Part shown: positions 1-64,000 of the stretch, in pieces | Layout of the letters: each line of letters starts with the position of its first letter | Position numbering within the stretch: the first letter of the stretch is position 1 | Assembly: GCF_900156165.1 (NCBI RefSeq) | Contig: NZ_FTMY01000012.1 | Span: 62,001 to 126,000 of the forward strand | From: Pseudacidovorax sp. RU35E | GTDB lineage: Bacteria > Pseudomonadota > Gammaproteobacteria > Burkholderiales > Burkholderiaceae_C | Direction of reading: 5' to 3' | Length of the DNA stretch: 64,000 nucleotides | Translations under genes and position numbers: made by a program | Notes under the pieces: model-generated | Databases searched by the model: none | What the model was told of the DNA's origin: nothing | What the model saw: only the letters and a program-made list of their open reading frames with translations

Positions 1-992
1 GCCACGCGAATCGCCTGGATCGCGCCCTTGATCGTGAGGTTGGGGTAGTACACGGTGTTGTGCCGCGCCATGCCCAGGATCTGCGCGGTGCGCTCATCGC
101 CGTAGCGGGCCTTCATCGCATCTTCATAACCCCGGATGCCCGAGTACTTGCTGTGGATGCTGAAGTGCACGCCCGAGAAGCTGTGGCCGTTGTCGTACAC
201 CCGCACGCCCATGCCGTCGAAGAACTGGTAGTCGGACATGAAGGGCACGAACTGCTCGATGGCCATGGGCTTTGGCGCATCGGCCGGCTGGCCGGCCCAC
301 ATGGACTTGGCGGTGCCGGCCGAGGATTCGTGCGCCACCATCGGGTGCATGGTGTCGTTGAGGTTCTCGACGAACATCTTCCAGTTGCACTGGTGCATGA
401 AGCGCAGGCACCCGCCGGCCACCTCCAGCTCTCCCTCGGGCGAGCGGTCGGCCATGTTGTCGATGGACGAGAGCGAGTTGCCGAAGTACTCCTCGAAGTC
501 CTGCCCCACGTCGTTGAGCTTGACGAAGATGAAGCCGCGGTAGAGCCGCACATGCCGCACCGGCACCAGGCCCTTGGACGCATCGCACTCCTTCAGCGCC
601 GTACCCTCGTAGCCGTTCTTGAGCGGAATGGCCAGCGGCGCGCCGTCGGTCTTGAAGGTCCAGGCGTGGTAGGGGCAGCGGAAGAACTTGCCCGTGTTGC
701 CGCAGGCGCCGTTGACGACGCGCGAGCCCTTGTGGGCACAGCGGTTCATCAGCACCTTGACGGTGCCGTCGGTGTGGCGCACCACGATCAGCGGCCGGCC
801 GGCGATGTCCACGGTGATGAAGTCGCCCGGCTTGGGCACCTGGCTGTCGTGGCCGGCGTAGTTCCAGGTGTTGGCGAAGAAGTGCTCCTGCTCCAGTTCG
901 AAGAGCTCGGGGCTGATGTAGAGGTCGCGGTGCACCTGCTGCGGCTGCACCAGGGCGCGGATCGCCTCGGGGTTGTCTCGGTAGCGTGTCAT
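1..992 (-). CDS. Rieske non-heme iron oxygenase, large (alpha) subunit, 3' end outside window
   Basis: This is the terminal oxygenase of a two-component aromatic-ring hydroxylating system: it activates O2 at a mononuclear iron using electrons delivered through its Rieske cluster. The reading frame opens at the ATG at 992 (MTRYRDNPEAIRALV) and is still open at base 1, so about 330 residues are visible and the C-terminus is missing. The Rieske ligands are seen as CAH then CPYH (about residues 83-105), spaced as in the family. The mononuclear iron motif is complete (E-x3-D-x2-H-x4-H, around ENLNDTMHPMVAH). The partner reductase is encoded 27 bases upstream in the same operon, behind the IorA/IorB-like pair. 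The substrate is not determined; an aromatic or indolic acid is inferred from the neighbours. Confidence 0.9.
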   Translation of the reverse strand, partial: MTRYRDNPEAIRALVQPQQVHRDLYISPELFELEQEHFFANTWNYAGHDSQVPKPGDFITVDIAGRPLIVVRHTDGTVKVLMNRCAHKGSRVVNGACGNTGKFFRCPYHAWTFKTDGAPLAIPLKNGYEGTALKECDASKGLVPVRHVRLYRGFIFVKLNDVGQDFEEYFGNSLSSIDNMADRSPEGELEVAGGCLRFMHQCNWKMFVENLNDTMHPMVAHESSAGTAKSMWAGQPADAPKPMAIEQFVPFMSDYQFFDGMGVRVYDNGHSFSGVHFSIHSKYSGIRGYEDAMKARYGDERTAQILGMARHNTVYYPNLTIKGAIQAIRV

Positions 993-1019
993 GGCATGCC
1001 TTCCTTGGATTCGTGGGGC

Positions 1020-2024
1020 CTACAGGTCCAGCACCAGGCGCGGGCCCTTGGCGCGGGAGATGCAGATCTGCATCACCTGGCCGCCGTCCTTCTCGGCCTG
1101 CGAGAGGACGTAATCGCGGTGGTCGACTTCGCCCTCGATCACCGGCACCGCGCAGACGCCGCATTCGCCGCGCTTGCAGTCGTAGAGCGGGTCGCAGCCG
1201 TGCGCGATCAGGCAGTCCAGGATCGTCTGATCGGCCGGGACGGTGAAGCGCTGGCCGGACTGCGCCAGCTCGACCTCGAAGGGCTGGTCGCCGGCTTCCA
1301 CGACCGGCGCGCTGAACAGTTCGAAATGCACCCGGCCCGGCGCCCAGCCGCGCGCCTGGGCGGCGGCGAGCACGGCATCGAGCAGCGGCTTGGGGCCGCA
1401 GACGTAGAGCGGCTCGTCCGACGCCATGCCATCGAGCAGCGCTGCGATGTCGAAGCCCTGGCCGCCGGCCTCGTCGTCGGCATGCAGCCGCAGGTCGGCA
1501 CCCAGCAGCGCCTGCAGTTCGTCGGCGAAGGCCAGCAGCGTGCGGCTGCGGCCGGCATAGTGCAGGGCCACCGGGCGGCCCTGGGCGCGGCAACGGGCCG
1601 CCATGCTTGCAAGCGGCGTGATGCCGATGCCGCCAGCCAGCAGCACGGCGCGGGCGGCATGGTCATCGAGCGGAAAGTCGTTGCGCGGTGCCTGGATGGT
1701 GAGGCGGTCGCCAGCTTGCAGGCCGTCGTGCATGAAGCGCGAGCCGCCACGGCCGCCCTCTTCCCGCCGCACCGCGATGGTGTAGCCCCTGGGTGCGAAG
1801 CCCGGCGTGCCCGCCACGCCTTCCAGGTCGATCAACGAATAGTGGCGCCAGTCGGCCTGCCCGTCGGGCAGTTGCACCTGCACCTGGATGTGGGCGCCCG
1901 GCGTCCAGCCCGGCAGGGCCGCACCTTCGGCATGTTCGAGCCGCAGCAGACGGATCAGCGGGTTGAGCAGGCGGGTCTCGGCCACGCGCAGCGGCAGGGT
2001 CGTGAGGACGGGCGATGCGGTCAT
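1020..2024 (-). CDS. PDR/VanB-family oxygenase reductase (flavin and 2Fe-2S)
   Basis: This 334-residue protein is the electron-transfer partner of the Rieske oxygenase. It moves electrons from NAD(P)H through a flavin to a plant-type 2Fe-2S cluster. The N-terminal half is a ferredoxin-reductase fold with the flavin-binding RHYSL motif and the GGIGITPL nucleotide-binding stretch; CGPKPLL closes the NAD domain. The C-terminal 85 residues form the 2Fe-2S domain with CKRGECGVC and a distal Cys in MQICISRAKGP. Length and domain order match phthalate dioxygenase reductase and VanB. It lies between the IorB-like gene (12 bases upstream) and the oxygenase (27 bases downstream) on the same strand, which supports one transcript and a dedicated pairing. 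Confidence 0.9.
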   Translation of the reverse strand: MTASPVLTTLPLRVAETRLLNPLIRLLRLEHAEGAALPGWTPGAHIQVQVQLPDGQADWRHYSLIDLEGVAGTPGFAPRGYTIAVRREEGGRGGSRFMHDGLQAGDRLTIQAPRNDFPLDDHAARAVLLAGGIGITPLASMAARCRAQGRPVALHYAGRSRTLLAFADELQALLGADLRLHADDEAGGQGFDIAALLDGMASDEPLYVCGPKPLLDAVLAAAQARGWAPGRVHFELFSAPVVEAGDQPFEVELAQSGQRFTVPADQTILDCLIAHGCDPLYDCKRGECGVCAVPVIEGEVDHRDYVLSQAEKDGGQVMQICISRAKGPRLVLDL

Positions 2025-2036
2025 GCGCGCTCCGTG

Positions 2037-3623
2037 TCAGGCCGGCAGGGCCATGGCAGCGACCGGCGGCGTGGCCTGGCCGGTCGCGGTGCCCGTGGTA
2101 GCCGCATGCTGCGCAAGCGACGCCTTCAGCGCATGGCCATGCTCGTCGGCCAACGCAGCCTCGCGCCAGGCGCGCAGCGTCGCCGGCGCCAACGTGGGCC
2201 CGGCCTGACGCCAGGCGGCGATGACGGTGTCGTAGTTGCGCACGCCGCGCTCGTGGGTGTCGCTGTAGCCCTTCACCAGCTTCTGGCAGCGGGCCAGTTC
2301 CACCGCGAGTTCCGGCGAGGCCGTGGCCGCCTCGCGCAGGCCGTGCAGCCATTGCTCGATGCGGCCGTTCTCTTCCGAGTAGCGGATGGTGCTGCGCCGC
2401 CAGCGGCGGGCGAAGGCCACGGCCGACAGCAGCAGGAAGCCATGCACCGAGCTGGTCTGCACCACGCGGCCCTTCTTCGTCATGCCCTCCACCAGCCGGC
2501 GCGGCGCGCCCGAGCCCATGAGCCAGCGGCCCATGCCGCCGGGCAGGGTCTCGCAGATCTCGCGCAGGCCGGGGTGCATGTATTCGTTGATGGCGATGAC
2601 CTGGTCGGCATTCACGCCGGTTTCCTGCTTCACACGGGCGAAGCGGCTGGAGCGGGTCTTGAGCTGGGCGACGCGGGCCGTGTCCTCGTAGCTCATCCAC
2701 AGGGCGAGGTGGCGGGCCGTCTCGCACGCCAGCGTGCGGGCCGCGTCGTCGGGCAGGCGGCAGACCTCGGCCATGCGGTCCAGGTAGAGCGCGGCATAGG
2801 CTACGTCCTGGTAGTCGACCAGGCGGCGCAGGCCCTCGAGCATCAGCGGCTGGGCCTGGACCGGAAACTCGCCGTACAGGCGCGTGAGCAGCGCCTGGAT
2901 GGCCGGATCGGCCGAAGTCGCGCGCGGCGCCGTGGGCGCCACGGGCTCAGCCTGCGCCGCAGTCTCGCCGGCCTGCGCCCGCGCAAATGCCGCGCCGAAA
3001 GCCTTGAGACTGGGCTTCACCCCCACCCCGCCGCGCTCGATGGTCGCCTCGAACTGTTCCCGTCCGAACGGCAGCACGCCGGTGCCCGCCAGCGCGCCGA
3101 AGAGCACGGCGCTGATCACGCTGCCGTTCTGCGCCGCGGCCTCGGCCATGTCGAAGCGCACGAAGCGCTGCGCCGCCTGCTCGGCATGGGCCAGCAGCTG
3201 CGTGCTGTCGACCCGGCCGTCGCCCATCGCGCTCTTCTCGGCGATGGAGTAGACGCGGTGCGTGGAGGCGACCAGCGTGGTGCGATCGGGCGTGACCAGC
3301 CCGCGCTGCACGGCGCGGCCGGCCTCCATCAGCTCGGAGCACAGCACCACGTCCACATCGCCGGGCAGCGGCATCAGCGCCAGCACGGGGTGCGCGCCGT
3401 CAGCATGGGCCTGCGCCTCGGGGTACATCTCGACGTAGTAGATGGTGGCGCCCGTGCGCTGGGCCACGCCCGGCACCGAGGTGGTCTGCGCGATCCAGCC
3501 GTTGGCCTCGCCCAGGTCCACCAGCCAGTCGGCCAGCACGCCGCCGCCCTCGCCGCCCATGGCGAGGATGGCAATCTTGATGGGTTGTTGGGGTTGTTGC
3601 GTCATCACGAGCTCGGGTTGCAT
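2037..3623 (-). CDS. iorB: Indolepyruvate oxidoreductase beta-subunit family protein with long C-terminal extension
   Basis: This is the gamma-domain-like small subunit of a thiamine- and ferredoxin-dependent 2-oxoacid oxidoreductase. The N-terminal 190 residues carry the typical start (IKIAILAMGGEGGGVLADWL) and the segment VPGVAQRTGATIYYVEMYP. The remaining roughly 330 residues are the helical extension seen in the large beta-subunit family of proteobacteria (DUF6537 type), giving 528 residues rather than the roughly 200 of archaeal IorB. The start at 3623 overlaps the iorA-like stop in a TGATG, so the two subunits are translationally coupled; an in-frame ATG at 3605 is an alternative. Such enzymes act on aryl pyruvates, and homologues also occur in aromatic-acid degradation loci; the true substrate here is unknown. 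Confidence 0.85.
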   Translation of the reverse strand: MQPELVMTQQPQQPIKIAILAMGGEGGGVLADWLVDLGEANGWIAQTTSVPGVAQRTGATIYYVEMYPEAQAHADGAHPVLALMPLPGDVDVVLCSELMEAGRAVQRGLVTPDRTTLVASTHRVYSIAEKSAMGDGRVDSTQLLAHAEQAAQRFVRFDMAEAAAQNGSVISAVLFGALAGTGVLPFGREQFEATIERGGVGVKPSLKAFGAAFARAQAGETAAQAEPVAPTAPRATSADPAIQALLTRLYGEFPVQAQPLMLEGLRRLVDYQDVAYAALYLDRMAEVCRLPDDAARTLACETARHLALWMSYEDTARVAQLKTRSSRFARVKQETGVNADQVIAINEYMHPGLREICETLPGGMGRWLMGSGAPRRLVEGMTKKGRVVQTSSVHGFLLLSAVAFARRWRRSTIRYSEENGRIEQWLHGLREAATASPELAVELARCQKLVKGYSDTHERGVRNYDTVIAAWRQAGPTLAPATLRAWREAALADEHGHALKASLAQHAATTGTATGQATPPVAAMALPA

Positions 3624-5794
3624 CAGAAGGCCAGTCGCGCGCGGCGCTCGGCGTCGCGGCGCTGCATCCAGCCGATGACGGCGCCGCGCACGCGCTCGCG
3701 CAGCCGGTCCCAGCCGGTCGGGTTGCTCACCACCTGCGCCTTGTAGAAAGAGGGACACAGCACCGCGGCATGCGACACCTCGCCGCACACGCCGCAGCCC
3801 ACGCAGCTGTCCATCACGGCGGCCACGGGCTCCTGCCGCAGCGGATCGGGGTTGGGCTTGATCGACAGCGAGGGACAGCCCGACAGGCGGATGCAAGAAT
3901 GGTCGCCGGTGCAGGTGTCCGGGTCGACGCCGAACTTTTCGCGCACCATGCGCTTGCCGTCGGCGATGGCCTTGCGCAGCAGCGGCTTCTCGCGCCGCTG
4001 GCGGTTCAGCATGCACTCGGACTGGGCAATGATGACCTTGGGGCCCTTGTCCTTCGTGGTCAGCGCTTCCTTGAGCGTGTCGCGCATGCCGGCCACGTCG
4101 TAGGTGCGGCGCAGGGTCCTGACCCACTTGACGCCCACGCCGCGCACCGCCTGCTCGATCTCATGGCCAGTGCTGCGCGTGGCGTTGACGGCCTTGGACG
4201 ACAGGATGTCCTGCCCGCCGGTGGCCGAGGTGTAGTTGTTGTCGACCACCACCGTGAGGTTGTCGCTCTGGTTGAACACCGCGTTGGCGATGCCGCTGGT
4301 CAGGCCGTTGTGCCAGAAGCCGCCGTCGCCCATCACCGCGATGGCGCGCTTGTCGGCCTGGGTGTTGAGCGCCGCCGAACCGGCCGCGCCCAGGCCATAG
4401 CCCATGGTGGTGTTGCCGATGTTGAAGGGCGGCAGGATGGAGAACAGGTGGCAGCCGATGTCGGCCGACACATGGTGCTGGCCCAGCTCACGCTGCACCA
4501 GCTTCATGGCGCTGAAGATGGGCCGCTCGGGGCAGCCGGTGCAAAAGCCCGGCGGGCGCGCATGCACGCTGCGCTCCAGCGGCATGAGCTGCGCCTCGCT
4601 GATGAGCGGGATGATCTTGCGCGGCCGGGCGGGCACCTCCGCGGCCGGCGCGGCCTTGGGGGCCAGGCGGCCGTAGCGCTCGCAGAAGGCGCGCGTGCCG
4701 GCCATCACGGCCTGGGCGGTGTACTCGCCGGCCACAGGCAGCAGGTCCTTGCCGTGCAGCGCGGTGCTGCTGCCGGCCTGGCGCAGGATGGTGGCGATGT
4801 TCTGCTCGACGAAGTTGGGCTGCCCTTCCTCGACCACCAGCACGGCGCGCTTGCCCTCGCAGAAGCGCCGCACCTCGCTGTCGATGACCGGGTAGGCCAC
4901 GTTCATCACGTACAGCGGCACCCTGGAGCGGCCATACACGTCGGCCAGGCCCAGACGCTCCAGCGCGCGCACCTGCGTGTTGTAGCAACCGCCCTGCACG
5001 ATGATGCCGATGTCGTCCGCGCCCTCCGCGAAGAACTCGTTGAGGCCGCGCTCCTCGATGAAGCGCACGGCGGCGGGCCAGCGCTCCTTGATCTTCTCCT
5101 GCTCGTGCAGAAAGCTCGCGGGCGGCAGCACGATGCGGCTGACGTCGCGCTGCGGGTTCTCCAGCGCCTCCTTCAGCGTGAAGGCGGCGCGGCGGTTGTC
5201 GGAGGCGGTGAACTGCCCGTGCACGTGGCAGGCGCGGATGCGCAGCTGCAGCATCACGGGCGTGTTGCTCGCCTCCGACAGCTCGAAGCCGGTCTTCACG
5301 GCCTGCACGATGCTGGGCAGGTTGGGCCGCGGATCGAGCATCCACATCTGCGACTTCATGGCGAAGGCATGGCTGCGCTCCTGCATGATCGAGGAGCCCT
5401 CGCCGTAGTCCTCGCCCACGATGATGAGCGCGCCGCCGGTGACGCCGCCCGAGGCCAGGTTGGCCAGCGCGTCCGACGCCACGTTGGTGCCCACCGTGGC
5501 CTTGAAGGTCACGGCACCGCGCAGCGGATAGTTGACCGAGGCGGCCAGCGTGGCGGCGGCCGTGGCCTCGCTGGCGCTGTTCTCGAAGCGGATGCCGTGG
5601 TCGGCCAGGATGTCCTGCGCATCGGCCAGCACGTCCATCAGGTGCGAGATGGGCGCACCCTGGTAGCCGGCGACGTACGAAACGCCAGACTCCAGCAGGG
5701 CCTTGGTGACGGCCAGAATGCCCTCACCGCGAAAGGTCTCGCCTTCGGCAAGACGCAGCTTCTTCACTTCTTCGACGAACGAACGCTCGGCCAT
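3623..5794 (-). CDS. iorA: Indolepyruvate ferredoxin oxidoreductase alpha-subunit family protein
   Basis: This 723-residue catalytic subunit oxidatively decarboxylates 2-oxoacids, with thiamine diphosphate as cofactor and ferredoxin as acceptor. It opens with the pyrimidine-binding domain (GYQGAPISHLMDVL; FENSASEATAAATLAAS), and the thiamine-diphosphate motif lies at GDGGFWHNGLTSGIANAVF followed by DNNYTSATGGQ. The C-terminus binds iron-sulfur clusters: C-x-GDHSCIRLSGC and CVGCGVCGEVSHAAVLC. It is the first gene of the operon that continues with iorB, the reductase and the oxygenase, and it is divergent from the MarR gene with 142 bases between them. That gap carries a candidate operator. The enzyme is cytoplasmic and probably works with the next gene as a heterodimer. 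Confidence 0.9.
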   Translation of the reverse strand: MAERSFVEEVKKLRLAEGETFRGEGILAVTKALLESGVSYVAGYQGAPISHLMDVLADAQDILADHGIRFENSASEATAAATLAASVNYPLRGAVTFKATVGTNVASDALANLASGGVTGGALIIVGEDYGEGSSIMQERSHAFAMKSQMWMLDPRPNLPSIVQAVKTGFELSEASNTPVMLQLRIRACHVHGQFTASDNRRAAFTLKEALENPQRDVSRIVLPPASFLHEQEKIKERWPAAVRFIEERGLNEFFAEGADDIGIIVQGGCYNTQVRALERLGLADVYGRSRVPLYVMNVAYPVIDSEVRRFCEGKRAVLVVEEGQPNFVEQNIATILRQAGSSTALHGKDLLPVAGEYTAQAVMAGTRAFCERYGRLAPKAAPAAEVPARPRKIIPLISEAQLMPLERSVHARPPGFCTGCPERPIFSAMKLVQRELGQHHVSADIGCHLFSILPPFNIGNTTMGYGLGAAGSAALNTQADKRAIAVMGDGGFWHNGLTSGIANAVFNQSDNLTVVVDNNYTSATGGQDILSSKAVNATRSTGHEIEQAVRGVGVKWVRTLRRTYDVAGMRDTLKEALTTKDKGPKVIIAQSECMLNRQRREKPLLRKAIADGKRMVREKFGVDPDTCTGDHSCIRLSGCPSLSIKPNPDPLRQEPVAAVMDSCVGCGVCGEVSHAAVLCPSFYKAQVVSNPTGWDRLRERVRGAVIGWMQRRDAERRARLAF

Positions 5795-5857
5795 GTGACT
5801 GCTCTCCTGGGAAACGCCAACGGCGCTCCTGTCTGTGGGGTGGCAAGATGCAACTCT

Positions 5858-5877
5858 ATTTAGACCTGAATCTATTC
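5858..5877. promoter_or_regulatory. Candidate MarR operator between divergent iorA and marR genes
   Basis: An imperfect inverted repeat with arms TAGA and TCTA separated by six bases sits at 5861-5874. The flanking bases extend the dyad as A-n-TAGA/TCTA-n-T. It lies in AT-rich DNA midway between the two divergent starts, the usual place for a MarR-family dimer to repress both directions. No strong sigma-70 boxes are obvious, so the exact promoter geometry is not assigned. Confidence 0.35.
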
Positions 5878-5936
5878 ACAATCATGCATTACCCTAGCCA
5901 AGCAAACGGTATGCCAGCGGTAGGATCATTCCGGCC

Positions 5937-6413
5937 ATGACATTGCATACCCCCGAGTCGCGTCTGTTCGTCGACGATTACCTGCCAGCCCTGCTGGCGC
6001 AGGCCAGCCAGCTCATCTCGGGCGAGTTCCACAAGGTGGCCCGGGAACACGGCTTTTCGGTGTCCGAATGGCGTGTGATGGCCTCACTGGCCGACGGCGA
6101 GGCCATCAGCATCGGCGACCTTGCGCAGGTGACGGTGACCAAGCAGCCCACGGTCACGCGCCTGCTGGACCGCATGGAGGCCAAGGGCCAGGTGGAACGC
6201 CTGCCCCATGACAGTGATCGCCGCATCACGCTGGTGCGCATCACGCCCCGGGGCGCGGAAGCCGTGGCCCATCTGATGAAGCTGGCGCGCGAGCATGAGC
6301 ACCGCGTGCTTGAGCCCTTCGGGCTGCAGCGCGCGGAAGAACTGAAGAAGACGCTCAGGCAGATGATCGCGCTGCACGCGGACCAGGACGAAGAAGACGA
6401 AGCGGCGGAGTGA
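5937..6413 (+). CDS. MarR-family transcriptional regulator
   Basis: This 158-residue winged-helix protein probably represses the adjacent catabolic operons until an aromatic ligand binds. The recognition region reads QVTVTKQPTVTRLLDRMEAKGQVER and the wing is LPHDSDRRITLVRITPRG, the classic MarR signature (DxRx2 plus LT-like wing). Length is typical. It is divergent from iorA and convergent with the quinone-oxidoreductase-type gene, so it sits between the two catabolic operons and could control both. The start at 5937 gives the full N-terminal dimerisation helix. MarR proteins control several indole-acetate degradation loci, which fits the neighbourhood, but the ligand is unproven. Confidence 0.9.
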   Translation: MTLHTPESRLFVDDYLPALLAQASQLISGEFHKVAREHGFSVSEWRVMASLADGEAISIGDLAQVTVTKQPTVTRLLDRMEAKGQVERLPHDSDRRITLVRITPRGAEAVAHLMKLAREHEHRVLEPFGLQRAEELKKTLRQMIALHADQDEEDEAAE

Positions 6414-6492
6414 CCGGCGCTGGGCGCCCGGGAGTGCGGCGGCCACAGGCGCGCCAGCGCCGCGACGCAGGCGCAAGCGCAGGCGGGGGTCT

Positions 6493-7359
6493 TCAGTCGA
6501 AGGCAAGCACCGCCCTGCCGCGGTGCCCGCGCTGGGCGATCCAGGCCAGCGCCGCCGGCGCCTGCTCCAACGCGAAGCGCTGCGTGGCCAACGTCAGGGC
6601 GCCTGCGCGCAGCAGTTCCAGCAGTTGGGGCGCCGCCGCCCGCCCCTGGGCCTCGCGTCGGTACATGTTGAGCGGCAGCAGCCGCACGTCCCGCTGCATC
6701 AGCAGCGGCAGCGACAGGCCCACCTGTTCGCCGGCCGTGTAGCCCACCAGCACGATGCGACCGCCGGGGCTGACGGCGTCGAGCGACTGTTCGAGCACCG
6801 GGCCGCCCACGGTGTCGACCAGCAGGTCCACCGGCGAGTCGGGGCTTGGTGCGTCGACGACGGTCGCGCCCCAGGCGCGCGCCAACTGAGCGGTGATGCT
6901 GCCCACCGCGCCGCTCGCGCCGGTGACGCCCACCCGCTCGCCCGGCTGCAGATCCGCCACATGCCGCAGGGCCACCCAGGCCGATGTGCAGGGCGAGAAG
7001 AAGGCCGAGCCCAGCGCCATGTCCACGCCGTCCAGCAGCAGGCCGATGGCGTCGTCGGGCGCGTCGATCAGCACGCACCAGGTGCCATCGCGCCGCGTGC
7101 CCAGTCCGCCGCCGCGCAGCCACACGCGCGTGCCGGGCGCGAAGCGTTCCGACTGCACGACCACGCCGGCCGCCTCCACGCCGGGCGTGTAGGGCAGCGG
7201 TGGCGGCGACAGGAAGCCGCCCTTCATCACGGTGCGGTCCACATGCGCGACGGTCGCGGCGGCCGTGCGCACCAGCGTATGGCCGGGGCGCGGCTGCGGA
7301 TCGGGCCGCTCTTCCAGGACGGGCGCCTGGCCCCAGGCATGGACACGCCAGGCTTTCAT
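6493..7359 (-). CDS. Medium-chain dehydrogenase/quinone-oxidoreductase-type protein
   Basis: This 288-residue NAD(P)-dependent oxidoreductase belongs to the zinc-free MDR superfamily. The N-terminal GroES-like domain (MKAWRVHAWGQAPVLEERP to PYTPGVEAAGVVV) is followed by the Rossmann domain with GVTGASGAVGSITAQLARAWGATVV. It is shorter than the usual 320-340 residues, mainly in the middle and C-terminal segments, and no structural zinc cysteines are visible. The ATG at 7359 overlaps the stop of the upstream hydrolase gene (ATGA), so it is the last gene of a coupled four-gene operon. The substrate cannot be read from sequence. It ends 79 bases from the convergent marR stop. Confidence 0.85.
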   Translation of the reverse strand: MKAWRVHAWGQAPVLEERPDPQPRPGHTLVRTAAATVAHVDRTVMKGGFLSPPPLPYTPGVEAAGVVVQSERFAPGTRVWLRGGGLGTRRDGTWCVLIDAPDDAIGLLLDGVDMALGSAFFSPCTSAWVALRHVADLQPGERVGVTGASGAVGSITAQLARAWGATVVDAPSPDSPVDLLVDTVGGPVLEQSLDAVSPGGRIVLVGYTAGEQVGLSLPLLMQRDVRLLPLNMYRREAQGRAAAPQLLELLRAGALTLATQRFALEQAPAALAWIAQRGHRGRAVLAFD

Positions 7360-8162
7360 GGCGCAAGCCCCTCCAGGAAGGTGTGGACCGCAGCGGCAAA
7401 GGCGTCGGGCATCTGGTCGGGCAGCGGCACCATGCCGCCTTCGATGTCCACCCGCGTGGCGTGCGGCAGGTGGTGCATCAGCTCCTGCACATGCGGTGCG
7501 GCGAAGGGATCGGCCGTCGCACGCAGGATGCACACCGGCTGCGTGAGCAGGCCGATGCGCTCCTCCATGCGGTAGGCCGCCACGGCACGGTGGCCGGCCT
7601 CGGGGTCGACCACGGCCAGCGCGTCGCGCACGAAGGCTTCGAGCAGCTCGGGTCGCTGCGGCGGATAGAAGCCCTGGCGCCGCTGCCACAGCGCCATCAG
7701 GTGGCTGCCGTCGGTGCTGGGCGCCACCTCGTCGATGGGCGGCCGTTCGGCGCGGGCCTTGCGGAATGCGGCATCGGTGAAGGGCGTGGAGGACAGCACC
7801 AGCGAGGCCACACGCGCAGGGGCCAGCGCAGCCAGCTCGATGGCGACCACGCCGCCGGTGTGATGGCCGACCACATGCACACGCGGCAGCTGCAGCGCGT
7901 CGATCAGCTCGAGCGCCACCTGCGCGAAGTGTTCGATGGAGGCCGGCCCTTCGCCCGCCGCCGAGTCGCCGAAGCCGGCCGTGTCCATGGCGATGGCATG
8001 CCAGTGCTCGCCCAGCCGGGGCAGCACCGCCGCGTACTCGCGCCAGCTGCGCGGTGACTGGTGCAGCAGCAGCACCGCCGGTGCGGCCGGGTCGCCGCAG
8101 GCGGCATGGTGCACCTGGCCCACCGACAGGTCGGTGAAGGCGCGGCGGATGGCGAGGCTCAT
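7356..8162 (-). CDS. Alpha/beta-hydrolase-fold protein lacking the canonical nucleophile and histidine
   Basis: The 268-residue protein has the alpha/beta hydrolase layout: LLLHQSPRSWREY oxyanion region, MDTAGFGDSA, nucleophile elbow and late acid. However, the elbow is GHHTGG, so the nucleophile position (G-x-Nu-x-G) is His rather than Ser, Cys or Asp. The C-terminal segment normally holding the catalytic His reads DIEGGMVPLPDQMP, with no His. The late-strand Asp is kept (RATADPFAAP). It may therefore be a non-hydrolytic member, for example a lyase or decarboxylase-type enzyme, or a pseudoenzyme. The start at 8162 overlaps the upstream stop (ATGA), and its own stop overlaps the next start, so expression is coupled to the dehydrogenases around it. 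Confidence 0.85.
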   Translation of the reverse strand: MSLAIRRAFTDLSVGQVHHAACGDPAAPAVLLLHQSPRSWREYAAVLPRLGEHWHAIAMDTAGFGDSAAGEGPASIEHFAQVALELIDALQLPRVHVVGHHTGGVVAIELAALAPARVASLVLSSTPFTDAAFRKARAERPPIDEVAPSTDGSHLMALWQRRQGFYPPQRPELLEAFVRDALAVVDPEAGHRAVAAYRMEERIGLLTQPVCILRATADPFAAPHVQELMHHLPHATRVDIEGGMVPLPDQMPDAFAAAVHTFLEGLAP

Positions 8163-9223
8163 GACTGCACCTCGTCCTGCGGGCCCCGCCACAGGCCAGC
8201 ACTGCGCAGCTGGGTCAGCGTGCGGGCGAGCACGTCGGCGCGGTAGGCCGCCAGGTCGCGGCCCTCATAGTCGTGGAAGCCGCTGCCGGTCTTCAGGCCC
8301 AGGCGTTGCTGGCGCACCATGTCCTCGACGATGGCAGGTGCGGCATAGCGCGCCGGGTCGATGGTCTGCGACATCTCGCGACTGGCGTGGTGCAGGATGT
8401 CGCAGCCGCCGAAGTCGATGAACTCCACGACGCCCAGTGCCGCGAAGCGCAGGCCCAGGCCGAAGCGGGTGGCCTTGTCGATCTCCTCTGCAGTGGCGGC
8501 GCCCTCCTCCACCATGCGGGCCGCCTCGTTCATCACCAGCGCCTGCAGGCGCGGCACGATGTAGCCGGGCGTGGGGCCGCAGACCACGGGCAGCTTGCCG
8601 ATGCCCTCCAGCAGCGCCTTGGTGTGGGCCAGCACCTCCGCGTCGGTGCCGGTGTGGCAGCTCAGCTCCACCACCGGGATCACATACGCGGGGTTGAGCC
8701 AGTGCATGTTGAGGAAGCGCTCCGGCCGCCGCACCAGCGCCGCCAGCTGCGTCACTAGGATGCTGCTGGTGGTCGAGGTGAGGATGGCTTCGTCGCGGCA
8801 ATGTCGGTTGAGCCAATCGAAGGCCTCGCGCTTGGCCTCCAGGGTCTCGGGCACGCCTTCGAAGACCAGCTCGGCCGCGGCCAGGGCGGCAGGGGCGTCG
8901 CCCACGCGCACCAGTTGCACGCGGGCGGCGATGGGCGCGACCTGCTCGTCGCGCAGCACCCCCTGGCGGGCCAGCCCACGCAGGGCGCCGTCGATCTCCG
9001 CGGTGGCTTCGGCCGTCAGCCGTGCCCACGCCTCGTCGCTGCGCTGTCGCAGATCGACGAGCGCGATGCGGTGGCCGGCGTAGGCGAAGGCGATGGCGAT
9101 GCCGCGCCCCATGCGGCCGGCACCCACGGCCACGAAACGGGCGGACGGCGCCTCGCCCTCCGCGGCCCCTTGGGCGGCGACCCCGCCGGCGGGCGCCACC
9201 GGAGCGGTCGGCTCATTCGCCAT
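8159..9223 (-). CDS. 3-hydroxyacyl-CoA dehydrogenase-family protein
   Basis: This is a 354-residue NAD-dependent dehydrogenase of the 3-hydroxybutyryl-CoA dehydrogenase family. The Rossmann motif is VGAGRMGRGIAIAFAYAGH (near residue 34). The catalytic segment carries LTSTTSSILVTQLA and FLNMHWLNPAYVIPVVEL, the family's Ser/His/Asn region, and the C-terminal helical domain carries PGYIVPRLQALVMNEAARMVEEG. The family includes enzymes acting on non-CoA hydroxyacids, for example carnitine dehydrogenase, so the substrate is open. About 28 low-complexity residues precede the Rossmann fold; the ATG at 9223 lies within the end of the upstream gene (11-base overlap). Confidence 0.9.
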   Translation of the reverse strand: MANEPTAPVAPAGGVAAQGAAEGEAPSARFVAVGAGRMGRGIAIAFAYAGHRIALVDLRQRSDEAWARLTAEATAEIDGALRGLARQGVLRDEQVAPIAARVQLVRVGDAPAALAAAELVFEGVPETLEAKREAFDWLNRHCRDEAILTSTTSSILVTQLAALVRRPERFLNMHWLNPAYVIPVVELSCHTGTDAEVLAHTKALLEGIGKLPVVCGPTPGYIVPRLQALVMNEAARMVEEGAATAEEIDKATRFGLGLRFAALGVVEFIDFGGCDILHHASREMSQTIDPARYAAPAIVEDMVRQQRLGLKTGSGFHDYEGRDLAAYRADVLARTLTQLRSAGLWRGPQDEVQS

Positions 9224-10286
9224 CGTGCAGCCTCTGCACCAGCGCCTCGCGCGACAGCGAGGCCAGGCCCAGTGCCTCGAAGCTGCGCGGTCCCTGCCGC
9301 AGGTCGCGTCCGAGGAAGCCGCCGACGATGGCCAGCAAACCGTGCGCGATGGGCGCATCCACCCCGGCATACCGGGCCGCCGAAGCCAGAAAGGCCAGGC
9401 CCAGTTCGGTGTCCTCGGTGATGTAGCGGTGGCCGTAGAGGTCGATGTTCTCGCGCCAGTCGCCCGACTTCACCAACTGCTTGTGGGCGTCGCCATACAT
9501 CCAGCGGTCGTTGTCGTAGTGGTCGGCCAGCGGATAGTGCGGCGCACCCTGGCCGAAGGCCTCGCGCACGGCGATGCGCTCGTGGTCCAGGCGGTCGGTC
9601 ACCTGGCGCACGGCGCGCTGTGTGCCTTCGTTGTGGATGTCCCAGCGCTCGAAGTGCTGCAGCGGCGCGGCATTCATCACCATCAGCGGCGGATGGATGA
9701 TGGGCCCCGCATTCATCAGCGCGCCCGACAGCGCATCGCCGCAGCCATGCACCGACGGATAGGCGCCGCGGATCACGGCGATGGCCTGCTCGGTATGGCG
9801 CGCCGGGTAGACGCCGGTCGGCAGGCGGATGGCGCGGATGGTGACGTTGACCTCGCGCTCACCATGCTTGCGCGCGAGGTAAGGCAACGTGCCGGTCTCG
9901 GCCCAGGCCACGTCGGCCCGGTTGCCGGACTCGCGCACGATGCGCGCCATCACCACGCTGCCGAAGGTGCCCGGCGGCAGGAAGACCACCTGGCCATCGA
10001 CCAGGTGGGGCGCCATGGCGCGGGCGATGTCGGCCTGGGCCGTGGCCGGCACCGGCACCACGACGAGTTCTGCGTCGCGCAGCGCCTCGCCGATGTCGGC
10101 GGTGGCCAGGGCGATGGGCACGTCGCGTGCCCCGGCCGCATCCTTCAGGCGGATGCTGCGCGCCTCGACCACCGGCTGCAGTGCCTGCGCGTCCCTGCGC
10201 CACAGCCGTACATCGTGGCCGGCTTCCGACAGATCGGCGGCCGCGGCGTAGCAGCCGTGCCCTCCACCCAATACCGCAATCCTCAT
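9213..10286 (-). CDS. NAD/NADP octopine/nopaline dehydrogenase-family protein
   Basis: This 357-residue oxidoreductase has an N-terminal Rossmann domain (MRIAVLGGGHGCYAAAADLSEAGH). The octopine-dehydrogenase helical domain includes MNAGPIIHPPLMVMNAA and ERWDIHNEGTQRAVRQVTDRLDHER; the family's N-x6-H catalytic region is visible there. Relatives reduce or oxidise opine-like or 2-hydroxyacid substrates. The ATG at 10286 is preceded by a good AGGAG site, which makes it the first gene of the second catabolic operon. The promoter with its -10 and -35 boxes is 50-80 bases upstream. Longer in-frame starts up to 10340 would cross that promoter and are rejected. Confidence 0.85.
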   Translation of the reverse strand: MRIAVLGGGHGCYAAAADLSEAGHDVRLWRRDAQALQPVVEARSIRLKDAAGARDVPIALATADIGEALRDAELVVVPVPATAQADIARAMAPHLVDGQVVFLPPGTFGSVVMARIVRESGNRADVAWAETGTLPYLARKHGEREVNVTIRAIRLPTGVYPARHTEQAIAVIRGAYPSVHGCGDALSGALMNAGPIIHPPLMVMNAAPLQHFERWDIHNEGTQRAVRQVTDRLDHERIAVREAFGQGAPHYPLADHYDNDRWMYGDAHKQLVKSGDWRENIDLYGHRYITEDTELGLAFLASAARYAGVDAPIAHGLLAIVGGFLGRDLRQGPRSFEALGLASLSREALVQRLHDGE

Positions 10287-10336
10287 GTCTGCTCCTGGTC
10301 TGGCAGGCGGACGAGGGTCCAGCCGAGGCCATATAA

Positions 10337-10370
10337 ACATTACTTTTGATTGGTTTAGTTGTCAACTTAA
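10337..10370 (-). promoter_or_regulatory. Promoter of the four-gene catabolic operon, -35 inside a palindrome
   Basis: Reading the minus strand, a perfect -35 TTGACA (10365-10360) is followed by 17 bases and a -10 TAATGT (10342-10337). The -35 box is embedded in a 17-base inverted repeat of pattern TTnAGTTGnCAACTnAA at 10354-10370. A regulator bound there would block RNA polymerase, so this looks like a repressor operator. The local MarR protein is the obvious candidate, but its sequence match to the other intergenic repeat is weak. Confidence 0.7.
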
Positions 10371-10517
10371 TTGATGCCCATTGGGCACCTATGGCCGCGG
10401 GGCTGCGACGGGGAGCTTTCGCCACTTCGGCGCGCGTCCCCGTCGCCTGGCAAGTTGGATCGCTGCTGCTGTCCCGAGGCCTGTCGCGGGTGCCACGAAA
10501 CTTTTTTCAGCGCAGTG

Positions 10518-10547
10518 TTGACCGCCTCTGAAAAGGGTGCATATAAT
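10518..10547 (+). promoter_or_regulatory. Promoter of tRNA-Lys
   Basis: TTGACC at 10518-10523 and a perfect TATAAT at 10542-10547 are separated by 18 bases. The predicted start is about 30 bases before the mature tRNA 5' end, a normal leader length. Confidence 0.7.
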
Positions 10548-10586
10548 CGCGTTCTTCGCTGAGTTGATCGACAGATCGACGCAAGC

Positions 10587-10662
10587 GGGCTCTTAGCTCA
10601 GTTGGTAGAGCAGCGGACTCTTAATCCGTAGGTCGAGTGTTCGAGTCACTCAGGGCCCACCA
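10587..10662 (+). tRNA. tRNA-Lys (anticodon CTT)
   Basis: The 76-base gene folds as a complete cloverleaf. The acceptor arms are GGGCTCT (10587-10593) and AGGGCCC (10652-10658), with one G-T pair, then discriminator A and an encoded CCA. The D-arm is TAGCTCAGTTGGTAGAGCA. The anticodon loop CTCTTAA gives anticodon CTT (Lys). The T-arm is GAGTG-TTCGAGT-CACTC. A tyrosine recombinase gene ends 16 bases from its 3' end, so this tRNA is the likely attachment site of the integrated element to its right. Confidence 0.97.
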
Positions 10663-10677
10663 AAATTCAGAATGGAA

Positions 10678-11754
10678 TCAAGCACTTAGGTCTCGCGACC
10701 TAGGTGCTTTTTTCTTTCCTGCCCCGGCCTGTGACAGATTTGTGCCATGAATGGCCGCCTCAACGTCACACAGGCCACCGAGTCGCTCCGCGTAGGGAGC
10801 CAGATGATCAGCGGCAAGGTGGGCGTACCGCCTCACCATGTCCGTGCTCGACCAACCCCCCATCTCCTGCAGGACGTACAAGGGTGTGCCGCCTTGCACA
10901 TGCCAGCTCGCCCAGGTGTGCCGGAGGTCGTGCCACCGAAAGTCTTCAATGCCCGCGCGCTCCAGCGCCGTGTACCAGGCCTTCGTGCTGACCTGCGTGA
11001 TCCGGCTTCCCCGAAAGCTGAACACATGCGTGGCATGTTTGCCCAACTGCTTGGCCACCAAGGCTACCGCTTCCGCATTGAGCGGAACCGGGATCGCCTT
11101 GCGTGCCTTCGCCTGGTCGGGATGTATCCATGCCAGCCGCCTGTCCAAGTCCACCTGCGTCCACATCAACCCGGTGACGTTGGCGGCCCTCAACCCCGTG
11201 CAGAGTGAGAACGCTGCCATGTCCGCCAGGTGCTCCGGCAGCTCGGCCAGCAACCGTCGAGCTTCATGCCGCTCCAGGTACCGAATGCGCCGTCCAGACT
11301 CCCGCAGCATTCGCACCGCAGGTGCCTTGTCCAGCCATTCCCAGTCCCTGACACACTTGCGCAGAATCGCTCTGACCAGTGCCAGCACGCGATTGACCGT
11401 CGCGTTGCTGCATCCCCCCGCCAGCTTGTCTTCCGTGATCTGATCGAGCAACGCCCGGTTAATGGTCTCGAGCTCCCGGCCGCCGAGGTGCCTGTCCAGC
11501 CACCTCAACTTGGCCCGGTCTTCTCTTGCCGTCGCCTTGTGCGACTGCTCCTTCAACCACCTGACCGCTGCGTCGTTCCACGTCCTCCTTGGCCTTTCGC
11601 CAAGCCTGGCGACGCGCCACAGTTCAGACTTGATCCGGTCCTGGAATTCCTGTGCGAGGACTTTGTTGGCAGTCCCAGTAGTGCGGCGTACTCGCTCTCC
11701 GCTTGGAGCGACGAGGTCGACCCACCAGACACCGCCTCGCTTGCGTAGTGACAT
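10678..11754 (-). CDS. Tyrosine-type site-specific recombinase (integrase) at tRNA-Lys
   Basis: This 358-residue integrase should catalyse insertion and excision of the element at the tRNA-Lys 3' end. The SAM-like core-binding domain spans about residues 60-150. The catalytic domain follows, with the first Arg in LCTGLRAANVTGL, the HDLRH box, W in MGGWSSTDM and the nucleophilic Tyr in RRYAHL. The ATG at 11754 is chosen because MSLRKRGGVWWVDLV is the usual N-terminal beta-strand arm of this family; the open frame upstream overlaps the excisionase-like gene. The last residues (RSRDLSA) are encoded by the tRNA terminator hairpin, so the C-terminus depends on the host flank created by integration. 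Confidence 0.93.
   Translation of the reverse strand: MSLRKRGGVWWVDLVAPSGERVRRTTGTANKVLAQEFQDRIKSELWRVARLGERPRRTWNDAAVRWLKEQSHKATAREDRAKLRWLDRHLGGRELETINRALLDQITEDKLAGGCSNATVNRVLALVRAILRKCVRDWEWLDKAPAVRMLRESGRRIRYLERHEARRLLAELPEHLADMAAFSLCTGLRAANVTGLMWTQVDLDRRLAWIHPDQAKARKAIPVPLNAEAVALVAKQLGKHATHVFSFRGSRITQVSTKAWYTALERAGIEDFRWHDLRHTWASWHVQGGTPLYVLQEMGGWSSTDMVRRYAHLAADHLAPYAERLGGLCDVEAAIHGTNLSQAGAGKKKAPRSRDLSA
10681..10713 (+). terminator. Rho-independent terminator of tRNA-Lys
   Basis: A 12-base stem (AGCACTTAGGTC / GACCTAGGTGCT, one G-T pair) with a four-base loop TCGC is followed by a run of six T. It starts 18 bases after the tRNA CCA. The final codons and stop of the opposing integrase gene lie in the same hairpin. 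Confidence 0.85.
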
Positions 11755-11960
11755 TGCATATCCTTTCTCAGTGTCACTTGCAGCGCTTGCCGAGGGACAG
11801 CATAGCGCGAACGAATGTGCTCGACCAGGTCGTCCTCGATGAAGACCCAGGCACGCCCGACTTTGGCGCCGGGTATCTTGCCGGCCTTTGCGCGTGCACG
11901 CAGTTCCTGTGGGTGGCACCTCAGAAAGGCGGCAGCTTCAACTAGGCCCAGTGTTTTCAT
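11553..11960 (-). CDS. Excisionase-like helix-turn-helix protein overlapping int
   Basis: The N-terminal 55 residues (MKTLGLVEAAAFLRCHPQELRARAKAGKIPG, then AWVFIEDDLVEHIR) form a MerR/excisionase-type winged HTH that typically directs excision by bending att DNA. The frame continues to 135 residues and overlaps the first 200 bases of int in another frame. The overlapping part is Ser/Gly-rich and may be a real but variable tail, a common arrangement in proteobacterial islands. The gene is directly upstream of int on the same strand, which supports a recombination-directionality role. The C-terminal half is low confidence. Confidence 0.7.
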   Translation of the reverse strand: MKTLGLVEAAAFLRCHPQELRARAKAGKIPGAKVGRAWVFIEDDLVEHIRSRYAVPRQALQVTLRKDMQCHYASEAVSGGSTSSLQAESEYAALLGLPTKSSHRNSRTGSSLNCGASPGLAKGQGGRGTTQRSGG

Positions 11961-12198
11961 GAATCGGCTCCTGCCCGCTCAGGCCGCGCGGCGCCTGGTT
12001 TGCCTGCCGTGCCCGCCTGATCAAGTGACAGGCGTCAGGTTCACTTCACGAGTCATCTACAACAACTCAGTGCGGCGTACTGCAGCAGTCTGCGGAGCGA
12101 GGTCGCGATGAGAGCGCTCGGGCGGCTGGTCAGCCCCAACCCACAGCCTAAGTTTCCCCGAGGGCGGCGATGTCCGACTCGGCACCGACAATTTCGCC

Positions 12199-13085
12199 AT
12201 GGCGCACCTGATCAGCCCCGAAGAGCTCCCTCGTTGGGTCCCGGGGGAGGTGCTGTGCTCCAGCGAAGGACTTGCCTGGAAGGATGTCGGTCTGCGCGTC
12301 TATCGCTACGAAGGCCTTGGCGTCGAGGTGCCCCAGCTGACGCAATTCATGATCGTGGCATATCGGCACGGCAGCACGCGGGTGGACCGACGGTTCGACG
12401 GGCGCTGGACCCGTACGGAATGCCATCCCGGCGACGTGTCGCTGCTGACCCGCTCGCAAGCCTCCCACTGGCACTGGACTGAGCCGGTCGACGTGGCGCA
12501 TGCCTATCTCTCAAAGTCACTGGTCTCGCGCATAGCCGCCGACATGTTCGAAAGGTCGGTCAGCGATGTGCGGCTGCACGACCTGTTGCGGGTGCAGGAT
12601 CCGGTCGTCAGCGGCCTCGTGAACGCCATGGCGTCCGAGACCAGCGACACCGCATTGGGCGGCGCGCTCTATGTCGATGCACTGAGCACTCAACTGGCGG
12701 TCCACCCGCTGCGCCGCCACGCCTCGGTCGATCTCGTCGAGCACTCGACCAGCGGGCGATTTGCGCCCGCCTTGCGTCGCCGCATCGCGGACCACATAGA
12801 GGCGCATCTGGAGCAGAACCTGACGCTGGACGTGCTCGCGGCCCTCGCGAACACGGGCGTGTGGACCTTCACGAAGCACTTCCGGATGTCGTTCCAGACC
12901 ACGCCCACCACTACATCGTCGAACGCCGGCTCGCGCGTGCCCAGGAACTGCTGAACCAAGGCAAGCTTCCGGTCAAGGCGGTGGCGAGCGCATACGGCTT
13001 CGCCGAACAGGCGCACCTCACGCGGGTCATGCGCGCCAAGCTGGGTCGCACGCCGGCTGAGCTTCGCAAGAGCCGCAGCCACTGA
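12199..13085 (+). pseudogene. AraC-family regulator, frameshifted
   Basis: The frame from 12199 encodes an AraC/XylS-type regulator: an N-terminal ligand domain, then the HTH start (ALRRRIADHIEAHLEQNLTLDVLAAL). At about 12910 the frame shifts: the first frame turns into unrelated residues ending at 12954, while the proper continuation (HHYIVERRLARAQELLNQGKLPVKAVASAYGF to GRTPAELRKSR) is in another frame ending at 13085. Adding one C in the run near 12910 would restore one 295-residue protein. It is therefore a recent single-base-deletion pseudogene, or possibly a sequencing error. It stands upstream of a decayed dehydrogenase that it may once have controlled. Confidence 0.85.
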
Positions 13086-13351
13086 GCTGCGGCGCGGCAG
13101 GCAGCTGCTCTGCCGCTCGGCGTCCCTTCAAAGACTGCACCGGCTTCTTCAAGACCGAGCGAAGGCGCCTGCCTATCGTTGGACCACGTCCTCGCCAGGA
13201 AGGTATCCGCAGGCGGCGCCCCCGAGCCGTGCGCACCGTAGTCAACGGTGCGCGAACCCGGCGGCATGCTGCAGGCAGTGCTCTGCGCGAGGCGTCTTCA
13301 GCCCCATCGTGCCGGCCTCGACCGGCGAACGGAGACAACATATCCAACATT

Positions 13352-14292
13352 CAAAACGTGACCATGCTCGGTGCCGGCGTGCTCGGCGGTTAGATCGCCT
13401 CGCATAGCGCCTACAAGGGAAAGAACGTCGTCGTCTACGACGTCGCGGCCGATGCCCTGGAAGCCGGCAGACGAGCCCACGACCGGTATGCTGAGATCTA
13501 CAGCAAGGACCTCAAGGCTGGCGATGCCGACATCGCCGCCACGCGCGGCAGACTGCGCTACAGCGCCGACTTGGCTGACGCCGTGAAGCAGGCCGACTTG
13601 GTGATCGAGGCCGTGCCCGAAGTGCCCGTTATCAAGACCGAGGTCTACCGGAAGATGGCGCCACTATGCCATCGCACACGTTGATCGCCACCAACTCCTC
13701 CACCCTGCTGGCGCGCGACTTCGCCGCTGCCACGGGCCGTCCCGAGAAGTACTGTGCGATGCACTATGCCAACCTGATCTGGATCAAGAACGTGATCGAG
13801 GTCATGGCGCACGCGCGGACGGCGAAGGAGACGCTTCGCCAGGCGACCAAGTTCGCCATCGAGACAGGCATGGTGCCGATCGCGGTGCAGAAGGAGCAGA
13901 ACGGGTACGTGCTCAACACTTGGTTCGTTCCGCTGATCGCCGCCGCACAGACGCTGGTGACCAACGGCGTCTCCACGCCCGAGGACGTGGACCGCACCTA
14001 CCTCAAGGTCAATGCGGGCGCCGGCATGGGCCCATTTGCGCTGATCGACATGGTCGGCATGAAGACCTTCTTCGACGTGCTGAGCTAATGGGGCCATCAA
14101 AAGAAGGACCAGCAGATGCTGGACAACGCGGCCTAAATCAAGGCGCACTTCCTGGACAAGGGCCTGATGGGGCTGCCGACCGGCGAGGGCTACTACAAGT
14201 ACCCGGACCCGGTCTTCCGGCGGCCGGACTTCCCCGCCGTGCCCGACATGGCGCGCGTGGACGAGATCGTCGCGCGCATCCAGACGGACTGA
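13352..14292 (+). pseudogene. Decayed 3-hydroxyacyl-CoA dehydrogenase
   Basis: The remnant begins NIQNVTMLGAGVLGG and meets a TAG at 13391 exactly where the Rossmann motif should continue with IA. The following sequence (YKGKNVVVYDVAADALEAG, VIEAVPE) stays in that frame to about 13660, where the frame shifts. It then continues as MPSHTLIATNSSTLLARDFA through NAGAGMGPFALIDMVG in another frame. Two more in-frame stops occur (14086 and about 14134) before the natural end EGYYKYPDP to RIQTD at 14292. Three stops and a frameshift make it non-functional. The family is the same as the gene at 8159-9223 but the sequence is a different member. Confidence 0.85.
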
Positions 14293-14670
14293 AACCGGCC
14301 TTCGGCCGTGCGCACTCGATGAAGCGCGCGGCCTGCCCCACTCCACTGCTGCGGCTAAGCCCACTCAATGGTTTCCGACGGCCGGAAGCCCGCATGGATG
14401 CTGGAGTTGATGGTCATGAACATGGGTCTTTACCGTCGCTTCTACCGTCAAAAATGGAAAGCTTTTGCTGGCGCGGGAGATGGACCCAGTTTGACCGGCA
14501 GCAACTTTAGCCCATCAATTATCGATTGCTGGCGCCAGCCTCGGGGCATGCTACAGCCCCGATGACCGGCGATCCGAGGCATACCGACGGCGTAGACTTG
14601 CTTCCTTGGCGCGAAGCCCGCCCAGGGCGCAAGCCCCAATAGCATCAAGCGTCGAACTCCCCTCCCTCGC
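14293..14670. other. Gap between pseudogene remnant and Vsr gene, no gene recognised
   Basis: No convincing coding frame, RNA or mobile-element end is seen. Short open frames are present but match no family I recognise. The stretch probably marks the junction between the decayed host-like genes and the defence cargo. Confidence 0.4.
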
Positions 14671-15102
14671 ATGGACACCCTCACTCCAGAGGCGAGGTCC
14701 CGCCTCATGAGCCGGATCCGCGGCAAGGACACCAAACCCGAACTCGTCGTCAGGTCAATGCTGCACCGGATGGGCTACCGGTTCCGCATCCATCGCAAGG
14801 ACCTTCCTGGCCGGCCCGACATTGTGCTCCCCAGGCATAGGAAGGCCGTGTTGGTGCACGGCTGTTTTTGGCATGGTCATCTGTGCAAGATCGCGCCAGG
14901 GTCGAAGTCAAACACTGCGTACTGGTCACCCAAGATCGAGGCGAACAGGGCCCGCGACCAGCGCAACCGCGTCGCCCTTGCCGAACTTGGCTGGCAAGTA
15001 CTGGAACTGTGGGAATGTGAAATTCGCGACCTGCCGCGGACCGAAGAACGACTGTTAGCGTTTTTGAAGCCCGACCCTTGCCAACCCATGCCTCGCCGCT
15101 GA
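14671..15102 (+). CDS. vsr: Very short patch repair endonuclease (Vsr)
   Basis: This 143-residue mismatch endonuclease nicks T:G mismatches that arise when 5-methylcytosine deaminates. The N-terminus (MDTLTPEARSRLMSRIRGKDTKPELVVRSMLHRMGYRFRIH) and the catalytic core with LPGRPDIVLPRHRKAVLVHGCFWHGH (catalytic Asp and the zinc-binding Cys/His) match the Vsr family at full length. It is followed 75 bases downstream by a ribbon-helix-helix gene and the cytosine-5 methyltransferase it would serve. Confidence 0.95.
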   Translation: MDTLTPEARSRLMSRIRGKDTKPELVVRSMLHRMGYRFRIHRKDLPGRPDIVLPRHRKAVLVHGCFWHGHLCKIAPGSKSNTAYWSPKIEANRARDQRNRVALAELGWQVLELWECEIRDLPRTEERLLAFLKPDPCQPMPRR

Positions 15103-15177
15103 GCGAGCCGAGGGGTCCGCGGCGTTCACCACCCTGGTGTAAAATGGTGCATTCGCTCTTCAGTTCGGGGATCAGCC

Positions 15178-15411
15178 ATGCGGACTCAGGCAAAACGCCA
15201 TGACAGCGGGGCGCATGAGCGCACAGTCCGCGCTTCCATTAGCTTCCCGGAGGAGCAGTACCAGGTTCTTGAAAAAATCGCGGCAGAGAACAAAGTGTCT
15301 CTTGCCTGGGTGGTACGTGACGCGATCGATGGCTACTTGAAGTCCAGATGGCCGCTTCTCCCGCAAGGCACCGATGCCGAAGATGCGCAGCAGAGAAGCG
15401 AGAGAGCGTGA
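15178..15411 (+). CDS. Small ribbon-helix-helix (CopG-like) protein
   Basis: This 77-residue protein contains the beta-strand and two helices of a MetJ/Arc-type domain: RTVRASISFPEEQYQVLEKIAAENKVSLAWVVRDAIDGYL. Such proteins bind DNA as dimers and often repress their own operon. Its stop overlaps the GTG start of the methyltransferase (GTGA), so the two are translationally coupled. It could act as the control protein of the modification genes; a TAAAAT -10-like box lies at 15140-15145, before its ATG. The function is inferred from fold and position only. Confidence 0.75.
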   Translation: MRTQAKRHDSGAHERTVRASISFPEEQYQVLEKIAAENKVSLAWVVRDAIDGYLKSRWPLLPQGTDAEDAQQRSERA

Positions 15412-16502
15412 AAAACACATTTGAAAAAAGCGGTGAAGAGATCAGGGTGCTATCCCTGTTCTCAGGTTGCGGCGGCATGGATTTCGGCGTGGAAGCGGCT
15501 GGCGGCCACGTCATCTTCTCGAACGACATCCTGGCGGATGCATGCAAGACGCTGGAAAAGTACTTTCCCGGTGCAGACATCCGCAATGCGGACATATCAG
15601 GCATCCAGGCCTTCCCTGACGCCGACGTTGTTGTGGGCGGCTATCCTTGCCAGTCTTTTTCCATGGCCGGCAACCGGGATCCCGAAAAGGATGAGCGGAC
15701 GAGCCTGTACAAGCAGTTCCTGCGCGTAGTCGGCATCGTCCAGCCCAAGTACTTCGTCGCCGAGAACGTGTCGGGCCTCAAGCAGCTGAGCAGCGGAACG
15801 TTCCTGAAGGAGCAGCTCGAGGCGTATGACAAGGCCGGCTACCACGTCACCTACAAGCTCTTGAACGCCAAGGGTTATGGTGTGCCGCAGTCGCGCAAGC
15901 GGCTATTCATTGTCGGCATCAGGAAAGACCTGAACCAGACGTTCGAATTTCCGAATGAAACCCACGGCAAAACGACCAAAGCTTCGGGTCCGCTGTTGCC
16001 GTTTGCGTCCCATGGCGACGCGATCAAAGGCCTGCCCCTGTGGCCAGAGGGCGAGTTCTACGAGCGCCCCGACGTAGAAGGCAACTTCTCCTGGTACTAC
16101 ATGTCCAGGAACCGCAAGGCCAAATGGGCGGACCCAGCATTCACTGTCGTCGCCAACTGGAGGCACATCACGCTGCATCCGGCTAGCCCGGTGATGACAC
16201 TGACCTGGTCGAACCTTGCTGATGGCTGGAAGCAGCGCTGGGACTTTTCCGATCAGTACGAGCACTTAGAAGCAGACCCGAAGCGCAAGAAGCTTGAAAA
16301 AGCGCGCAGGCTTTCCTGGCGCGAATGCGCTCGCATCCAGACCTTCGACGCTAAGTTCACGCCAGTCGGCGATACGGAATCGAAGTTCACCCAGATCGGA
16401 AACGCCGTGCCGCCGAAGCTGGCGCAGGCCATATTCACCCACCTGTTCTCAGGTGCGGGACTCGTCGCGCTTGACGCGCCAGCCGTCCGCAAGGCCGCTT
16501 AA
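15408..16502 (+). CDS. DNA cytosine-5 methyltransferase
   Basis: This 364-residue C5-methyltransferase transfers a methyl group from SAM to cytosine. It shows motif I (LSLFSGCGGMDFGVEAAG), the catalytic motif IV (GGYPCQSFSMAG, near residue 80), motif VI (VAENVSGL), motif VIII (QSRKRLFIVG) and motif X (TQIGNAVPPKLAQAI). The variable target-recognition region lies between about residues 175 and 300. The start is the GTG at 15408, which overlaps the preceding stop; an upstream ATG at 15348 would run through that gene. No cognate small restriction endonuclease is adjacent, so it may serve the neighbouring helicase defence genes or be an orphan. The recognition sequence is unknown. Confidence 0.93.
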   Translation: MKNTFEKSGEEIRVLSLFSGCGGMDFGVEAAGGHVIFSNDILADACKTLEKYFPGADIRNADISGIQAFPDADVVVGGYPCQSFSMAGNRDPEKDERTSLYKQFLRVVGIVQPKYFVAENVSGLKQLSSGTFLKEQLEAYDKAGYHVTYKLLNAKGYGVPQSRKRLFIVGIRKDLNQTFEFPNETHGKTTKASGPLLPFASHGDAIKGLPLWPEGEFYERPDVEGNFSWYYMSRNRKAKWADPAFTVVANWRHITLHPASPVMTLTWSNLADGWKQRWDFSDQYEHLEADPKRKKLEKARRLSWRECARIQTFDAKFTPVGDTESKFTQIGNAVPPKLAQAIFTHLFSGAGLVALDAPAVRKAA

Positions 16503-16542
16503 AAAATATGCACCTGCCCGGTGAGTCTCCCCAAGGATTGCT

Positions 16543-19500
16543 GTGAGCAGCGCAACTACCACGTCTCTCGTCAGCGCTGTCGTCTCCGCAGCGGAGATCT
16601 CCAAGAACGAAGCGCAGCTGCGGCACGAGCTGGAGAATGCCCTTGAGCAGGCTTGCGCCGAGCTATCCATTCCTTGGACGCCGTTTCAGCTTGAGCGCGC
16701 CCTCAAAGCGAAGGGCAAGCCTACGAAGTTCGCTGACGTAGCGCATGGCGCCGTGGTCATCGAATACGAGCCACCCAGGTCGTTTAGCGGCCGTGCCGGC
16801 GCGAAGGCGGTCCATGCTCGCCAGCAGGCTGAGGAATATGCGGAGCTGATCTCTGCCGAAGAAGGCCGTGCGCTCGGGGAGTACGTGCTGGTTGCATGGG
16901 ACGGCGCGCACATCACTTTCGGGCATTTCGAAGGCGCGGCAGCTGCCTGGGAAGATGTTGTCGCGTTCGACCGGATCTCGGCTGAACGCCTGCTCTCTGC
17001 ATTGGAAAGCAATGGCCGTCCGCTCGTCCACCCGCAGCTGCTGCAAGCATTGGTGGGGCCTGATTCTGAGTACGGCACAGCACTGATTCCAGAGCTATAC
17101 GCTAGCATCTGCAAGGCCGACGCATCGCCCTCCACGACGAAAACCAAGATGCTGTTTTCGGAGTGGCGCAGGCTCTTCAGCCAGGTCGTAGGGTTCCAGC
17201 CTGCGCATATGAAAAAACTGCTTGCGCGGCAGGAAATCTCCCACCACCAGCCGTACCAAGAGAACCCTGCTGCGTACCTGTTTGCGCTCAACACATACAT
17301 TGCCATCATCGCGAAAGTCGTAGCTGCCTGCGCACTTCCTAAGGCCAGCCAGAACGTGCTGGAGCCGGGCGTGCCAGTGGCCGAACGGCTACGCGCAGTG
17401 GAAACGGGAGAGCTGTTCGAACACGCCGGCATCCTGAATATGCTGAGCGGCGACTTCTTCTCCTGGTATCTCGACGACAGCGATTGGCCCCGCTACCAGA
17501 ACGCTCTTGGCGCCATGCTGGGCAGGTTGGCCGGCGTTGACTTTGCTGTGTCGAAGAAGCATGCCGACACAACGCGGGACCTGTTCAAGGGCATCTACGA
17601 GCGGTTTATTCCTCGGGAGGTGCGGCATGCGCTTGGCGAGTTCTACACCCCGGACTGGCTGGCCGAACATGGGATGGATTTGCTTGAATGGCAGCCATCC
17701 GATTCGCTGACCGATCCGACGTGCGGATCGGGCACCTTCTTGCTTGAAGCAATCCGCCGCCGGCGTAAGGCGGACAGCGGTGCCACAGCCCAATCGCTGC
17801 TCGCAGGCGTCCACGGCATCGACCTAAATCCGCTCGCTGTCCTTGCAGCGAAAGGGTCACTTGCGGTTTTCCTGTCGCCGCACCTCGACCCAGCGCGCCC
17901 TATCCGGCTGCCGGTGTACTTAGCTGATGCGGTCTATCCAGCGGCGGTCGACTTCTTCTCGAACTACAGCCACATCCTTTACACGGAAGTCGGCCCGAGG
18001 GAGTTCTCAGTTCCTGAGAAGATGATCGAGCATCCCGACTTCTTCAGTATCTTTGCCAAGGTGCGGATGCTGATCGATGCGGACTTCCCAGCGGCCAAGA
18101 TTTGCAGCGCGATCCTTGCAGACTTGCAAGCCATGGGGCTCGATCCGTCCGACATCGGCATCGTCAACACGACAGTCGGCAACCTCGTCGAACTCCATGA
18201 CCAAGGATGGAACGGCATCTGGTGCTCCATCCTTGCCGACCGCTTTGCCGCTGGCGCGATCCCGCCCTCGTCCCATATCTGCGGCAACCCGCCATGGGTC
18301 AAGTGGAGCAACCTGCCAAAGGACTACGCTCAGTCGATCCAAAAGCACTGCAAGGGGCTCGGCGTTTTCAGCACCGACAAGTGGGTTGGAGGAATCGAGT
18401 CGGACATCTCGACCGTGATCACCTACCAGGCAGTGAAGCACTACCTCGCGCGCGATGGACGGCTGGGCTTCTTCCTCCCCGGGTCCGTCTTCACTACCGA
18501 GTCGAGCGCCGGCTTCAGGCGCTTCTCGATCGATAACGGCAGCCTGCAGTGCCGCGTCTTGCTGGTCGAGGACTACCAAGACATCAAGCCGTTCGACGGC
18601 GTCAGCAACCACCCGACGTTCGTGATGCTCCAGCGGGACGCGGAAACCAAGTTTCCTGTTCCCTACCACTCATGGACCTCAAGCCCAGATGGCCAGGCCA
18701 ACCAGCGGACCTACGCTTCGGCGGACCAATTCCGCCGATCAGCAGCGCGCATCGATGGAACCGCGGTGCCGGTCCCTGGAGGCGATGGGACCCGTCCATG
18801 GCTAATCGGATCTGCGCAAGACCAAGCCGTTTTCTCCAAGGTTTTCGCCGCGAGCGCAAAGCCTGAGTACAAAGCGCGGAAGGGCATCACGACCGACCGT
18901 AACGGCATTTTCTGGGTCCATGCCACTGGCTCAGTCGGGACCAGCTTGGTGACCGTCCAGAACGCAGCCAACATCGGAAAGACAAAAGGCATCCCCCAGA
19001 TCACCGCGGCTGTCGAGTCCGAACACCTTTTCCCGCTCCTGCGTGGGCGCGGCGTTACCCCGTTCAATGCAGTGCCGGACGCGGACCTCCGCATCCTGGT
19101 CCCCCAACGAGGCATGCACGGCGACCCTAACCTTCCAGCCACAAGTCCGCATACCTTTAAGTTCCTGAATCGCTTCAAGCCTCATCTCGAACAGCGATCC
19201 AGCTTGAAGAGGTTCCAGAAGGGGCAGGAGTTCTACTCTCTGTGGAGCACAGGCCCGTACACGTTTGCCCCATTCAAAGTGCTTTGGCGCGAGATGGGCA
19301 ACACTTTTGCGGCAGCGTACATCGGGAGTGCAACGATCGAGCACGCGGGCGAAAAGACCGTGGTCCCGGACCACAAGCTCTACTTCATTCCAGTCGAATC
19401 TGAGCCGGAGGCGGCCTACCTGACTGGCTTCCTGAACGCCCCGACTATTGCAAAAGCAGTTTCTGCATATGCTGCACAGCTCAGCCTGGGCGCCAGCGTT

Positions 19501-19656
19501 GCGGAGTATCTGAACATCCCGAAGTTCGACGACACCGACCTGCAAATGGCGGCCATCGGTAGTACGGCCCGGGATCTCACGAACAGGGCCGGAAACATCC
19601 AGCCCGCAGACCTTGAACAGCTCGATCTGCGCGTCCGGGAACTGCTATCGATCTAA
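16543..19656 (+). CDS. Large adenine-N6 DNA methyltransferase with nuclease-like N-terminal domain
   Basis: This 1037-residue protein starts at a GTG (16543) with an AAGGA site just upstream. The middle holds an N6-adenine methyltransferase: FYTPDWLAEH, then motif I DPTCGSGTFLLEA (near residue 390) and the catalytic motif IV NPPW (near residue 582). The C-terminal 400 residues form a TaqI-like target recognition region (VLWREMGNTFAAAYIG, then VVPDHKLYFIP). The N-terminal 150 residues resemble the PD-(D/E)xK-like domain of type IIG enzymes, but the usual E-x-K is VIEYEPP, so it may not cut. It ends 25 bases from the convergent helicase gene. It probably modifies host DNA for the island, with a BREX or DISARM-like methylase role by analogy. 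Confidence 0.88.
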   Translation: MSSATTTSLVSAVVSAAEISKNEAQLRHELENALEQACAELSIPWTPFQLERALKAKGKPTKFADVAHGAVVIEYEPPRSFSGRAGAKAVHARQQAEEYAELISAEEGRALGEYVLVAWDGAHITFGHFEGAAAAWEDVVAFDRISAERLLSALESNGRPLVHPQLLQALVGPDSEYGTALIPELYASICKADASPSTTKTKMLFSEWRRLFSQVVGFQPAHMKKLLARQEISHHQPYQENPAAYLFALNTYIAIIAKVVAACALPKASQNVLEPGVPVAERLRAVETGELFEHAGILNMLSGDFFSWYLDDSDWPRYQNALGAMLGRLAGVDFAVSKKHADTTRDLFKGIYERFIPREVRHALGEFYTPDWLAEHGMDLLEWQPSDSLTDPTCGSGTFLLEAIRRRRKADSGATAQSLLAGVHGIDLNPLAVLAAKGSLAVFLSPHLDPARPIRLPVYLADAVYPAAVDFFSNYSHILYTEVGPREFSVPEKMIEHPDFFSIFAKVRMLIDADFPAAKICSAILADLQAMGLDPSDIGIVNTTVGNLVELHDQGWNGIWCSILADRFAAGAIPPSSHICGNPPWVKWSNLPKDYAQSIQKHCKGLGVFSTDKWVGGIESDISTVITYQAVKHYLARDGRLGFFLPGSVFTTESSAGFRRFSIDNGSLQCRVLLVEDYQDIKPFDGVSNHPTFVMLQRDAETKFPVPYHSWTSSPDGQANQRTYASADQFRRSAARIDGTAVPVPGGDGTRPWLIGSAQDQAVFSKVFAASAKPEYKARKGITTDRNGIFWVHATGSVGTSLVTVQNAANIGKTKGIPQITAAVESEHLFPLLRGRGVTPFNAVPDADLRILVPQRGMHGDPNLPATSPHTFKFLNRFKPHLEQRSSLKRFQKGQEFYSLWSTGPYTFAPFKVLWREMGNTFAAAYIGSATIEHAGEKTVVPDHKLYFIPVESEPEAAYLTGFLNAPTIAKAVSAYAAQLSLGASVAEYLNIPKFDDTDLQMAAIGSTARDLTNRAGNIQPADLEQLDLRVRELLSI

Positions 19657-19681
19657 ATGGAGAGGTGCGCAGGCAACCGTT

Positions 19682-21370
19682 TCAAGCTACAGGCTCCGTT
19701 CTCAGAACACGGCTTGTCCGCTGCAAATACCACCGCAGAGCCTCGTCATTGGCCGCCATGATTGCAAGGCGGCCGGTCGCCCTAGTACACGCGACGTACA
19801 GGTCATCTGGACTGAGGGCCGCAATCCGGCCAGGAACATCGGCGTGCAACAGGACAACGTTCTTGCCTTCGAGCCCTTTGAATGAGCGGATGGTGGAGAA
19901 ATAGACGAAGCCTGGCTTTCCTAGCAAGGCAATGTCTTCTGTCACCTCAAGCCCGTACGCCTTCCTGGATGCCTCCAAACACGATTTCTCCAGCTTGAAA
20001 GGCGACAGGAAGATCGCCCCACCCTCAGGTGCAAGCTCATGGGCTGCCGCCCAGGCGGCTGCGGCAGCCGTTGCGCCCCATCCCTTTTTGAGCAGCGGAG
20101 CCGCGCCAACCGGGACACCTGGCATATGCACGACAGAAAGCTCGCAGCAGCCATTTGTTGCCGCATTCACAAGCTGGGTATTGCGGCAATTGTGGTACAG
20201 CCTGAACGTTACTTCTGCACCGATCGGCTCCTGCTTTGCCGACTTGTAGACGTTCTGTTCCCAGTCGGCGAAAAATAGCCACTGCCCAGCAGGCGTGAGC
20301 AAGTCCACCAATGCAAGCAGGCGAAGTTCTCCAAAGTCTTGGCCTTCATCCACGATGATGGCTTCATACTTTGATTGGAGTGGCAGTTCTGCCGCTACGT
20401 CTTGCACGAGGGACGGAAGCTCCTCAGTAAAAAAGGTTTGCCCGATCTTGCGTCCATCGGGCACTTTGGCCAGCTGGTAGAAAAGCCGGTCGACCGAAGT
20501 GATGGCCGCCGACATCTCAGGGTTCGCCAACTTCAGGTGCTCGGCAAGGGCCTTGTTGAAACAGACATACAATGCCCGCTTCCCTTCTTCGAGCAGTGCA
20601 TCCAGCTTCCACAGCGCGAGCAAAGTCTTGCCCGACCCAGCCGGGCCAACGATCGCAACGCGAGGAAGTTCAAAAGCTCCGCGCAGTGCTGCGAACTGCT
20701 GCCTCGTCAGTTCATCAAGGTCAACTGCATCCTCTTCAGCGTCAAGCGGTACATCGCGCGGCGCAATGCGGAATGATGCATTCGACAGGACCGCAGCAAC
20801 CCTGCCTGCCATATCAGCAGTGAACTCGCTTCCCTGTGCCTGGTGCACACGCGCCTCAAGGGCGCCTCGTATCCTACGTTCCAGGCGATGCATGTCCTGC
20901 GAGGGCACCACTGTGCTCGGGTCATACAGTGTGGAAGGCCCGTCGACATGACCATTTGGATACGCAACGAGGAAAGCAAATGCGCCCGGAAACCGCTGCC
21001 GGGGCAACCGGTCGCAAACGGCCTTCGCGAGTGTGTGCATGTTCCTGCACGCCTGCTCGGGCGGAGGTTCATCAATCGCAACTTCGGCCTTAACCTGGCC
21101 GGTGCGGCGGTCAGTTTCTTGACGGTACCAAATCCCGTTGTCGCCAACGCGTACCGAGCGCGAGCCTTTCACCTCAAGTACTGCCATACCAAGGCCAGGA
21201 ACTAGTACGACGAAGTCGCACTGCCCGTCCCTCACCAATCCTTGGTCGTTCTGCAATGCCCATGCGACATTGCACACCACTATCCAGTCGTGCGGCAACT
21301 GGTCAGCCAGCAAACGGCGCACCTCCCGCTCCCAGCGGTCCATGCTGTTTTGTCCGAGGATCTTCGGCAT
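19682..21370 (-). CDS. NERD nuclease-domain / superfamily 1 helicase
   Basis: The 562-residue protein begins with a NERD domain, a nuclease-related fold: CDFVVLVPGLGMAVLEVKG, with the D and E-x-K residues expected for catalysis. A UvrD/PcrA-type helicase follows: Walker A GPAGSGKT (near residue 243), Walker B VDEGQDF, and motifs V-VI with STIRSFKGLEGKNV and LYVACTRATGRL. The ATG at 21370 lies one base after the DruE-like stop, so the two are translated together; an earlier frame start at 21403 would overlap it. As a nuclease-helicase fused in one chain it could process DNA unwound by the larger helicase. I know of no standard Druantia type that includes this component. Confidence 0.88.
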   Translation of the reverse strand: MPKILGQNSMDRWEREVRRLLADQLPHDWIVVCNVAWALQNDQGLVRDGQCDFVVLVPGLGMAVLEVKGSRSVRVGDNGIWYRQETDRRTGQVKAEVAIDEPPPEQACRNMHTLAKAVCDRLPRQRFPGAFAFLVAYPNGHVDGPSTLYDPSTVVPSQDMHRLERRIRGALEARVHQAQGSEFTADMAGRVAAVLSNASFRIAPRDVPLDAEEDAVDLDELTRQQFAALRGAFELPRVAIVGPAGSGKTLLALWKLDALLEEGKRALYVCFNKALAEHLKLANPEMSAAITSVDRLFYQLAKVPDGRKIGQTFFTEELPSLVQDVAAELPLQSKYEAIIVDEGQDFGELRLLALVDLLTPAGQWLFFADWEQNVYKSAKQEPIGAEVTFRLYHNCRNTQLVNAATNGCCELSVVHMPGVPVGAAPLLKKGWGATAAAAAWAAAHELAPEGGAIFLSPFKLEKSCLEASRKAYGLEVTEDIALLGKPGFVYFSTIRSFKGLEGKNVVLLHADVPGRIAALSPDDLYVACTRATGRLAIMAANDEALRWYLQRTSRVLRTEPVA

Positions 21371-21371
21371 G

Positions 21372-24300
21372 TCAGAGACTCCCTTCTCCAGAGCGGAACG
21401 CAATCAGTGGCAAGCTGGGAAAAGATTGCCGGTCTAGGTAGGCGCCTCCAATCAGTTTGACCTTTAAGCCTGCACCTGGAACATTTGAAACCATCACCTT
21501 CGCCAGCCTGCCATTGACGTCCGCGAGCCACATTCCAGCTTGGGCCGCCCAGGCATCGCCGCCAGCTACTTTGGTCCAACTCCACCCATCAAGAACCGTG
21601 ACGCTGCCTTCTTGAGAATCGATAAGCGTCTGGATCCAGGGCTCCGCAGGCGTGGGAGCCGCGCCACCGCCGGCACCTGCGCCGCTGGCACCGATGTCGA
21701 GCTTGGGGAACAGATCCAGGTGGCCGCGCACCCATGCCATCCGGCGCGACAAGTTGAACGAGTCAACTAGGTGGATCGAGGTAGCTCCCATGCTACGGGC
21801 CCAACCAACAAGCGCCGCGTTGATCGGCCCATCGTCGGTTATAGATGCCGACCACAACGGATGGCTCACCAGATAAAAGGCCGTTGCTTCCTGGCCGGCA
21901 ATACCTGCTTGCGCTAGCCAGCCATGTGAACCAGCCGGCCCCGTCTGCCGAGCCAAGGTACCCTTTTCGTAGGCAGAGCAATAGGCATCCGCCAGCTCCG
22001 ACGCGAGTGCCTCCCAGCTACTCAGGCCAACGCCCCAATCCTCGAAGAACCGGTCCCGGCCAGGTACGAATGCGGGATCCTGTATGACGCGTAGGAGTTC
22101 AAGTCCCAGGCGCCATTCGATAAGTCCATGGAGCTGTCGGTTGCGGAAGCCGCGCAGCAGGAGGTCCGGCGACCGCCATACTTGTCCGCTTTGCGTTGCA
22201 CGCCTGCATTCCTCCCGGACCATTGTTCCAAGCCTTGCATGCTCGCCAGATCCATCAATGCAGCCATCCAACAAGGCCCTCCAGTTCCGGCTGGCCCAGC
22301 CAACCAGCCCTGCGCCGTTAGGATGGTCGTCGGCAAGGTACAGCTCAGTGCCTGCTACCGCACTGTCCTCCAAGTACTTGTGGACGGAGGCAATTTCTAT
22401 ATCAAGCGAATCGACGTCGAGCTCCAGTGCGATCGCGCGCTGCAAGATGGTGGCGGCGGAATACCAAGCCGCGCGCCTCGAGCACAGATCTTTGGTGCCG
22501 TCGAAGAATGCCAAACCGCCGCCATCGAGTAGCCTGATGCTCAAAATGTCCGTGGTTTTGGGAGATGCAATGCTCGCGGCGATCTCCGCTTCGTCAAGTG
22601 ACGCTTTCCATATTTGTCCATTCAACCATTGCGCACCCCTGTGCTGCCGGAGCGAAGCAGACTGGTTGAAACCGAATGGCTTACCACCCGGCCCCTGCGC
22701 AATGCGGTACACCTGCCCCTGTTGGTCCAAGGCCAGGAAAGCCCGCCCAAACGGGCGTTGCGGTACCGCACGCAGCGAAGGAGATGCAACAAAGGACCTT
22801 GGCCCCCCATTGCGCGAAGCCTCAGTCGACTTCACTGGCTTCTCAATATCTAGGTCGGTTAAAAAGCCATTTGGTACGACTGCCAAAGACACGTCTGAAA
22901 CAGAGCCGCATCGAGGGCAAGGTTGGGAGGGCGGATTCCTAATCCACGACTCCTCCCATCCAGCAATTACCTGGGTAGGCCGCAAAGTAGCGGGATCAGC
23001 ACGGTAAACAGTGAAATTCCGGCAGCTCTGGCAGAAGATCTGCCATGTTGCCTTCCCGATAGGGCGGTCAATGGTTTCCCACTGATAGCTACGGTCATGG
23101 GAAATCGATCCTACGAGGCCTATCGGAGAAAGCAGCCGTTTGTCCCAGACGCGCTCCGAACCCGGCGCAAAGTCAGTGATGGCATGGTCAAGTGTCCGGT
23201 CAAGCGATTTGGGTTCCCTCGATTGGTTTGCAGGATCTGGCGGAAGATGGAAGTACAGGTTACGGACCGAAGTCGGCATGCCATACATCGGCAGCACCCC
23301 CGCCTCGGCAAGCGCAGTAGCAAGGCCTTGGCTCGGATCAGGCGCGGTTCCCGCGACGCCCTCAAGGCGCACTGGCAGATCAAGGGCATCGGCGGCAAGC
23401 TGCGCTGGGTCGATTTCTGTTCCTCGCGTGACCACTTGAGCGATCCCGCTGATCTCAGCACGGTTGTCTATGAACCATTGTTCGACGGATGCTTTGCGCG
23501 TGCCTGCGTAGTCACTGACCAGCCCCATTTCGCCGTGCGTATCCACGGGCCTGCCAGAGTCGTGCCACATGCAACCGGCAGACCGGAATGCCCGGCGGAG
23601 AGCCTCTTTGGCTAGTAAGCGTTCAGCGAGGAGGCGCTGGTCCTCAGTTGCAGACACCGAAGGCTGCGGAGGTATACCTCCTGTCATCTCTTCTGGGTGG
23701 TCGAAGTGGATGCGGTCATGCGTCTGGCCGCGGCAGTACGTCAAGACTACAGAAAAAGCTTGGCCCTTACGGCCAGCTCGGCCTGCACGCTGCTGGTAAT
23801 TGAACCGTTCAGGAGGCATGTTGGCCTGGAACACAGATTGGAGCGCACCGATGTCCACGCCAACCTCCATCGTCGTTGTCACCGAAAGCAGGTCAATCGT
23901 GTCAACCAGGCGCACCACATCGCGCCGCACCACGTCCTCAATGCTTTCGTCTGGAAAGAAGACATCCCGGAAATGCCTCTGGCGCTGGGCCTGGTCACTT
24001 GTTTGCCCTGTCAGCTCCTCTGCGTGGATCCTGAACCCTGATTCAGCATCGGCTGCCAGATAGGCGTAGTAGTGGCCTGCCTCGATCTCCGCGGCCGAGC
24101 GCTGGCCATTTGGAATCGGAGGCAAGTGCCCTGTGCAGCGGGAACAGACACCTCCCGACGGCTGCCAGTGGACCTGGCCGCAGCGGTCGCAGACCCATGG
24201 CCGGGAATCGCGCGACGCGACTTTTACCCAAAGGAAAGACAGCTCGACAATTCCCCAGGCATCTGCGGTTCCGTGCCCGGCCCGGGCCAAAGTCTCACGT

Positions 24301-27300
24301 ACGCTATCCCGGAGGCTTTCCCAACCGACGCCTAGCCGGCTGGCACAGGCACTCAAATAGCTTCCGATTCGTGCCTTGTCAGCTCCCTCCCGCCGGTTTC
24401 CCCGCGGCTGCGCCCGGGTCCACGCCTCCGGAGGCCAGTCGCGTTGTGCGGGATTCGTGCGCCGCTGCTCGGTAAGGATGCGGATAACGCTCTCGCACAC
24501 GCCGCGGAATGCGTGCTTGTCTATGTTCGAAGCATGGAGCAGCTCCGCTGACGGTGGCAGGCAAAGATATCCAAGTCCCTGCGCCTCAAGGTCGTAAAGG
24601 AGGCGGCCGGAGATGGCTCGCCAAGACTGCTTGCGCAGGGCGTCCCCGAAGTGCTCAAGCCTGGCGGCTTTGGCTTGCGGAAACTCAGCCGACGAAAGTT
24701 TGGGCCCGTTTGGAGACTCGAAATCGAAGAACGAAGTCCAATCCTCCCTCTCACCGACACGCTTTGAGTCGATCCCGGGACCAGCAGGATTCACCCCAAT
24801 GCGCGTGAAAAACTCCCATAGCGGCGGAAGCACCTGCTTGGCCGGATCCGGCTGCGACAAGAACTCATCGAAACGGACAAACCCAGGTTGCCACCGATCG
24901 GTCCGGCTAACGTTTAACTTGGCATCGTCGCTAGCAAACTCCGCATCATCCTTTACGGATTTCGCGTCTCGCCAAAACTCTGCCAGTGCCTGGTACTCGG
25001 CGGCCGGAGACGATTCTTTTCTCTCCCGCAGGATTGCCTGGCCTTGGGCGATATCCCCGGCGCTTACGGCCTCAAGAAGCTGCTTCTTGATTGGCTCAAC
25101 GCCGCCCGCGGCCCTCACCCGGATTTCGCGAAGTACAGCAACCCGCAGCAAATGCTCCCATTGCTCCGCCTCGACGCCGTTAGCCAGTCTCGCTGCAGAT
25201 TGCCGGCTGTCCGAAAACGCAACAAGCTTGCGGCCGGCCCCCCGGGGCATTACTCCCATTAGGTGCTTGGTCAGCAGCAGGGAGGTCTGGGTCAAGCCAG
25301 TTGCGAATGACCGGACCGGCGCAGGCCTTCCACCTTTACGCACTGAGTAGTCGATCTTGCACGACGGGCAGCGCTGCGGCATTGCTGGAAGCACATCAAC
25401 GGAAGCTTCTAGGTGAAACCAAAGGCAGGGAATGCTATTCCCCGCAGGCTCATTCCCCACCTCAACAATGCCCGTCGACGGATCGATGGAAGAACGCAGC
25501 CAGCTCGCCGGAGCTGTGTGCACGGGCCGGCGGGTGGCCTCATCGCGCTCCTCTGACCCCTGCGTCCACCGAAGCTCTGACGGATCGGATGCGCCTTCCC
25601 AATCGCTCGGCAGCAAGTGGAGAACACCTAGGCTGTCATAGCGCTGGGCGTCAGTCCTGGTCTGGGGCGTCGACTCTGGCAGTCCTTCGATTGCTGGCGG
25701 CATAGGAGCAAGCTCATACCGTTCGACGCTCCCAGCGATGGACGCGGAAGTTTTATAGCCGGCAAGCAGCTGGGTTCCGCAGCATTCGCAGTACAGGACT
25801 TCGAGCGCACGGACTCCATCGACTTCCATCCGGGGCTCGGCAAGCAATCGCCCAACCCTGCGGCGCCGATCTAAGCCAACATGCTGCGCAGTTGCCCACA
25901 GTCCATCGATGTTCTTGACCATCCAATGGAACCGTATCCGCGGCAAAGGATGGGCAGGCTGGATTAGATTTTCCGACGCAAGCTGCGAGGCTCTTCCAGC
26001 CACAACGAAAAGGCTGCGGGCTGCATCGCTAGCGTCGCTTTCCGCCATGCTGGGGAACAGGCTGCGCAGATGGGGAGAAAGCGACTTGGCGCGATGGCGG
26101 CCACGCTCACCTTCGAATCTCCAAAACGAGTCTGCCAGGCGCTTGGCGGGAATGGCACCGCCGATGTTTGAGGCGAAATCACGCGCCAACGAGTCAATAG
26201 ACCTGGCACCGTTAGATTGCCTCGCCGCGGCCAGGCAATCCGCAGCAAAAGACTGAGGAATCTCAATGGGGCCTTGTGGATCCCCATTCACGCTGACACC
26301 GCCTTCTACATGGAACCTAGTTCTGGCGACCTCAACGCCCATCCCGAAAAACTCGCCGAGGAATTTATAAGTGTTGTCTGCCTCGCCATCAAGAGATGCA
26401 CTAGAAGCGAGGATTTGAAGCTGTCGGCTATCCGGTTCCAAGCCAAGGCGCGCTAGCAGCAATCGGAGCAAGTACCCGACCTCGGTGCCAGACGCACCAC
26501 GATACAGGTGGAGTTCGTCGAGGACAAGCTGGAAGACATGGTTGTCCCGGTCCTCTGCAAGCCACTCACGCGTTGCCTCAAAGACATCGGCGTCGGCGCG
26601 GTCCCCCGGAACAACAGTACTAGCCTGGCGCATGAGCATGATGGATAGCATGCTCACATTGGTGATTAGGAGGTCTGGAGGAGCAGCCTGCATCTCCCAG
26701 CGATGGAACATCTCGGCAGCGCTGGGCGACATCCGCGGCACAAACGACAGCTGCTCCCGAAGGTCGGCAAGTTGCTGCTGTGCTTCTTTGATGTCCGCAT
26801 CGGACGCAGCAGTTGACCGGCAACGCTCTTGGGCAGCCTGCAATGCGGCCAAGAGTTCCTGGTACTGCTTGATCGCTTGTTTCAATGCAGCCTTGAGCTC
26901 ATCGTGCTTGGGCTTGTTTGGTTCGCGCTGCCCCTGCTCGTCAAGCCTCCATGGGTGGCCTGGTACCGGGGTAGTGCCGTTGTAGCGGCCAAACCGGACG
27001 CGGTTCGCCCCCCAGTGCCGGTCGAACGCAGCATGCGCCTCATCGGAGTCCAACGCGCGGCGCAAGCGCGACATCTGGTCCTCCACCAAAGCGTTCATTG
27101 GGTACAAGAGCAAAGCCCTAACCGCTGGCCTCCTGGTCTCGCCCCGCGCGGCTGCCCGCCCGAAATCCCACGGTGGAGCGATCTGCCACTCGGAAGCTGA
27201 GGCCATCTTCGGTGCAGCCTTGGCCCAGCCACCTGCCCCGCGGAGTGCTTCCCTCGCGATGGTTGCAAGTACCGGGAGCAAGAACGACTCTGTCTTGCCA

Positions 27301-27677
27301 GAGCCCGTCCCGGTGACGACCACACAATGTTTGCGCTGCATCGCGGCCTGGAGCATCCGCTGCTGGTGCATGTACAAGTTAGCGCCGGCAGGCATGAGTC
27401 CAGCGCCAGCCAAAGCAATAAAGCCCTGCCTTGCGGCTTCACCCATACCAGGAAGGTCGGAATGGTCAAGCGCGCCAAGCGCTTTGGAACTTACGTAGGA
27501 GGGCAGCAACTCAAGATACGGCTCTTGGAATAGCACCCCGGGAGTATTGAGAAGCGCTTCGCGCTCCTCTTCAAAAGACGGTGAGTCGGTGCCAAATGCT
27601 GACTGGATATACCGCTTGAGATGGCCTTTGAGCTGCTCCCATGAACCGAGCGGATCTTCGCCTATCGTTTCTCGCAC
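21372..27677 (-). CDS. druE: DruE-like giant DEAD/DEAH helicase with DUF1998-like C-terminus
   Basis: This 2101-residue superfamily 2 helicase is the size of Druantia DruE. Walker A is VVTGTGSGKTESF (near residue 122), motif Ia LLYPMNALVEDQ, motif II LVLDELHLYRG (near 387), motif V TTTMEVGVDIGALQ and motif VI QRAGRAGRKG (near 1297). A four-Cys pair (CDRCGQ, CSRC) lies near 1162, a second (CQSC, CPRC) near 1550-1587, and DUF1998-like LYLADDHPNGAGLVGW near 1784. A GTG start at 27677 is preferred: GGAGG lies nine bases upstream and the upstream gene ends 13 bases before it. The ATG at 27698 has no ribosome site and overlaps the upstream gene. It is probably the motor of an anti-phage system with the genes on either side. 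Confidence 0.85.
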   Translation of the reverse strand: MRETIGEDPLGSWEQLKGHLKRYIQSAFGTDSPSFEEEREALLNTPGVLFQEPYLELLPSYVSSKALGALDHSDLPGMGEAARQGFIALAGAGLMPAGANLYMHQQRMLQAAMQRKHCVVVTGTGSGKTESFLLPVLATIAREALRGAGGWAKAAPKMASASEWQIAPPWDFGRAAARGETRRPAVRALLLYPMNALVEDQMSRLRRALDSDEAHAAFDRHWGANRVRFGRYNGTTPVPGHPWRLDEQGQREPNKPKHDELKAALKQAIKQYQELLAALQAAQERCRSTAASDADIKEAQQQLADLREQLSFVPRMSPSAAEMFHRWEMQAAPPDLLITNVSMLSIMLMRQASTVVPGDRADADVFEATREWLAEDRDNHVFQLVLDELHLYRGASGTEVGYLLRLLLARLGLEPDSRQLQILASSASLDGEADNTYKFLGEFFGMGVEVARTRFHVEGGVSVNGDPQGPIEIPQSFAADCLAAARQSNGARSIDSLARDFASNIGGAIPAKRLADSFWRFEGERGRHRAKSLSPHLRSLFPSMAESDASDAARSLFVVAGRASQLASENLIQPAHPLPRIRFHWMVKNIDGLWATAQHVGLDRRRRVGRLLAEPRMEVDGVRALEVLYCECCGTQLLAGYKTSASIAGSVERYELAPMPPAIEGLPESTPQTRTDAQRYDSLGVLHLLPSDWEGASDPSELRWTQGSEERDEATRRPVHTAPASWLRSSIDPSTGIVEVGNEPAGNSIPCLWFHLEASVDVLPAMPQRCPSCKIDYSVRKGGRPAPVRSFATGLTQTSLLLTKHLMGVMPRGAGRKLVAFSDSRQSAARLANGVEAEQWEHLLRVAVLREIRVRAAGGVEPIKKQLLEAVSAGDIAQGQAILRERKESSPAAEYQALAEFWRDAKSVKDDAEFASDDAKLNVSRTDRWQPGFVRFDEFLSQPDPAKQVLPPLWEFFTRIGVNPAGPGIDSKRVGEREDWTSFFDFESPNGPKLSSAEFPQAKAARLEHFGDALRKQSWRAISGRLLYDLEAQGLGYLCLPPSAELLHASNIDKHAFRGVCESVIRILTEQRRTNPAQRDWPPEAWTRAQPRGNRREGADKARIGSYLSACASRLGVGWESLRDSVRETLARAGHGTADAWGIVELSFLWVKVASRDSRPWVCDRCGQVHWQPSGGVCSRCTGHLPPIPNGQRSAAEIEAGHYYAYLAADAESGFRIHAEELTGQTSDQAQRQRHFRDVFFPDESIEDVVRRDVVRLVDTIDLLSVTTTMEVGVDIGALQSVFQANMPPERFNYQQRAGRAGRKGQAFSVVLTYCRGQTHDRIHFDHPEEMTGGIPPQPSVSATEDQRLLAERLLAKEALRRAFRSAGCMWHDSGRPVDTHGEMGLVSDYAGTRKASVEQWFIDNRAEISGIAQVVTRGTEIDPAQLAADALDLPVRLEGVAGTAPDPSQGLATALAEAGVLPMYGMPTSVRNLYFHLPPDPANQSREPKSLDRTLDHAITDFAPGSERVWDKRLLSPIGLVGSISHDRSYQWETIDRPIGKATWQIFCQSCRNFTVYRADPATLRPTQVIAGWEESWIRNPPSQPCPRCGSVSDVSLAVVPNGFLTDLDIEKPVKSTEASRNGGPRSFVASPSLRAVPQRPFGRAFLALDQQGQVYRIAQGPGGKPFGFNQSASLRQHRGAQWLNGQIWKASLDEAEIAASIASPKTTDILSIRLLDGGGLAFFDGTKDLCSRRAAWYSAATILQRAIALELDVDSLDIEIASVHKYLEDSAVAGTELYLADDHPNGAGLVGWASRNWRALLDGCIDGSGEHARLGTMVREECRRATQSGQVWRSPDLLLRGFRNRQLHGLIEWRLGLELLRVIQDPAFVPGRDRFFEDWGVGLSSWEALASELADAYCSAYEKGTLARQTGPAGSHGWLAQAGIAGQEATAFYLVSHPLWSASITDDGPINAALVGWARSMGATSIHLVDSFNLSRRMAWVRGHLDLFPKLDIGASGAGAGGGAAPTPAEPWIQTLIDSQEGSVTVLDGWSWTKVAGGDAWAAQAGMWLADVNGRLAKVMVSNVPGAGLKVKLIGGAYLDRQSFPSLPLIAFRSGEGSL

Positions 27678-27690
27678 TTTTACCGTCCTC

Positions 27691-30600
27691 CTAAGCATTT
27701 AAAGTTTCTGGGCTAAACGCAGCCTCGGTGCACTCGAATGGAACCAATGCGCACCCCAGCAATGCAGCAACCCGCCTCGCGATCTCCGCGGGAACCCAGC
27801 TATAGCAGAGCCAATGCCCAGGAACGAACTCCCGGTACACATGGCTAATAGCACCAACAACACGTCCAGAGTGGCTGTCGAAAACCGGCGACAGGTCCTC
27901 GGTATGAGCGCCTGAAATAAGGAAATGGACCAAGGGCCCAGTGCCAGCGCAAAGCGCAAGTGCGCGCTCTAGAACAGCCGGTGGCCGCAGCCGCGCTGGG
28001 ACCCACAGATTGCGCGCTTCTGGGTCGTAGTGAAGCGGCCAAGGAAAGGCATCGTTCCGGCCATGCTGTTCCTTGAGCATCTGGGCAAAGGCCATTTGGG
28101 ATGTCCAAACTCCCCAACGTGAGTCAGGAACATGCGAATACCTCGGCGTGCCGTCTGCGCGACGCACCCCCAGCACGTACAGTTGCAAGGCAGTCGCCTG
28201 CGGATCATCGAAGCGGAAAAGCTGAGCGCCGCACTCCCGGTCAATAGTCATTCGCTGATCGGCAACAGGTACGAACCGGGCCGTATCCGCCTTCAAGCGA
28301 TGCAGGTGTCCTAGCTCGGCAGAGATTGCTTCTGCCCCTCGCAACTCCGCAGCCACCCTGGACTGCTGCAGTGAGCCGGCCCAGAACGCTACATCCCGCG
28401 CCGGCGCCTGAGCAAAGAGAAACCCCATTGGTGAGCACTCCGCCTTGACCGAGTCCTCGTCAACCGCAGCCACGCGCACCGCCGGCAGGTGGCCAGCAAA
28501 TGGTTCTGCGGCAGCCAACATGAAGTTGGGATTGGCTTGGAGCAAGCCCCATTGGGCTAAGCGCAAGGTTCCCGATACGCCAAATAACGGCAACCCATCT
28601 TGCGTGGAAGGTAGTCCGTAGAGCGAGGGCGCTACACCGTGGACACGGACGAAGTGTCCTTTGCCATTGGTCTCGATTTCTAGGCATCCTCGCGCTCGGA
28701 GGTCCATCAGTAATGAAATCGGATTGGTACCACAGCAGAGCCTAGAGATCTGGTCCCTTGCTGCTCCGTAAGAAATCGATCCTCTCGCGGCCAAGGTGTC
28801 CAAGAACTGGGCTGCGCCTAATTCTGAGAAGCTCCCGTCCATCCACCCGGTTACGGCAGCGACATTACTCACTTGGTCGCGATGCCATATCCCTGCAGGG
28901 AGGTCTTGGCCGCCAATGAAGATCCCTCTCAGCCCATCAACACCAGGTCTTGGAAACCCCAAGGAATCGAGAGAAAAATCCTTGGCCTCCCCACGGCCCT
29001 CCCCGTCCAGATCCGCAACCCGAAGGCGAAGGTTCGCAAGCTCGGCCGAGCCTGCTACAAGCTTGATTTCAAAGCTGCTGCGGGTCAGGTCGGACAAACC
29101 TAGCAGAAAGCGCCGAAAGCCCGACGGCCCTTCTTCCGCAGAGTGCTGCGGCACTTCCGATAGCTGAAGTCCTGGAGCATGCAGCTGCGCCCCAGGAGGG
29201 GCGTCAAGTTCGACAGCAGGCAGGTCATACGAAGCGAACAAGCGTGCGCCGCCACGCAGCAGCCGGCTCCCCCCCACAAACCGCAACCTAGCCTGCGGCA
29301 CGTCAATGGCCTCAGTTTCATCCGCCAAGTACTTCCGTTGCTCGGCAGTGAGCCTTTCTGCTCTATGGATACAAGCCATCTGCCAGCCGCTCGGCAAGCC
29401 GCGCACGTCCATTGCTTCAAAAGAAACCTGTTCCCGCCTTAGCCATGGATTGGTCCTATCCCAATCAGCCGGAGCACAAACAAGGTAGAAAACTCCGTAG
29501 AGTGGCAGCTCCCGCTCAGTCAGCTGTTGTCCGAAGCGCGGATCAATGGAATTCCAAGCCAGTATCCGACGAGACGTTTGGCGGATGGGTTCCTTGCGGC
29601 TCTGGTCCTCGTACATGCCTGAGCCGTCGTCGTCAAAGTGAACCATGGCCTCAAGTTGCCCAAAGGCCGAATCAGAAAGGGCAGCGAGCGATTGGCGGAC
29701 GTGGTGCGGCGAAGCGTCGGTGAGGAAGATGGCACTCGCGCGGTGCAAGCGAGCAGCCATACGCTGCCCTGCAATCTCAAAGCTGCAGCCGGGGGCATCA
29801 ACTATGGCCGGAAAACTCCAACACACATCCCATCCGTTGGGCACCTCCTCTGACGGCAGAAGGACAAGCGTGACTGCGGCCTTCGCTTCACCGGGTTCGT
29901 TAGCCAGTTCCTCACCGCTGGCTCGGCCTGAGCTGGGTATGCCGGATTTTGGGCGGCCTCCACTCCACATGCCCATAAGCTTCCGCAAGAGCGCAGCCAA
30001 CGGTAACTGGTACTCGGGCCTCGCCATGGCAGATCGAAGCGCCTTGGTCAGGAAGACGGATTCGCGGCCGCGCTGCATTAAGGACGCGAGCGCCATGTCG
30101 GTCAGATCCTGGCCAGGCCGGAACCTGGCCTCCCAGAACAGCCTCGATAGGTTCCGTTCATCCTGGCGGCTTATCAAAGCCTGCGAGCGAGGGATACCTA
30201 CAAACCTGTGCTCTCCGAGCACTCGGCAGTGGAAGATGCCGTAGCGTCCGCCGCACTCCTTGGACGACCAGGTTTCGAGGTCCTCCCACGCCCGAGACAT
30301 ACCCTCGGTGACCTTGGGCTCATTCCTGAAAGTTTGTCCAAGCCATCCCTGCACCGAGGCGTAGAAGCCGCCCTCCACCTGCTCATCCGATGCGGCCAGC
30401 ACCCATAGTGCAAGGATGGGGAGGTAGGCTGGAGCTCGCATCCCTGCGTACCTCGGGTTTGCAGTTCCTGGATCAACATACGCCGGAGTCCGTAGTACAT
30501 CCTTGCGCTGATCGACCAGAATACGGGCTGCCACAGCACAGTTGGGAAGACTTGGCAACCACGGAGCGCCAGATCCAACGGCGTCTGCTAGCCCCTGGGC

Positions 30601-30729
30601 GCCGCCAAGGTGCAGGCCAAATGAGTCAAGTTCGGCGCGAGTTGCGCGAATCCAGACCTCTTCGCGTTCTGCCGCTGCGGAGAAAAATTCCGTGAGCAGC
30701 AGATCGTTCCATGCAACGAACAGAGACAT
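27691..30729 (-). CDS. Large DruH-like protein of a Druantia-type defence operon
   Basis: This protein of about 1012 residues has no motif I can name. It lies immediately upstream of the DruE-like helicase (13 bases between), and the pair, one of about 1000 and one of about 2100 residues, matches the two-gene layout of Druantia type III (druH-druE). The N-terminus is MSLFVAWNDLLLTEFFSAAAE from the ATG at 30729; a TTG at 30741 would add four residues. The middle contains segments resembling a beta-rich module and the C-terminal 200 residues include EQHGRNDAFPWPLHYDPEARNLWVPARLR. It could alternatively be DruG of type II, given the nearby cytosine methyltransferase. The assignment rests on size and neighbourhood. 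Confidence 0.7.
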   Translation of the reverse strand: MSLFVAWNDLLLTEFFSAAAEREEVWIRATRAELDSFGLHLGGAQGLADAVGSGAPWLPSLPNCAVAARILVDQRKDVLRTPAYVDPGTANPRYAGMRAPAYLPILALWVLAASDEQVEGGFYASVQGWLGQTFRNEPKVTEGMSRAWEDLETWSSKECGGRYGIFHCRVLGEHRFVGIPRSQALISRQDERNLSRLFWEARFRPGQDLTDMALASLMQRGRESVFLTKALRSAMARPEYQLPLAALLRKLMGMWSGGRPKSGIPSSGRASGEELANEPGEAKAAVTLVLLPSEEVPNGWDVCWSFPAIVDAPGCSFEIAGQRMAARLHRASAIFLTDASPHHVRQSLAALSDSAFGQLEAMVHFDDDGSGMYEDQSRKEPIRQTSRRILAWNSIDPRFGQQLTERELPLYGVFYLVCAPADWDRTNPWLRREQVSFEAMDVRGLPSGWQMACIHRAERLTAEQRKYLADETEAIDVPQARLRFVGGSRLLRGGARLFASYDLPAVELDAPPGAQLHAPGLQLSEVPQHSAEEGPSGFRRFLLGLSDLTRSSFEIKLVAGSAELANLRLRVADLDGEGRGEAKDFSLDSLGFPRPGVDGLRGIFIGGQDLPAGIWHRDQVSNVAAVTGWMDGSFSELGAAQFLDTLAARGSISYGAARDQISRLCCGTNPISLLMDLRARGCLEIETNGKGHFVRVHGVAPSLYGLPSTQDGLPLFGVSGTLRLAQWGLLQANPNFMLAAAEPFAGHLPAVRVAAVDEDSVKAECSPMGFLFAQAPARDVAFWAGSLQQSRVAAELRGAEAISAELGHLHRLKADTARFVPVADQRMTIDRECGAQLFRFDDPQATALQLYVLGVRRADGTPRYSHVPDSRWGVWTSQMAFAQMLKEQHGRNDAFPWPLHYDPEARNLWVPARLRPPAVLERALALCAGTGPLVHFLISGAHTEDLSPVFDSHSGRVVGAISHVYREFVPGHWLCYSWVPAEIARRVAALLGCALVPFECTEAAFSPETLNA

Positions 30730-30872
30730 CCCGCGAATCAATGTAGCGGCGCCCTAGCCCGCCTGCAAGTTCGCGCCTCCAAGCTTCTCAGGCTTTCAAG
30801 TCGTACCCCGTGTATCGGCGCGCAGCTCGGTGACATGTACTCCCCTCCCCTACAGCTGATTGATGGTCTAGG

Positions 30873-31888
30873 TGTCGTGTCTCAATAGGTTGTTCACCCG
30901 GAAGGGTCTGGGAGACTGGAGTTACCACGCTTCAGTCACCAGAGGATCTTCCGAGTGAACAGCCATAAGAATGCCAGATTGACCTTCGAAGGACGCAAAT
31001 TGCTTGTCCAGCGCATCGCCACCCTGGGGCTGATGCCCGCAGCCGAGGCTGCGGGCATCAGCCCGCGCACCGCACGCAAGTGGCTCCAGCGCTTCGAGCA
31101 GCATGGCGAGCACGGCCTGCTGGACCGCAGCTCGCGCCCGTCTCGCACGCGCTCCTGCCTGGATGCGCAGCTTTGCGAGCGCATTGAGCAGTTGCGCCGC
31201 TCGCGCATGCCCATGCGGCAGATCGCTCGCATCGTCGGGCGCAGCGTGCCCACCGTGTGCCGGCTGCTCGCCCGCCTGGGACTGTCCAGCCTGAAGGCGC
31301 TCGATCCTGCAAGCGTGCCGCTGCGCTACGAGCGCGAGGCACCCGGTGAGCTTCTGCACATCGACACCAAGAAGCTCGGGCGCATCGTGCGGCCCAGCCA
31401 CCGCGTCACAGGCAACCGGCGCGACTCGGTGGACGGCGCAGGCTGGGAGTTCGCCCACGTGGCCATCGACGACCATTCCCGTCTGGGCTTCGTGCAGATG
31501 CATGCTGATGAGCGCAAGGACTCGGCGGTGAGCTTCCTGCTGGCGGCCGTGGCGCACTATGGGCAGCTGGGCGTGAAGATCAAGCGGCTGATCACCGACA
31601 CCGGCTCGGCGTATCGCTCGCGGCTGTTCGCCAAGACCTGTCAGGCGCTGGGCATCAAGCACACCTTCACCCGGCCTTACCGCCCCCAGACCAACGGCAA
31701 GGCCGAGCGTTTCATTCAGACCTGTCTGCGCGAATGGGCCTATGGACGCACCTGGGCCAACAGTGCCGAGCGCACCGCCTGGCTGCCAGCTTTCCTGCGC
31801 TACTACAACGGCGAGCGCCCGCACTACGCTCTGGCACACCAACCACCAGCCTCCCGCCTTTGTGGGAACAACCTATTGCAACTCGACA
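30873..31888 (+). mobile_element. Intact IS481-family insertion sequence with target duplication
   Basis: The 1016-base element has 23-base terminal inverted repeats that both begin TGTCG and end CAATAGGTTGTTC, with four mismatches between. It is flanked on both sides by the direct repeat TCTAGG (30867-30872 and 31889-31894), a six-base target duplication. Intact ends and duplication indicate a fairly recent insertion between the DruH-like gene and the ATPase gene. Confidence 0.95.
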
Positions 31889-31893
31889 TCTAG
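30955..31893 (+). CDS. IS481-family transposase
   Basis: This 312-residue DDE transposase has an N-terminal HTH (GLMPAAEAAGISPRTARKWLQRFEQHGEHGLLDRSSRP) and an rve-type integrase core. The catalytic acids are visible in LLHIDTKKLGRI, LITDTGSAYRS and FTRPYRPQTNGKAERF. It fills the whole element. The last codons cross the right inverted repeat, and the TAG stop at 31891-31893 is supplied by the TCTAGG target duplication, so the C-terminus depends on the insertion site. Confidence 0.93.
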   Translation: MNSHKNARLTFEGRKLLVQRIATLGLMPAAEAAGISPRTARKWLQRFEQHGEHGLLDRSSRPSRTRSCLDAQLCERIEQLRRSRMPMRQIARIVGRSVPTVCRLLARLGLSSLKALDPASVPLRYEREAPGELLHIDTKKLGRIVRPSHRVTGNRRDSVDGAGWEFAHVAIDDHSRLGFVQMHADERKDSAVSFLLAAVAHYGQLGVKIKRLITDTGSAYRSRLFAKTCQALGIKHTFTRPYRPQTNGKAERFIQTCLREWAYGRTWANSAERTAWLPAFLRYYNGERPHYALAHQPPASRLCGNNLLQLDI

Positions 31894-32084
31894 GTACATT
31901 CTGCAACAGTGCTGAACTGCCGCAGCGCATGCCCCCGCATCTCGGCGCGCAGTAACGGGCCCATGATCTGTGGCTACCCCATCGCGGTTGACCTGTTGAG
32001 TTCCGATCGAGACCGGACATTGACCAATACACAAGACCAGTTCAAAGCGCGAGCGAGCCTGTAACGCGATGCTACATTCCAGCC

Positions 32085-34025
32085 ATGGATCAAGATGCAA
32101 AGCCTTCCCAGCGAAAGATCACTTTAGTTAAAAAGTCCACTGCCGAAATACGTCAAAATGATGCATCCGGAAGACCGCGGACAATACAGGTGGAAGTTCG
32201 GAAGAAAAGGACCTTCATCAAGCGGGAGGACGTGGAAAAAAAGGAGGCCAATGCATCCACGATGCCCACAGGAATTTCCGTTGATCAGATCAGCCCTCAA
32301 ATAGATTCCCGTCAGAAAAAGATCCGCTGGCGAAAAATCAAGTCTATCGAGATATCGAATTTTAAAGCCATAGAAAAATTAGACCTTCCACTTTCAAACG
32401 TCACGGTACTTGTTGGGCCGAACGGTTCAGGAAAGTCATCAGCACTTCAAGCTATTCATTGGGCCACACGGGCGGCGAGCTACATCCCCCCTAAAGAGCA
32501 ATCAGAAGTCGTATCGTTTGAAAGACTTGATTACTCGCCATCGAGCGAGCCCCTAACTACTGCTCATCGGGGTGTTCTATCCGCGGAGAGAAGCAGCCAG
32601 CCGACCTCGGTTGTATTCAACCATTTCGAGGAAGAGGCTGATCAAGCAATTTCGGCAACAATTAAAATCTGGGCCGCTCGTAATCGAGGGGGGATATCTG
32701 TTCACATTGAGGGCGGCAATGCCGTATCTCCTTTTAAGCAGCGTGAAGAGCTAATTTCAACGTACATCCCCGGCCTTGCAGGCCTCTCTGAAAAGGAAAC
32801 TATTCTAGTTAAGCCCCTGCTACGGAGGCAAGCTGCTGGAGGCGACGCCGGAAGTGTTTTAAGGAATGTTCTTTTCAACATTGCCAGCCGACAGTCGTCG
32901 GAAATAGACAACACCTCAGCAATAAAGAGAATAGAACACTTAAATCGGTTGGTGCAAATCGTCCACCCCAACGTTCGGGTTGAGGTAACCTTCGATGAGA
33001 GGGAGGATATACATATTCAGGCATCTTTCGATGACAATTTGCTTTGCGGCGTCAAGCGACCGTTGGAAACGGCCGCAACAGGGGTTTTGCAAGTCATCCA
33101 AATATTCGCATATCTAGTTCTATTTCGCCCCAAAATTATTCTTATCGATGAGCCAGATGCCCACCTTCATCCAGACAAACAAGAGCGGTTGATAGAGGCG
33201 CTGGAGCTTGCAGCTAGTGAATTTGAAGTACAAGTACTGTTAACCACACACAGTCCACATATTGCACGCGCCGCTTCGCCAGCAGTTGGGCTTCTTTGGG
33301 TGAACAATGGACGTGTTGTTGAAGAGCAGAATGGAAAAATACGCTCACTACTTGGATGGGGTGGGCTCGATAGAAAAATTTTGTTTTTCGTCGAAGATGA
33401 AAATGATCTTGCCATTCGGAGCATTTTGAGGCAATGGCCTCACCTCCATCGGCAAATCAATGTTTGCAGATGCTTTGGCGTTGATAATTTGCCAAAAAAC
33501 TCTCTACTTAAAGGCTTACTGGGGGAAGAGGCGTTCAGCATTAAAGCTTTGATCCACCGCGATCGGGACTTTATGACCGAAGACGAAAGTGTCATATGGA
33601 GGCGAAAATACAATGCCGATGGCGTTGCCACATGGGTCACGCAAGGCTCTGATGCCGAAGCCTATTTCTGCTCTCCCTCATACCTGTCTGCTATTTATGA
33701 TATATCTGAAGAAGACGCAAGGCAATGGCTAGAGTCCGCAATTGAATCCTGTTCGGACGCGGAGAGAGTTTTCAAAGAGAAGCGCAGAGTCATTAATAGG
33801 CTGTTGCACGAAGATGGCGGCTCCCCTGCAACCTCAAATCTATGGAATTCTGGCGGACGGATTTCAGCACAAAACATCCTTGGAAAATCCCTTCACAAGG
33901 CCTTGAAAACGGTTGCAAAACAGCAAAAAAGAGATGACCGGCAATTGGATAGATTTTTCATTCCAGCGAATCATGAAATCGCAAGTGAACTTCGCCTCAC
34001 TATAGAAAGCCTATTAAATCTATAA
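32085..34025 (+). CDS. OLD/PARIS-like ATPase-TOPRIM protein with N-terminal IF-2-associated-domain mimic
   Basis: This 646-residue protein joins three parts. Residues about 11-48 ([19 protein letters not shown] then [17 protein letters not shown]) closely resemble the IF-2-associated domain near the N-terminus of translation initiation factor IF-2. Residues 85-400 form an ABC/AAA_15-type ATPase: Walker [10 protein letters not shown] (111-119), Walker [13 protein letters not shown] (near 351) and TTHSPHI. Residues about 425-560 are TOPRIM/DUF4435-like, with VEDEND and HRDRDF as the acidic residues. ATPase-TOPRIM proteins of this kind (OLD, PARIS AriA-AriB) act in phage defence. The gene is much richer in AT than its surroundings, which suggests recent transfer. 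No partner gene is adjacent. Defence function is inferred; the IF-2 likeness is seen directly. Confidence 0.88.
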
Positions 34026-34429
34026 TAAGCCAATGAAAAATCCATTGCCAGCCAATAAATGCTTGAATAATTTTCCATGGAAATCACTCAGCCACAACCA
34101 TCGCAAATAGGCGCCCCTAAGAGACCAAACAAGCCTCATCAATGCAGCCTGCAAATGGATGTTGTAAGCCATTTTTGCGGACAAGATCACGGATAAACAT
34201 GTCATGGATTTTTATCCTTCTTTCTCGCGCTTCTAAAACCTCGATCTCGAGCAATGAACGCTGCAAGGATGTGAGGAACTAGCAGGCTGCTGAAATACTC
34301 ATCCGCTTGCGGCGTCCGAACTCTGTCGAATGAGACGGCAGAGGGTCGCTTTTCGCATGGCAGGTTCTACGGTATCTGCATCACGCCTTTTGGCTGCCCA
34401 CACGCACTGTGCGCCCCGTTTTCACCGAC
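34026..34429. other. AT-rich gap grading into the end of an IS5-type element
   Basis: The first 230 bases are AT-rich and carry no convincing gene. From about 34280 the sequence becomes GC-rich; a CAGGCTGCTGAAATA stretch may be the terminal repeat of the truncated IS5-type element, but its partner end is lost, so the boundary is uncertain. Confidence 0.4.
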
Positions 34430-35097
34430 CTACACGCGCTGCGCGCGCACCTGCCCCAGCGTTCGCATGCGCGTGAGGTGGTAGGCGCTCATCGTCAGCA
34501 CGAACATCTGGTCCACCCGCTCAAGGCCTCGCACCGCCACCTGGCGCATGCGCCCCACCGTCTTGGCCCAGCCGAAGCCCTGTTCGATGAGCTTGCGCTT
34601 TTGATGGGAGATCGCATAACCCGGACTACCTGCAATGACATCGGATACCGCAGAGCGCCTGCCCGAAGTGTTCTGTGCCACATGCGGCGTCACCCCCATG
34701 TCCAGGCACTCCTTGACGAACTCCCTGGCGTCGTAGCCCTTGTCCGCCCCCACGGTGATGTTCAGCGTGTGCTCATCGGCCGCCTCCACTGCCGCCTGGA
34801 GCATGGTCTTGGCCGCCTCGCGTTCGGCATGCCCATCGGCGCGGGTGACCATCGCGTTGGCGATCAGCCCGTGGCGGTTGTCCGCCAGCGTGTGGCCCAT
34901 GAAGCGCAGTTCGCTGCCCGTCTTGCCCTTGCGATACAGCCTGGCATCCGCATCGGTGCTGGACTGGTGCGTGGCGTTGCTGCGCCGCTGGCCCCGGAAG
35001 TTGTCCGAGTCGCTGCCCGAGTCCGAGTCATCGCCTGCGTCGCCAGCATCGGATTTGCGCACGAAGCTCTTGTGACCGGCCCAGGCCTGGATCAGCG
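34430..35097 (-). pseudogene. IS5-family transposase, N-terminal half deleted
   Basis: The frame encodes the C-terminal part of an IS5-type DDE transposase: TLIQAWAGHKSFVRK, DADARLYRKGKTGSELRFMGH, ITVGADKGYDAREFV and GRMRQVAVRGLERVDQMF, ending at 34430. Its upstream part stops exactly at the IS3-family inverted repeat at 35098, and no matching N-terminal part is found on the far side of that element. The IS3 insertion was therefore accompanied by or followed by a deletion. The frame continues into the IS3 element only as unrelated reading. Confidence 0.88.
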
Positions 35098-35147
35098 TGA
35101 ATGACCCCGGTTTTCGAGGAGGCTCAACACTCTGAGAGGATTGAGCC

Positions 35148-35471
35148 ATGAGCAAGTCGAACAAGTTCTCACCCGAGGTGCGTGAGCGCGCGGTGAGGAT
35201 GGTGCAGGAGCACCGCGGGGAGTACCCGTCGTTGTGGGCGGCCATCGAGTCCATCGCGCCCAAGATTGGCTGCGTGCCGCAGACTTTGAACGAATGGGTC
35301 AAGCGCGCCGATGTCGATGCTGGTGCCCGGGAGGGCGTGACGAGCAGCGAGGCGCAGCGAATGAAGGAGCTCGAGCGCGAGGTCAAGGAGCTGCGCCGGG
35401 CCAACGAGATATTGAAGCTGGCCAGCGCGTTTTTCGCCCAGGCGGAGCTCGACCGCCGGCTCAAGTCCTGA
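35148..35471 (+). CDS. IS3-family transposase OrfA
   Basis: This 107-residue protein has an HTH ([35 protein letters not shown]) followed by a leucine-zipper segment ([31 protein letters not shown]), as usual for IS3 OrfA. It binds the ends and regulates transposition. Its stop overlaps the beginning of the OrfB frame, which lies at -1, allowing an OrfAB fusion by frameshift. Confidence 0.92.
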
Positions 35472-36379
35472 AGGACTTCATCGACAAGCACCGCGATGCC
35501 TTCGGGGTCGAGCCGCTCTGCAAGGTCTTGCAGGTCGCCCCGTCGGCGTATCGACGCCATGCCGCGCTGCTGCGCGAGCCCCACAGGCGCTGTGCCCGCG
35601 TCCAACGCGACGAGATGCTGATGCCGCAGATTCAGCGTGTCTGGCAAGCCAACATGCAGGTCTACGGCGCCGACAAGGTGTGGAGGCAACTGGCACGCGA
35701 AGGCGTCTCTGTTGCTCGCTGCACCGTCGAGCGATTGATGCGCAAGCTGGGGCTGCGCGGCGTGATGCGTGGCAAGGTCGTGCGAACCACGCTCGGTGAT
35801 GCCAAGGCCCAGTGCCCGCTGGACCGGGTCAACCGGCAGTTCCGGGCCGAGCGGCCGAACCAGCTGTGGGTCAGCGACTTCACGTACGTCTCGACGTGGC
35901 AGGGCTGGTTGTACGTGGCCTTCGTTATCGACGTGTTCGCCCGTCGCATCGTGGGCTGGCGCGTGAGCAACTCAATGCGAACGGACTTCGTGCTCGATGC
36001 GCTGGAGCAGGCCCTCTACGCCCCGCAGCCTGAGCGCAATGGGAGCCTGATATGCCACAGCGACCGCGGGTCGCAATACGTCAGCATCCGGTACTCAGAA
36101 CGCCTGGCAGAAGCGGGAATCGAGCCGTCGGTGGGCAGCAAGGGCGACAGCTATGACAACGCCCTGGCCGAGACCATCAACGGCCTCTACAAGGCCGAGC
36201 TCATCCATCGCCGAGCGCCTTGGAAGACGAAGGAGGCGGTGGAGTTCGCGACGCTCGAATGGGTGTCCTGGTTCAACCACCAGCGACTGCTCGAACCCAT
36301 CGGATATATCCCGCCGGCCGAAGCCGAGGCAAACTATTACCGGCAACTCGCCAGTCAGGCCACCACGGTGGCGGTCTGA
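35468..36379 (+). CDS. IS3-family transposase OrfB (DDE catalytic domain)
   Basis: The rve-type core is complete. It reads HTH_21-like [33 protein letters not shown], then the catalytic Asp in [20 protein letters not shown], the second Asp in [12 protein letters not shown], and Glu in [15 protein letters not shown]. The start is uncertain: the coding match begins at [13 protein letters not shown] directly at the OrfA stop, and no ATG is close, so the product is probably made as a -1 frameshift fusion with OrfA, as in other IS3 elements. Confidence 0.9.
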
Positions 36380-36418
36380 CTTAAACCAAACAGCCTCCGC
36401 GAATCCCGGGGCGATTCA

Positions 36419-36957
36419 GTGACCGAAGCCATTTGGGCTTCCTCCAAACCAAGCGCAGGGATTAGGAAGCGGCGTCGCGCGTTGACATTCGAACCCTGCA
36501 AGGGTTGAAAGGAAGAAAGCTTCGAGACCTAGTGGTCGTTCGGACTGCTCGCCGGATTTGCCGTCACCGCGTAGCGGTTGCGCGACTGCGAGGCACCGGG
36601 GTCGCCGTGCGCGGATGCTAAGCATTGTTCGAGCTGACGCGCAACTCTTGCGTCGGACTACTTGCCAAGCCCCGCATGCGCGCAAGGCCGAGTGCCTGGA
36701 AATGGTTAAGGGCGCAAGAAAGATTGAAGAGTCAATGCACCATCAGTTCTAGGACAAGGGCTCGCCGCTGAGCTCAATGGCCGAGCCAAACTCTGCTGAA
36801 GCATCTTGAGACATCCCTCCACACTTTGGGGGATGCGGCGCCCCCTTAAAGCTGAGACGCTGACCTTCTCACAAGCGCGCAAGCATGATCCATCGACCTT
36901 CCAATTTGAAGGGCCGGCTCCGGGCAGGGCGTGGCGGTCGTGTGACGGGAGGTCTTC
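36419..36957. other. Gap between IS3 element and metallopeptidase gene, no gene recognised
   Basis: Several short frames exist on both strands but none shows a recognisable domain or a good ribosome site. The end of the gap (around 36945) carries GGGAGG, the ribosome site of the following gene. Confidence 0.4.
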
Positions 36958-38199
36958 GTGGCAGATATCAGGCTCTCGGTGCTGTACCTCGCTCCGTATG
37001 CGCAGCTGGTGGCGCCTGCCGTGCAGCATCTCGTCAGGGCATACCAGCCGTTCGGGGTGAATCTGCTCGTGGATCATCCGCCGGAGCTCTTGCCAAACGA
37101 TCCGATGGACTCAAGGGATTCGGACGGTTGGCGTGACCTCGTCAACCAGTTGGCACAGCGATCAGCGGGTGCAGCCTACGTGGTTTTCTCTGGGATTCCT
37201 CCAGGCTTTGACCGAAGCATCAACGGGCAGTTGATGACGCGTGATCGCGGTGTCTGCGCGCTCTTCCTGGGCTCCACCAGTTTCCAGACACCGTCGCCCG
37301 AAGCTCGGGGCGATCTCGTCGCCCAAGTGCTGATCCATGAGGTGGGTCATCTCATGAACCTTACCCATGGCGACGCGTACAAGTCTGGCGGCTGTTCCGA
37401 CGCCGTGATGCCCACCACGGACCGTCAAAGTCAGTTGCCTGAAGACGCGTGGCGTGAAGCTATCGAAGACGCGGCTTCACGCGGCGAACTTCCGTTAGTC
37501 GCGCCTGTGCCCACGCTCATTTACCCATTCGGAGCGCAATGCCGCGCGTGCCTCCGGGCCGCGGCGAAGGATCCTGCTTGGTGGCCGTGGCGCACGCCGT
37601 TCAGGGGCGACTTCAATGCGGGGTCGGAGGACCGCAGCCGGGCATTGACCTTGTCCATCCATAGGCTCGGACGAGAGCGACCGATTCACGCAAGGCATGG
37701 GGTGGATTTCACGCTGGAGATTCGCAACAACAGTTCCCAGCCAGTCCCCATGCCTGCGCACGTAGGTCCGGAATTCGGGACATTGGTCGTCTCGAGCGTC
37801 GCAACTGCAGGCGGCGAGGAAGCGTTCTTTGCGCCGGACAACTACCGGTGCCCGAGCAGCCAGCAATCTCGCGTGAACGAGGGTCCGTGGGCGCTCGACG
37901 ATGCGTGGTCGTGTCTGCGCGCCAAGGGCGATCCGATACTTCGAGGGGTTTGGTTAGCCCCGCAAGTTCGCGAAAAGAGCTCACTCCCGTCCGCAGCGCA
38001 CCTTGCACCCGCGTCCTGGCCGCGGTGCTGCGGGAGATATGCCGGGCCGTCCCGGCTCAATCATGCCGCGCCCGCCCTTAGGTGCGCGGCCACAGGCCAC
38101 TCACCGCACGCAGTCGTCGGGTTCAGCAGGCCCCCACTGAAGCCGACGTCATTTCGGCCTGCTCACGACGGGTTCCAGAAGGTTGTGCGGACCGCTTGA
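36958..38199 (+). CDS. Putative zincin metallopeptidase, C-terminus probably altered
   Basis: The 413-residue frame begins at GTG 36958 with GGGAGG five bases upstream. It contains HEVGHLMNLTH (near residue 125), the extended zinc-binding HExxHxxxxxH motif of metzincin-like peptidases, with Met in AVMPTTD as a possible Met-turn. No signal peptide is seen. The region to about residue 335 (VWLAPQ) looks like ordinary protein; the last 80 residues are Pro/Ala/Cys-rich, lack family character and overlap the convergent DUF2274 gene, so the frame has probably run past a recombination junction near 37960. It could be a cargo effector or toxin, or a housekeeping-type peptidase of unknown substrate. 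Confidence 0.65.
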   Translation: MADIRLSVLYLAPYAQLVAPAVQHLVRAYQPFGVNLLVDHPPELLPNDPMDSRDSDGWRDLVNQLAQRSAGAAYVVFSGIPPGFDRSINGQLMTRDRGVCALFLGSTSFQTPSPEARGDLVAQVLIHEVGHLMNLTHGDAYKSGGCSDAVMPTTDRQSQLPEDAWREAIEDAASRGELPLVAPVPTLIYPFGAQCRACLRAAAKDPAWWPWRTPFRGDFNAGSEDRSRALTLSIHRLGRERPIHARHGVDFTLEIRNNSSQPVPMPAHVGPEFGTLVVSSVATAGGEEAFFAPDNYRCPSSQQSRVNEGPWALDDAWSCLRAKGDPILRGVWLAPQVREKSSLPSAAHLAPASWPRCCGRYAGPSRLNHAAPALRCAATGHSPHAVVGFSRPPLKPTSFRPAHDGFQKVVRTA

Positions 38200-38398
38200 A
38201 GACACGATCCCGCCGCATGAACGCTTCGAGCATGTGTGGCACCAAGGCGGCGGCATCCGCAGCATCGCCATACACCCGCGAATGCAGCGCTGCGTATCGG
38301 TCCAAATCATCCTTCAGCCCGACAGGACACAGGAATGTGAACTTCACGTTTTCTGCCTTGGGCAAAGGCCCGAGCCGCAGCTTTCGTATTGATGTCAT
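38123..38398 (-). CDS. DUF2274-family protein, last gene of the trb operon
   Basis: This 91-residue protein (RKLRLGPLPKAENVKFTFLCPVGLKDDLDRYAALHSRVYGDAADAAALVPHMLEAFM) belongs to the small family regularly found after trbI in Tn4371/RP4-like conjugation operons. It has a ribbon-helix-helix-like pattern. Its start overlaps the trbI stop (ATGA), so it is coupled to it. The role in transfer is not established. Confidence 0.88.
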   Translation of the reverse strand: MTSIRKLRLGPLPKAENVKFTFLCPVGLKDDLDRYAALHSRVYGDAADAAALVPHMLEAFMRRDRVFKRSAQPSGTRREQAEMTSASVGAC

Positions 38399-38899
38399 GG
38401 AAGAGCCCCTCGTTCAAAGAAAAGCGGCTGGTAGGGACGCAGAACCAGATCCCGATTCACGATGACCCGCACGGGTAAACCGGCACGTAGCGTCAGAGTC
38501 GGTTGGATGTCAAGGTTGCGCCGTGTGAGTTCCTGCCCGGCCCGACTGACGCTGTCCTGCAGGCTCTCGCGAGCTGCAATCACCACGCGATCGCCGCCGT
38601 TTCGGTTCTCTGGCGCCGCCAGTTCGGCACCGATGCCAAGCAACGTTGTCAACGCCGCGCCAGCCATGACGCGGTCCCAGTGCAAGTCCACGCCATCCTC
38701 CAACCCGGCTTTTCCTGAAGGGTCCGCGCCGACGAGGTTGTCCAACGTAAGCGAAGTCGTGTCGGGAAGGATGATGCGTTGCCAGACAACCTGCACCCTG
38801 CTCTGGCCGAAGCTAACCTGGCTGTTGTAGCGCCCCAGAATGCGCGAGCCCTGCGGAATCAGCAGACGGCGACCGGTGGCCGTGTCGTAGACGGGCGCG
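38395..38899 (-). pseudogene. trbI: trbI remnant, C-terminal part only
   Basis: The frame from PVYDTATGRRLLIPQGS through VVWQRIILPDTTSLTLDNL to LRAGLPVRVIVNRDLVLRPYQPL is the conserved C-terminal domain of TrbI (VirB10-like), which spans the envelope in the type IV secretion channel. The N-terminal transmembrane and proline-rich part is absent, and upstream bases are trbF in another frame. About 165 of roughly 420 residues remain, with no start of its own, so it is not expected to be made. Confidence 0.9.
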
Positions 38900-39506
38900 G
38901 CGTCTGCAGCACCACCGTGACGGAAGCGGTCCAGCGCTCCATGCCGGCCGCCGCGCCGTTGACGAAGCGCTGCTCCGTCCAGCGCACGTTGAAGGACTGC
39001 TCGGTGGCACGGACCACGCTGTTGATCTGCACCGTGACGGACTCCTTGCCCACCCGAGAGAAGGGGTCGTTTACGCGCGCGTACCCGTTCAGCGAGGCGG
39101 CGCCGCGGTCCGTGGTGTAGTCGTAGGCATCCAGCCAGTTCTGCCGCACAACCACCGGATCGATGGAAAGGGAGCGCACCAGCGTGATGAAACGGGCGAG
39201 GTGATGTGCAATCTGGGCATCCGTCGGCCGATAGGGCGTTGCGGCTTCGCCGACGGCGCGGATCTGGCCCGATGCGTCCACCTCCACGACGTAGGGCGTC
39301 ACGGTCGCCCGCGAGGCGCGCCACAGCAAGCCTCCGCCCATCAGCAGGGCCAGCCCCAGGCAGCCGAAGGCCATCCACCGCCAGTTGCGGGCCTGCACCC
39401 GGGCCGATCCGATCCGCTCGTCCCAGACCTGTCCAGCGGCCTGGTACGGCGTGACAGGTTGCGGCGATTGCGCATAGCGCACGCCCGGTCGCTTGAAACG
39501 CATCAT
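38859..39506 (-). pseudogene. trbF: trbF truncated at its C-terminus by the trbF-trbI junction
   Basis: TrbF (VirB8-like) starts at the tandem ATG 39506 (MMRFKRPGVRYAQSPQPVTPYQAAGQ) with AGGAG upstream. The single transmembrane segment (MAFGCLGLALLMGGGLL) and periplasmic domain (QNWLDAYDYTTDRGAASLNGYA) are intact to WTASVTVVLQTP. There, near 38900, the sequence changes into trbI in another frame, and the open frame runs 14 unrelated residues to 38859. About 200 of about 230 residues are native. trbG and the first half of trbI are gone. Confidence 0.9.
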
Positions 39507-39513
39507 GTTCTCC

Positions 39514-40890
39514 TCAGGAATCCGAATCGCGCAAGCTCGGGCCGGTGCCAGCACCACCTGCATCGCCACTGCGCAAGGTGTGGCCGGCCGTCGTGGCCGC
39601 ATGCCCCATCTGCTGGCGCCGCCGCATGCGCCGCGCCCAGGCCGGCTCCGGCGCCTGGCCCGCGGGTGCTTTTGAGTCCCCGGCCTCTGCGGCGCCCGAC
39701 GCGGCCGCCGCGGGTGCAGCCGCCTCAGCCACGAAGTCCGCCACGCGTTCACCGAGCGCTTTGGAGCCAGTCACCAGGCGTTCCCCCAATGCGCTCGCGC
39801 CAGCACGCGCCACGTTGGCCATGCCGGCTGCGGCAGCGCGGGTTGGATCACCAGCGCCGTCGGCTGCGCCGGAGGCGTAGGCCGTCCTGGCCTCACGCGC
39901 CAGGGATGTGGCAGTTCGGCCAGCCGAGACGCCGCCTCGGATGGCAACGCCTGCCGCACGGGGCGCGAGCCGCGCTCCCGCTGCTGCGGCCGACCCCACA
40001 CTCGCGGCGGCAGCACCGCCGGCGACGGCCAAACCCGCCGCGCCCAACGCAGTACCCGCTGCGGCACCCGCACCCAGTTGCGGCGCGCCGGACACCAGCC
40101 CGGTCGCGATGCCGGGGCCAAACACGCCAAGCCCCAGCAAGGTCAGCGCCGCCAGCATCGTGACCAGCGCATGGTCGATGCTGGGGTCCTCCCCAGGGGC
40201 CGCCGTGAATTCGCCGAACAAGCCCGAGCCGATGCCCACGATGACGGCCAGCACCAGCACCTTGATGCCCGAAGCCACCACGTTCCCGAGCACCTTCTCG
40301 GCCAGGAAAGCCGTCTTGTTCCACAGCGCGAACGGCACCAGCACGAAGCCAGCCAGCGTGGTGAGCTTGAACTCAATCAGCGTGACGAAGAGTTGAACGG
40401 CAAGCACGAAGAACGCCACGATCAGCACCAGCCAGGCCAGGAAGAGGACCGCGATCATGTCCAGGTTGGCGAAGACCTCCGGAAAGCCCGTGAGATCGCC
40501 AATCTGCTTCATGATCGGACGCCCCGCTTCGATGCCGACCTGCGCCAGCCGGCCCGGCTGCAGCAGCTGAGCCTTCGATAGACCGGAGCCTGAGGCCTGC
40601 AGGCCCAGCCCGGCGAAAGAGTCAAACACGATGCCGGCCAGGCGATTGAAGTTGCCGAGGATGTAGGCGAAGGCACCCACGTAAAGCACCTTCTTGATGA
40701 GCCGAGCCATCACGTCATGGCCCTGCCCGCTCGCATGGCCCAGCGCCCACATCAGTCCCGCAAGCGTCATGTCGATGGCCACAAGCGTGGCGGTCAGGAA
40801 GCGCACCTCGCCCTGGAGCAGCCCGAAGCCGGAATCGATGTAGCGGGAGAAGACGTCCAGGAAGCGGTCGATGGTCCCGACGTCGGTCAT
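39514..40890 (-). CDS. trbL: Conjugal transfer membrane protein TrbL
   Basis: This 458-residue polytopic inner-membrane protein is a VirB6-type component of the mating channel. Six or so membrane segments lie between residues 30 and 290 (for example MIAVLFLAWLVLIVAFFVLAV). The C-terminal 150 residues are Ala/Gly-rich and charged, as usual in TrbL. The start at 40890 overlaps the TrbK-like stop (ATGA). Longer frames upstream lie across that gene and are rejected. Confidence 0.93.
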   Translation of the reverse strand: MTDVGTIDRFLDVFSRYIDSGFGLLQGEVRFLTATLVAIDMTLAGLMWALGHASGQGHDVMARLIKKVLYVGAFAYILGNFNRLAGIVFDSFAGLGLQASGSGLSKAQLLQPGRLAQVGIEAGRPIMKQIGDLTGFPEVFANLDMIAVLFLAWLVLIVAFFVLAVQLFVTLIEFKLTTLAGFVLVPFALWNKTAFLAEKVLGNVVASGIKVLVLAVIVGIGSGLFGEFTAAPGEDPSIDHALVTMLAALTLLGLGVFGPGIATGLVSGAPQLGAGAAAGTALGAAGLAVAGGAAAASVGSAAAAGARLAPRAAGVAIRGGVSAGRTATSLAREARTAYASGAADGAGDPTRAAAAGMANVARAGASALGERLVTGSKALGERVADFVAEAAAPAAAASGAAEAGDSKAPAGQAPEPAWARRMRRRQQMGHAATTAGHTLRSGDAGGAGTGPSLRDSDS

Positions 40891-41210
40891 GGCGCGGCAC
40901 CCCCGCCAGGCTGCGCCGCCGGCGAGACGGATGTCGCGTAAGGCGAAGGCTCGGCCCGAAGAAAGCGCAGGCGCGCTGCCTCCGAAATCGCCGCACACTG
41001 CGCCTCCGACACGGAGGCATCGCGTTGCCGACATGCGGCGCGCAAGGCGGCCAAGCGCTGCGGATCCTCTGCAAGCGCCGCGGCTGTCGCGGGAGGTGCG
41101 GCGTTCTCCTGCGGGCTGCATCCGCCCTGCCCCAGTACCGCCCCCACCAGCATGCCGATCGTGAGCCAGTAGATCGCACCCGGCGCACCCACCGCTTCAC
41201 GGATTGCCAT
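40887..41210 (-). CDS. trbK: TrbK-like entry-exclusion lipoprotein
   Basis: This 107-residue protein has an N-terminal hydrophobic segment (IYWLTIGMLVGAVLGQGGC) ending in a Cys compatible with a lipobox, then a short charged domain with paired Cys (RAACRQRDASVSEAQCAAIS), the pattern of the alternative TrbK family. Such proteins block redundant mating into cells that already carry the element. It overlaps trbJ by 14 bases and trbL by four. Confidence 0.8.
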   Translation of the reverse strand: MAIREAVGAPGAIYWLTIGMLVGAVLGQGGCSPQENAAPPATAAALAEDPQRLAALRAACRQRDASVSEAQCAAISEAARLRFLRAEPSPYATSVSPAAQPGGGAAP

Positions 41211-41964
41211 GGAAGCTCACCGGATACGGGGTGTAGGCCGTGCCACTTCCCTGGAAGCGGCGCCGCGTCTCGCGCGCGCGCTCATGCGCAGCAGCCTGCC
41301 GCGCCTGCTCCAGCGCGTTGGCACGGTCCTGGGTCAGCTGAAGCTGCTGCGCCTGGATCGCCTGTCGGGCCTGGAGCGCCAGCAGTTGATTGGTCGCCTG
41401 CGCAGCCTGCAACGCGCCGCTCGCCGACTGGCTGCGTTCCACCAGATCGGACAGAACCTGTTCGTCCGCCGAGAAGGTGTGCACGGCCTGCGCCTGCATC
41501 TTGGCTGCGGTGCGCAGCGCCTCCAGCGACAGGGACCAGCGTCGACGCGCGTCCTCGACCATCTGGCCCTGCGAGACGGAAACATCCACGGCCTCCGGAT
41601 AAAGCGCCCGGAACTGCGCGTCCATCGCCTGCACGCCCTGGGCCAGGCTCTGAGCCTCCTGGATCAGTCGGTTCGACGTGGCCAGCGTGCTGCGCAACTG
41701 TGCCAGTGCGTTGAAGTCGAGGCGAGCCAGGTTCTTGGCCTGATTCGAAAGCATCTGCGCTTCGTTCTGAAGCTGCTTCACCTGGTTGTTGATCTGCTCC
41801 AGGGTGTTGGCCGCCGTGAGGATGTTCTGAGCCAGGTTCGAGGGATCGAGCACGATGTCGCCGATCCCGAAGAGCGCGTGGGCCGGTGCTGCGGCGCCGA
41901 AGACCAGAGCGGCCGCCAACGCCACACGGCACAGCGGACGGGAGGGAATGCGAAATGGCTTCAT
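41197..41964 (-). CDS. trbJ: Conjugal transfer protein TrbJ
   Basis: This 255-residue periplasmic protein is a VirB5-like minor pilus component. A signal peptide (MKPFRIPSRPLCRVALAAALVFGAAAPAHA) is followed by a long helical domain with heptads (NTLEQINNQVKQLQNEAQMLSNQ), typical of TrbJ. Its start overlaps the trbE stop by four bases. Confidence 0.93.
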   Translation of the reverse strand: MKPFRIPSRPLCRVALAAALVFGAAAPAHALFGIGDIVLDPSNLAQNILTAANTLEQINNQVKQLQNEAQMLSNQAKNLARLDFNALAQLRSTLATSNRLIQEAQSLAQGVQAMDAQFRALYPEAVDVSVSQGQMVEDARRRWSLSLEALRTAAKMQAQAVHTFSADEQVLSDLVERSQSASGALQAAQATNQLLALQARQAIQAQQLQLTQDRANALEQARQAAAHERARETRRRFQGSGTAYTPYPVSFHGNP

Positions 41965-44408
41965 GCGGAGTTCTCCTCGAAGTTGGACGGTTGAGGGTCA
42001 GCACCTGGGAAAGCAGCCAGAAGCTTGGCCGCCCAGCCAAGGCGTTGATGCAGCAGCCACTGCTGCGCGAACGCAGCGCGGCCGTGCTCGCGCAGCAGTT
42101 CATCCATCTCCCGCTGCTGCTCGGGTCGCGACGCACCGGCAAAGGCCAGCGCCACCGGTCCCAGGCCAAGGTCGAAGACGCGGCTGCCCAGACGGGACTG
42201 GTAGTAGTACTCGCGCTTGGGAATGGCGGTCGCCACGATCGCGATCTGCCGCGTATTCAGGCCGAAGCCTTCATAGATCTGCCGGATCTGCGGCTCGGCG
42301 GCCTGGGGATTGGGCAGGAAGATGCGGCTTGCGCAGCTCTCGACGACGGCTGGGGCAATGCTGGAGTTCTGGATATCGGCCAGGCTCTGCGTCGCGAAGA
42401 CCACCGACACGTTCTTCTTGCGCAGCGTCTTGAGCCATTGGCGAATCCGTGCCGCGAACACCGGGTCGTCCAAGAAGAGCCAGGCTTCATCCATGATCAG
42501 CAACGTGGGCGCCTCGTCGAAGCGAGCCTCGAAGCGCGCGAAGAGATAACCCAGCACGGCCAGCACCGCCGTCTTGCTGGGCATCAGCGCTTCCATCTCG
42601 AAGCACTGCACGGCGGCATCGCCCAGCCTGTCCGCCTCCGCATCCAGCAGCCGCCCATGGGCGCCGCCGAGTACGTAGGGCGCCAGCGCTTGCCGCAAGG
42701 CCTTGGATTGCAGCAGCACCGAGAGCCCCGTCAGCGTTCGCTGCTCGATCGGCGCGCTGGCCAGACTGCCCAGAGCCAGCCAGACCGCCTCGCGTTCGGC
42801 GGGGCCTACGTCGACACCTTCCTGCCGCAGCCGCCCCTCGATCCATTCGGCCGCCCAGGCCCGATGGCCTTCTTCATCGATGCGAACCAGGGGCTGGAAA
42901 GCGATACCGTGCTCGGCGCCGAGGTCGTAGTGCTCGCCACCGAGCCCCAGGATCGTCGCGCGTAAAGACCGCCCCACGTCAAAGGCCAGAACGCGGGAGC
43001 CGGGATAGCGCCGGAACTGCAGCGCCAGCGTGGCCAGCAACACAGACTTGCCCATGCCGGTCGGGCCCACCACCAGCGTATGGCCCACGTCGCCCACGTG
43101 CGTCACGAGCCGGAACGGCGTCGCTCCGTCTGTGCGTGTGATCACAAGCGGCGGCCCGCCCAGATGGGCGTTGCGCTCCGGCCCGGCCCAGACCGCCGAC
43201 ACGGGCATCAGGTGAGCCAGGTTCAGCGTGGACACAATGGGCTGGCGGACGTTGGCATACACATGCCCGGGCAGCGACGACAGCCAGGCCTCCACCGCAT
43301 TGAGCGTCTCCGGCATCGTGACGAAGCCGCGCCCCTGGATCACCCGCTCAACCTGCCGCAGCTTTTCTTCAGCCGTGTCCGCGTTGGCATCCATGACCAC
43401 CAGCGTCGCGGTGACATAGCCGAAAGCGACCTGGTCACCGCCCAAGGACTGCAGTGCCGCGTCGGCGTCAGCCGCCTTGTTGCTCGCATCGCTGTCTACC
43501 AGCGGGCTCTCCTGCTGGAACACGCTCTCGCGCAGCAGGGCGATGACGCTCTTGCGCTTGGCGAACCATTGCCGCCGCAGCCGCACGAGCGCCTGCTCCG
43601 CTTCGGCCTTGTCCATGCAGAGGAAGCGGGTCGACCAGCGGTAGGCGAAGCCCAGTCGGTTGAGATCGTCCAGGATGCCGGGCCAGGTGGATGTGGGAAA
43701 GCCACGGACGGTCAGGACCCGCAGGTGTTGACTGCCCAACATGGGTGCCAAACCACCCGCCAAGGGTCGGTCGGCAAGCAGCACGTCCAGATACATGGGC
43801 ACCTCGGGCACCGCGACCGCGTGCCCGTGCTCCGAGATGCAGCCGTGCAGGAAGGACAGGGTCTGCGCGTCGTCCAGCCAGCCGACCTCGGGCATCACGC
43901 CTTCGATCAGGTCCAGCAGCCGCCCAGACTCCGCCACGAAGGTCGTCAGGCGCTCACGCCAGTCCACGCCTTCAACTGCCCGGTTCTCGTAGAGAAGATG
44001 CGCCGCCCGGGCCCGGTTCTCTTCCGGGGGAAGCCAGACCATTGTGAGGTGGTAGTGGCTCTCGAAGTGGCTGTCCGACGCCTCGAAGGCCGCGCGGCGC
44101 TCTTCGTCCACGAGCCATGACACGGGCTCGGGAAAATCCGATTGGGGATAGCCGGCCGCCTCGCTTCGCACGGCCTCCACGAAGATCGCCCAGCCGGAAC
44201 CGAGACGACGCAGCGCATTGTTGAGCCGGGCGGTCGTCGCCACCAACTCGGTTGGCGTGGCGCTGTCCAGATCCGGGCCGCGAAAGCGGGCCGTGCGCTG
44301 GAAGCTGCCGTCCTTGTTCAGGACGACCCCCGGCGCCACAAGCCCCGCCCAGGGCAGATAGTCGGCCAGTTGGTCGGCACGTCGGCGGTATTCGGACAGA
44401 TTGAACAT
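41961..44408 (-). CDS. trbE: Conjugal transfer ATPase TrbE (VirB4 family)
   Basis: This 815-residue ATPase powers pilus assembly and substrate transfer. The N-terminal domain includes YRRRADQLADYLPWAG. The ATPase core has Walker A VGPTGMGKSVLLAT and Walker B LLIMDEAWLFLDD, then FATQSLADIQNS. Length and motifs are those of full TrbE/VirB4, so this component seems intact. Confidence 0.95.
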   Translation of the reverse strand: MFNLSEYRRRADQLADYLPWAGLVAPGVVLNKDGSFQRTARFRGPDLDSATPTELVATTARLNNALRRLGSGWAIFVEAVRSEAAGYPQSDFPEPVSWLVDEERRAAFEASDSHFESHYHLTMVWLPPEENRARAAHLLYENRAVEGVDWRERLTTFVAESGRLLDLIEGVMPEVGWLDDAQTLSFLHGCISEHGHAVAVPEVPMYLDVLLADRPLAGGLAPMLGSQHLRVLTVRGFPTSTWPGILDDLNRLGFAYRWSTRFLCMDKAEAEQALVRLRRQWFAKRKSVIALLRESVFQQESPLVDSDASNKAADADAALQSLGGDQVAFGYVTATLVVMDANADTAEEKLRQVERVIQGRGFVTMPETLNAVEAWLSSLPGHVYANVRQPIVSTLNLAHLMPVSAVWAGPERNAHLGGPPLVITRTDGATPFRLVTHVGDVGHTLVVGPTGMGKSVLLATLALQFRRYPGSRVLAFDVGRSLRATILGLGGEHYDLGAEHGIAFQPLVRIDEEGHRAWAAEWIEGRLRQEGVDVGPAEREAVWLALGSLASAPIEQRTLTGLSVLLQSKALRQALAPYVLGGAHGRLLDAEADRLGDAAVQCFEMEALMPSKTAVLAVLGYLFARFEARFDEAPTLLIMDEAWLFLDDPVFAARIRQWLKTLRKKNVSVVFATQSLADIQNSSIAPAVVESCASRIFLPNPQAAEPQIRQIYEGFGLNTRQIAIVATAIPKREYYYQSRLGSRVFDLGLGPVALAFAGASRPEQQREMDELLREHGRAAFAQQWLLHQRLGWAAKLLAAFPGADPQPSNFEENSA

Positions 44409-44420
44409 GAAGCTCAGTCC

Positions 44421-44687
44421 TCACACGTCCAGCAAGGCGCGGTGCTTGAGGTGCCGCATGAACACCGCCATGAACTGCGCGTCCTGACGCGCGCCCCAAA
44501 CCGCCATTGCGTGGCCGACAACCCAGAGCACGGCACCCGGGATCCACAACTGCAGCCCCAGCCCCACAGCGGCCGCCAGGGTGCCGTTGGCGATGGCCAC
44601 GGTCCGCGGCGCGCCGCCCAGCAGAATCGGCTCCGTCAGCGACCGGTGCAGCGGCACTTCGAAGCCTGGGATGTCCGGTCCGCTCAT
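44421..44687 (-). CDS. trbD: Conjugal transfer protein TrbD (VirB3-like)
   Basis: This 88-residue inner-membrane protein has the TrbD core: PLHRSLTEPILLGGAPRTVAI, then one hydrophobic hairpin (AAAVGLGLQLWIPGAVLWVVGH) and ARQDAQFMAVFMRHL. It lies 12 bases before trbE and overlaps the trbC stop (ATGA). Confidence 0.92.
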   Translation of the reverse strand: MSGPDIPGFEVPLHRSLTEPILLGGAPRTVAIANGTLAAAVGLGLQLWIPGAVLWVVGHAMAVWGARQDAQFMAVFMRHLKHRALLDV

Positions 44688-45016
44688 GCCAGCACCGCTC
44701 CGCCGGAGAAGCTGAAGAAGCTCAGGAAGAAGGAAGAGGCCGCGAACGCGATCGACAGGCCGAACACGATCTGGATCAGCTTGCGAAAGCCTCCTGACGT
44801 GTCGCCGAAGGCAAGCGCCAAGCCCGTCGAGATAATGATGATCACCGCCACGATGCGCGCCACGGGTCCCTGGATGGACTCGAGGATGGACTGCAGCGGC
44901 GCCTCCCACGGCATGCTGGAGCCAGCGGCATACGCGGGTGCAGCCACCGCCAACAGCGCGACCAGCGGGAAGGCGGCACGCAGCAGCGCCCGCCTGGAAC
45001 AGCGACGAAGGATCAT
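44684..45016 (-). CDS. trbC: Conjugal transfer pilin TrbC (VirB2-like)
   Basis: This 110-residue pilin precursor has a signal peptide (LRAAFPLVALLAVAAPAYA), then two membrane helices (ARIVAVIIIISTGLALAFG; QIVFGLSIAFAASSFFLSFFSF). It is the main subunit of the conjugative pilus. It overlaps trbB and trbD through ATGA junctions. Confidence 0.92.
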   Translation of the reverse strand: MILRRCSRRALLRAAFPLVALLAVAAPAYAAGSSMPWEAPLQSILESIQGPVARIVAVIIIISTGLALAFGDTSGGFRKLIQIVFGLSIAFAASSFFLSFFSFSGGAVLA

Positions 45017-46047
45017 GAAGAATCTCCTGGAAGGGGTAACGGGGTTTGAGGAGGCACAGACTCGGAAGACTCAGGCAACGCAGGCTCCAGCGAGTCGTCC
45101 AGCAGATAGCCGTTGGTGTCGTGGCCGACGACCCGCGCAATGCAGCGAACCCGACGGGCGTGACCGCGTCCCGCCAGATGCACCACCACGTTCACCGTCT
45201 CGGCAATGAGCGCGCGCGGAACCGTGAGGCTGACTTCCTGGATGAGCTGTTCCAGCCGCGTGAGGGCGCCCGCGGCGGAATTGGCATGCACCGTCGCAAT
45301 GCCGCCCGGGTGGCCTGTACCCCAGGCCTTGATCAGGTCCAGCGCCTCAGCACCACGCACTTCGCCGACCACGATGCGGTCCGGCCGCAGGCGCAAGGTG
45401 GCGCGCACCAAGTCGGCCATGGTGGCCGCACCCGGTTCCGCGCGCAGACTCACGTGGTCCTCGCTGCGGCACTGAAGCTCCACGGTGTCCTCCAGCACGA
45501 GGACACGGTCGCGGGTCCGGGCCACCTCGTCGAGCAGCGCGTTCGCCAGCGTCGTCTTGCCGGTGCTGGTGCCACCAGCCACCACGATGTTGAGCCGTGC
45601 TCGAACGGCGCAGCGCAGAAACGCGGCCTGCGCCTCGCTCATGATCCCAGCGGCCACATAGTCCGCAAGGGTCATGATGGCCAGAGCGCGCTTGCGGATC
45701 GCAAAGGACGGCGCCCGCACGATGGGCGGCAGCGCCCCCATGAAGCGCTCCCCCGTTTCCGGCAACTCGGCCGACAGCAGCGGCGCCCCCGAATGCACCT
45801 CCGCGCGCACATGCGCGGCCACCAGCCGGATGATCCGCTCGGCATCGGCGGCGGCCATCCGATGGCCCGTCGGCGCTCGGCCCGTCCCCAACCGGTCCAG
45901 CCAGAGCGAGCCGTCGGGGTTGAGAAGGACCTCGATCACGTCGCGGTCTTCGAGAGCAGCGGTGATCTCCGGCCCCATGGCCGTGCGCAGCATTCGAATG
46001 CGTCGCTCAGCCGGTTCGCGATCGGTCCATGCGTCGGAGGCAGTCAT
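45013..46047 (-). CDS. trbB: Conjugal transfer ATPase TrbB (VirB11 family)
   Basis: This 344-residue secretion ATPase has Walker A VAGGTSTGKTTLANALL, the Asp box LVLEDTVELQC and Walker B region RPDRIVVGEVRGAEALDLIKAWGTGHPGG, with the His box IATVHANSA. It drives pilus biogenesis at the inner membrane. The start overlaps the CopG-gene stop. Confidence 0.95.
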   Translation of the reverse strand: MTASDAWTDREPAERRIRMLRTAMGPEITAALEDRDVIEVLLNPDGSLWLDRLGTGRAPTGHRMAAADAERIIRLVAAHVRAEVHSGAPLLSAELPETGERFMGALPPIVRAPSFAIRKRALAIMTLADYVAAGIMSEAQAAFLRCAVRARLNIVVAGGTSTGKTTLANALLDEVARTRDRVLVLEDTVELQCRSEDHVSLRAEPGAATMADLVRATLRLRPDRIVVGEVRGAEALDLIKAWGTGHPGGIATVHANSAAGALTRLEQLIQEVSLTVPRALIAETVNVVVHLAGRGHARRVRCIARVVGHDTNGYLLDDSLEPALPESSESVPPQTPLPLPGDSS

Positions 46048-46523
46048 GCGCCCTCCTCGCGGCTTTCCGGAACCGGCCCGGCGGAGTCGCCCGGTACAGG
46101 ACCTGCGACCGCAGATTCCTCCTGGACTTCCCGGACCAGGCTGCGCCCGCGCTGCACGTGCCGCGCCAGCTGTTCGATGAACTGCGCATAGCGCGCACGC
46201 CCCTGGGCTCGGACGGCCTCTTGCTGATGCTCCGGGACGGGCAGGGCCAAGGTCAGGTAGTGACGCACGAACAGCGCCACCGTCTCGATCAGGATGCCTT
46301 GGTCACGCTCCAGCCGCTCGAACTGCCGCGACAGCCGGTCCAGCCGCTTGGTCAAGGCAACGTCGCGCTGCTCTGCTGCGTCTGGCGCGAGGTAGCCAGA
46401 CAGCGCCGCGGCGATCACGGACGACTTCGACACGCCGCGATGGGCCGCGATGTCATCCAGCCGGCGCGCATGGTCCCGCTCGATGAAGATGTTCAGGCGC
46501 GTGCGCCGCGTGCCGAGGCTCAT
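46044..46523 (-). CDS. CopG-type ribbon-helix-helix protein of the transfer operon
   Basis: This 159-residue protein has an N-terminal ribbon-helix-helix (TRLNIFIERDHARRLDDIAAHRGVSKSSVIAAALSGYL) and a helical C-terminal part. This family sits between traG and trbB in Tn4371-like elements and may regulate the transfer operon or the relaxosome. Overlapping ATGA junctions link it to both neighbours. Confidence 0.85.
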   Translation of the reverse strand: MSLGTRRTRLNIFIERDHARRLDDIAAHRGVSKSSVIAAALSGYLAPDAAEQRDVALTKRLDRLSRQFERLERDQGILIETVALFVRHYLTLALPVPEHQQEAVRAQGRARYAQFIEQLARHVQRGRSLVREVQEESAVAGPVPGDSAGPVPESREEGA

Positions 46524-48553
46524 AGCGCGATCCCGTCGTCCGGATCCAGTGCTGCCAGGCGGGCGAGCCGAGACCGATCACGCACGGCATGGCCACCGCG
46601 GGCGTCAGCGACGCCGCGAGGCAATGGCATGCTCCCGTCGTCAACCTCTTCGTCGAGCAGCAGCAGATCCACCACCTCCGGCTCGGGCCTCGGCGGGGGC
46701 GAGAGATCCAGCTCCGGCTTCAGCTCGTGGCCGCCTTCATCCGCGAACGAATCGCTGGCCTGCGCAGCCTGTCCCCCTGCGCCGCCACCCACAGGCAGTG
46801 CATGCCAATCGTCCGGCCGGGCGGGCGGCCGGTCGCCATAGCGCCCCGCCCTCAACGCAGGCGGCGGCAGTACACGCGCAGTGAAATTGCGGTCCAGGAA
46901 GTAGCGCAGCTTGTGCGCCCGGATGGGCGCGTGACCCGACACCATCACGACTGCGTCGTCGGGCGGCAGCTGCATGACCTCCCCAGGCGTCAGCAAGGGG
47001 CGAGACGTCTCCTGCCGCGACACCATCAGGTGCCCCAGCCAGGGCGCGAGCCGGTGGCCGGCATAGTTGCGCTGGGCGCGTAGCTCCGTGGCCGTCCCCA
47101 AGGCGTCCGAGATGCGCTTCGCCGTGCGCTCGTCATTGGTGGCGAATGCAATGCGCACATGGCAGTTGTCCAGGATCGCGTGGTTCGGGCCGTAGGCCTT
47201 GTCGATCTGGTTCAGGCTCTGCGCAATGAGGAAGGCACGCAGGCCATAGCCAGCCATGAACGCCAGCGCTGATTCGAAGAAATCCAGTCGGCCCAGCGCG
47301 GGAAATTCATCGAGCATCAACAACAGCTTGTGCCGCCGCGCCAGCCCGTCCGAGCCATCCAGCGACTCCGTGAGCCGACGGCCGATCTGGTTGAGGATCA
47401 GCCGGATCAGCGGCTTGGTTCGGCTGATGTCCGAGGGCGGGACCACCAGGTACAACGACACCGGGTGCTGCGCCGAGATCAGGTCCGCGATGCGCCAGTC
47501 GCACCGGGCCGTCACCTCGGCCACCGTTGGATCCCGGTACAGGCCCAGAAAGGACATGGCGGTGGAGAGCACACCCGAGCGCTCGTTGTCGCTCTTGTTG
47601 AGCACCTCACGCGCCGCAGACGCCACCACCGGGTGCGGCGCGGCCCCCAGATGCAGCGTCGTCATCATGCGGTGCAAGGTCTGCTCGAAGGTGCAGGCCG
47701 GGTCGGACAGGAAGTTCGCGACACCGCGCAGCGTCCGGTCTTCGCCCGCGTAGAGCACGTGCAGGATCGCCCCCACCAGCAGCGCATGGGAGGTCTTCTC
47801 CCAGTGGTTGCGCCGCTCGAGCGCGCCCTCGGGGTCCACCAGGATGTCCGCGATGTTCTGCACGTCGCGCACCTCGTGCTCGCCGCGCCGCACCTCTAAC
47901 AGCGGGTTGTAGGCGGCAGACCGTGCGTCCGTGGGATTGAAGAGCAGGCAGTGAGAGAAGCGAGACCGCCATCCCGCCGTGAGCTGCCAGTTCTCGCCCT
48001 TGATGTCATGCACAACTGCCGATCCGGGCCAGCTGAGCAGCGTCGGCACCACCAGACCCACGCCCTTGCCCGAGCGCGTCGGCGCGAAGGCCATCACATG
48101 TTCGGGCCCCTCATGGCGCAGGTAGGCGCCATCACGCGCGGGAAGACGGCCAAGGAACACGCCAGCGGGGCCCGTCAGGCCAGCCTTGTCGATCTCGGCG
48201 CGCTCCGCCCACCGCGCCGAGCCGTAGGTCGTCACACGCCGCGAAACCCGCGAATGCCACACGGCCATGCCGATGGCCACGCCCACGGCAAGGAGGCCGC
48301 TGCTCGCCGCGATAGTGCCGCCCCGGCTGAAGATCTCGGGCGCATAGGCGTCGTACCAGTACCACCATTCGAAGAACTTCCAGGGCTCATAGACCGGCTG
48401 CCCGAGCAGTTCGAACCACGGTGCGCCAAGCCGGGGTTGATGCCCCAGGGCGCTGGCCGTCCACTGCGTGGCCATCCAGACGCCACCCAGGGACGTGCTG
48501 GCGACCGCGGCGATTCGGCCGACCAGCACACCGCTTTGCACCTCATGCGACAT
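46520..48553 (-). CDS. traG: Type IV coupling protein TraG (VirD4 family)
   Basis: The 677-residue coupling protein links the relaxosome to the mating channel. It has N-terminal membrane segments (for example GLLAVGVAIGMAVW), Walker A APTRSGKGVGLVVPTLL, Walker B LLLMLDEFPALGRLDF and the conserved IAQSLNQIDKAYG. The ATG at 48553 is selected over an upstream in-frame start because it begins MSHEVQSGVLVGRI, directly before the membrane segments. It is the first gene of the transfer operon. Confidence 0.95.
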   Translation of the reverse strand: MSHEVQSGVLVGRIAAVASTSLGGVWMATQWTASALGHQPRLGAPWFELLGQPVYEPWKFFEWWYWYDAYAPEIFSRGGTIAASSGLLAVGVAIGMAVWHSRVSRRVTTYGSARWAERAEIDKAGLTGPAGVFLGRLPARDGAYLRHEGPEHVMAFAPTRSGKGVGLVVPTLLSWPGSAVVHDIKGENWQLTAGWRSRFSHCLLFNPTDARSAAYNPLLEVRRGEHEVRDVQNIADILVDPEGALERRNHWEKTSHALLVGAILHVLYAGEDRTLRGVANFLSDPACTFEQTLHRMMTTLHLGAAPHPVVASAAREVLNKSDNERSGVLSTAMSFLGLYRDPTVAEVTARCDWRIADLISAQHPVSLYLVVPPSDISRTKPLIRLILNQIGRRLTESLDGSDGLARRHKLLLMLDEFPALGRLDFFESALAFMAGYGLRAFLIAQSLNQIDKAYGPNHAILDNCHVRIAFATNDERTAKRISDALGTATELRAQRNYAGHRLAPWLGHLMVSRQETSRPLLTPGEVMQLPPDDAVVMVSGHAPIRAHKLRYFLDRNFTARVLPPPALRAGRYGDRPPARPDDWHALPVGGGAGGQAAQASDSFADEGGHELKPELDLSPPPRPEPEVVDLLLLDEEVDDGSMPLPRGVADARGGHAVRDRSRLARLAALDPDDGIAL

Positions 48554-48682
48554 CCAAGCTCCTCGACACAACCAGTGAATGCCGGCCCCCAGCCGCGCAG
48601 CTGCAGTGCAGTGTCCGAAGAGCAGCCAAAGCCGACCACCCACGCTGGCGTACCCAGGCGTACTGCAGTCCGGTGCCCCTGC

Positions 48683-48997
48683 TCATCGCCCACGACCCTG
48701 CGCATCGTGCGGAGCAGCATCTGGCTGTGAGCGGGACATCTGCTGCACCACGCGGACGAAATGCTCTTCAAGCTCCCGGCCTCGGTCGGCCAGCGCACTG
48801 CCTGCAGGCGTCAAGCGGATCGGACGTCGGCGCCGGTCGAACAACGCCACGTCGCCGAGTCGGTACTCCAGCTCGCGGATGGCACGCGAGAGATTCGACG
48901 CATCCGTTGGCAGCTGCTCGGCGGCGCGCCGGATGCTCGCCGCTCGCGCAACGGCCATGAAGAAGCGAAGGTGGCGCAGGCTGATGCCCTGGATCAT
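48683..48997 (-). CDS. LysR-type HTH protein, short or truncated (TraR-like position)
   Basis: The 104-residue frame contains a full LysR HTH (ISLRHLRFFMAVARAASIRRAAEQLPTDASNLSRAIRELEYRLG then LFDRRRRPIRLTPAG) but no effector domain. LysR proteins usually have about 300 residues. In Tn4371-type elements a LysR-type traR precedes traG, so this may be a truncated copy of that regulator. Start MIQGISL at 48997. Confidence 0.65.
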   Translation of the reverse strand: MIQGISLRHLRFFMAVARAASIRRAAEQLPTDASNLSRAIRELEYRLGDVALFDRRRRPIRLTPAGSALADRGRELEEHFVRVVQQMSRSQPDAAPHDAQGRGR

Positions 48998-49312
48998 GGA
49001 AGGACTCCGCAGAACGGTCGGCGTTGGGGCACCACCGGCAATGGCGCCCGATGCCATGGCTGCCGAGTTTGGGCAGACGGACGCCCCAGGACACTCCCCG
49101 GATCTGGTAGGCCACCGCATCCAGCAGCTTGCGAAATTGGCAAAAGCCACTCAGTAGCTTTGACTGCGATGCAACGAGGGCGTCGATACCTCAACGGCGC
49201 GAGCCCTCAGACCCCGTCGCGGGAACCGCGCGATTGCCTGCCATGCAAGCGTTGCCCATAGATCGCACGCATCGGAGCATCGCGGCTTCTCACCGACTTC
49301 CGAGGACGCCCC
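48998..49312. other. Divergent intergenic region between LysR fragment and ABC transporter operon
   Basis: No gene is recognised. The stretch should carry the promoter of the amino-acid transporter operon and perhaps regulator binding, but I see no confident -35/-10 pair. It is also the likely right-hand limit of the transfer genes. Confidence 0.4.
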
Positions 49313-50098
49313 ATGACACCCTCCATGCGCCGCTTTCGCCTCCTTCGCTGGCTCACCTGTGCAACGCTCTCTGCAGCCGTGTGGATCGGGGCGGCCCATG
49401 CCCAGGACAGCTACCGGATTGCCACCGAAGGCACCTATCCGCCCTGGAGCTACAAGGATGCCCAGGGCACGTTGCAGGGCTGGGACGTCGACATCGCGCG
49501 GGCCCTGTGCGAGAAGATGAAAGCGAAGTGCGAGATCGTGGCGCAGGACTGGGATGGCATGCTTCCAGGACTGCTCTCGCGCAAGTTCGACCTGATCGTC
49601 GCGAGCATGGCGATCACCGAGCAGCGCCGACAGCGCGTCGCCTTCTCGACCAAGTACAAGGACACCGTGTCGCGTTTTGTCGCCCGCAAAGGGACACCCG
49701 ACGAGGTGAGCCCACAAGCGCTGAAGGGCAAAACGATCGGCGTGCAGCGCGGGTCGATCCAGGCCGGCTTCCTGACCCACAACTACGGAAGTGCGGATCT
49801 GCGCTTCTACGACACGCCTCAGGCCGCTGAGCTCGACCTGGTCGCAGGTCGGGTCGACTACATCTTCGGCAACATGGTGACCTACTTCGTGGGCTTCATG
49901 AAGACGCCCCAGGCCAAGGACTTCGCGTTCGTCGGGCCCGAGTTCAAGGGTGGCCTGCTGGGGGAAGGGAACGGGATTGCAGTCCGCAAGGACGATCCTC
50001 AGACCTTGGCCAAGGTCAACGCCGCGCTCGACGCAATCCGGGCCGACGGGACGTATGACCGCATCACGGCCAAGTACTTCCCCTTCAAGCTGATGTAG
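49313..50098 (+). CDS. Polar amino-acid ABC transporter, periplasmic binding protein
   Basis: This 261-residue class II solute-binding protein (SBP_bac_3) has a signal peptide (cut after AAHA, about residue 31). Domain features include YRIATEGTYPPWSYKDAQGTLQGWDVDIARALC and WDGMLPGLLSRKFDLIVASMAITEQR, typical of ArgT/HisJ-like binding proteins for basic amino acids or opines. It is first in a five-gene operon with two permeases and an ATPase. Confidence 0.92.
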   Translation: MTPSMRRFRLLRWLTCATLSAAVWIGAAHAQDSYRIATEGTYPPWSYKDAQGTLQGWDVDIARALCEKMKAKCEIVAQDWDGMLPGLLSRKFDLIVASMAITEQRRQRVAFSTKYKDTVSRFVARKGTPDEVSPQALKGKTIGVQRGSIQAGFLTHNYGSADLRFYDTPQAAELDLVAGRVDYIFGNMVTYFVGFMKTPQAKDFAFVGPEFKGGLLGEGNGIAVRKDDPQTLAKVNAALDAIRADGTYDRITAKYFPFKLM

Positions 50099-50111
50099 TC
50101 CGGTCGATCCC

Positions 50112-50783
50112 ATGAACCTGCTTCAAGGCTATGAGGGGCAACTGCTGATCGGAGCGCTCACCACGCTGCAGTTGGCCGCCGCATCGCTCCTGCTGGGCTC
50201 CCTTTTGGGCGCAGCCTGCTGCTGGCTGCAGCTCGCGCCGTTGCGCCCACTGCGGGTGTTCGGCGCCGGCTACGCCGCCGTGGCACGCGGCGTGCCGGAC
50301 CTGCTGATCGTCTTCGCCGTCTTCTTCGGGGGCTCGTTGACGCTCGCCAGCCTCACGGGACGCCATGTCGAGATCGACACCTCCCTGGCCGGCGTCGTCG
50401 CGTTGGCACTGTCCTTCGGTGCTTATGCCGGCGAGATCGCGCGTGGCGCTCTGCAGGCCGTGCCTACCGCGCAGCGAGAGGCCGCCCGCGTGCTGGGACT
50501 CTCACGCGCGCAGACCTTGTGGATGGTGGTTCTGCCTCAGGCCGCACGAACGGCGCTGGCACCCTTCGGCAATCAGACCATCGTCCTGCTCAAGCAGACC
50601 TCCATCGTCTCCATCGTGGGATGCGACGAACTCATGAGGAAGGCCGCTGAGGCGGCGGGCGCGACACGGCAGCCCTTCACGATGTACTTGGCCACCGCCT
50701 GCATCTATCTGGCGCTGACCGGCGCGTTGACGCTCTGCCTCGATTGGGCCGAACGCAAGGTCGCACCACAGGCGGCGAGGTGA
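50112..50783 (+). CDS. Polar amino-acid ABC transporter permease 1 (HisQ-like)
   Basis: This 223-residue permease has about five membrane helices and the EAA loop EAARVLGLSRAQTLWMVVLPQAARTALAPFGNQ. It starts 13 bases after the binding-protein gene and is followed directly by the second permease, with which it forms the translocation pore. Confidence 0.92.
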   Translation: MNLLQGYEGQLLIGALTTLQLAAASLLLGSLLGAACCWLQLAPLRPLRVFGAGYAAVARGVPDLLIVFAVFFGGSLTLASLTGRHVEIDTSLAGVVALALSFGAYAGEIARGALQAVPTAQREAARVLGLSRAQTLWMVVLPQAARTALAPFGNQTIVLLKQTSIVSIVGCDELMRKAAEAAGATRQPFTMYLATACIYLALTGALTLCLDWAERKVAPQAAR

Positions 50784-51485
50784 ATGGGCATGTTCGACAT
50801 CTCGTTGATCTGGTCCGTCATGCCGGCCCTGCTGACAGGCGCACGGCTCACGCTCGTGCTCACGGCGCTTGTCGTCCTGCTCGGCGTCGCTTTGGCTTTA
50901 CCCATCGCACTCGCCCGCAACGCCAGGTGGTCCGTTCTGCGGACAGCCGCCAATGGCTATGTGCTCTTCTTCCGGGGCACACCCGCGCTCGTGCAGCTGT
51001 TTCTTCTGTACTACGGCGCGGGTCAGTTCGACCTCATTCGCGGCTCATTCCTTTGGCCCCTCCTCCGCGACCCCTTCTGGTGTGTCGTCATTGCCCTCGG
51101 CCTGAACTCCGCCGCCTACGCGGGAAAGACGCTGGCCGCCTCTCTCGCGGCGGTGCCCAGCGGCATCCGGGAAGCTGCCTTCGTCCTTGGCCTCAGCCGT
51201 GCCCGCACCTTCTGCCACCTGGAGCTGCCCCTCGCCCTCAGGACCGCATTACCGGCCCTGGGCAATGATGTCATCCTGACCTGCAAGGCGACCTCGCTGG
51301 CAAGCACCGTGACCCTGCTGGACCTCACCGGCACCGCCCGGCTGCTGACCTCCGAAACCTATGCGCCCTACGAGGTGTTCATCGGGGCAGGCCTGGTCTA
51401 TCTTTCCATCAACTACATCCTGATGGCCGGCCTGAGGCAACTCGAACGCCGCCTCGATCTCCACTCCACCCCTCGCACAGCATGA
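50784..51485 (+). CDS. Polar amino-acid ABC transporter permease 2 (HisM-like)
   Basis: This 233-residue partner permease has the EAA loop EAAFVLGLSRARTFCHLELPLALRTALPALGND. Its start abuts the previous stop and its own stop overlaps the next start, so the subunits are expressed together. Confidence 0.92.
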   Translation: MGMFDISLIWSVMPALLTGARLTLVLTALVVLLGVALALPIALARNARWSVLRTAANGYVLFFRGTPALVQLFLLYYGAGQFDLIRGSFLWPLLRDPFWCVVIALGLNSAAYAGKTLAASLAAVPSGIREAAFVLGLSRARTFCHLELPLALRTALPALGNDVILTCKATSLASTVTLLDLTGTARLLTSETYAPYEVFIGAGLVYLSINYILMAGLRQLERRLDLHSTPRTA

Positions 51486-52072
51486 AATTCATCACCTTGG
51501 GCCCTGCGGGCAACAACCACGAGCTGGTGACGCGGCGCTACCTCGACTTCCACGGGCTGAGCGCCACCGCCACCTTGACGCTCACCAGCGACTTTGCCGA
51601 AGCGGTCGCCGCCGTCCTCGTCGGTGAAGCCGACTTCCTGGTCCAGTGCGCCGTTCACCCCGACTGCACGGCCACAATGGCCAAGTCCTTCCAGGGGCTC
51701 CACGCCGTGGACACCTTCCTCTCGCCCAGCCGAGACCTGGCGATCATCCGTCGCAAGGATGCCGCGCCCACCGGCGCGCTCGCGGTGATGAGTCCCACCC
51801 TGGACTACATCGATTCCAGTGGCTGGGATCGAATCGACCTCGTCCCCACCGTATCGGACGTGGCCCAGGGTCTCATCGACGGCACCTATGTCGAGGGCCT
51901 GGCGTATGCCTCATTGGCCGAGGCACACCCAGACATCCTGAAGATCGAACACTTCATTGGCACTGTGGACGACGCCTGGATCGTGTACGGCCGCACCCGC
52001 GTGACCGAAGGACGGTTGCTGGCCTGGCCAGACAGCCCCGCGAGTCGTCTGTACCGAGCCCAGTCCGCATGA
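51482..52072 (+). CDS. Prephenate-dehydratase-like / BacA-like protein in transporter operon
   Basis: This 196-residue protein begins MKFITLGPAGNNHELVTRRYLDFHG, resembling the start of the catalytic domain of prephenate dehydratase (a periplasmic-binding-like fold) and of the related prephenate decarboxylase BacA. Dehydratase catalytic motifs such as TxR are not evident. It is encoded between the permease and ATPase genes with overlapping stops and starts. It has no signal peptide. The role is unknown: it may bind or convert the imported substrate in the cytoplasm. Confidence 0.6.
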   Translation: MKFITLGPAGNNHELVTRRYLDFHGLSATATLTLTSDFAEAVAAVLVGEADFLVQCAVHPDCTATMAKSFQGLHAVDTFLSPSRDLAIIRRKDAAPTGALAVMSPTLDYIDSSGWDRIDLVPTVSDVAQGLIDGTYVEGLAYASLAEAHPDILKIEHFIGTVDDAWIVYGRTRVTEGRLLAWPDSPASRLYRAQSA

Positions 52073-52821
52073 AGACGCAAAGCCAAGCCGCTGCGCCGGT
52101 GGTGCATGTCAGCGGGGTCAACAAGCACTTTGGCAGTCACCAGGTCCTGCACGACGTTCACCTCAACGTCGCCGCAGGAGAGCGGGTCGTCATCTGCGGC
52201 CCGTCCGGGTCCGGCAAGTCAACCCTTGCGCGCTGCATCAGCGGCCTTGAACCCTACGGAAGTGGCGAGGTGCGGGTCAATGGGCAGTCGGTCTCACCCC
52301 GGATGCGGCACAGCGCTCTCGTGGCGGCGAACATCGGGATGGTGTTTCAGCAGTTCAATCTCTTCCCCCACCTGACCGTGCTGCAGAACTGCACCCTGGC
52401 GCAGCGGTGGGTGCGCCGTCGAGGCAAACAAGAAGCGCGGGACATTGCGATGGCGCAACTCGCGAAGGTCCGGCTGGCGGAGAAGGCGACCGCCTATCCG
52501 GGGCAGTTGTCAGGGGGTCAACAGCAACGCGTTGCCATCGCGCGAGCCCTGTGCCTCGATCCGTCGGTGCTGATCTTCGATGAGGCCACATCCGCGCTGG
52601 ATCCCGAAATGGTCAAGGAGGTGCTCGACGCAATGACCCTGCTGGCCAAGGACGGGATGACGATGATCTGCATCACGCACGAGATGGGCTTCGCCCGCGC
52701 CGTGGCCGACAAGGTCGTGTTCATGGAGGCGGGCCACATCGTGCAGCAGGAGACACCAGACAATTTCTTCGATGCGAACGCTGATCCAAGGATTCAGCAT
52801 TTCCTCAAAGGCGTTCACTGA
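52069..52821 (+). CDS. Amino-acid ABC transporter ATP-binding protein (GlnQ/HisP-like)
   Basis: This 250-residue ATPase has Walker A ICGPSGSGKSTLARCI, the Q loop MVFQQFNLFPHLT, signature LSGGQQQRVAIARAL, Walker B VLIFDEATSALDPEMV and H loop ITHEMGF. It energises the importer encoded upstream. The ATG at 52069 overlaps the previous stop (ATGA). Confidence 0.95.
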   Translation: MKTQSQAAAPVVHVSGVNKHFGSHQVLHDVHLNVAAGERVVICGPSGSGKSTLARCISGLEPYGSGEVRVNGQSVSPRMRHSALVAANIGMVFQQFNLFPHLTVLQNCTLAQRWVRRRGKQEARDIAMAQLAKVRLAEKATAYPGQLSGGQQQRVAIARALCLDPSVLIFDEATSALDPEMVKEVLDAMTLLAKDGMTMICITHEMGFARAVADKVVFMEAGHIVQQETPDNFFDANADPRIQHFLKGVH

Positions 52822-52823
52822 AC

Positions 52824-52919
52824 ACCGGTGGCCGAGAGCTTCGTCGGCACGTTCCGGCGCGACGACATCAAGATCAGGCTGGCGGCGAGCCTGGCCCTCA
52901 GACACTGGTCAGCCTCATG
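52824..52919 (+). pseudogene. Remnant of an IS3-family OrfB
   Basis: The short frame VAESFVGTFRRDDIKIRLAASLALRHW matches the segment around the catalytic Glu of an IS3-type transposase (AESFV-x-TF-R-D). It starts immediately after the ABC-ATPase stop and ends at a TGA at 52919. No other part of an element is recognised. It is a fossil that marks past insertion beside the transporter operon. Confidence 0.55.
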
Positions 52920-53085
52920 ACCGCCGAACAGCAGCCTGTCGCCGCACCGGAACATCTCACCCTGGCACGGTGGCGGGCGACGCGTGCTCTTTTGCGGCCG
53001 CAACTGACGAAGAGGCGTATCGTCCCAGCCGGGCCCGCTGCCGCCGCCTGTCGTGGCGGCCCGGTCCGCCTCCCAAAGGCTTCCG

Positions 53086-53757
53086 ATGCTTTTCCGTTCC
53101 CTTGGCCTCGCCCGCTGGACCCTGGCCGTTGTAATTTGCTGCGGTGGGGCCGCCGCGCTCCATGCACAGCCAACGCCACCAATCCCGACCCCGACGGTGG
53201 CCGACAAGCCGGTGCGGCTGCGTGGCACCCTCGTAGCGATCGACGCCACAACGATCACCGTGAAGGAGCGAGGCGGCGAAACCGTCGCGCTTGCCCGGCC
53301 CGCCGGCATGCCGATCTCCGAGGTCTATCCGATCCGGCTGACCGACATCCGGCCCGGCAGCTATATCGGCACGGCGGCCATGCCGCAGGCCGACGGCACG
53401 CAGCGTGCTCTTGAGGTGGTGGTATTTCCCGAGGCCGCGCGCGGCGCTGCCGAAAGCCACTTCCCCTGGGACCTGCTGCCTGAAAGCACGATGACCAACG
53501 CCACTGTGGCCGGCCTCACTGCAGCGCCTACCTCCGTGCCGGGCGGACAGCAGCTCGTTCTGCAGTACCCGGGCGGCGAGAAGACGATCATTGTGCCGGC
53601 AGATGTGCCGGTAGTCAGCTTCAGGCCTGGCAACAACGACGAACGGGCCCTGCTGGTGCCTGGTGCCAGGGTCCTGGTGAACGCACAGATGAAGGACGGC
53701 AGGCCTACCGCCTTGCGAGTCAACGTTGGCCGCAACGGCTTCGCGCCGCCGATGTAA
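53086..53757 (+). CDS. Exported protein of unknown function, DUF5666-like beta repeats
   Basis: The 223-residue protein has a signal peptide (MLFRSLGLARWTLAVVICCGGAAALHA) and a mature part of beta-rich repeats: VRLRGTLVAIDATTITVKERGGETVALARP, then VIIV-like strands and ARVLVNAQMKDGRPTALRVNVG. This pattern is that of small periplasmic OB-like or DUF5666-type proteins. The start at 53086 is chosen for its signal peptide; an earlier start at 53053 exists. Its role and partners are not evident. Confidence 0.6.
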   Translation: MLFRSLGLARWTLAVVICCGGAAALHAQPTPPIPTPTVADKPVRLRGTLVAIDATTITVKERGGETVALARPAGMPISEVYPIRLTDIRPGSYIGTAAMPQADGTQRALEVVVFPEAARGAAESHFPWDLLPESTMTNATVAGLTAAPTSVPGGQQLVLQYPGGEKTIIVPADVPVVSFRPGNNDERALLVPGARVLVNAQMKDGRPTALRVNVGRNGFAPPM

Positions 53758-53952
53758 GCGAAGACTTGCAGGAATAGCCCGACGGCATCCAGGCCCGGAA
53801 CGGCAATAGGAATCCGCATCAGGCACCACTCACCCAAATGAAACGGAGACTCCTTGCCTGAGGTCGGAGGTCTGCCGGACGGCCGAGAGACGGCAGCGCG
53901 GCACCCGCTTGATCGGCACGTCCATGCCTGCCCTTCCGACCTCGCCGCCTCC

Positions 53953-54156
53953 ATGAACAGAACCGCTTACCTCGGCACCCTCCTCAACACCGGCTGCGGC
54001 ACCGTCCGCGTGCTGCTGCTGGCGCTTCTCGGGTTCATGAGCTGGCGGCGGATGCGGCTGCAGTCGATGGTGGAGGACGGCAACCGCAACATGGCGCTGC
54101 CGGAACACGATGCCGATATGGCTCAAATCCGGAATGCGCCGGCAGCCTACCGTTGA
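53953..54156 (+). CDS. Possible small membrane protein
   Basis: The 67-residue frame from ATG 53953 (MNRTAYLGTLLNTGCGTVRVLLLALLGFMSWRRMRLQSMVEDG) has one hydrophobic helix and a positive-inside segment. It follows the exported protein gene by about 200 bases. No family is recognised and coding status is uncertain. Confidence 0.35.
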   Translation: MNRTAYLGTLLNTGCGTVRVLLLALLGFMSWRRMRLQSMVEDGNRNMALPEHDADMAQIRNAPAAYR

Positions 54157-54603
54157 TCCCAGTGGACGCTTTCTGGCCGGCGGTAAAGCAGCTGAGCATG
54201 CGGGCTGGCACCGAGGCCCAAAGCAGGACCTTGCCTCGCCTTTGCTCGTGCAGCATAAGCAAGTAATGCTTCTGGCACCCTGCATGTGCTGCTGGACAAC
54301 ATGCCGTCATCGTTGCTGATCGCCAAGGTCCAGCGCCTTTCGCGTCGGCACGCGGCCTGCCGGTGGCAGGTATGGACTTCCAAACAGACGACGCGGCGAG
54401 CCTCGGCGATGCCGCGTCTCGCGCGGGAGCAGCACTACTACACGACCCTGTTCCCACAGGCGGGAGTGCGCCCGGCCAACAGCGCGCGGCCTGGATTTCA
54501 GGCTGACTACCCGCGCAGAGGCGCTGACTCAATGTCGGCCAAGCTTTTTGGAGCGGCAGAGCGCCCAGGATGAGTTTCCACAGCCTTCCAGTGCCATCTA
54601 CCG
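54157..54603. other. Gap with no recognised gene
   Basis: Open frames on both strands are present but none shows a recognisable domain. It separates the exported-protein region from the aminotransferase cluster on the other strand. Confidence 0.4.
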
Positions 54604-55506
54604 CTACTCGTAAGCTTCGGTGGGCCTGTCGTTGGGCGCCAAAAAGGCGGCCTTGAGCGAGGCGCTGAGTGGAATGTTGATGACCGAACCGCGCGGAGGA
54701 ATCGGCGACGTGAACCACTTCGTGTATAGCTTCTCCAGCGCGCCTGAGGACATGGCGGTGCCCAGATAACCGTCGACCGCGCGTTTGAAGGCTGGGTCGT
54801 CCTTACGCACCATGATCGCGATCGGCTCAATGCCCAGAGGCTTGCCAACGATCTTGAAGTCGGCCGGATTGCGGGCGCTGGCAATGTTGCCTGCGAGCGT
54901 GTTGTCGTCCATGGCGAACGCGTCTGCACGGCCGCTCTCCAGCATCAGGAAGCTCTCGGCATGGTCCTTGGCCAGCACGACGATCATGCCCAGGCCGCGC
55001 TCCTGCTCCAGCTTGCGCAATCGCTGCACAAGGGTGGTGCCGGTGGTGGTGACCACCGTCTTGCCCTTGAGCTGCTCGGCCGAAGTGATGCCGCTGGCGG
55101 CGCGCACCGCGAAGCGTGCCTCGGTGATGTAGGTGGTGTTGCCGAAGGCCACCTGCTGCTGGCGCGCGGCGTTGTTAGTGGTCGAACCGCACTCGATGTC
55201 GATAGTACCGTTCTGCAGCAGCGCCACGCGGTTTTGCGAGGTAACGACCATCCGCCGGATGTTCACGCCCGGTAGCAGGTTCGACAGCATCTGTTCGCAC
55301 AGCTCGACGTGGTAGCCAACGTAGGTGCTGCCGATCGAGTAGGACAGTGGCGGCGACGACTCGCGCACGCCCATCGTGATGGTGCCAGCGGCCCTTGCCT
55401 TGGCAAACGTGCCGCCCTCAGGGATCGCTTCTTGCGCGCCGACCGCCACGAGGGTCAGGGCCAGCGCGTTGCCGATGATGAATGTTCTGGTGTTCATGGC
55501 GGACAT
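54604..55506 (-). CDS. Amino-acid ABC transporter binding protein, GltI-like, without its transporter
   Basis: This 300-residue SBP_bac_3 protein has a signal-like N-terminus (MNTRTFIIGNALALTLVAVGAQ) and features of glutamate/aspartate binding proteins: TITMGVRESSPPLSYSIGSTYVGYHVELC, then IDIECGSTTNNAARQQQVAFGNTTY. It begins two bases after the stop of the upstream aminotransferase gene, and no permease or ATPase gene follows. It may feed substrate to the five-gene importer upstream or to one elsewhere. Confidence 0.88.
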   Translation of the reverse strand: MSAMNTRTFIIGNALALTLVAVGAQEAIPEGGTFAKARAAGTITMGVRESSPPLSYSIGSTYVGYHVELCEQMLSNLLPGVNIRRMVVTSQNRVALLQNGTIDIECGSTTNNAARQQQVAFGNTTYITEARFAVRAASGITSAEQLKGKTVVTTTGTTLVQRLRKLEQERGLGMIVVLAKDHAESFLMLESGRADAFAMDDNTLAGNIASARNPADFKIVGKPLGIEPIAIMVRKDDPAFKRAVDGYLGTAMSSGALEKLYTKWFTSPIPPRGSVINIPLSASLKAAFLAPNDRPTEAYE

Positions 55507-55508
55507 GC

Positions 55509-56861
55509 TCAATTGCTGGCAGCCACGGGCTGCCTCACCGACACCGGCCTGGGCTGCGCCAGCTCGTCCAGGCTCTCGCGCAGTGCCTGGTCGAGGATGG
55601 CAATCGCGCGGTCGATCTGCTCATGGCTCACGTTGAGCGGCGGCGCAATGCGCCATACGGAGCCGCGCTCTGGCCGGCGGCGGATGTTCATGCTCAGGCC
55701 CAGCTCAAAACACTTCTTGGTCGTGCGCGCGCCGAGCTCGTGATACGGCAGGCGAGATTCGCGGTCTTGCACCAGCTCCACCCCCAGCAGCAGGCCTTCG
55801 CCACGCACGTCGCCGATAGCCTCGTAACGCTCCTGCATCGCCAGCAGTTGGCCGCGCAGGTAGGCGCCGGTGGTGCGGGCACGCTCAATCAGGCCCTCGC
55901 TGCGAATCGTCTCCAGCACGGCCAGCCCTACGGTGGCGGGCAGCGGGTCGGAGACGTGGCTCGTGTAGAAGGTGAAGCCCTTCTCGTGCACATCCTGTTC
56001 GATATGCGGGCTGGTCACGGTGGCCGCCAGCGGCAGGCCGCCGCCCATGGTCTTGCTGACGGACATGATGTCTGGCACCACGCCGTAGAAGTCCGACGCC
56101 GTGCGGTGACCGATCCGCCCGAAGGCCGTCTGCGCCTCGTCGAATACGAGCAGCATGCCGCGTTCGTCGGCCGCCCTGCGAAGCGCCTGCATGTACGACT
56201 TGGGCGGCACCAGCACGCCGCCAGCGCTGATGATGGGCTCGATGATGATGGCCGCGCGACGACCGGTGGAGGCCATGTCGTACATCTTCAGGCCCAGTTC
56301 CAGGCAGGCCAGCGCCGACTCCTCGCCGGACATGCCCTTGATATAGGGCCGGTAGGCGTTGGGCTCGGGCATGACGTATACGCCTGGCACGTGCACGCCG
56401 TAGCCCTTGCGATCGCTTGCGAACGACACGGCGCTGGTGCCGCCCGTAACGCCGTGCCACGAGCCCCCGATGGCCAGTATTTCGAAGCCACCGGTGTACA
56501 TCTTTGCCATGCGCAGCGCGACTTCGTTGCTCTCGGATCCGGTGTTCACGAAGATCGACTTGGTAAGCGGCGCGGGCATCCAGTCGGTGGCCATCTTCTG
56601 CGCCAGCTCAGCCACCACCTCGGGAATCATGCCGCTGAACATGTGGAAGGCCTTCTCGCCTGCCTCGTGCACCGCTCGCACGATGGCCGGATGGTTGTGG
56701 CCGATGGTGGCGCACATCTGGCCGGAGGTGAAGTCCAGAATCTCGCGGCCCGTGTCATCGATGACGATTGCGCCCCTGGCGCTGCGAAACAGGTTGGGAA
56801 AGGTGTCGCCGCCGTAGCGGACTAGGTACTCCTTGGCTGCCGCGCGAAGTTGCTCACTCAT
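55509..56861 (-). CDS. Class III aminotransferase, 2,2-dialkylglycine-decarboxylase-like
   Basis: This 450-residue PLP enzyme shows FTSGQMCATIGHNHPAIV near the N-terminus, the phosphate-binding NTGSESNEVALRMAK, DEAQTAFGRIG (PLP-N1 Asp) and SVSKTMGGGLPLAA (Schiff-base Lys). This combination is characteristic of the dialkylglycine decarboxylase/omega-aminotransferase subgroup. It is divergent from the LysR gene and forms an operon with the binding protein, suggesting uptake and degradation of an unusual amino acid. The start is ATG at 56861; a longer open frame upstream to 57632 lies opposite the LysR gene and is rejected. Confidence 0.9.
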   Translation of the reverse strand: MSEQLRAAAKEYLVRYGGDTFPNLFRSARGAIVIDDTGREILDFTSGQMCATIGHNHPAIVRAVHEAGEKAFHMFSGMIPEVVAELAQKMATDWMPAPLTKSIFVNTGSESNEVALRMAKMYTGGFEILAIGGSWHGVTGGTSAVSFASDRKGYGVHVPGVYVMPEPNAYRPYIKGMSGEESALACLELGLKMYDMASTGRRAAIIIEPIISAGGVLVPPKSYMQALRRAADERGMLLVFDEAQTAFGRIGHRTASDFYGVVPDIMSVSKTMGGGLPLAATVTSPHIEQDVHEKGFTFYTSHVSDPLPATVGLAVLETIRSEGLIERARTTGAYLRGQLLAMQERYEAIGDVRGEGLLLGVELVQDRESRLPYHELGARTTKKCFELGLSMNIRRRPERGSVWRIAPPLNVSHEQIDRAIAILDQALRESLDELAQPRPVSVRQPVAASN

Positions 56862-57059
56862 GATCAGATCCTTTGGGTTGTGGTGAGATGAAGGGAGTGG
56901 ATTCATCAATGGTGGCGAGCAGCCGGCCGGGGGTCCAATGTTCACTTCGCATCCGCAGGCAATGCGCGCCACGCATCGCCGATGCAAAAACTGGATTGCC
57001 AACAACGTGGACAAGGCACGGCGCTTGCAATCGGCGCACGCAAAGGAGCAAACCTCACT

Positions 57060-57953
57060 ATGGATACCCGGTGGTTTCAGGACTTCGTCACACTGGCGGA
57101 GGTACGAAACTTCACGCGCGCGGCAGAGATGCGCAACGTGTCGCAGGCGGCGTTCAGCCGCCGCATCCAAGCCCTCGAGCAATGGGTGGGCGCGAAGCTG
57201 ATCGACCGTGCAGCCTTCCCTACTCGGCTCACGCCTGCGGGCGACCGTTTTCGCACGGTGGCAACGGGGTTGCTCGACCAGATCGCCGACGCGCGCGCGG
57301 AGGTCGGCGACGCGCCCTCGCGCAACCACGTGCGCATCGCGCTCACCTACGCGCTTGCCGGCACGCGGCTGCCAGACTGGTGGCGCGAATGGTCGGGCGA
57401 CGGCGGCATCACCTGCAGCCTGGAGGTAGGGAATGTGCACGACACCGCGTCGGCGTTCAATGCCGGATCGGCGGACCTGCTGATCGGCTTTCACCAGGCG
57501 GCGCATCCGATACAGCTCGACATGGCGCGCTTCGAGCGGCACGAGCTGGGCGTGGAGAAGGTACGGCCGTATGCGTCCCGTGCTTTGATGGACTCCGGCC
57601 GACTCGTGCTGCCGGGCACGACCGCGCAGCAAGTGCCGCTGCTTATGTATGCGCCCAGTGGCTACTTCGCGCGCGTGGTCGATTCGGCCATCGAGCAGTC
57701 GTCGCAGCGCCTAGTGGGCTATCGCGCTTTCGAGGCCGAGATGACAGACGTGCTCGGAGATCTCGCGCTGCACGGTATGGGCATCGCGTGGCTGCCCGAC
57801 AGCTCATTCGTCTCCGGCCGGCTCGCCGGATTGGTGCCAGTGGGCGACGGAGCGTGGGATATCGATGTGAGCATCGTGGCTTTTCGCGCCAGGGCAAATA
57901 TGCGGGCGGTGGTCGGTCAATTGTGGGAGCGCATTTGCGCGAAGCGCCCGTGA
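57060..57953 (+). CDS. LysR-family transcriptional regulator
   Basis: The 297-residue regulator has an HTH (WFQDFVTLAEVRNFTRAAEMRNVSQAAFSRRIQALEQWVG) and a substrate-binding domain with LADLLIGFHQ-like strands. It is encoded opposite the aminotransferase operon with about 200 bases between, the common layout in which a LysR protein controls its divergent neighbour. The start MDTRWFQDF at 57060 gives the expected length; an upstream ATG at 56982 would lie in the shared promoter. Confidence 0.92.
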   Translation: MDTRWFQDFVTLAEVRNFTRAAEMRNVSQAAFSRRIQALEQWVGAKLIDRAAFPTRLTPAGDRFRTVATGLLDQIADARAEVGDAPSRNHVRIALTYALAGTRLPDWWREWSGDGGITCSLEVGNVHDTASAFNAGSADLLIGFHQAAHPIQLDMARFERHELGVEKVRPYASRALMDSGRLVLPGTTAQQVPLLMYAPSGYFARVVDSAIEQSSQRLVGYRAFEAEMTDVLGDLALHGMGIAWLPDSSFVSGRLAGLVPVGDGAWDIDVSIVAFRARANMRAVVGQLWERICAKRP

Positions 57954-58400
57954 ACTTGCGTGGCCTCAGCTTCTGAGACGTCGGCACCCGGCGCGCCTCG
58001 GAGGATCATCGATCTGCAGCGAAGAACTAGCAATGCACAGTGGGTGAGCCCGGGATTCCCCTCCGACGAACCACGGCCTGTCCACACCATCGATTCTTGC
58101 CGTCGCTCTTGCCCGCGGTCGTACCGTAGATTCGCTTCAGGCTAAGGCGCGGGCACCACTTTGGGCCCCTGCAGTTACGCGACAAGCGTGCGCCAACGTC
58201 TACTTTGCAGCGCAAGCAGCCCTTCGCCCGCGGCCGGCAAACTCACGCTTTTCGCTCCGAACCGGTCGCTCGCGCCCGCCGGGAGCGTCAACACGTCCGC
58301 ACTATCGACCCATCGATGACGTACGTCGTTCGGATCTCGCTGCCGCGAAGCCGAGCCGAGCCGAGCGCGATGACAACGCTCCGGGTGGCCCAGCACACCG
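57954..58400. other. Gap between LysR gene and the three-gene AAA operon, no gene recognised
   Basis: No confident coding frame, terminator or repeat is seen. The next operon ends at 58401 on the minus strand, so this gap lies between two convergent 3' ends. Confidence 0.4.
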
Positions 58401-60230
58401 TTACCAATCGATGGTGATTTGCCTGCAGCCCACTTCCTCGAACGGTCGCGGACCTTCCTGCGTCAGAAATTCGGCGTGCACGGGCTGGTTGTTCGAGCGC
58501 TTGAGGGTCGATCGCGCGCCACAAGCTGCACAAAGCGCTGCGAAGCCCTGAGCCGACCCGCGAAAGTTCGTTGCTCTGTTGGCATGGCCGCAAACACGGC
58601 ATGTGCCCAGTTCGCACACCAGCCGAAGCGACTGGCGAAGTTTTGTCTTCGTCTCCTCGTTCGCCGTTGCGCGGTCTATGACGGCTTCCATCTCGCGCTG
58701 AACACCGAGCTCAAGGGGTTTGAAGAATTCGATGCCATGCCCGTGCGCCGCGACACCGTCGCCTGCTGTTGCACAAATAGCGCCCTGGAGTTGCGCAGGC
58801 ACGGGCGCAACGCGGAACGGGAAGGCGCTCAGCACGCGCTTCAGGATCCAGCGCTCGATCACCAGTCGCACTCTTTCCACCACGTAGAACTGAAGCGGAT
58901 TGAGCACGTTGACCTCACCGTCTGGGTCGCCCTCCGTCGACGATCCGTGGCAAAAGAACACCTGGTGGTCATCGCGTTGACTGGCCCAGGTCCGGTGGCC
59001 ATGCCAGGCGGCCACCAGCCTCAGGCCATCCTTCACCTGTCCCTGCTCCCGCAGCTCCACACGGCAACCGCCGATTTCGCTGGACAGGTGCACGGTCCAT
59101 GGACCGAAGCCAGCCGCAGTCTGCGCATTGGCCCGGACGAACATCTTGCTGGCCGACAACGCATGGCGAGCAAGCAGCGCGACGTAGCTTGCATATCGCT
59201 CGCCCAGTGCTTTTGCGGTCTCAAACGCCTGCGATGGTGTTCGCGCCGTGGCGTTGATGTTGGCGTGCGCAGCGATCCAGATCGGAGCTAGGTGCCGATA
59301 GCGGGCGTCGTGCTGCAGGATGTTGGTGCTCTTGAGCGAGGAAGGGACTCCGAGATGTTGAGGCACGCGCGTGTACAAGCCCGCGTGCTGCAACACTCTC
59401 ACACCCTCACGCAACCTGATCAGCTGATCCAGGGTTCCCCGAACTCGCGCTGCCGCGTCCGGGTTATCGGCAAAGGAACGGCCCCAAAGCTCGCAGATGT
59501 CGTCTCGCAGTCGGTGGTCGAGTTGCTGGGCCTGCGACAGCAGCTGCGCATCATTGCATCGCGCCAGCAGCCCGCCCAGACTGGCGACTCTGCCGTTCAG
59601 AATGGCAAGGACGCGGTCAATGAGCCGGGCGTAGACGATGTTCTCGTAGATGGCGAGTTCGTCCTCGCTCACGAGCGACTTGACGCGCTTGGGCACGATG
59701 CCCGTGAGGCTGCGGCGACTCCAGTCTTGCGAGCGTGAGGCGAGGGTTGTCAGTGCGTCGGGTGCCAGCCGTTTCGCGCGCGACACAGACTGCAGCTCGA
59801 CGTCATAGCGCATGTCCATGCGCGGCGACCTGGAAATGTCTTGCAGGTGACCGGCGTCCATCGCGCCATCCACCAGGCGCTCCACATCCAGCAGTGCCAC
59901 GTGATCTTCGAGCTGCGCAGGCATGATCGGCGATGGAAGTGATTGGGTCGCAGTCGGGGACGCAGCCTGGGCGACCACGGCCTCGACGGCGTCGTCGATC
60001 GTTGGGTCTTGCGAGCGCCCGGCTCGCCCGTCGGCCACTGCGCGGAACGTCCTCGTCACGCGATCGCCGGCAAAGAGGCACTTGTTGTTGCCGTCGCTCC
60101 AGAGAATGTCACCCGGGTGCAGGTCCGCATGTCCGTTCAAGGTGCAGCGTGTTCGGACCTGATAGCGACCGGGCTCGACCTTGTCGGGCAGTTCGACCTC
60201 GACCCCCTCGTAGCGGTCCCACACCTTCAT
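58401..60230 (-). CDS. DUF2357-like protein with C-terminal zinc ribbon
   Basis: This 609-residue protein is the last gene of the three-gene operon; its ATG at 60230 overlaps the stop of the AAA gene (ATGA). The N-terminal 65 residues (MKVWDRYEGVEVELPDKVEPGRYQV) form a small beta-like module. The centre includes SEDELAIYENIVYARLIDRVLAIL, resembling the helical DUF2357 region found in McrBC-like systems. The C-terminus carries a zinc ribbon with CRVC and CAAC. No D-x(n)-E-x-K nuclease triad is visible, so it may be a target-binding adaptor rather than a nuclease. Function is inferred from the neighbours. Confidence 0.7.
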   Translation of the reverse strand: MKVWDRYEGVEVELPDKVEPGRYQVRTRCTLNGHADLHPGDILWSDGNNKCLFAGDRVTRTFRAVADGRAGRSQDPTIDDAVEAVVAQAASPTATQSLPSPIMPAQLEDHVALLDVERLVDGAMDAGHLQDISRSPRMDMRYDVELQSVSRAKRLAPDALTTLASRSQDWSRRSLTGIVPKRVKSLVSEDELAIYENIVYARLIDRVLAILNGRVASLGGLLARCNDAQLLSQAQQLDHRLRDDICELWGRSFADNPDAAARVRGTLDQLIRLREGVRVLQHAGLYTRVPQHLGVPSSLKSTNILQHDARYRHLAPIWIAAHANINATARTPSQAFETAKALGERYASYVALLARHALSASKMFVRANAQTAAGFGPWTVHLSSEIGGCRVELREQGQVKDGLRLVAAWHGHRTWASQRDDHQVFFCHGSSTEGDPDGEVNVLNPLQFYVVERVRLVIERWILKRVLSAFPFRVAPVPAQLQGAICATAGDGVAAHGHGIEFFKPLELGVQREMEAVIDRATANEETKTKLRQSLRLVCELGTCRVCGHANRATNFRGSAQGFAALCAACGARSTLKRSNNQPVHAEFLTQEGPRPFEEVGCRQITIDW

Positions 60231-62626
60231 CAATGGCGCTCCAGCCTTTGAATATCCTTCTCCAGGGCTTTGAGGCATGACGCGGGCGAATCCCCGAGCC
60301 CGGCCTCGTGCCACAACTGCTCCAGCGCGTCCTGAACCTCGCGCAGGTCGTCGGCCGACTTGTTATGTCGCCCTGTGACCTTCCCGTCGCGAAACATTCT
60401 TGTCGCGAGCATGTGATCCAGCGCCAGGGCCGGCGTGCCCCCACACTCCAGCACGACCGGCAGGAAGCGAAGCAGCTGCTGCTCCAGACGGTGACCCCAG
60501 CCTTCGTTGAACTTGTCATTGAGCACCTTCGTCAGATCGCTGCCGTCGATGCGCTGAAGCAGTTGCCTGACTTGTTCCGCGTGCTTGACGCGCGCCTCCC
60601 GGAACTGCTCTGTCAGTTGGGAAAAGGACCAAATTGCCTTCGTCTTGGGACGCGGGAGCTTGCTCGTGCCAGGGGCGTGCTTGGGCAGTTCGAGAACGAA
60701 TGCGCGGTCATGGGTCTTGTCTGCAAAGGCGTTAGTGGTCTCGTCGTGATTGGCCGTCCCGATGAACCAGACGTTGTCTGGAAGCAGGATCTGACGCCCA
60801 TCTCTCAACAGGGATGGCGCGCCGCTTGCCGGGCGCGACTCCATCAGCGTGATGAGCCGCTTGTCGCTGGTGACCTCCATCTTGGACAGGAACTCTGCGA
60901 AATACTGCTCCGGGCGAGAGAGGTTCATCTCATCGAGCAGGATGACGTGGAGCATGTCCTTCTGGGCCTCGGTCTGCGCGCGGTAGAGTGCCTGCAGCGT
61001 GTCCTTCTCGTAGTAGCGCTTCTCGAACGCGTTGTAGTGACCGATCAGGTCATGCTGATCGCGCCATCCCGCTTGAACCGAGACGACCTGGCAGTGCGCG
61101 CCGATGGCGGCGCAGAATGCGGTGACGAGGCTTGTCTTGCCGGTGCCGCTGATGCCTTGCAGGATGTGCAGCTGGCTCATGGCCAAACCGCCCACGAAGA
61201 GCTGCAACACCTGCTTAGGAAAGAAGAGTTGCTTGCCGGCCTCGGCATACGCAATGCGCGATTGCAACTCGTCCACGAGCGTGCTCAGTGGCGGCGCAGA
61301 CTCGGTCGTGACGCGCAGCACCAAGTCCTTGTCCATGCGCGACAGCTCGGGGAAGACAGTGCTCTCATTCGACTTCTCGACAAGCTCACCCACCTGCTGC
61401 TTGAGCTCCTGCACCGCCCTGCCCAAGAGGGCTTTGTGCTTCTCGAGCACAAGGCGGACCGTCTCGGCGTTCTCCCGCTCGGTGACCCCGAGCTCCCATC
61501 TTTGTGACTGCTCGCGCAGCTCCGAAAGCTCCGCCTTCTGCGCATCCAGGCGCTGCTGCAACACCTCGCAGCGTCCGCGCAGCGCCTTTGAATCGTCCTC
61601 GGACGCCCGATCGCGCAAGTCCTGCAACTCGCCCGCCAACTGCCTGTTCTGCAGGCGCAGTCGATCACGCTCGTCAAGCAGTGCCTGGGGATCGTCGCCC
61701 ACCGCCTCGCGCAGGTGCTCCAGACCCTCCAGTTCAGTTTGCAGCGCATCCCTGACGCGACGCACTCGATCGGCCTCAGTTGTCGCCCGCGCCAGCTTCG
61801 ACTCGACCTCGTCCACCCGCACCTGTGCTTGCTCGCGCGCCTGCTCCTGCACGCCTCTCTCACGCGTCTTGACAACCTCCTCCTCAAGATGAAGTTTTGC
61901 CTCCCGTCGGCGAATCTCCACTTCGCGCGTCGTCAGTTCAGCCTCCCTCTGAAGCAAGGCCTGCGCTTCCTGCGAAGCACTTTCTGTCAGCAACTTAGCA
62001 TCCTGTCGCGCGCGCGCCATGAGCTCCTGGCGCTGCAGCGCAATGAGGCTCGGGAGTTCGTCGCGCTTCGCCTCTAGCTCGGCAATCTGTTCCTGAAGCA
62101 CCGCGAGCGCGGCTTCGCGTTCCATCACGAGGCCTCCGCGCACCTGCGCCTCGCGCACCGCAAGCGCCTCGCGCGCGCTGACCAGTTCGCTGCGCGCCGT
62201 CATGTGATCCTCAAGTGTCTGATCCATGAGTGATCGGTCGGCCTCCAGCCGGACTCGCTCAAGCTCAAGCGCTTTACGCTGTTCCGCGAGCGCCTCCTCA
62301 TCCTGGGCAAGGGACAGGCGCAGCGACTGCAGATCCTGTGCCTTTGTCTCATACGCCGCGTGCGCCTGCGCAGCATGCGTGCCCAAATGAACAAAAGATT
62401 CGATGAAGGGCTCGAACCGGTTCTGCTCATCGGACGGCAGCTTCTCCAGAAAATCCTTCACGGTCTGCTCGTTCCACACGGGAGGCGCCTGCTCGAGCGA
62501 TTGCGCCGTGGCCTGGGCCGCCGGTAGAAAGCGCGCCAGCATGGACGAAACCGGCTTGGCCACCGCTGCAGGCGCGGGGATCGTGGAACGTGCGTACGGA
62601 GCGTTCTTGTTTGGCCGCTTGCCCAT
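60230..62626 (-). CDS. Coiled-coil McrB-like AAA ATPase
   Basis: This 798-residue protein has a Pro/Ala-rich start, then a very long coiled coil (about residues 90-430, dense in Glu, Arg, Leu, Gln with heptads) and an AAA domain. The latter has Walker A LQGISGTGKTSLVTAFC (near 492), Walker B VILLDEMNLSRPEQYFAEFL (near 558) and sensor GTANHDETTNAFADKTHDRAF. The LDEMN-R-P-E layout is that of AAA_5/McrB-type ATPases, but the GTPase-specific N-x-x-D after the sensor is not typical, so ATP is more likely. It probably forms a ring with a coiled-coil arm that recruits the partner proteins. It is coupled to both neighbours. Confidence 0.85.
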   Translation of the reverse strand: MGKRPNKNAPYARSTIPAPAAVAKPVSSMLARFLPAAQATAQSLEQAPPVWNEQTVKDFLEKLPSDEQNRFEPFIESFVHLGTHAAQAHAAYETKAQDLQSLRLSLAQDEEALAEQRKALELERVRLEADRSLMDQTLEDHMTARSELVSAREALAVREAQVRGGLVMEREAALAVLQEQIAELEAKRDELPSLIALQRQELMARARQDAKLLTESASQEAQALLQREAELTTREVEIRRREAKLHLEEEVVKTRERGVQEQAREQAQVRVDEVESKLARATTEADRVRRVRDALQTELEGLEHLREAVGDDPQALLDERDRLRLQNRQLAGELQDLRDRASEDDSKALRGRCEVLQQRLDAQKAELSELREQSQRWELGVTERENAETVRLVLEKHKALLGRAVQELKQQVGELVEKSNESTVFPELSRMDKDLVLRVTTESAPPLSTLVDELQSRIAYAEAGKQLFFPKQVLQLFVGGLAMSQLHILQGISGTGKTSLVTAFCAAIGAHCQVVSVQAGWRDQHDLIGHYNAFEKRYYEKDTLQALYRAQTEAQKDMLHVILLDEMNLSRPEQYFAEFLSKMEVTSDKRLITLMESRPASGAPSLLRDGRQILLPDNVWFIGTANHDETTNAFADKTHDRAFVLELPKHAPGTSKLPRPKTKAIWSFSQLTEQFREARVKHAEQVRQLLQRIDGSDLTKVLNDKFNEGWGHRLEQQLLRFLPVVLECGGTPALALDHMLATRMFRDGKVTGRHNKSADDLREVQDALEQLWHEAGLGDSPASCLKALEKDIQRLERH

Positions 62627-62642
62627 CTCTTGTAGGTCCTTG

Positions 62643-64000
62643 TCAGAATTTTTCGTAGAAAGTCATGGTCCACGCTACGGCGAACTCGGACGCAGCGAGT
62701 GCCGCCTCCGACGTCAGGCGCTGACCGCTGGCGTGGGTTCCCTTGTTGCGCGTGTCGATCAAGGTCAAAAGTCGATCCCATTGCGCCTGGGCGTCATTGA
62801 GTTCACGCAAGGGGTGATCTTCATGGCCGTGGGTGGCCAGCAGGCATGCGAAAAGCAGCGCCTTGAACGCCCTGTCTCGACGCTCTGCCGCAAGCCGGAT
62901 ACCACGGAAGGTCTGCCCCGCCAGCATGCGTCTGGCCTCTGGCGGCAGCGCGGCGCGCAGCGGCAGTTGCCCCAGAATCTGCTCGGCTGCGTCGCGGCTC
63001 GGACCGTCGCGGCTTAGCTCGACACTTCGCATCGGCCAGCGCACCAGCATCCATTGCACCAGTGCTTCCAGCAGCGAGCCGCACTCCTGGATCAGGCTGC
63101 CGAGCTCTTCCTGGGTCGGCCGGGGGGTGGCGCCCACCCTCGCCTGCTGACGCAACACCCTGGACAGATGTTCCCTGAGTAAGACCAAGTCCGAATGCGC
63201 CAGTGCCGACCAGACCGAGAGCTGCGCCTCCACATCGCGCTGAATCCGCGCCCCCAGGGCCTGGGCGGTCAGCGCCGACTCGTCCGCGGCCGGCACAAGG
63301 GACTGGATGACCTGCTCCAGGCCCCGGAAGTCATGGAGGCCGGCTTGCAAAGGTTCGCGCAACCAGCGCGCCACAGGCGTGATGCGCCAGGGATCCGTGA
63401 CCAGCCAGGGGTGCACATCGTCCGGCTCGTGAATGAGCTCGCACCAGACGTAAGCCAGCGAAGGCTCGCCGCCCACGATCTCGAGGTCCTCGCTCTGAAT
63501 CTCCGGAATGCTCTCGTCATCGCCGCCGGCCCGAAGCGCATCGCGCAGACCCTCTTGCCATGCCTTGAGCACGTCGGCCTTTCGAGGCTCGAGCACCTTG
63601 CATCGGCGCGGCAGCACGAAGGGGCGCACCTCCCGGCCCTCGTCCCGGCTCTCACGAAAGGCGGGGAACCTGCCCGGCGTCTCGCTGTCGGCCGGGCGGA
63701 TGTCAGGCAGATCTTGACTCACGCGCGGCAGCCATTGCCCGAAGACGCCGTCCCGGAACGCGTATTGCAGCGTCACCATGCCTTTGCCGTCCAGTCCGCC
63801 GGACAGCAGGTCCTGCCCTGCCGGGGTCACGCGGGAATGCTCATCGACCCAGCCGTTGGGCAGGAGCTCCTGCGCAAGGATGAACGCAATCAGGTTCTCA
63901 TCCAGACACAGCAGCTCGGCCATTCGCTGTCGATCCCGAATGCCGGCGAGCAGCAAGCCCAGGATGGCATCTTGGAAAGCATTGAGACCGCGACTGGTAT
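62643..64000 (-). CDS. HEPN-like protein of the AAA operon, 5' end outside window
   Basis: The frame is open to the right edge (TSRGLNAFQDAILGLLLAGIRDRQRM), so at least 450 residues are encoded and the start is missing. The N-terminal visible part resembles a winged helix (MAELLCLDENLIAFILAQELLPNGWVDEHSRVTPAGQDLL). The C-terminal 150 residues are helical and contain TRNKGTH, an R-x4-H motif of the HEPN RNase superfamily. It precedes the AAA gene by 16 bases in the same operon. It may be the toxic RNase of the system. The HEPN call rests on the motif and helical context only. Confidence 0.65.
   Translation of the reverse strand, partial: TSRGLNAFQDAILGLLLAGIRDRQRMAELLCLDENLIAFILAQELLPNGWVDEHSRVTPAGQDLLSGGLDGKGMVTLQYAFRDGVFGQWLPRVSQDLPDIRPADSETPGRFPAFRESRDEGREVRPFVLPRRCKVLEPRKADVLKAWQEGLRDALRAGGDDESIPEIQSEDLEIVGGEPSLAYVWCELIHEPDDVHPWLVTDPWRITPVARWLREPLQAGLHDFRGLEQVIQSLVPAADESALTAQALGARIQRDVEAQLSVWSALAHSDLVLLREHLSRVLRQQARVGATPRPTQEELGSLIQECGSLLEALVQWMLVRWPMRSVELSRDGPSRDAAEQILGQLPLRAALPPEARRMLAGQTFRGIRLAAERRDRAFKALLFACLLATHGHEDHPLRELNDAQAQWDRLLTLIDTRNKGTHASGQRLTSEAALAASEFAVAWTMTFYEKF

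Follow-up and report, generated by a model that had tools for sequence, protein, structure and literature searches.

Why should a defence-type ATPase begin with a piece of its host's translation initiation factor IF-2? The question is raised by an open reading frame at 32085..34025 (+) of the window, as we call the whole 64,000-nucleotide stretch of Pseudacidovorax sp. RU35E DNA analysed here. It encodes a 646 aa protein made up of an IF-2 mimic, an OLD/PARIS-like ATPase and a TOPRIM-like tail, and no clear Shine-Dalgarno stretch lies ahead of its ATG at 32085. A sequence-only reading had recognized an IF-2-associated domain at the N-terminus, and hmmscan bears this out: residues 10-47 (32112..32225, +) match positions 2-39 of the 39 in the Pfam profile IF2_assoc (PF08364) with 55.4 bits, above the curated cut-off of 24 (E 7.1e-15), and the identity of the captured module is solid. 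The module has a pI of 11. A Pfam hmmscan of the window protein returned no IF2_N (PF04760) at E<=10, and the GTPase and C-terminal domains of IF-2 were likewise unmatched at E<=10. The true IF-2 of the source genome sits elsewhere (G000:C13:430145; 63.6 bits, in a 1003 aa open frame), and it and the window gene are the only two IF2_assoc matches in that genome. The alignment with IF-2 of the same genome that had been proposed as a check gave 73% identity over 45 residues, and the best IF-2 row in our set reached 80% over 40 residues. Such a second match is rare: at E<=1e-4 the domain was found in 272 of 300 genomes of the order, with two matches in the source genome only, and at E<=1e-3 in 301 of 369 genomes of the class, with two matches in three (the source genome, G1311 and G1579). 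The double matches in G1311 (7% contamination) and G1579 are possibly due to contamination or split genes.

The remainder of the protein is of a familiar sort. The ATPase part, delimited by Pfam and defence-model matches and by motifs, occupies residues ~84-420 (32334..33344, +), and the fusion to an OLD/PARIS-like ATPase that had been claimed is upheld by matches to AAA_15 (E 2.1e-30) and AAA_21 (E 2.1e-24). We take GPNGSGKS (111-118) to be Walker A, IILIDEPD (351-358) Walker B and TTHS (387-390) the H-loop. Among ATPase-like models the body matches NsnB, AriA, mad3, Old, PtuA and GajA; it scores far under the cut-offs of the NCBIfam defence models, the best stretch of the AriAB fusion model covers residues 84-134 only, and the best solved chain by sequence, 6p74 (E 3.2e-10), is matched over residues 85-125 only. 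The tail (residues 424-646; 33354..34022, +) was assigned by motif. All 23 aligned sequences keep residues E437, D438, H491-R-D-x-D-F-M497, D523 and E525, which we take to be the make-up of a TOPRIM site. Neither Pfam nor PADLOC gave a match for the window tail, and a PDB search with a profile of 20 tails returned nothing at E<=10; AriB (PADLOC) weakly matched two of the 20 tails (best E 0.0077) and DUF4435 (Pfam) one (E 0.044), the window tail being in neither group. Of the TOPRIM/DUF4435-like tail that had been described, the motifs have thus stood, but the window tail found no counterpart among the models and PDB chains searched. The TOPRIM-like assignment is a putative and purely motif-based one, from which an active nuclease would be predicted.

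Several known systems share this plan in part. OLD Class 1 proteins (P2 Old, Thermus scotoductus OLD) likewise consist of one gene, without a helicase partner, in which an ABC-type ATPase is followed by a TOPRIM-type tail, and 6p74 is named as T. scotoductus OLD, of the OLD family, in PMC10568477. However, the window tail escapes TOPRIM models and resembles theirs by motifs only, and an N-terminal IF-2 Domain I module is absent from the account of OLD in the passages of PMC10568477 consulted. The window ATPase scores with the AriA model of PARIS (4.7e-32), but equally with the NsnB model (2.3e-32), and unlike PARIS it has no partner gene beside it and carries the IF-2 module. Its body is also homologous to the ATPases of Gabija GajA and retron-associated PtuA; no GajB-like gene was seen among the adjoining ORFs read (the weak GajB scores obtained belong to a NERD/UvrD-type ORF ~11 kb away), and the PtuA score is 61.8 bits against a cut-off of 500. 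Our searches of open-licence PMC papers turned up no IF-2 module on a defence protein. The ATPase-TOPRIM plan is known, and the host-matched IF-2 module is new relative to the literature found.

The gene lies in DNA that was evidently acquired. GC content is 0.475 at 32001-34000 as compared to 0.585-0.631 in 2-kb intervals from 14 to 32 kb, and rises to at most 0.725 further out, in agreement with the AT-rich, acquired DNA noted from the letters. Insertion sequences flank the gene on both sides, leaving it to stand alone: upstream is a transposase ORF (30955..31893, +; read from the ORF) that is presumably IS481-like, and downstream, at 34430..36379 (ORF reading), are ORFs that we take to be IS5-like in part (34430-35689, −) and IS3-like (35148-35471 and 35234-36379, both +). 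A conserved partner gene was ruled out, as no common neighbour was seen in six module-bearing loci whose ORFs were judged by eye (L083 was outside this comparison). A tRNA-Lys (10587..10662, +) marks the edge of the lower-GC stretch and adjoins an ORF judged by reading to be recombinase-like (10678-11919, −); a second exact copy of the last 15-30 bases of the tRNA was not found within the window. Beyond the insertion sequences sits a cluster matched by Druantia models (15348-30741), comprising a DruM-like cytosine methylase (15348-16502), a type IIG restriction-methylase (16543-19656), a NERD-helicase-like ORF (19682-21403, −), a DruE-like ORF (21372-27698, −) and a partly DruF-like ORF (27691-30741, −).

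Scanning 84,980 species genomes with six short peptides yielded 19 loci, tblastn against plasmids 18 records (5 covering >=80% of the protein) and a viral-contig scan 11 loci, of which the N-termini of L071-L074 were read and L075-L081 were short weak matches. The occurrence of the protein family is patchy and rare. Genome searches gave hits in 1 of 399 genomes in the order, 3 of 399 in the source organism's own family, 8 of 298 in the genus that includes the Pseudomonas carrier and 2 of 144 in the genus that includes L006; two of the family hits and two of those from the Pseudomonas-carrier genus have the module. These counts may be low because the searches scored the best three candidates per genome (eight in the L006 genus).

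The sequence-only reading had also suggested looking for other ATPase-TOPRIM proteins with the domain, and seven were found, most of them fuller by an added IF2_N-like part. By their N-termini, the eight module carriers are the window protein and relatives in Paracidovorax oryzae (L003), Burkholderia aenigmatica (L004), Burkholderia sp. SRS-W-2-2016 (L006), a Paraburkholderia phymatum megaplasmid (L024), Pseudomonas sp. PDM16 (L005), a genome of the same genus as the latter (L083) and a viral contig (L071, 7794-9890). In hmmscan, IF2_assoc is over its cut-off in six of the eight (the window protein, L003, L004, L006, L024 and, at 36.2 bits, L083) and under it in L005 (22.5 bits, although searching the genome gave 25.1) and L071 (16.9 bits). 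IF2_N is over its cut-off of 25.3 in four (L004, L005, L006, L024), under it in L071 (20.8 bits) and L083 (21.1 bits), and was not found in the window protein and L003, which have the start MD-x-D-x-KP in common. Six of the seven relatives thus start with an IF2_N-like part and hold IF-2 Domain I, with IF2_N and IF2_assoc in the same order as in bacterial IF-2; in contrast to IF-2, the mimics lack the GTPase part and are fused to the ATPase body.

The viral contig (73.9 kb) carries its IF2_N-like and IF2_assoc-like version amid phage-type genes, so the protein may serve a phage against its rivals. The ten ORFs around it all match PHROGs families, including those of a phage helicase, ParB-like proteins and homing endonucleases. 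Five pattern scans for more viral-contig copies brought up only this contig with the module. Plasmid records were matched by the 62-aa window N-terminus (20), the 98-aa L024 module (22) and the 100-aa L083 module (1), and among the records inspected only that of P. phymatum holds an ATPase protein. By annotation or reading, records from Niveibacterium, Amphritea, Legionella, E. coli, Acinetobacter and Aeromonas proved to hold IF-2 or its usual neighbours, and further matches are annotated as IF-2, with an unannotated remainder (e.g., Proteus, Neisseria). Several "plasmid" records, among them L023 and L028, contain infB or genes of its operon and appear to be pieces of chromosome. Of five matches in phage records, three are annotated as IF-2, one is unannotated, and that in Pseudomonas phage Y6 (L029; UNVERIFIED) is a plain IF-2 of Pseudomonas type, so that part of this record looks like host chromosome.

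The body occurs without the module in 22 close relatives, an absence checked by profile in 20 and by reading in L085 and L087. The profile check covered whole genomes or records for L007, L008, L013, L018, L019, L020, L026, L084 and L088, and N-terminal stretches for L008, L011, L013, L015, L009, L010, L012, L014, L016, L017, L025, L027 and L086. Module-less proteins (L007-L018, L020, L025-L027, L084-L088) have other N-terminal leaders, which are alike within groups (e.g., L013-L015). No known Pfam domain was over cut-off in four such N-termini, and in nine further ones the sole matches to pass it were to the beginning of the ATPase, in two proteins; these leaders could be other host-derived modules.

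Did one ancestor capture the module and hand it down? A body tree of the ATPase-to-tail part comprised 33 rows, 25 of them without the module (3 as outgroup); it left out L021 (partial), L074, L031 (34% identity, no module), L075-L081, the weaker plasmid matches H5-H18 and the repeats L022, L030 (a repeat of L003 by its protein start), L082, L090-L093 and L103. In this tree the bodies of the eight carriers form one clade (100/99). A module tree, in which the program flagged long branches, was built over ~100 columns from the eight modules and 34 IF-2 sequences (13 gamma, 21 beta), and here a branch with support of 100/98 sets the gamma rows, together with both Pseudomonas mimics, apart from the rest. 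Forcing all eight modules into one clade costs 43 log units (p-AU 0.0003), and a single clade is also rejected for the six modules with IF2_N-like parts (p-AU 0.0019), for five mimics when L083, L071, the window protein and two long IF-2 rows are omitted (p-AU 0.0014), and for L005, L006 and L024 (p-AU 0.0029). Separate origins among the beta-type copies are only weakly indicated (p-AU 0.031 for six; 0.093 for the window protein, L003, L006 and L024), and for the two Pseudomonas mimics a single clade is compatible with the data (p 0.49). A single capture followed by inheritance is thus ruled out by the AU tests, most strongly for Pseudomonas versus beta copies.

Each module also resembles the IF-2 of its host group. 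All eight have their top IF-2 score on one side of the beta/gamma divide, which is the host's side wherever the copy comes from a bacterial genome or plasmid; the best for the viral-contig copy is beta. For the seven other copies, identity to IF-2 of the same genome is 46-73% over 45-96 residues, and the own-host IF-2 ranks 1, 1, 1, 1, 2, 6 (L004) and 7 (window) among the 34. The sum of own-host pairing scores was reached by 3 of 5040 re-pairings, the true one included, a test that leaves in place the correlation of host group with body phylogeny. Anecdotally (n = 2), the Pseudomonas-type copies vary as their own IF-2s do (RKKKVYIQR/RKKKVFVQR and RKKKTYIKA/RKKKTYVKR). A recent copy of the host's own infB is ruled out because 27-54% of aligned residues differ. 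Most safely, the modules of one body clade are ascribed to at least two sources, gamma and beta; separate capture, exchange with the infB of the host and convergence would each account for this. Their likeness to the host group suggests a module that attaches to, or monitors, one of IF-2's host partners, e.g., the transcription factor NusA.

That the module is translated follows from its constraint: when the window copy is set against that of Paracidovorax, changes are seen at ~27 of 33 synonymous sites as compared to ~19 of 114 nonsynonymous ones. Homologues lacking the first 60 residues, which the sequence-only reading had listed as counting against its proposal, do exist, as the module-less majority of the body tree attests, but the carriers are one clade and their module is constrained.

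NusA is a candidate partner for the following reasons. IF2_N and IF2_assoc correspond to E. coli IF2 residues 1-50 and 57-90. According to PMC12297416, this stretch of Domain I binds NusA in E. coli, the sole species for which binding is reported there; the NusA-binding piece was modelled on residues 1-50 and 57-90, position 88 was crosslinked to NusA, and deleting the NusA C-terminus virtually abolished the nucleoid-associated binding of Domain I. In the window protein, the last lysine of V36-E-V-R-K-K41 (32190..32207, +) is the equivalent of position 88, and V83, E84, R86, K87 and K88 (E. coli numbers; V-E-x-R-K-K) are kept in all eight mimics; further columns conserved in IF-2 are less well kept (e.g., 3 of 8 mimics have T60, and 3 of 6 have Q23). 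The host NusA has a C-terminal repeat region with 47% identity to that of E. coli over 129 residues, and AR domains are described as mostly acidic, with lambda N binding NusA-AR1, in PMC7171158. However, the window and Paracidovorax copies lack IF2_N, a part of the modelled NusA contact, and the authors of PMC12297416 caution that the IF2 N-terminus and the NusA C-terminus are both unconserved and that species beyond E. coli need study. The NusA dock is thus the best reading and not a result; by analogy with E. coli IF2, the mimic may bind NusA.

On these grounds we put at about even chances the proposal that the protein is a stand-alone, mobile, defence-type ATPase-nuclease that uses a host-matched copy of IF-2 Domain I to dock on NusA. 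It would be an enzyme of the OLD/PARIS sort, serving in anti-phage defence or superinfection exclusion, that captured IF-2 Domain I as its N-terminus; the module would let it take the place of IF-2 Domain I on the host partner of that domain. Most likely this is NusA, bound at its KH2/AR1 part while it rides on RNA polymerase during transcription. The docked enzyme might be a guard, kept inactive until a phage factor alters or occupies the site, or docking might be a tether that carries it to phage transcription complexes. Defence against phage is the proposed function, and the Druantia-like genes nearby, the phage-type gene context of one copy and the patchy occurrence count in favour of a defence-type role. 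The more specific idea is that the enzyme, seated on NusA by a mimic that stays matched to the local host, guards the NusA-IF2 coupling hub and is set off by a phage antiterminator or takeover protein that disturbs the site, NusA-AR1 being used by lambda N as well; this is tentative, and we lean against it.

The modules' resemblance to the IF-2 of their own host group is also what would be expected of bait. A phage protein that attacks or modifies IF-2 Domain I would then hit the mimic and trigger the immune protein, with NusA uninvolved. Between L006 and L024, the sole pair with countable silent change (it is saturated in the remaining pairs), the module (residues 1-97) outpaces the body as in an arms race (dN/dS 0.40 versus 0.07, with similar dS of 0.23 and 0.20; Fisher p ~8e-5 for the make-up of changes, from rounded counts). 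The module in this pair is under constraint yet changes faster than the body, and its dN/dS remains below 1; the faster drift also fits relaxed constraint. Literature searches that touched on this point without being directed at it yielded no phage protein with IF-2 Domain I as its target, and strains without Domain I are reported to be viable, which would make it an odd target. We consider such bait unlikely.

The existence of so many module-less bodies, together with the loss or reduction of IF2_N in two copies, might instead mean that the captured infB start is a passive leader that aids expression or solubility and has no specific partner. This would leave unexplained why well-diverged modules match their host group, why V-E-x-R-K-K is retained throughout and why purifying selection is seen, and we hold it to be quite unlikely.

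The sequence-only reading had thought of a tether to initiating ribosomes, by which the module would deliver a TOPRIM enzyme that cuts tRNA or mRNA to the 30S subunit during initiation. IF-2 does act on the ribosome, but its ribosome contacts lie mainly in parts that are absent from the mimic. The AriB TOPRIM of PARIS cuts tRNA, as stated in PMC12409363, which would suit such an enzyme; however, the captured stretch is the counterpart of the E. coli IF2 piece for which NusA binding is reported, and the near-complete dependence of Domain I nucleoid binding on the NusA C-terminus (PMC12297416) argues against a ribosomal address. The ribosome is therefore not the best-supported destination, and we regard it as very unlikely. 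Finally, IF-2 has an influence on replication restart and is found close to phage Mu ends, so the module might steer a DNA nuclease to replication-restart or transposition intermediates of Mu-like phages. In PMC3334882, full-length and short IF2 both precipitate with Mu ends in a chromatin assay, but in the in vitro Mu system only truncated IF2 was found active, and these truncated forms, lacking the N-terminal 157-164 residues, lack the captured stretch; we regard this reading as highly improbable.

A defence-type protein that has borrowed a piece of the host's translation machinery, and has kept it matched to the host group, would be clear sequence evidence of host mimicry in a bacterial conflict system. 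It also hints, independently and on evolutionary grounds, at a specific partner for IF-2 Domain I beyond E. coli, and whether that partner is NusA becomes directly testable. If the guard reading is true, bacteria would be watching the point where transcription meets translation for signs that a phage is interfering there.
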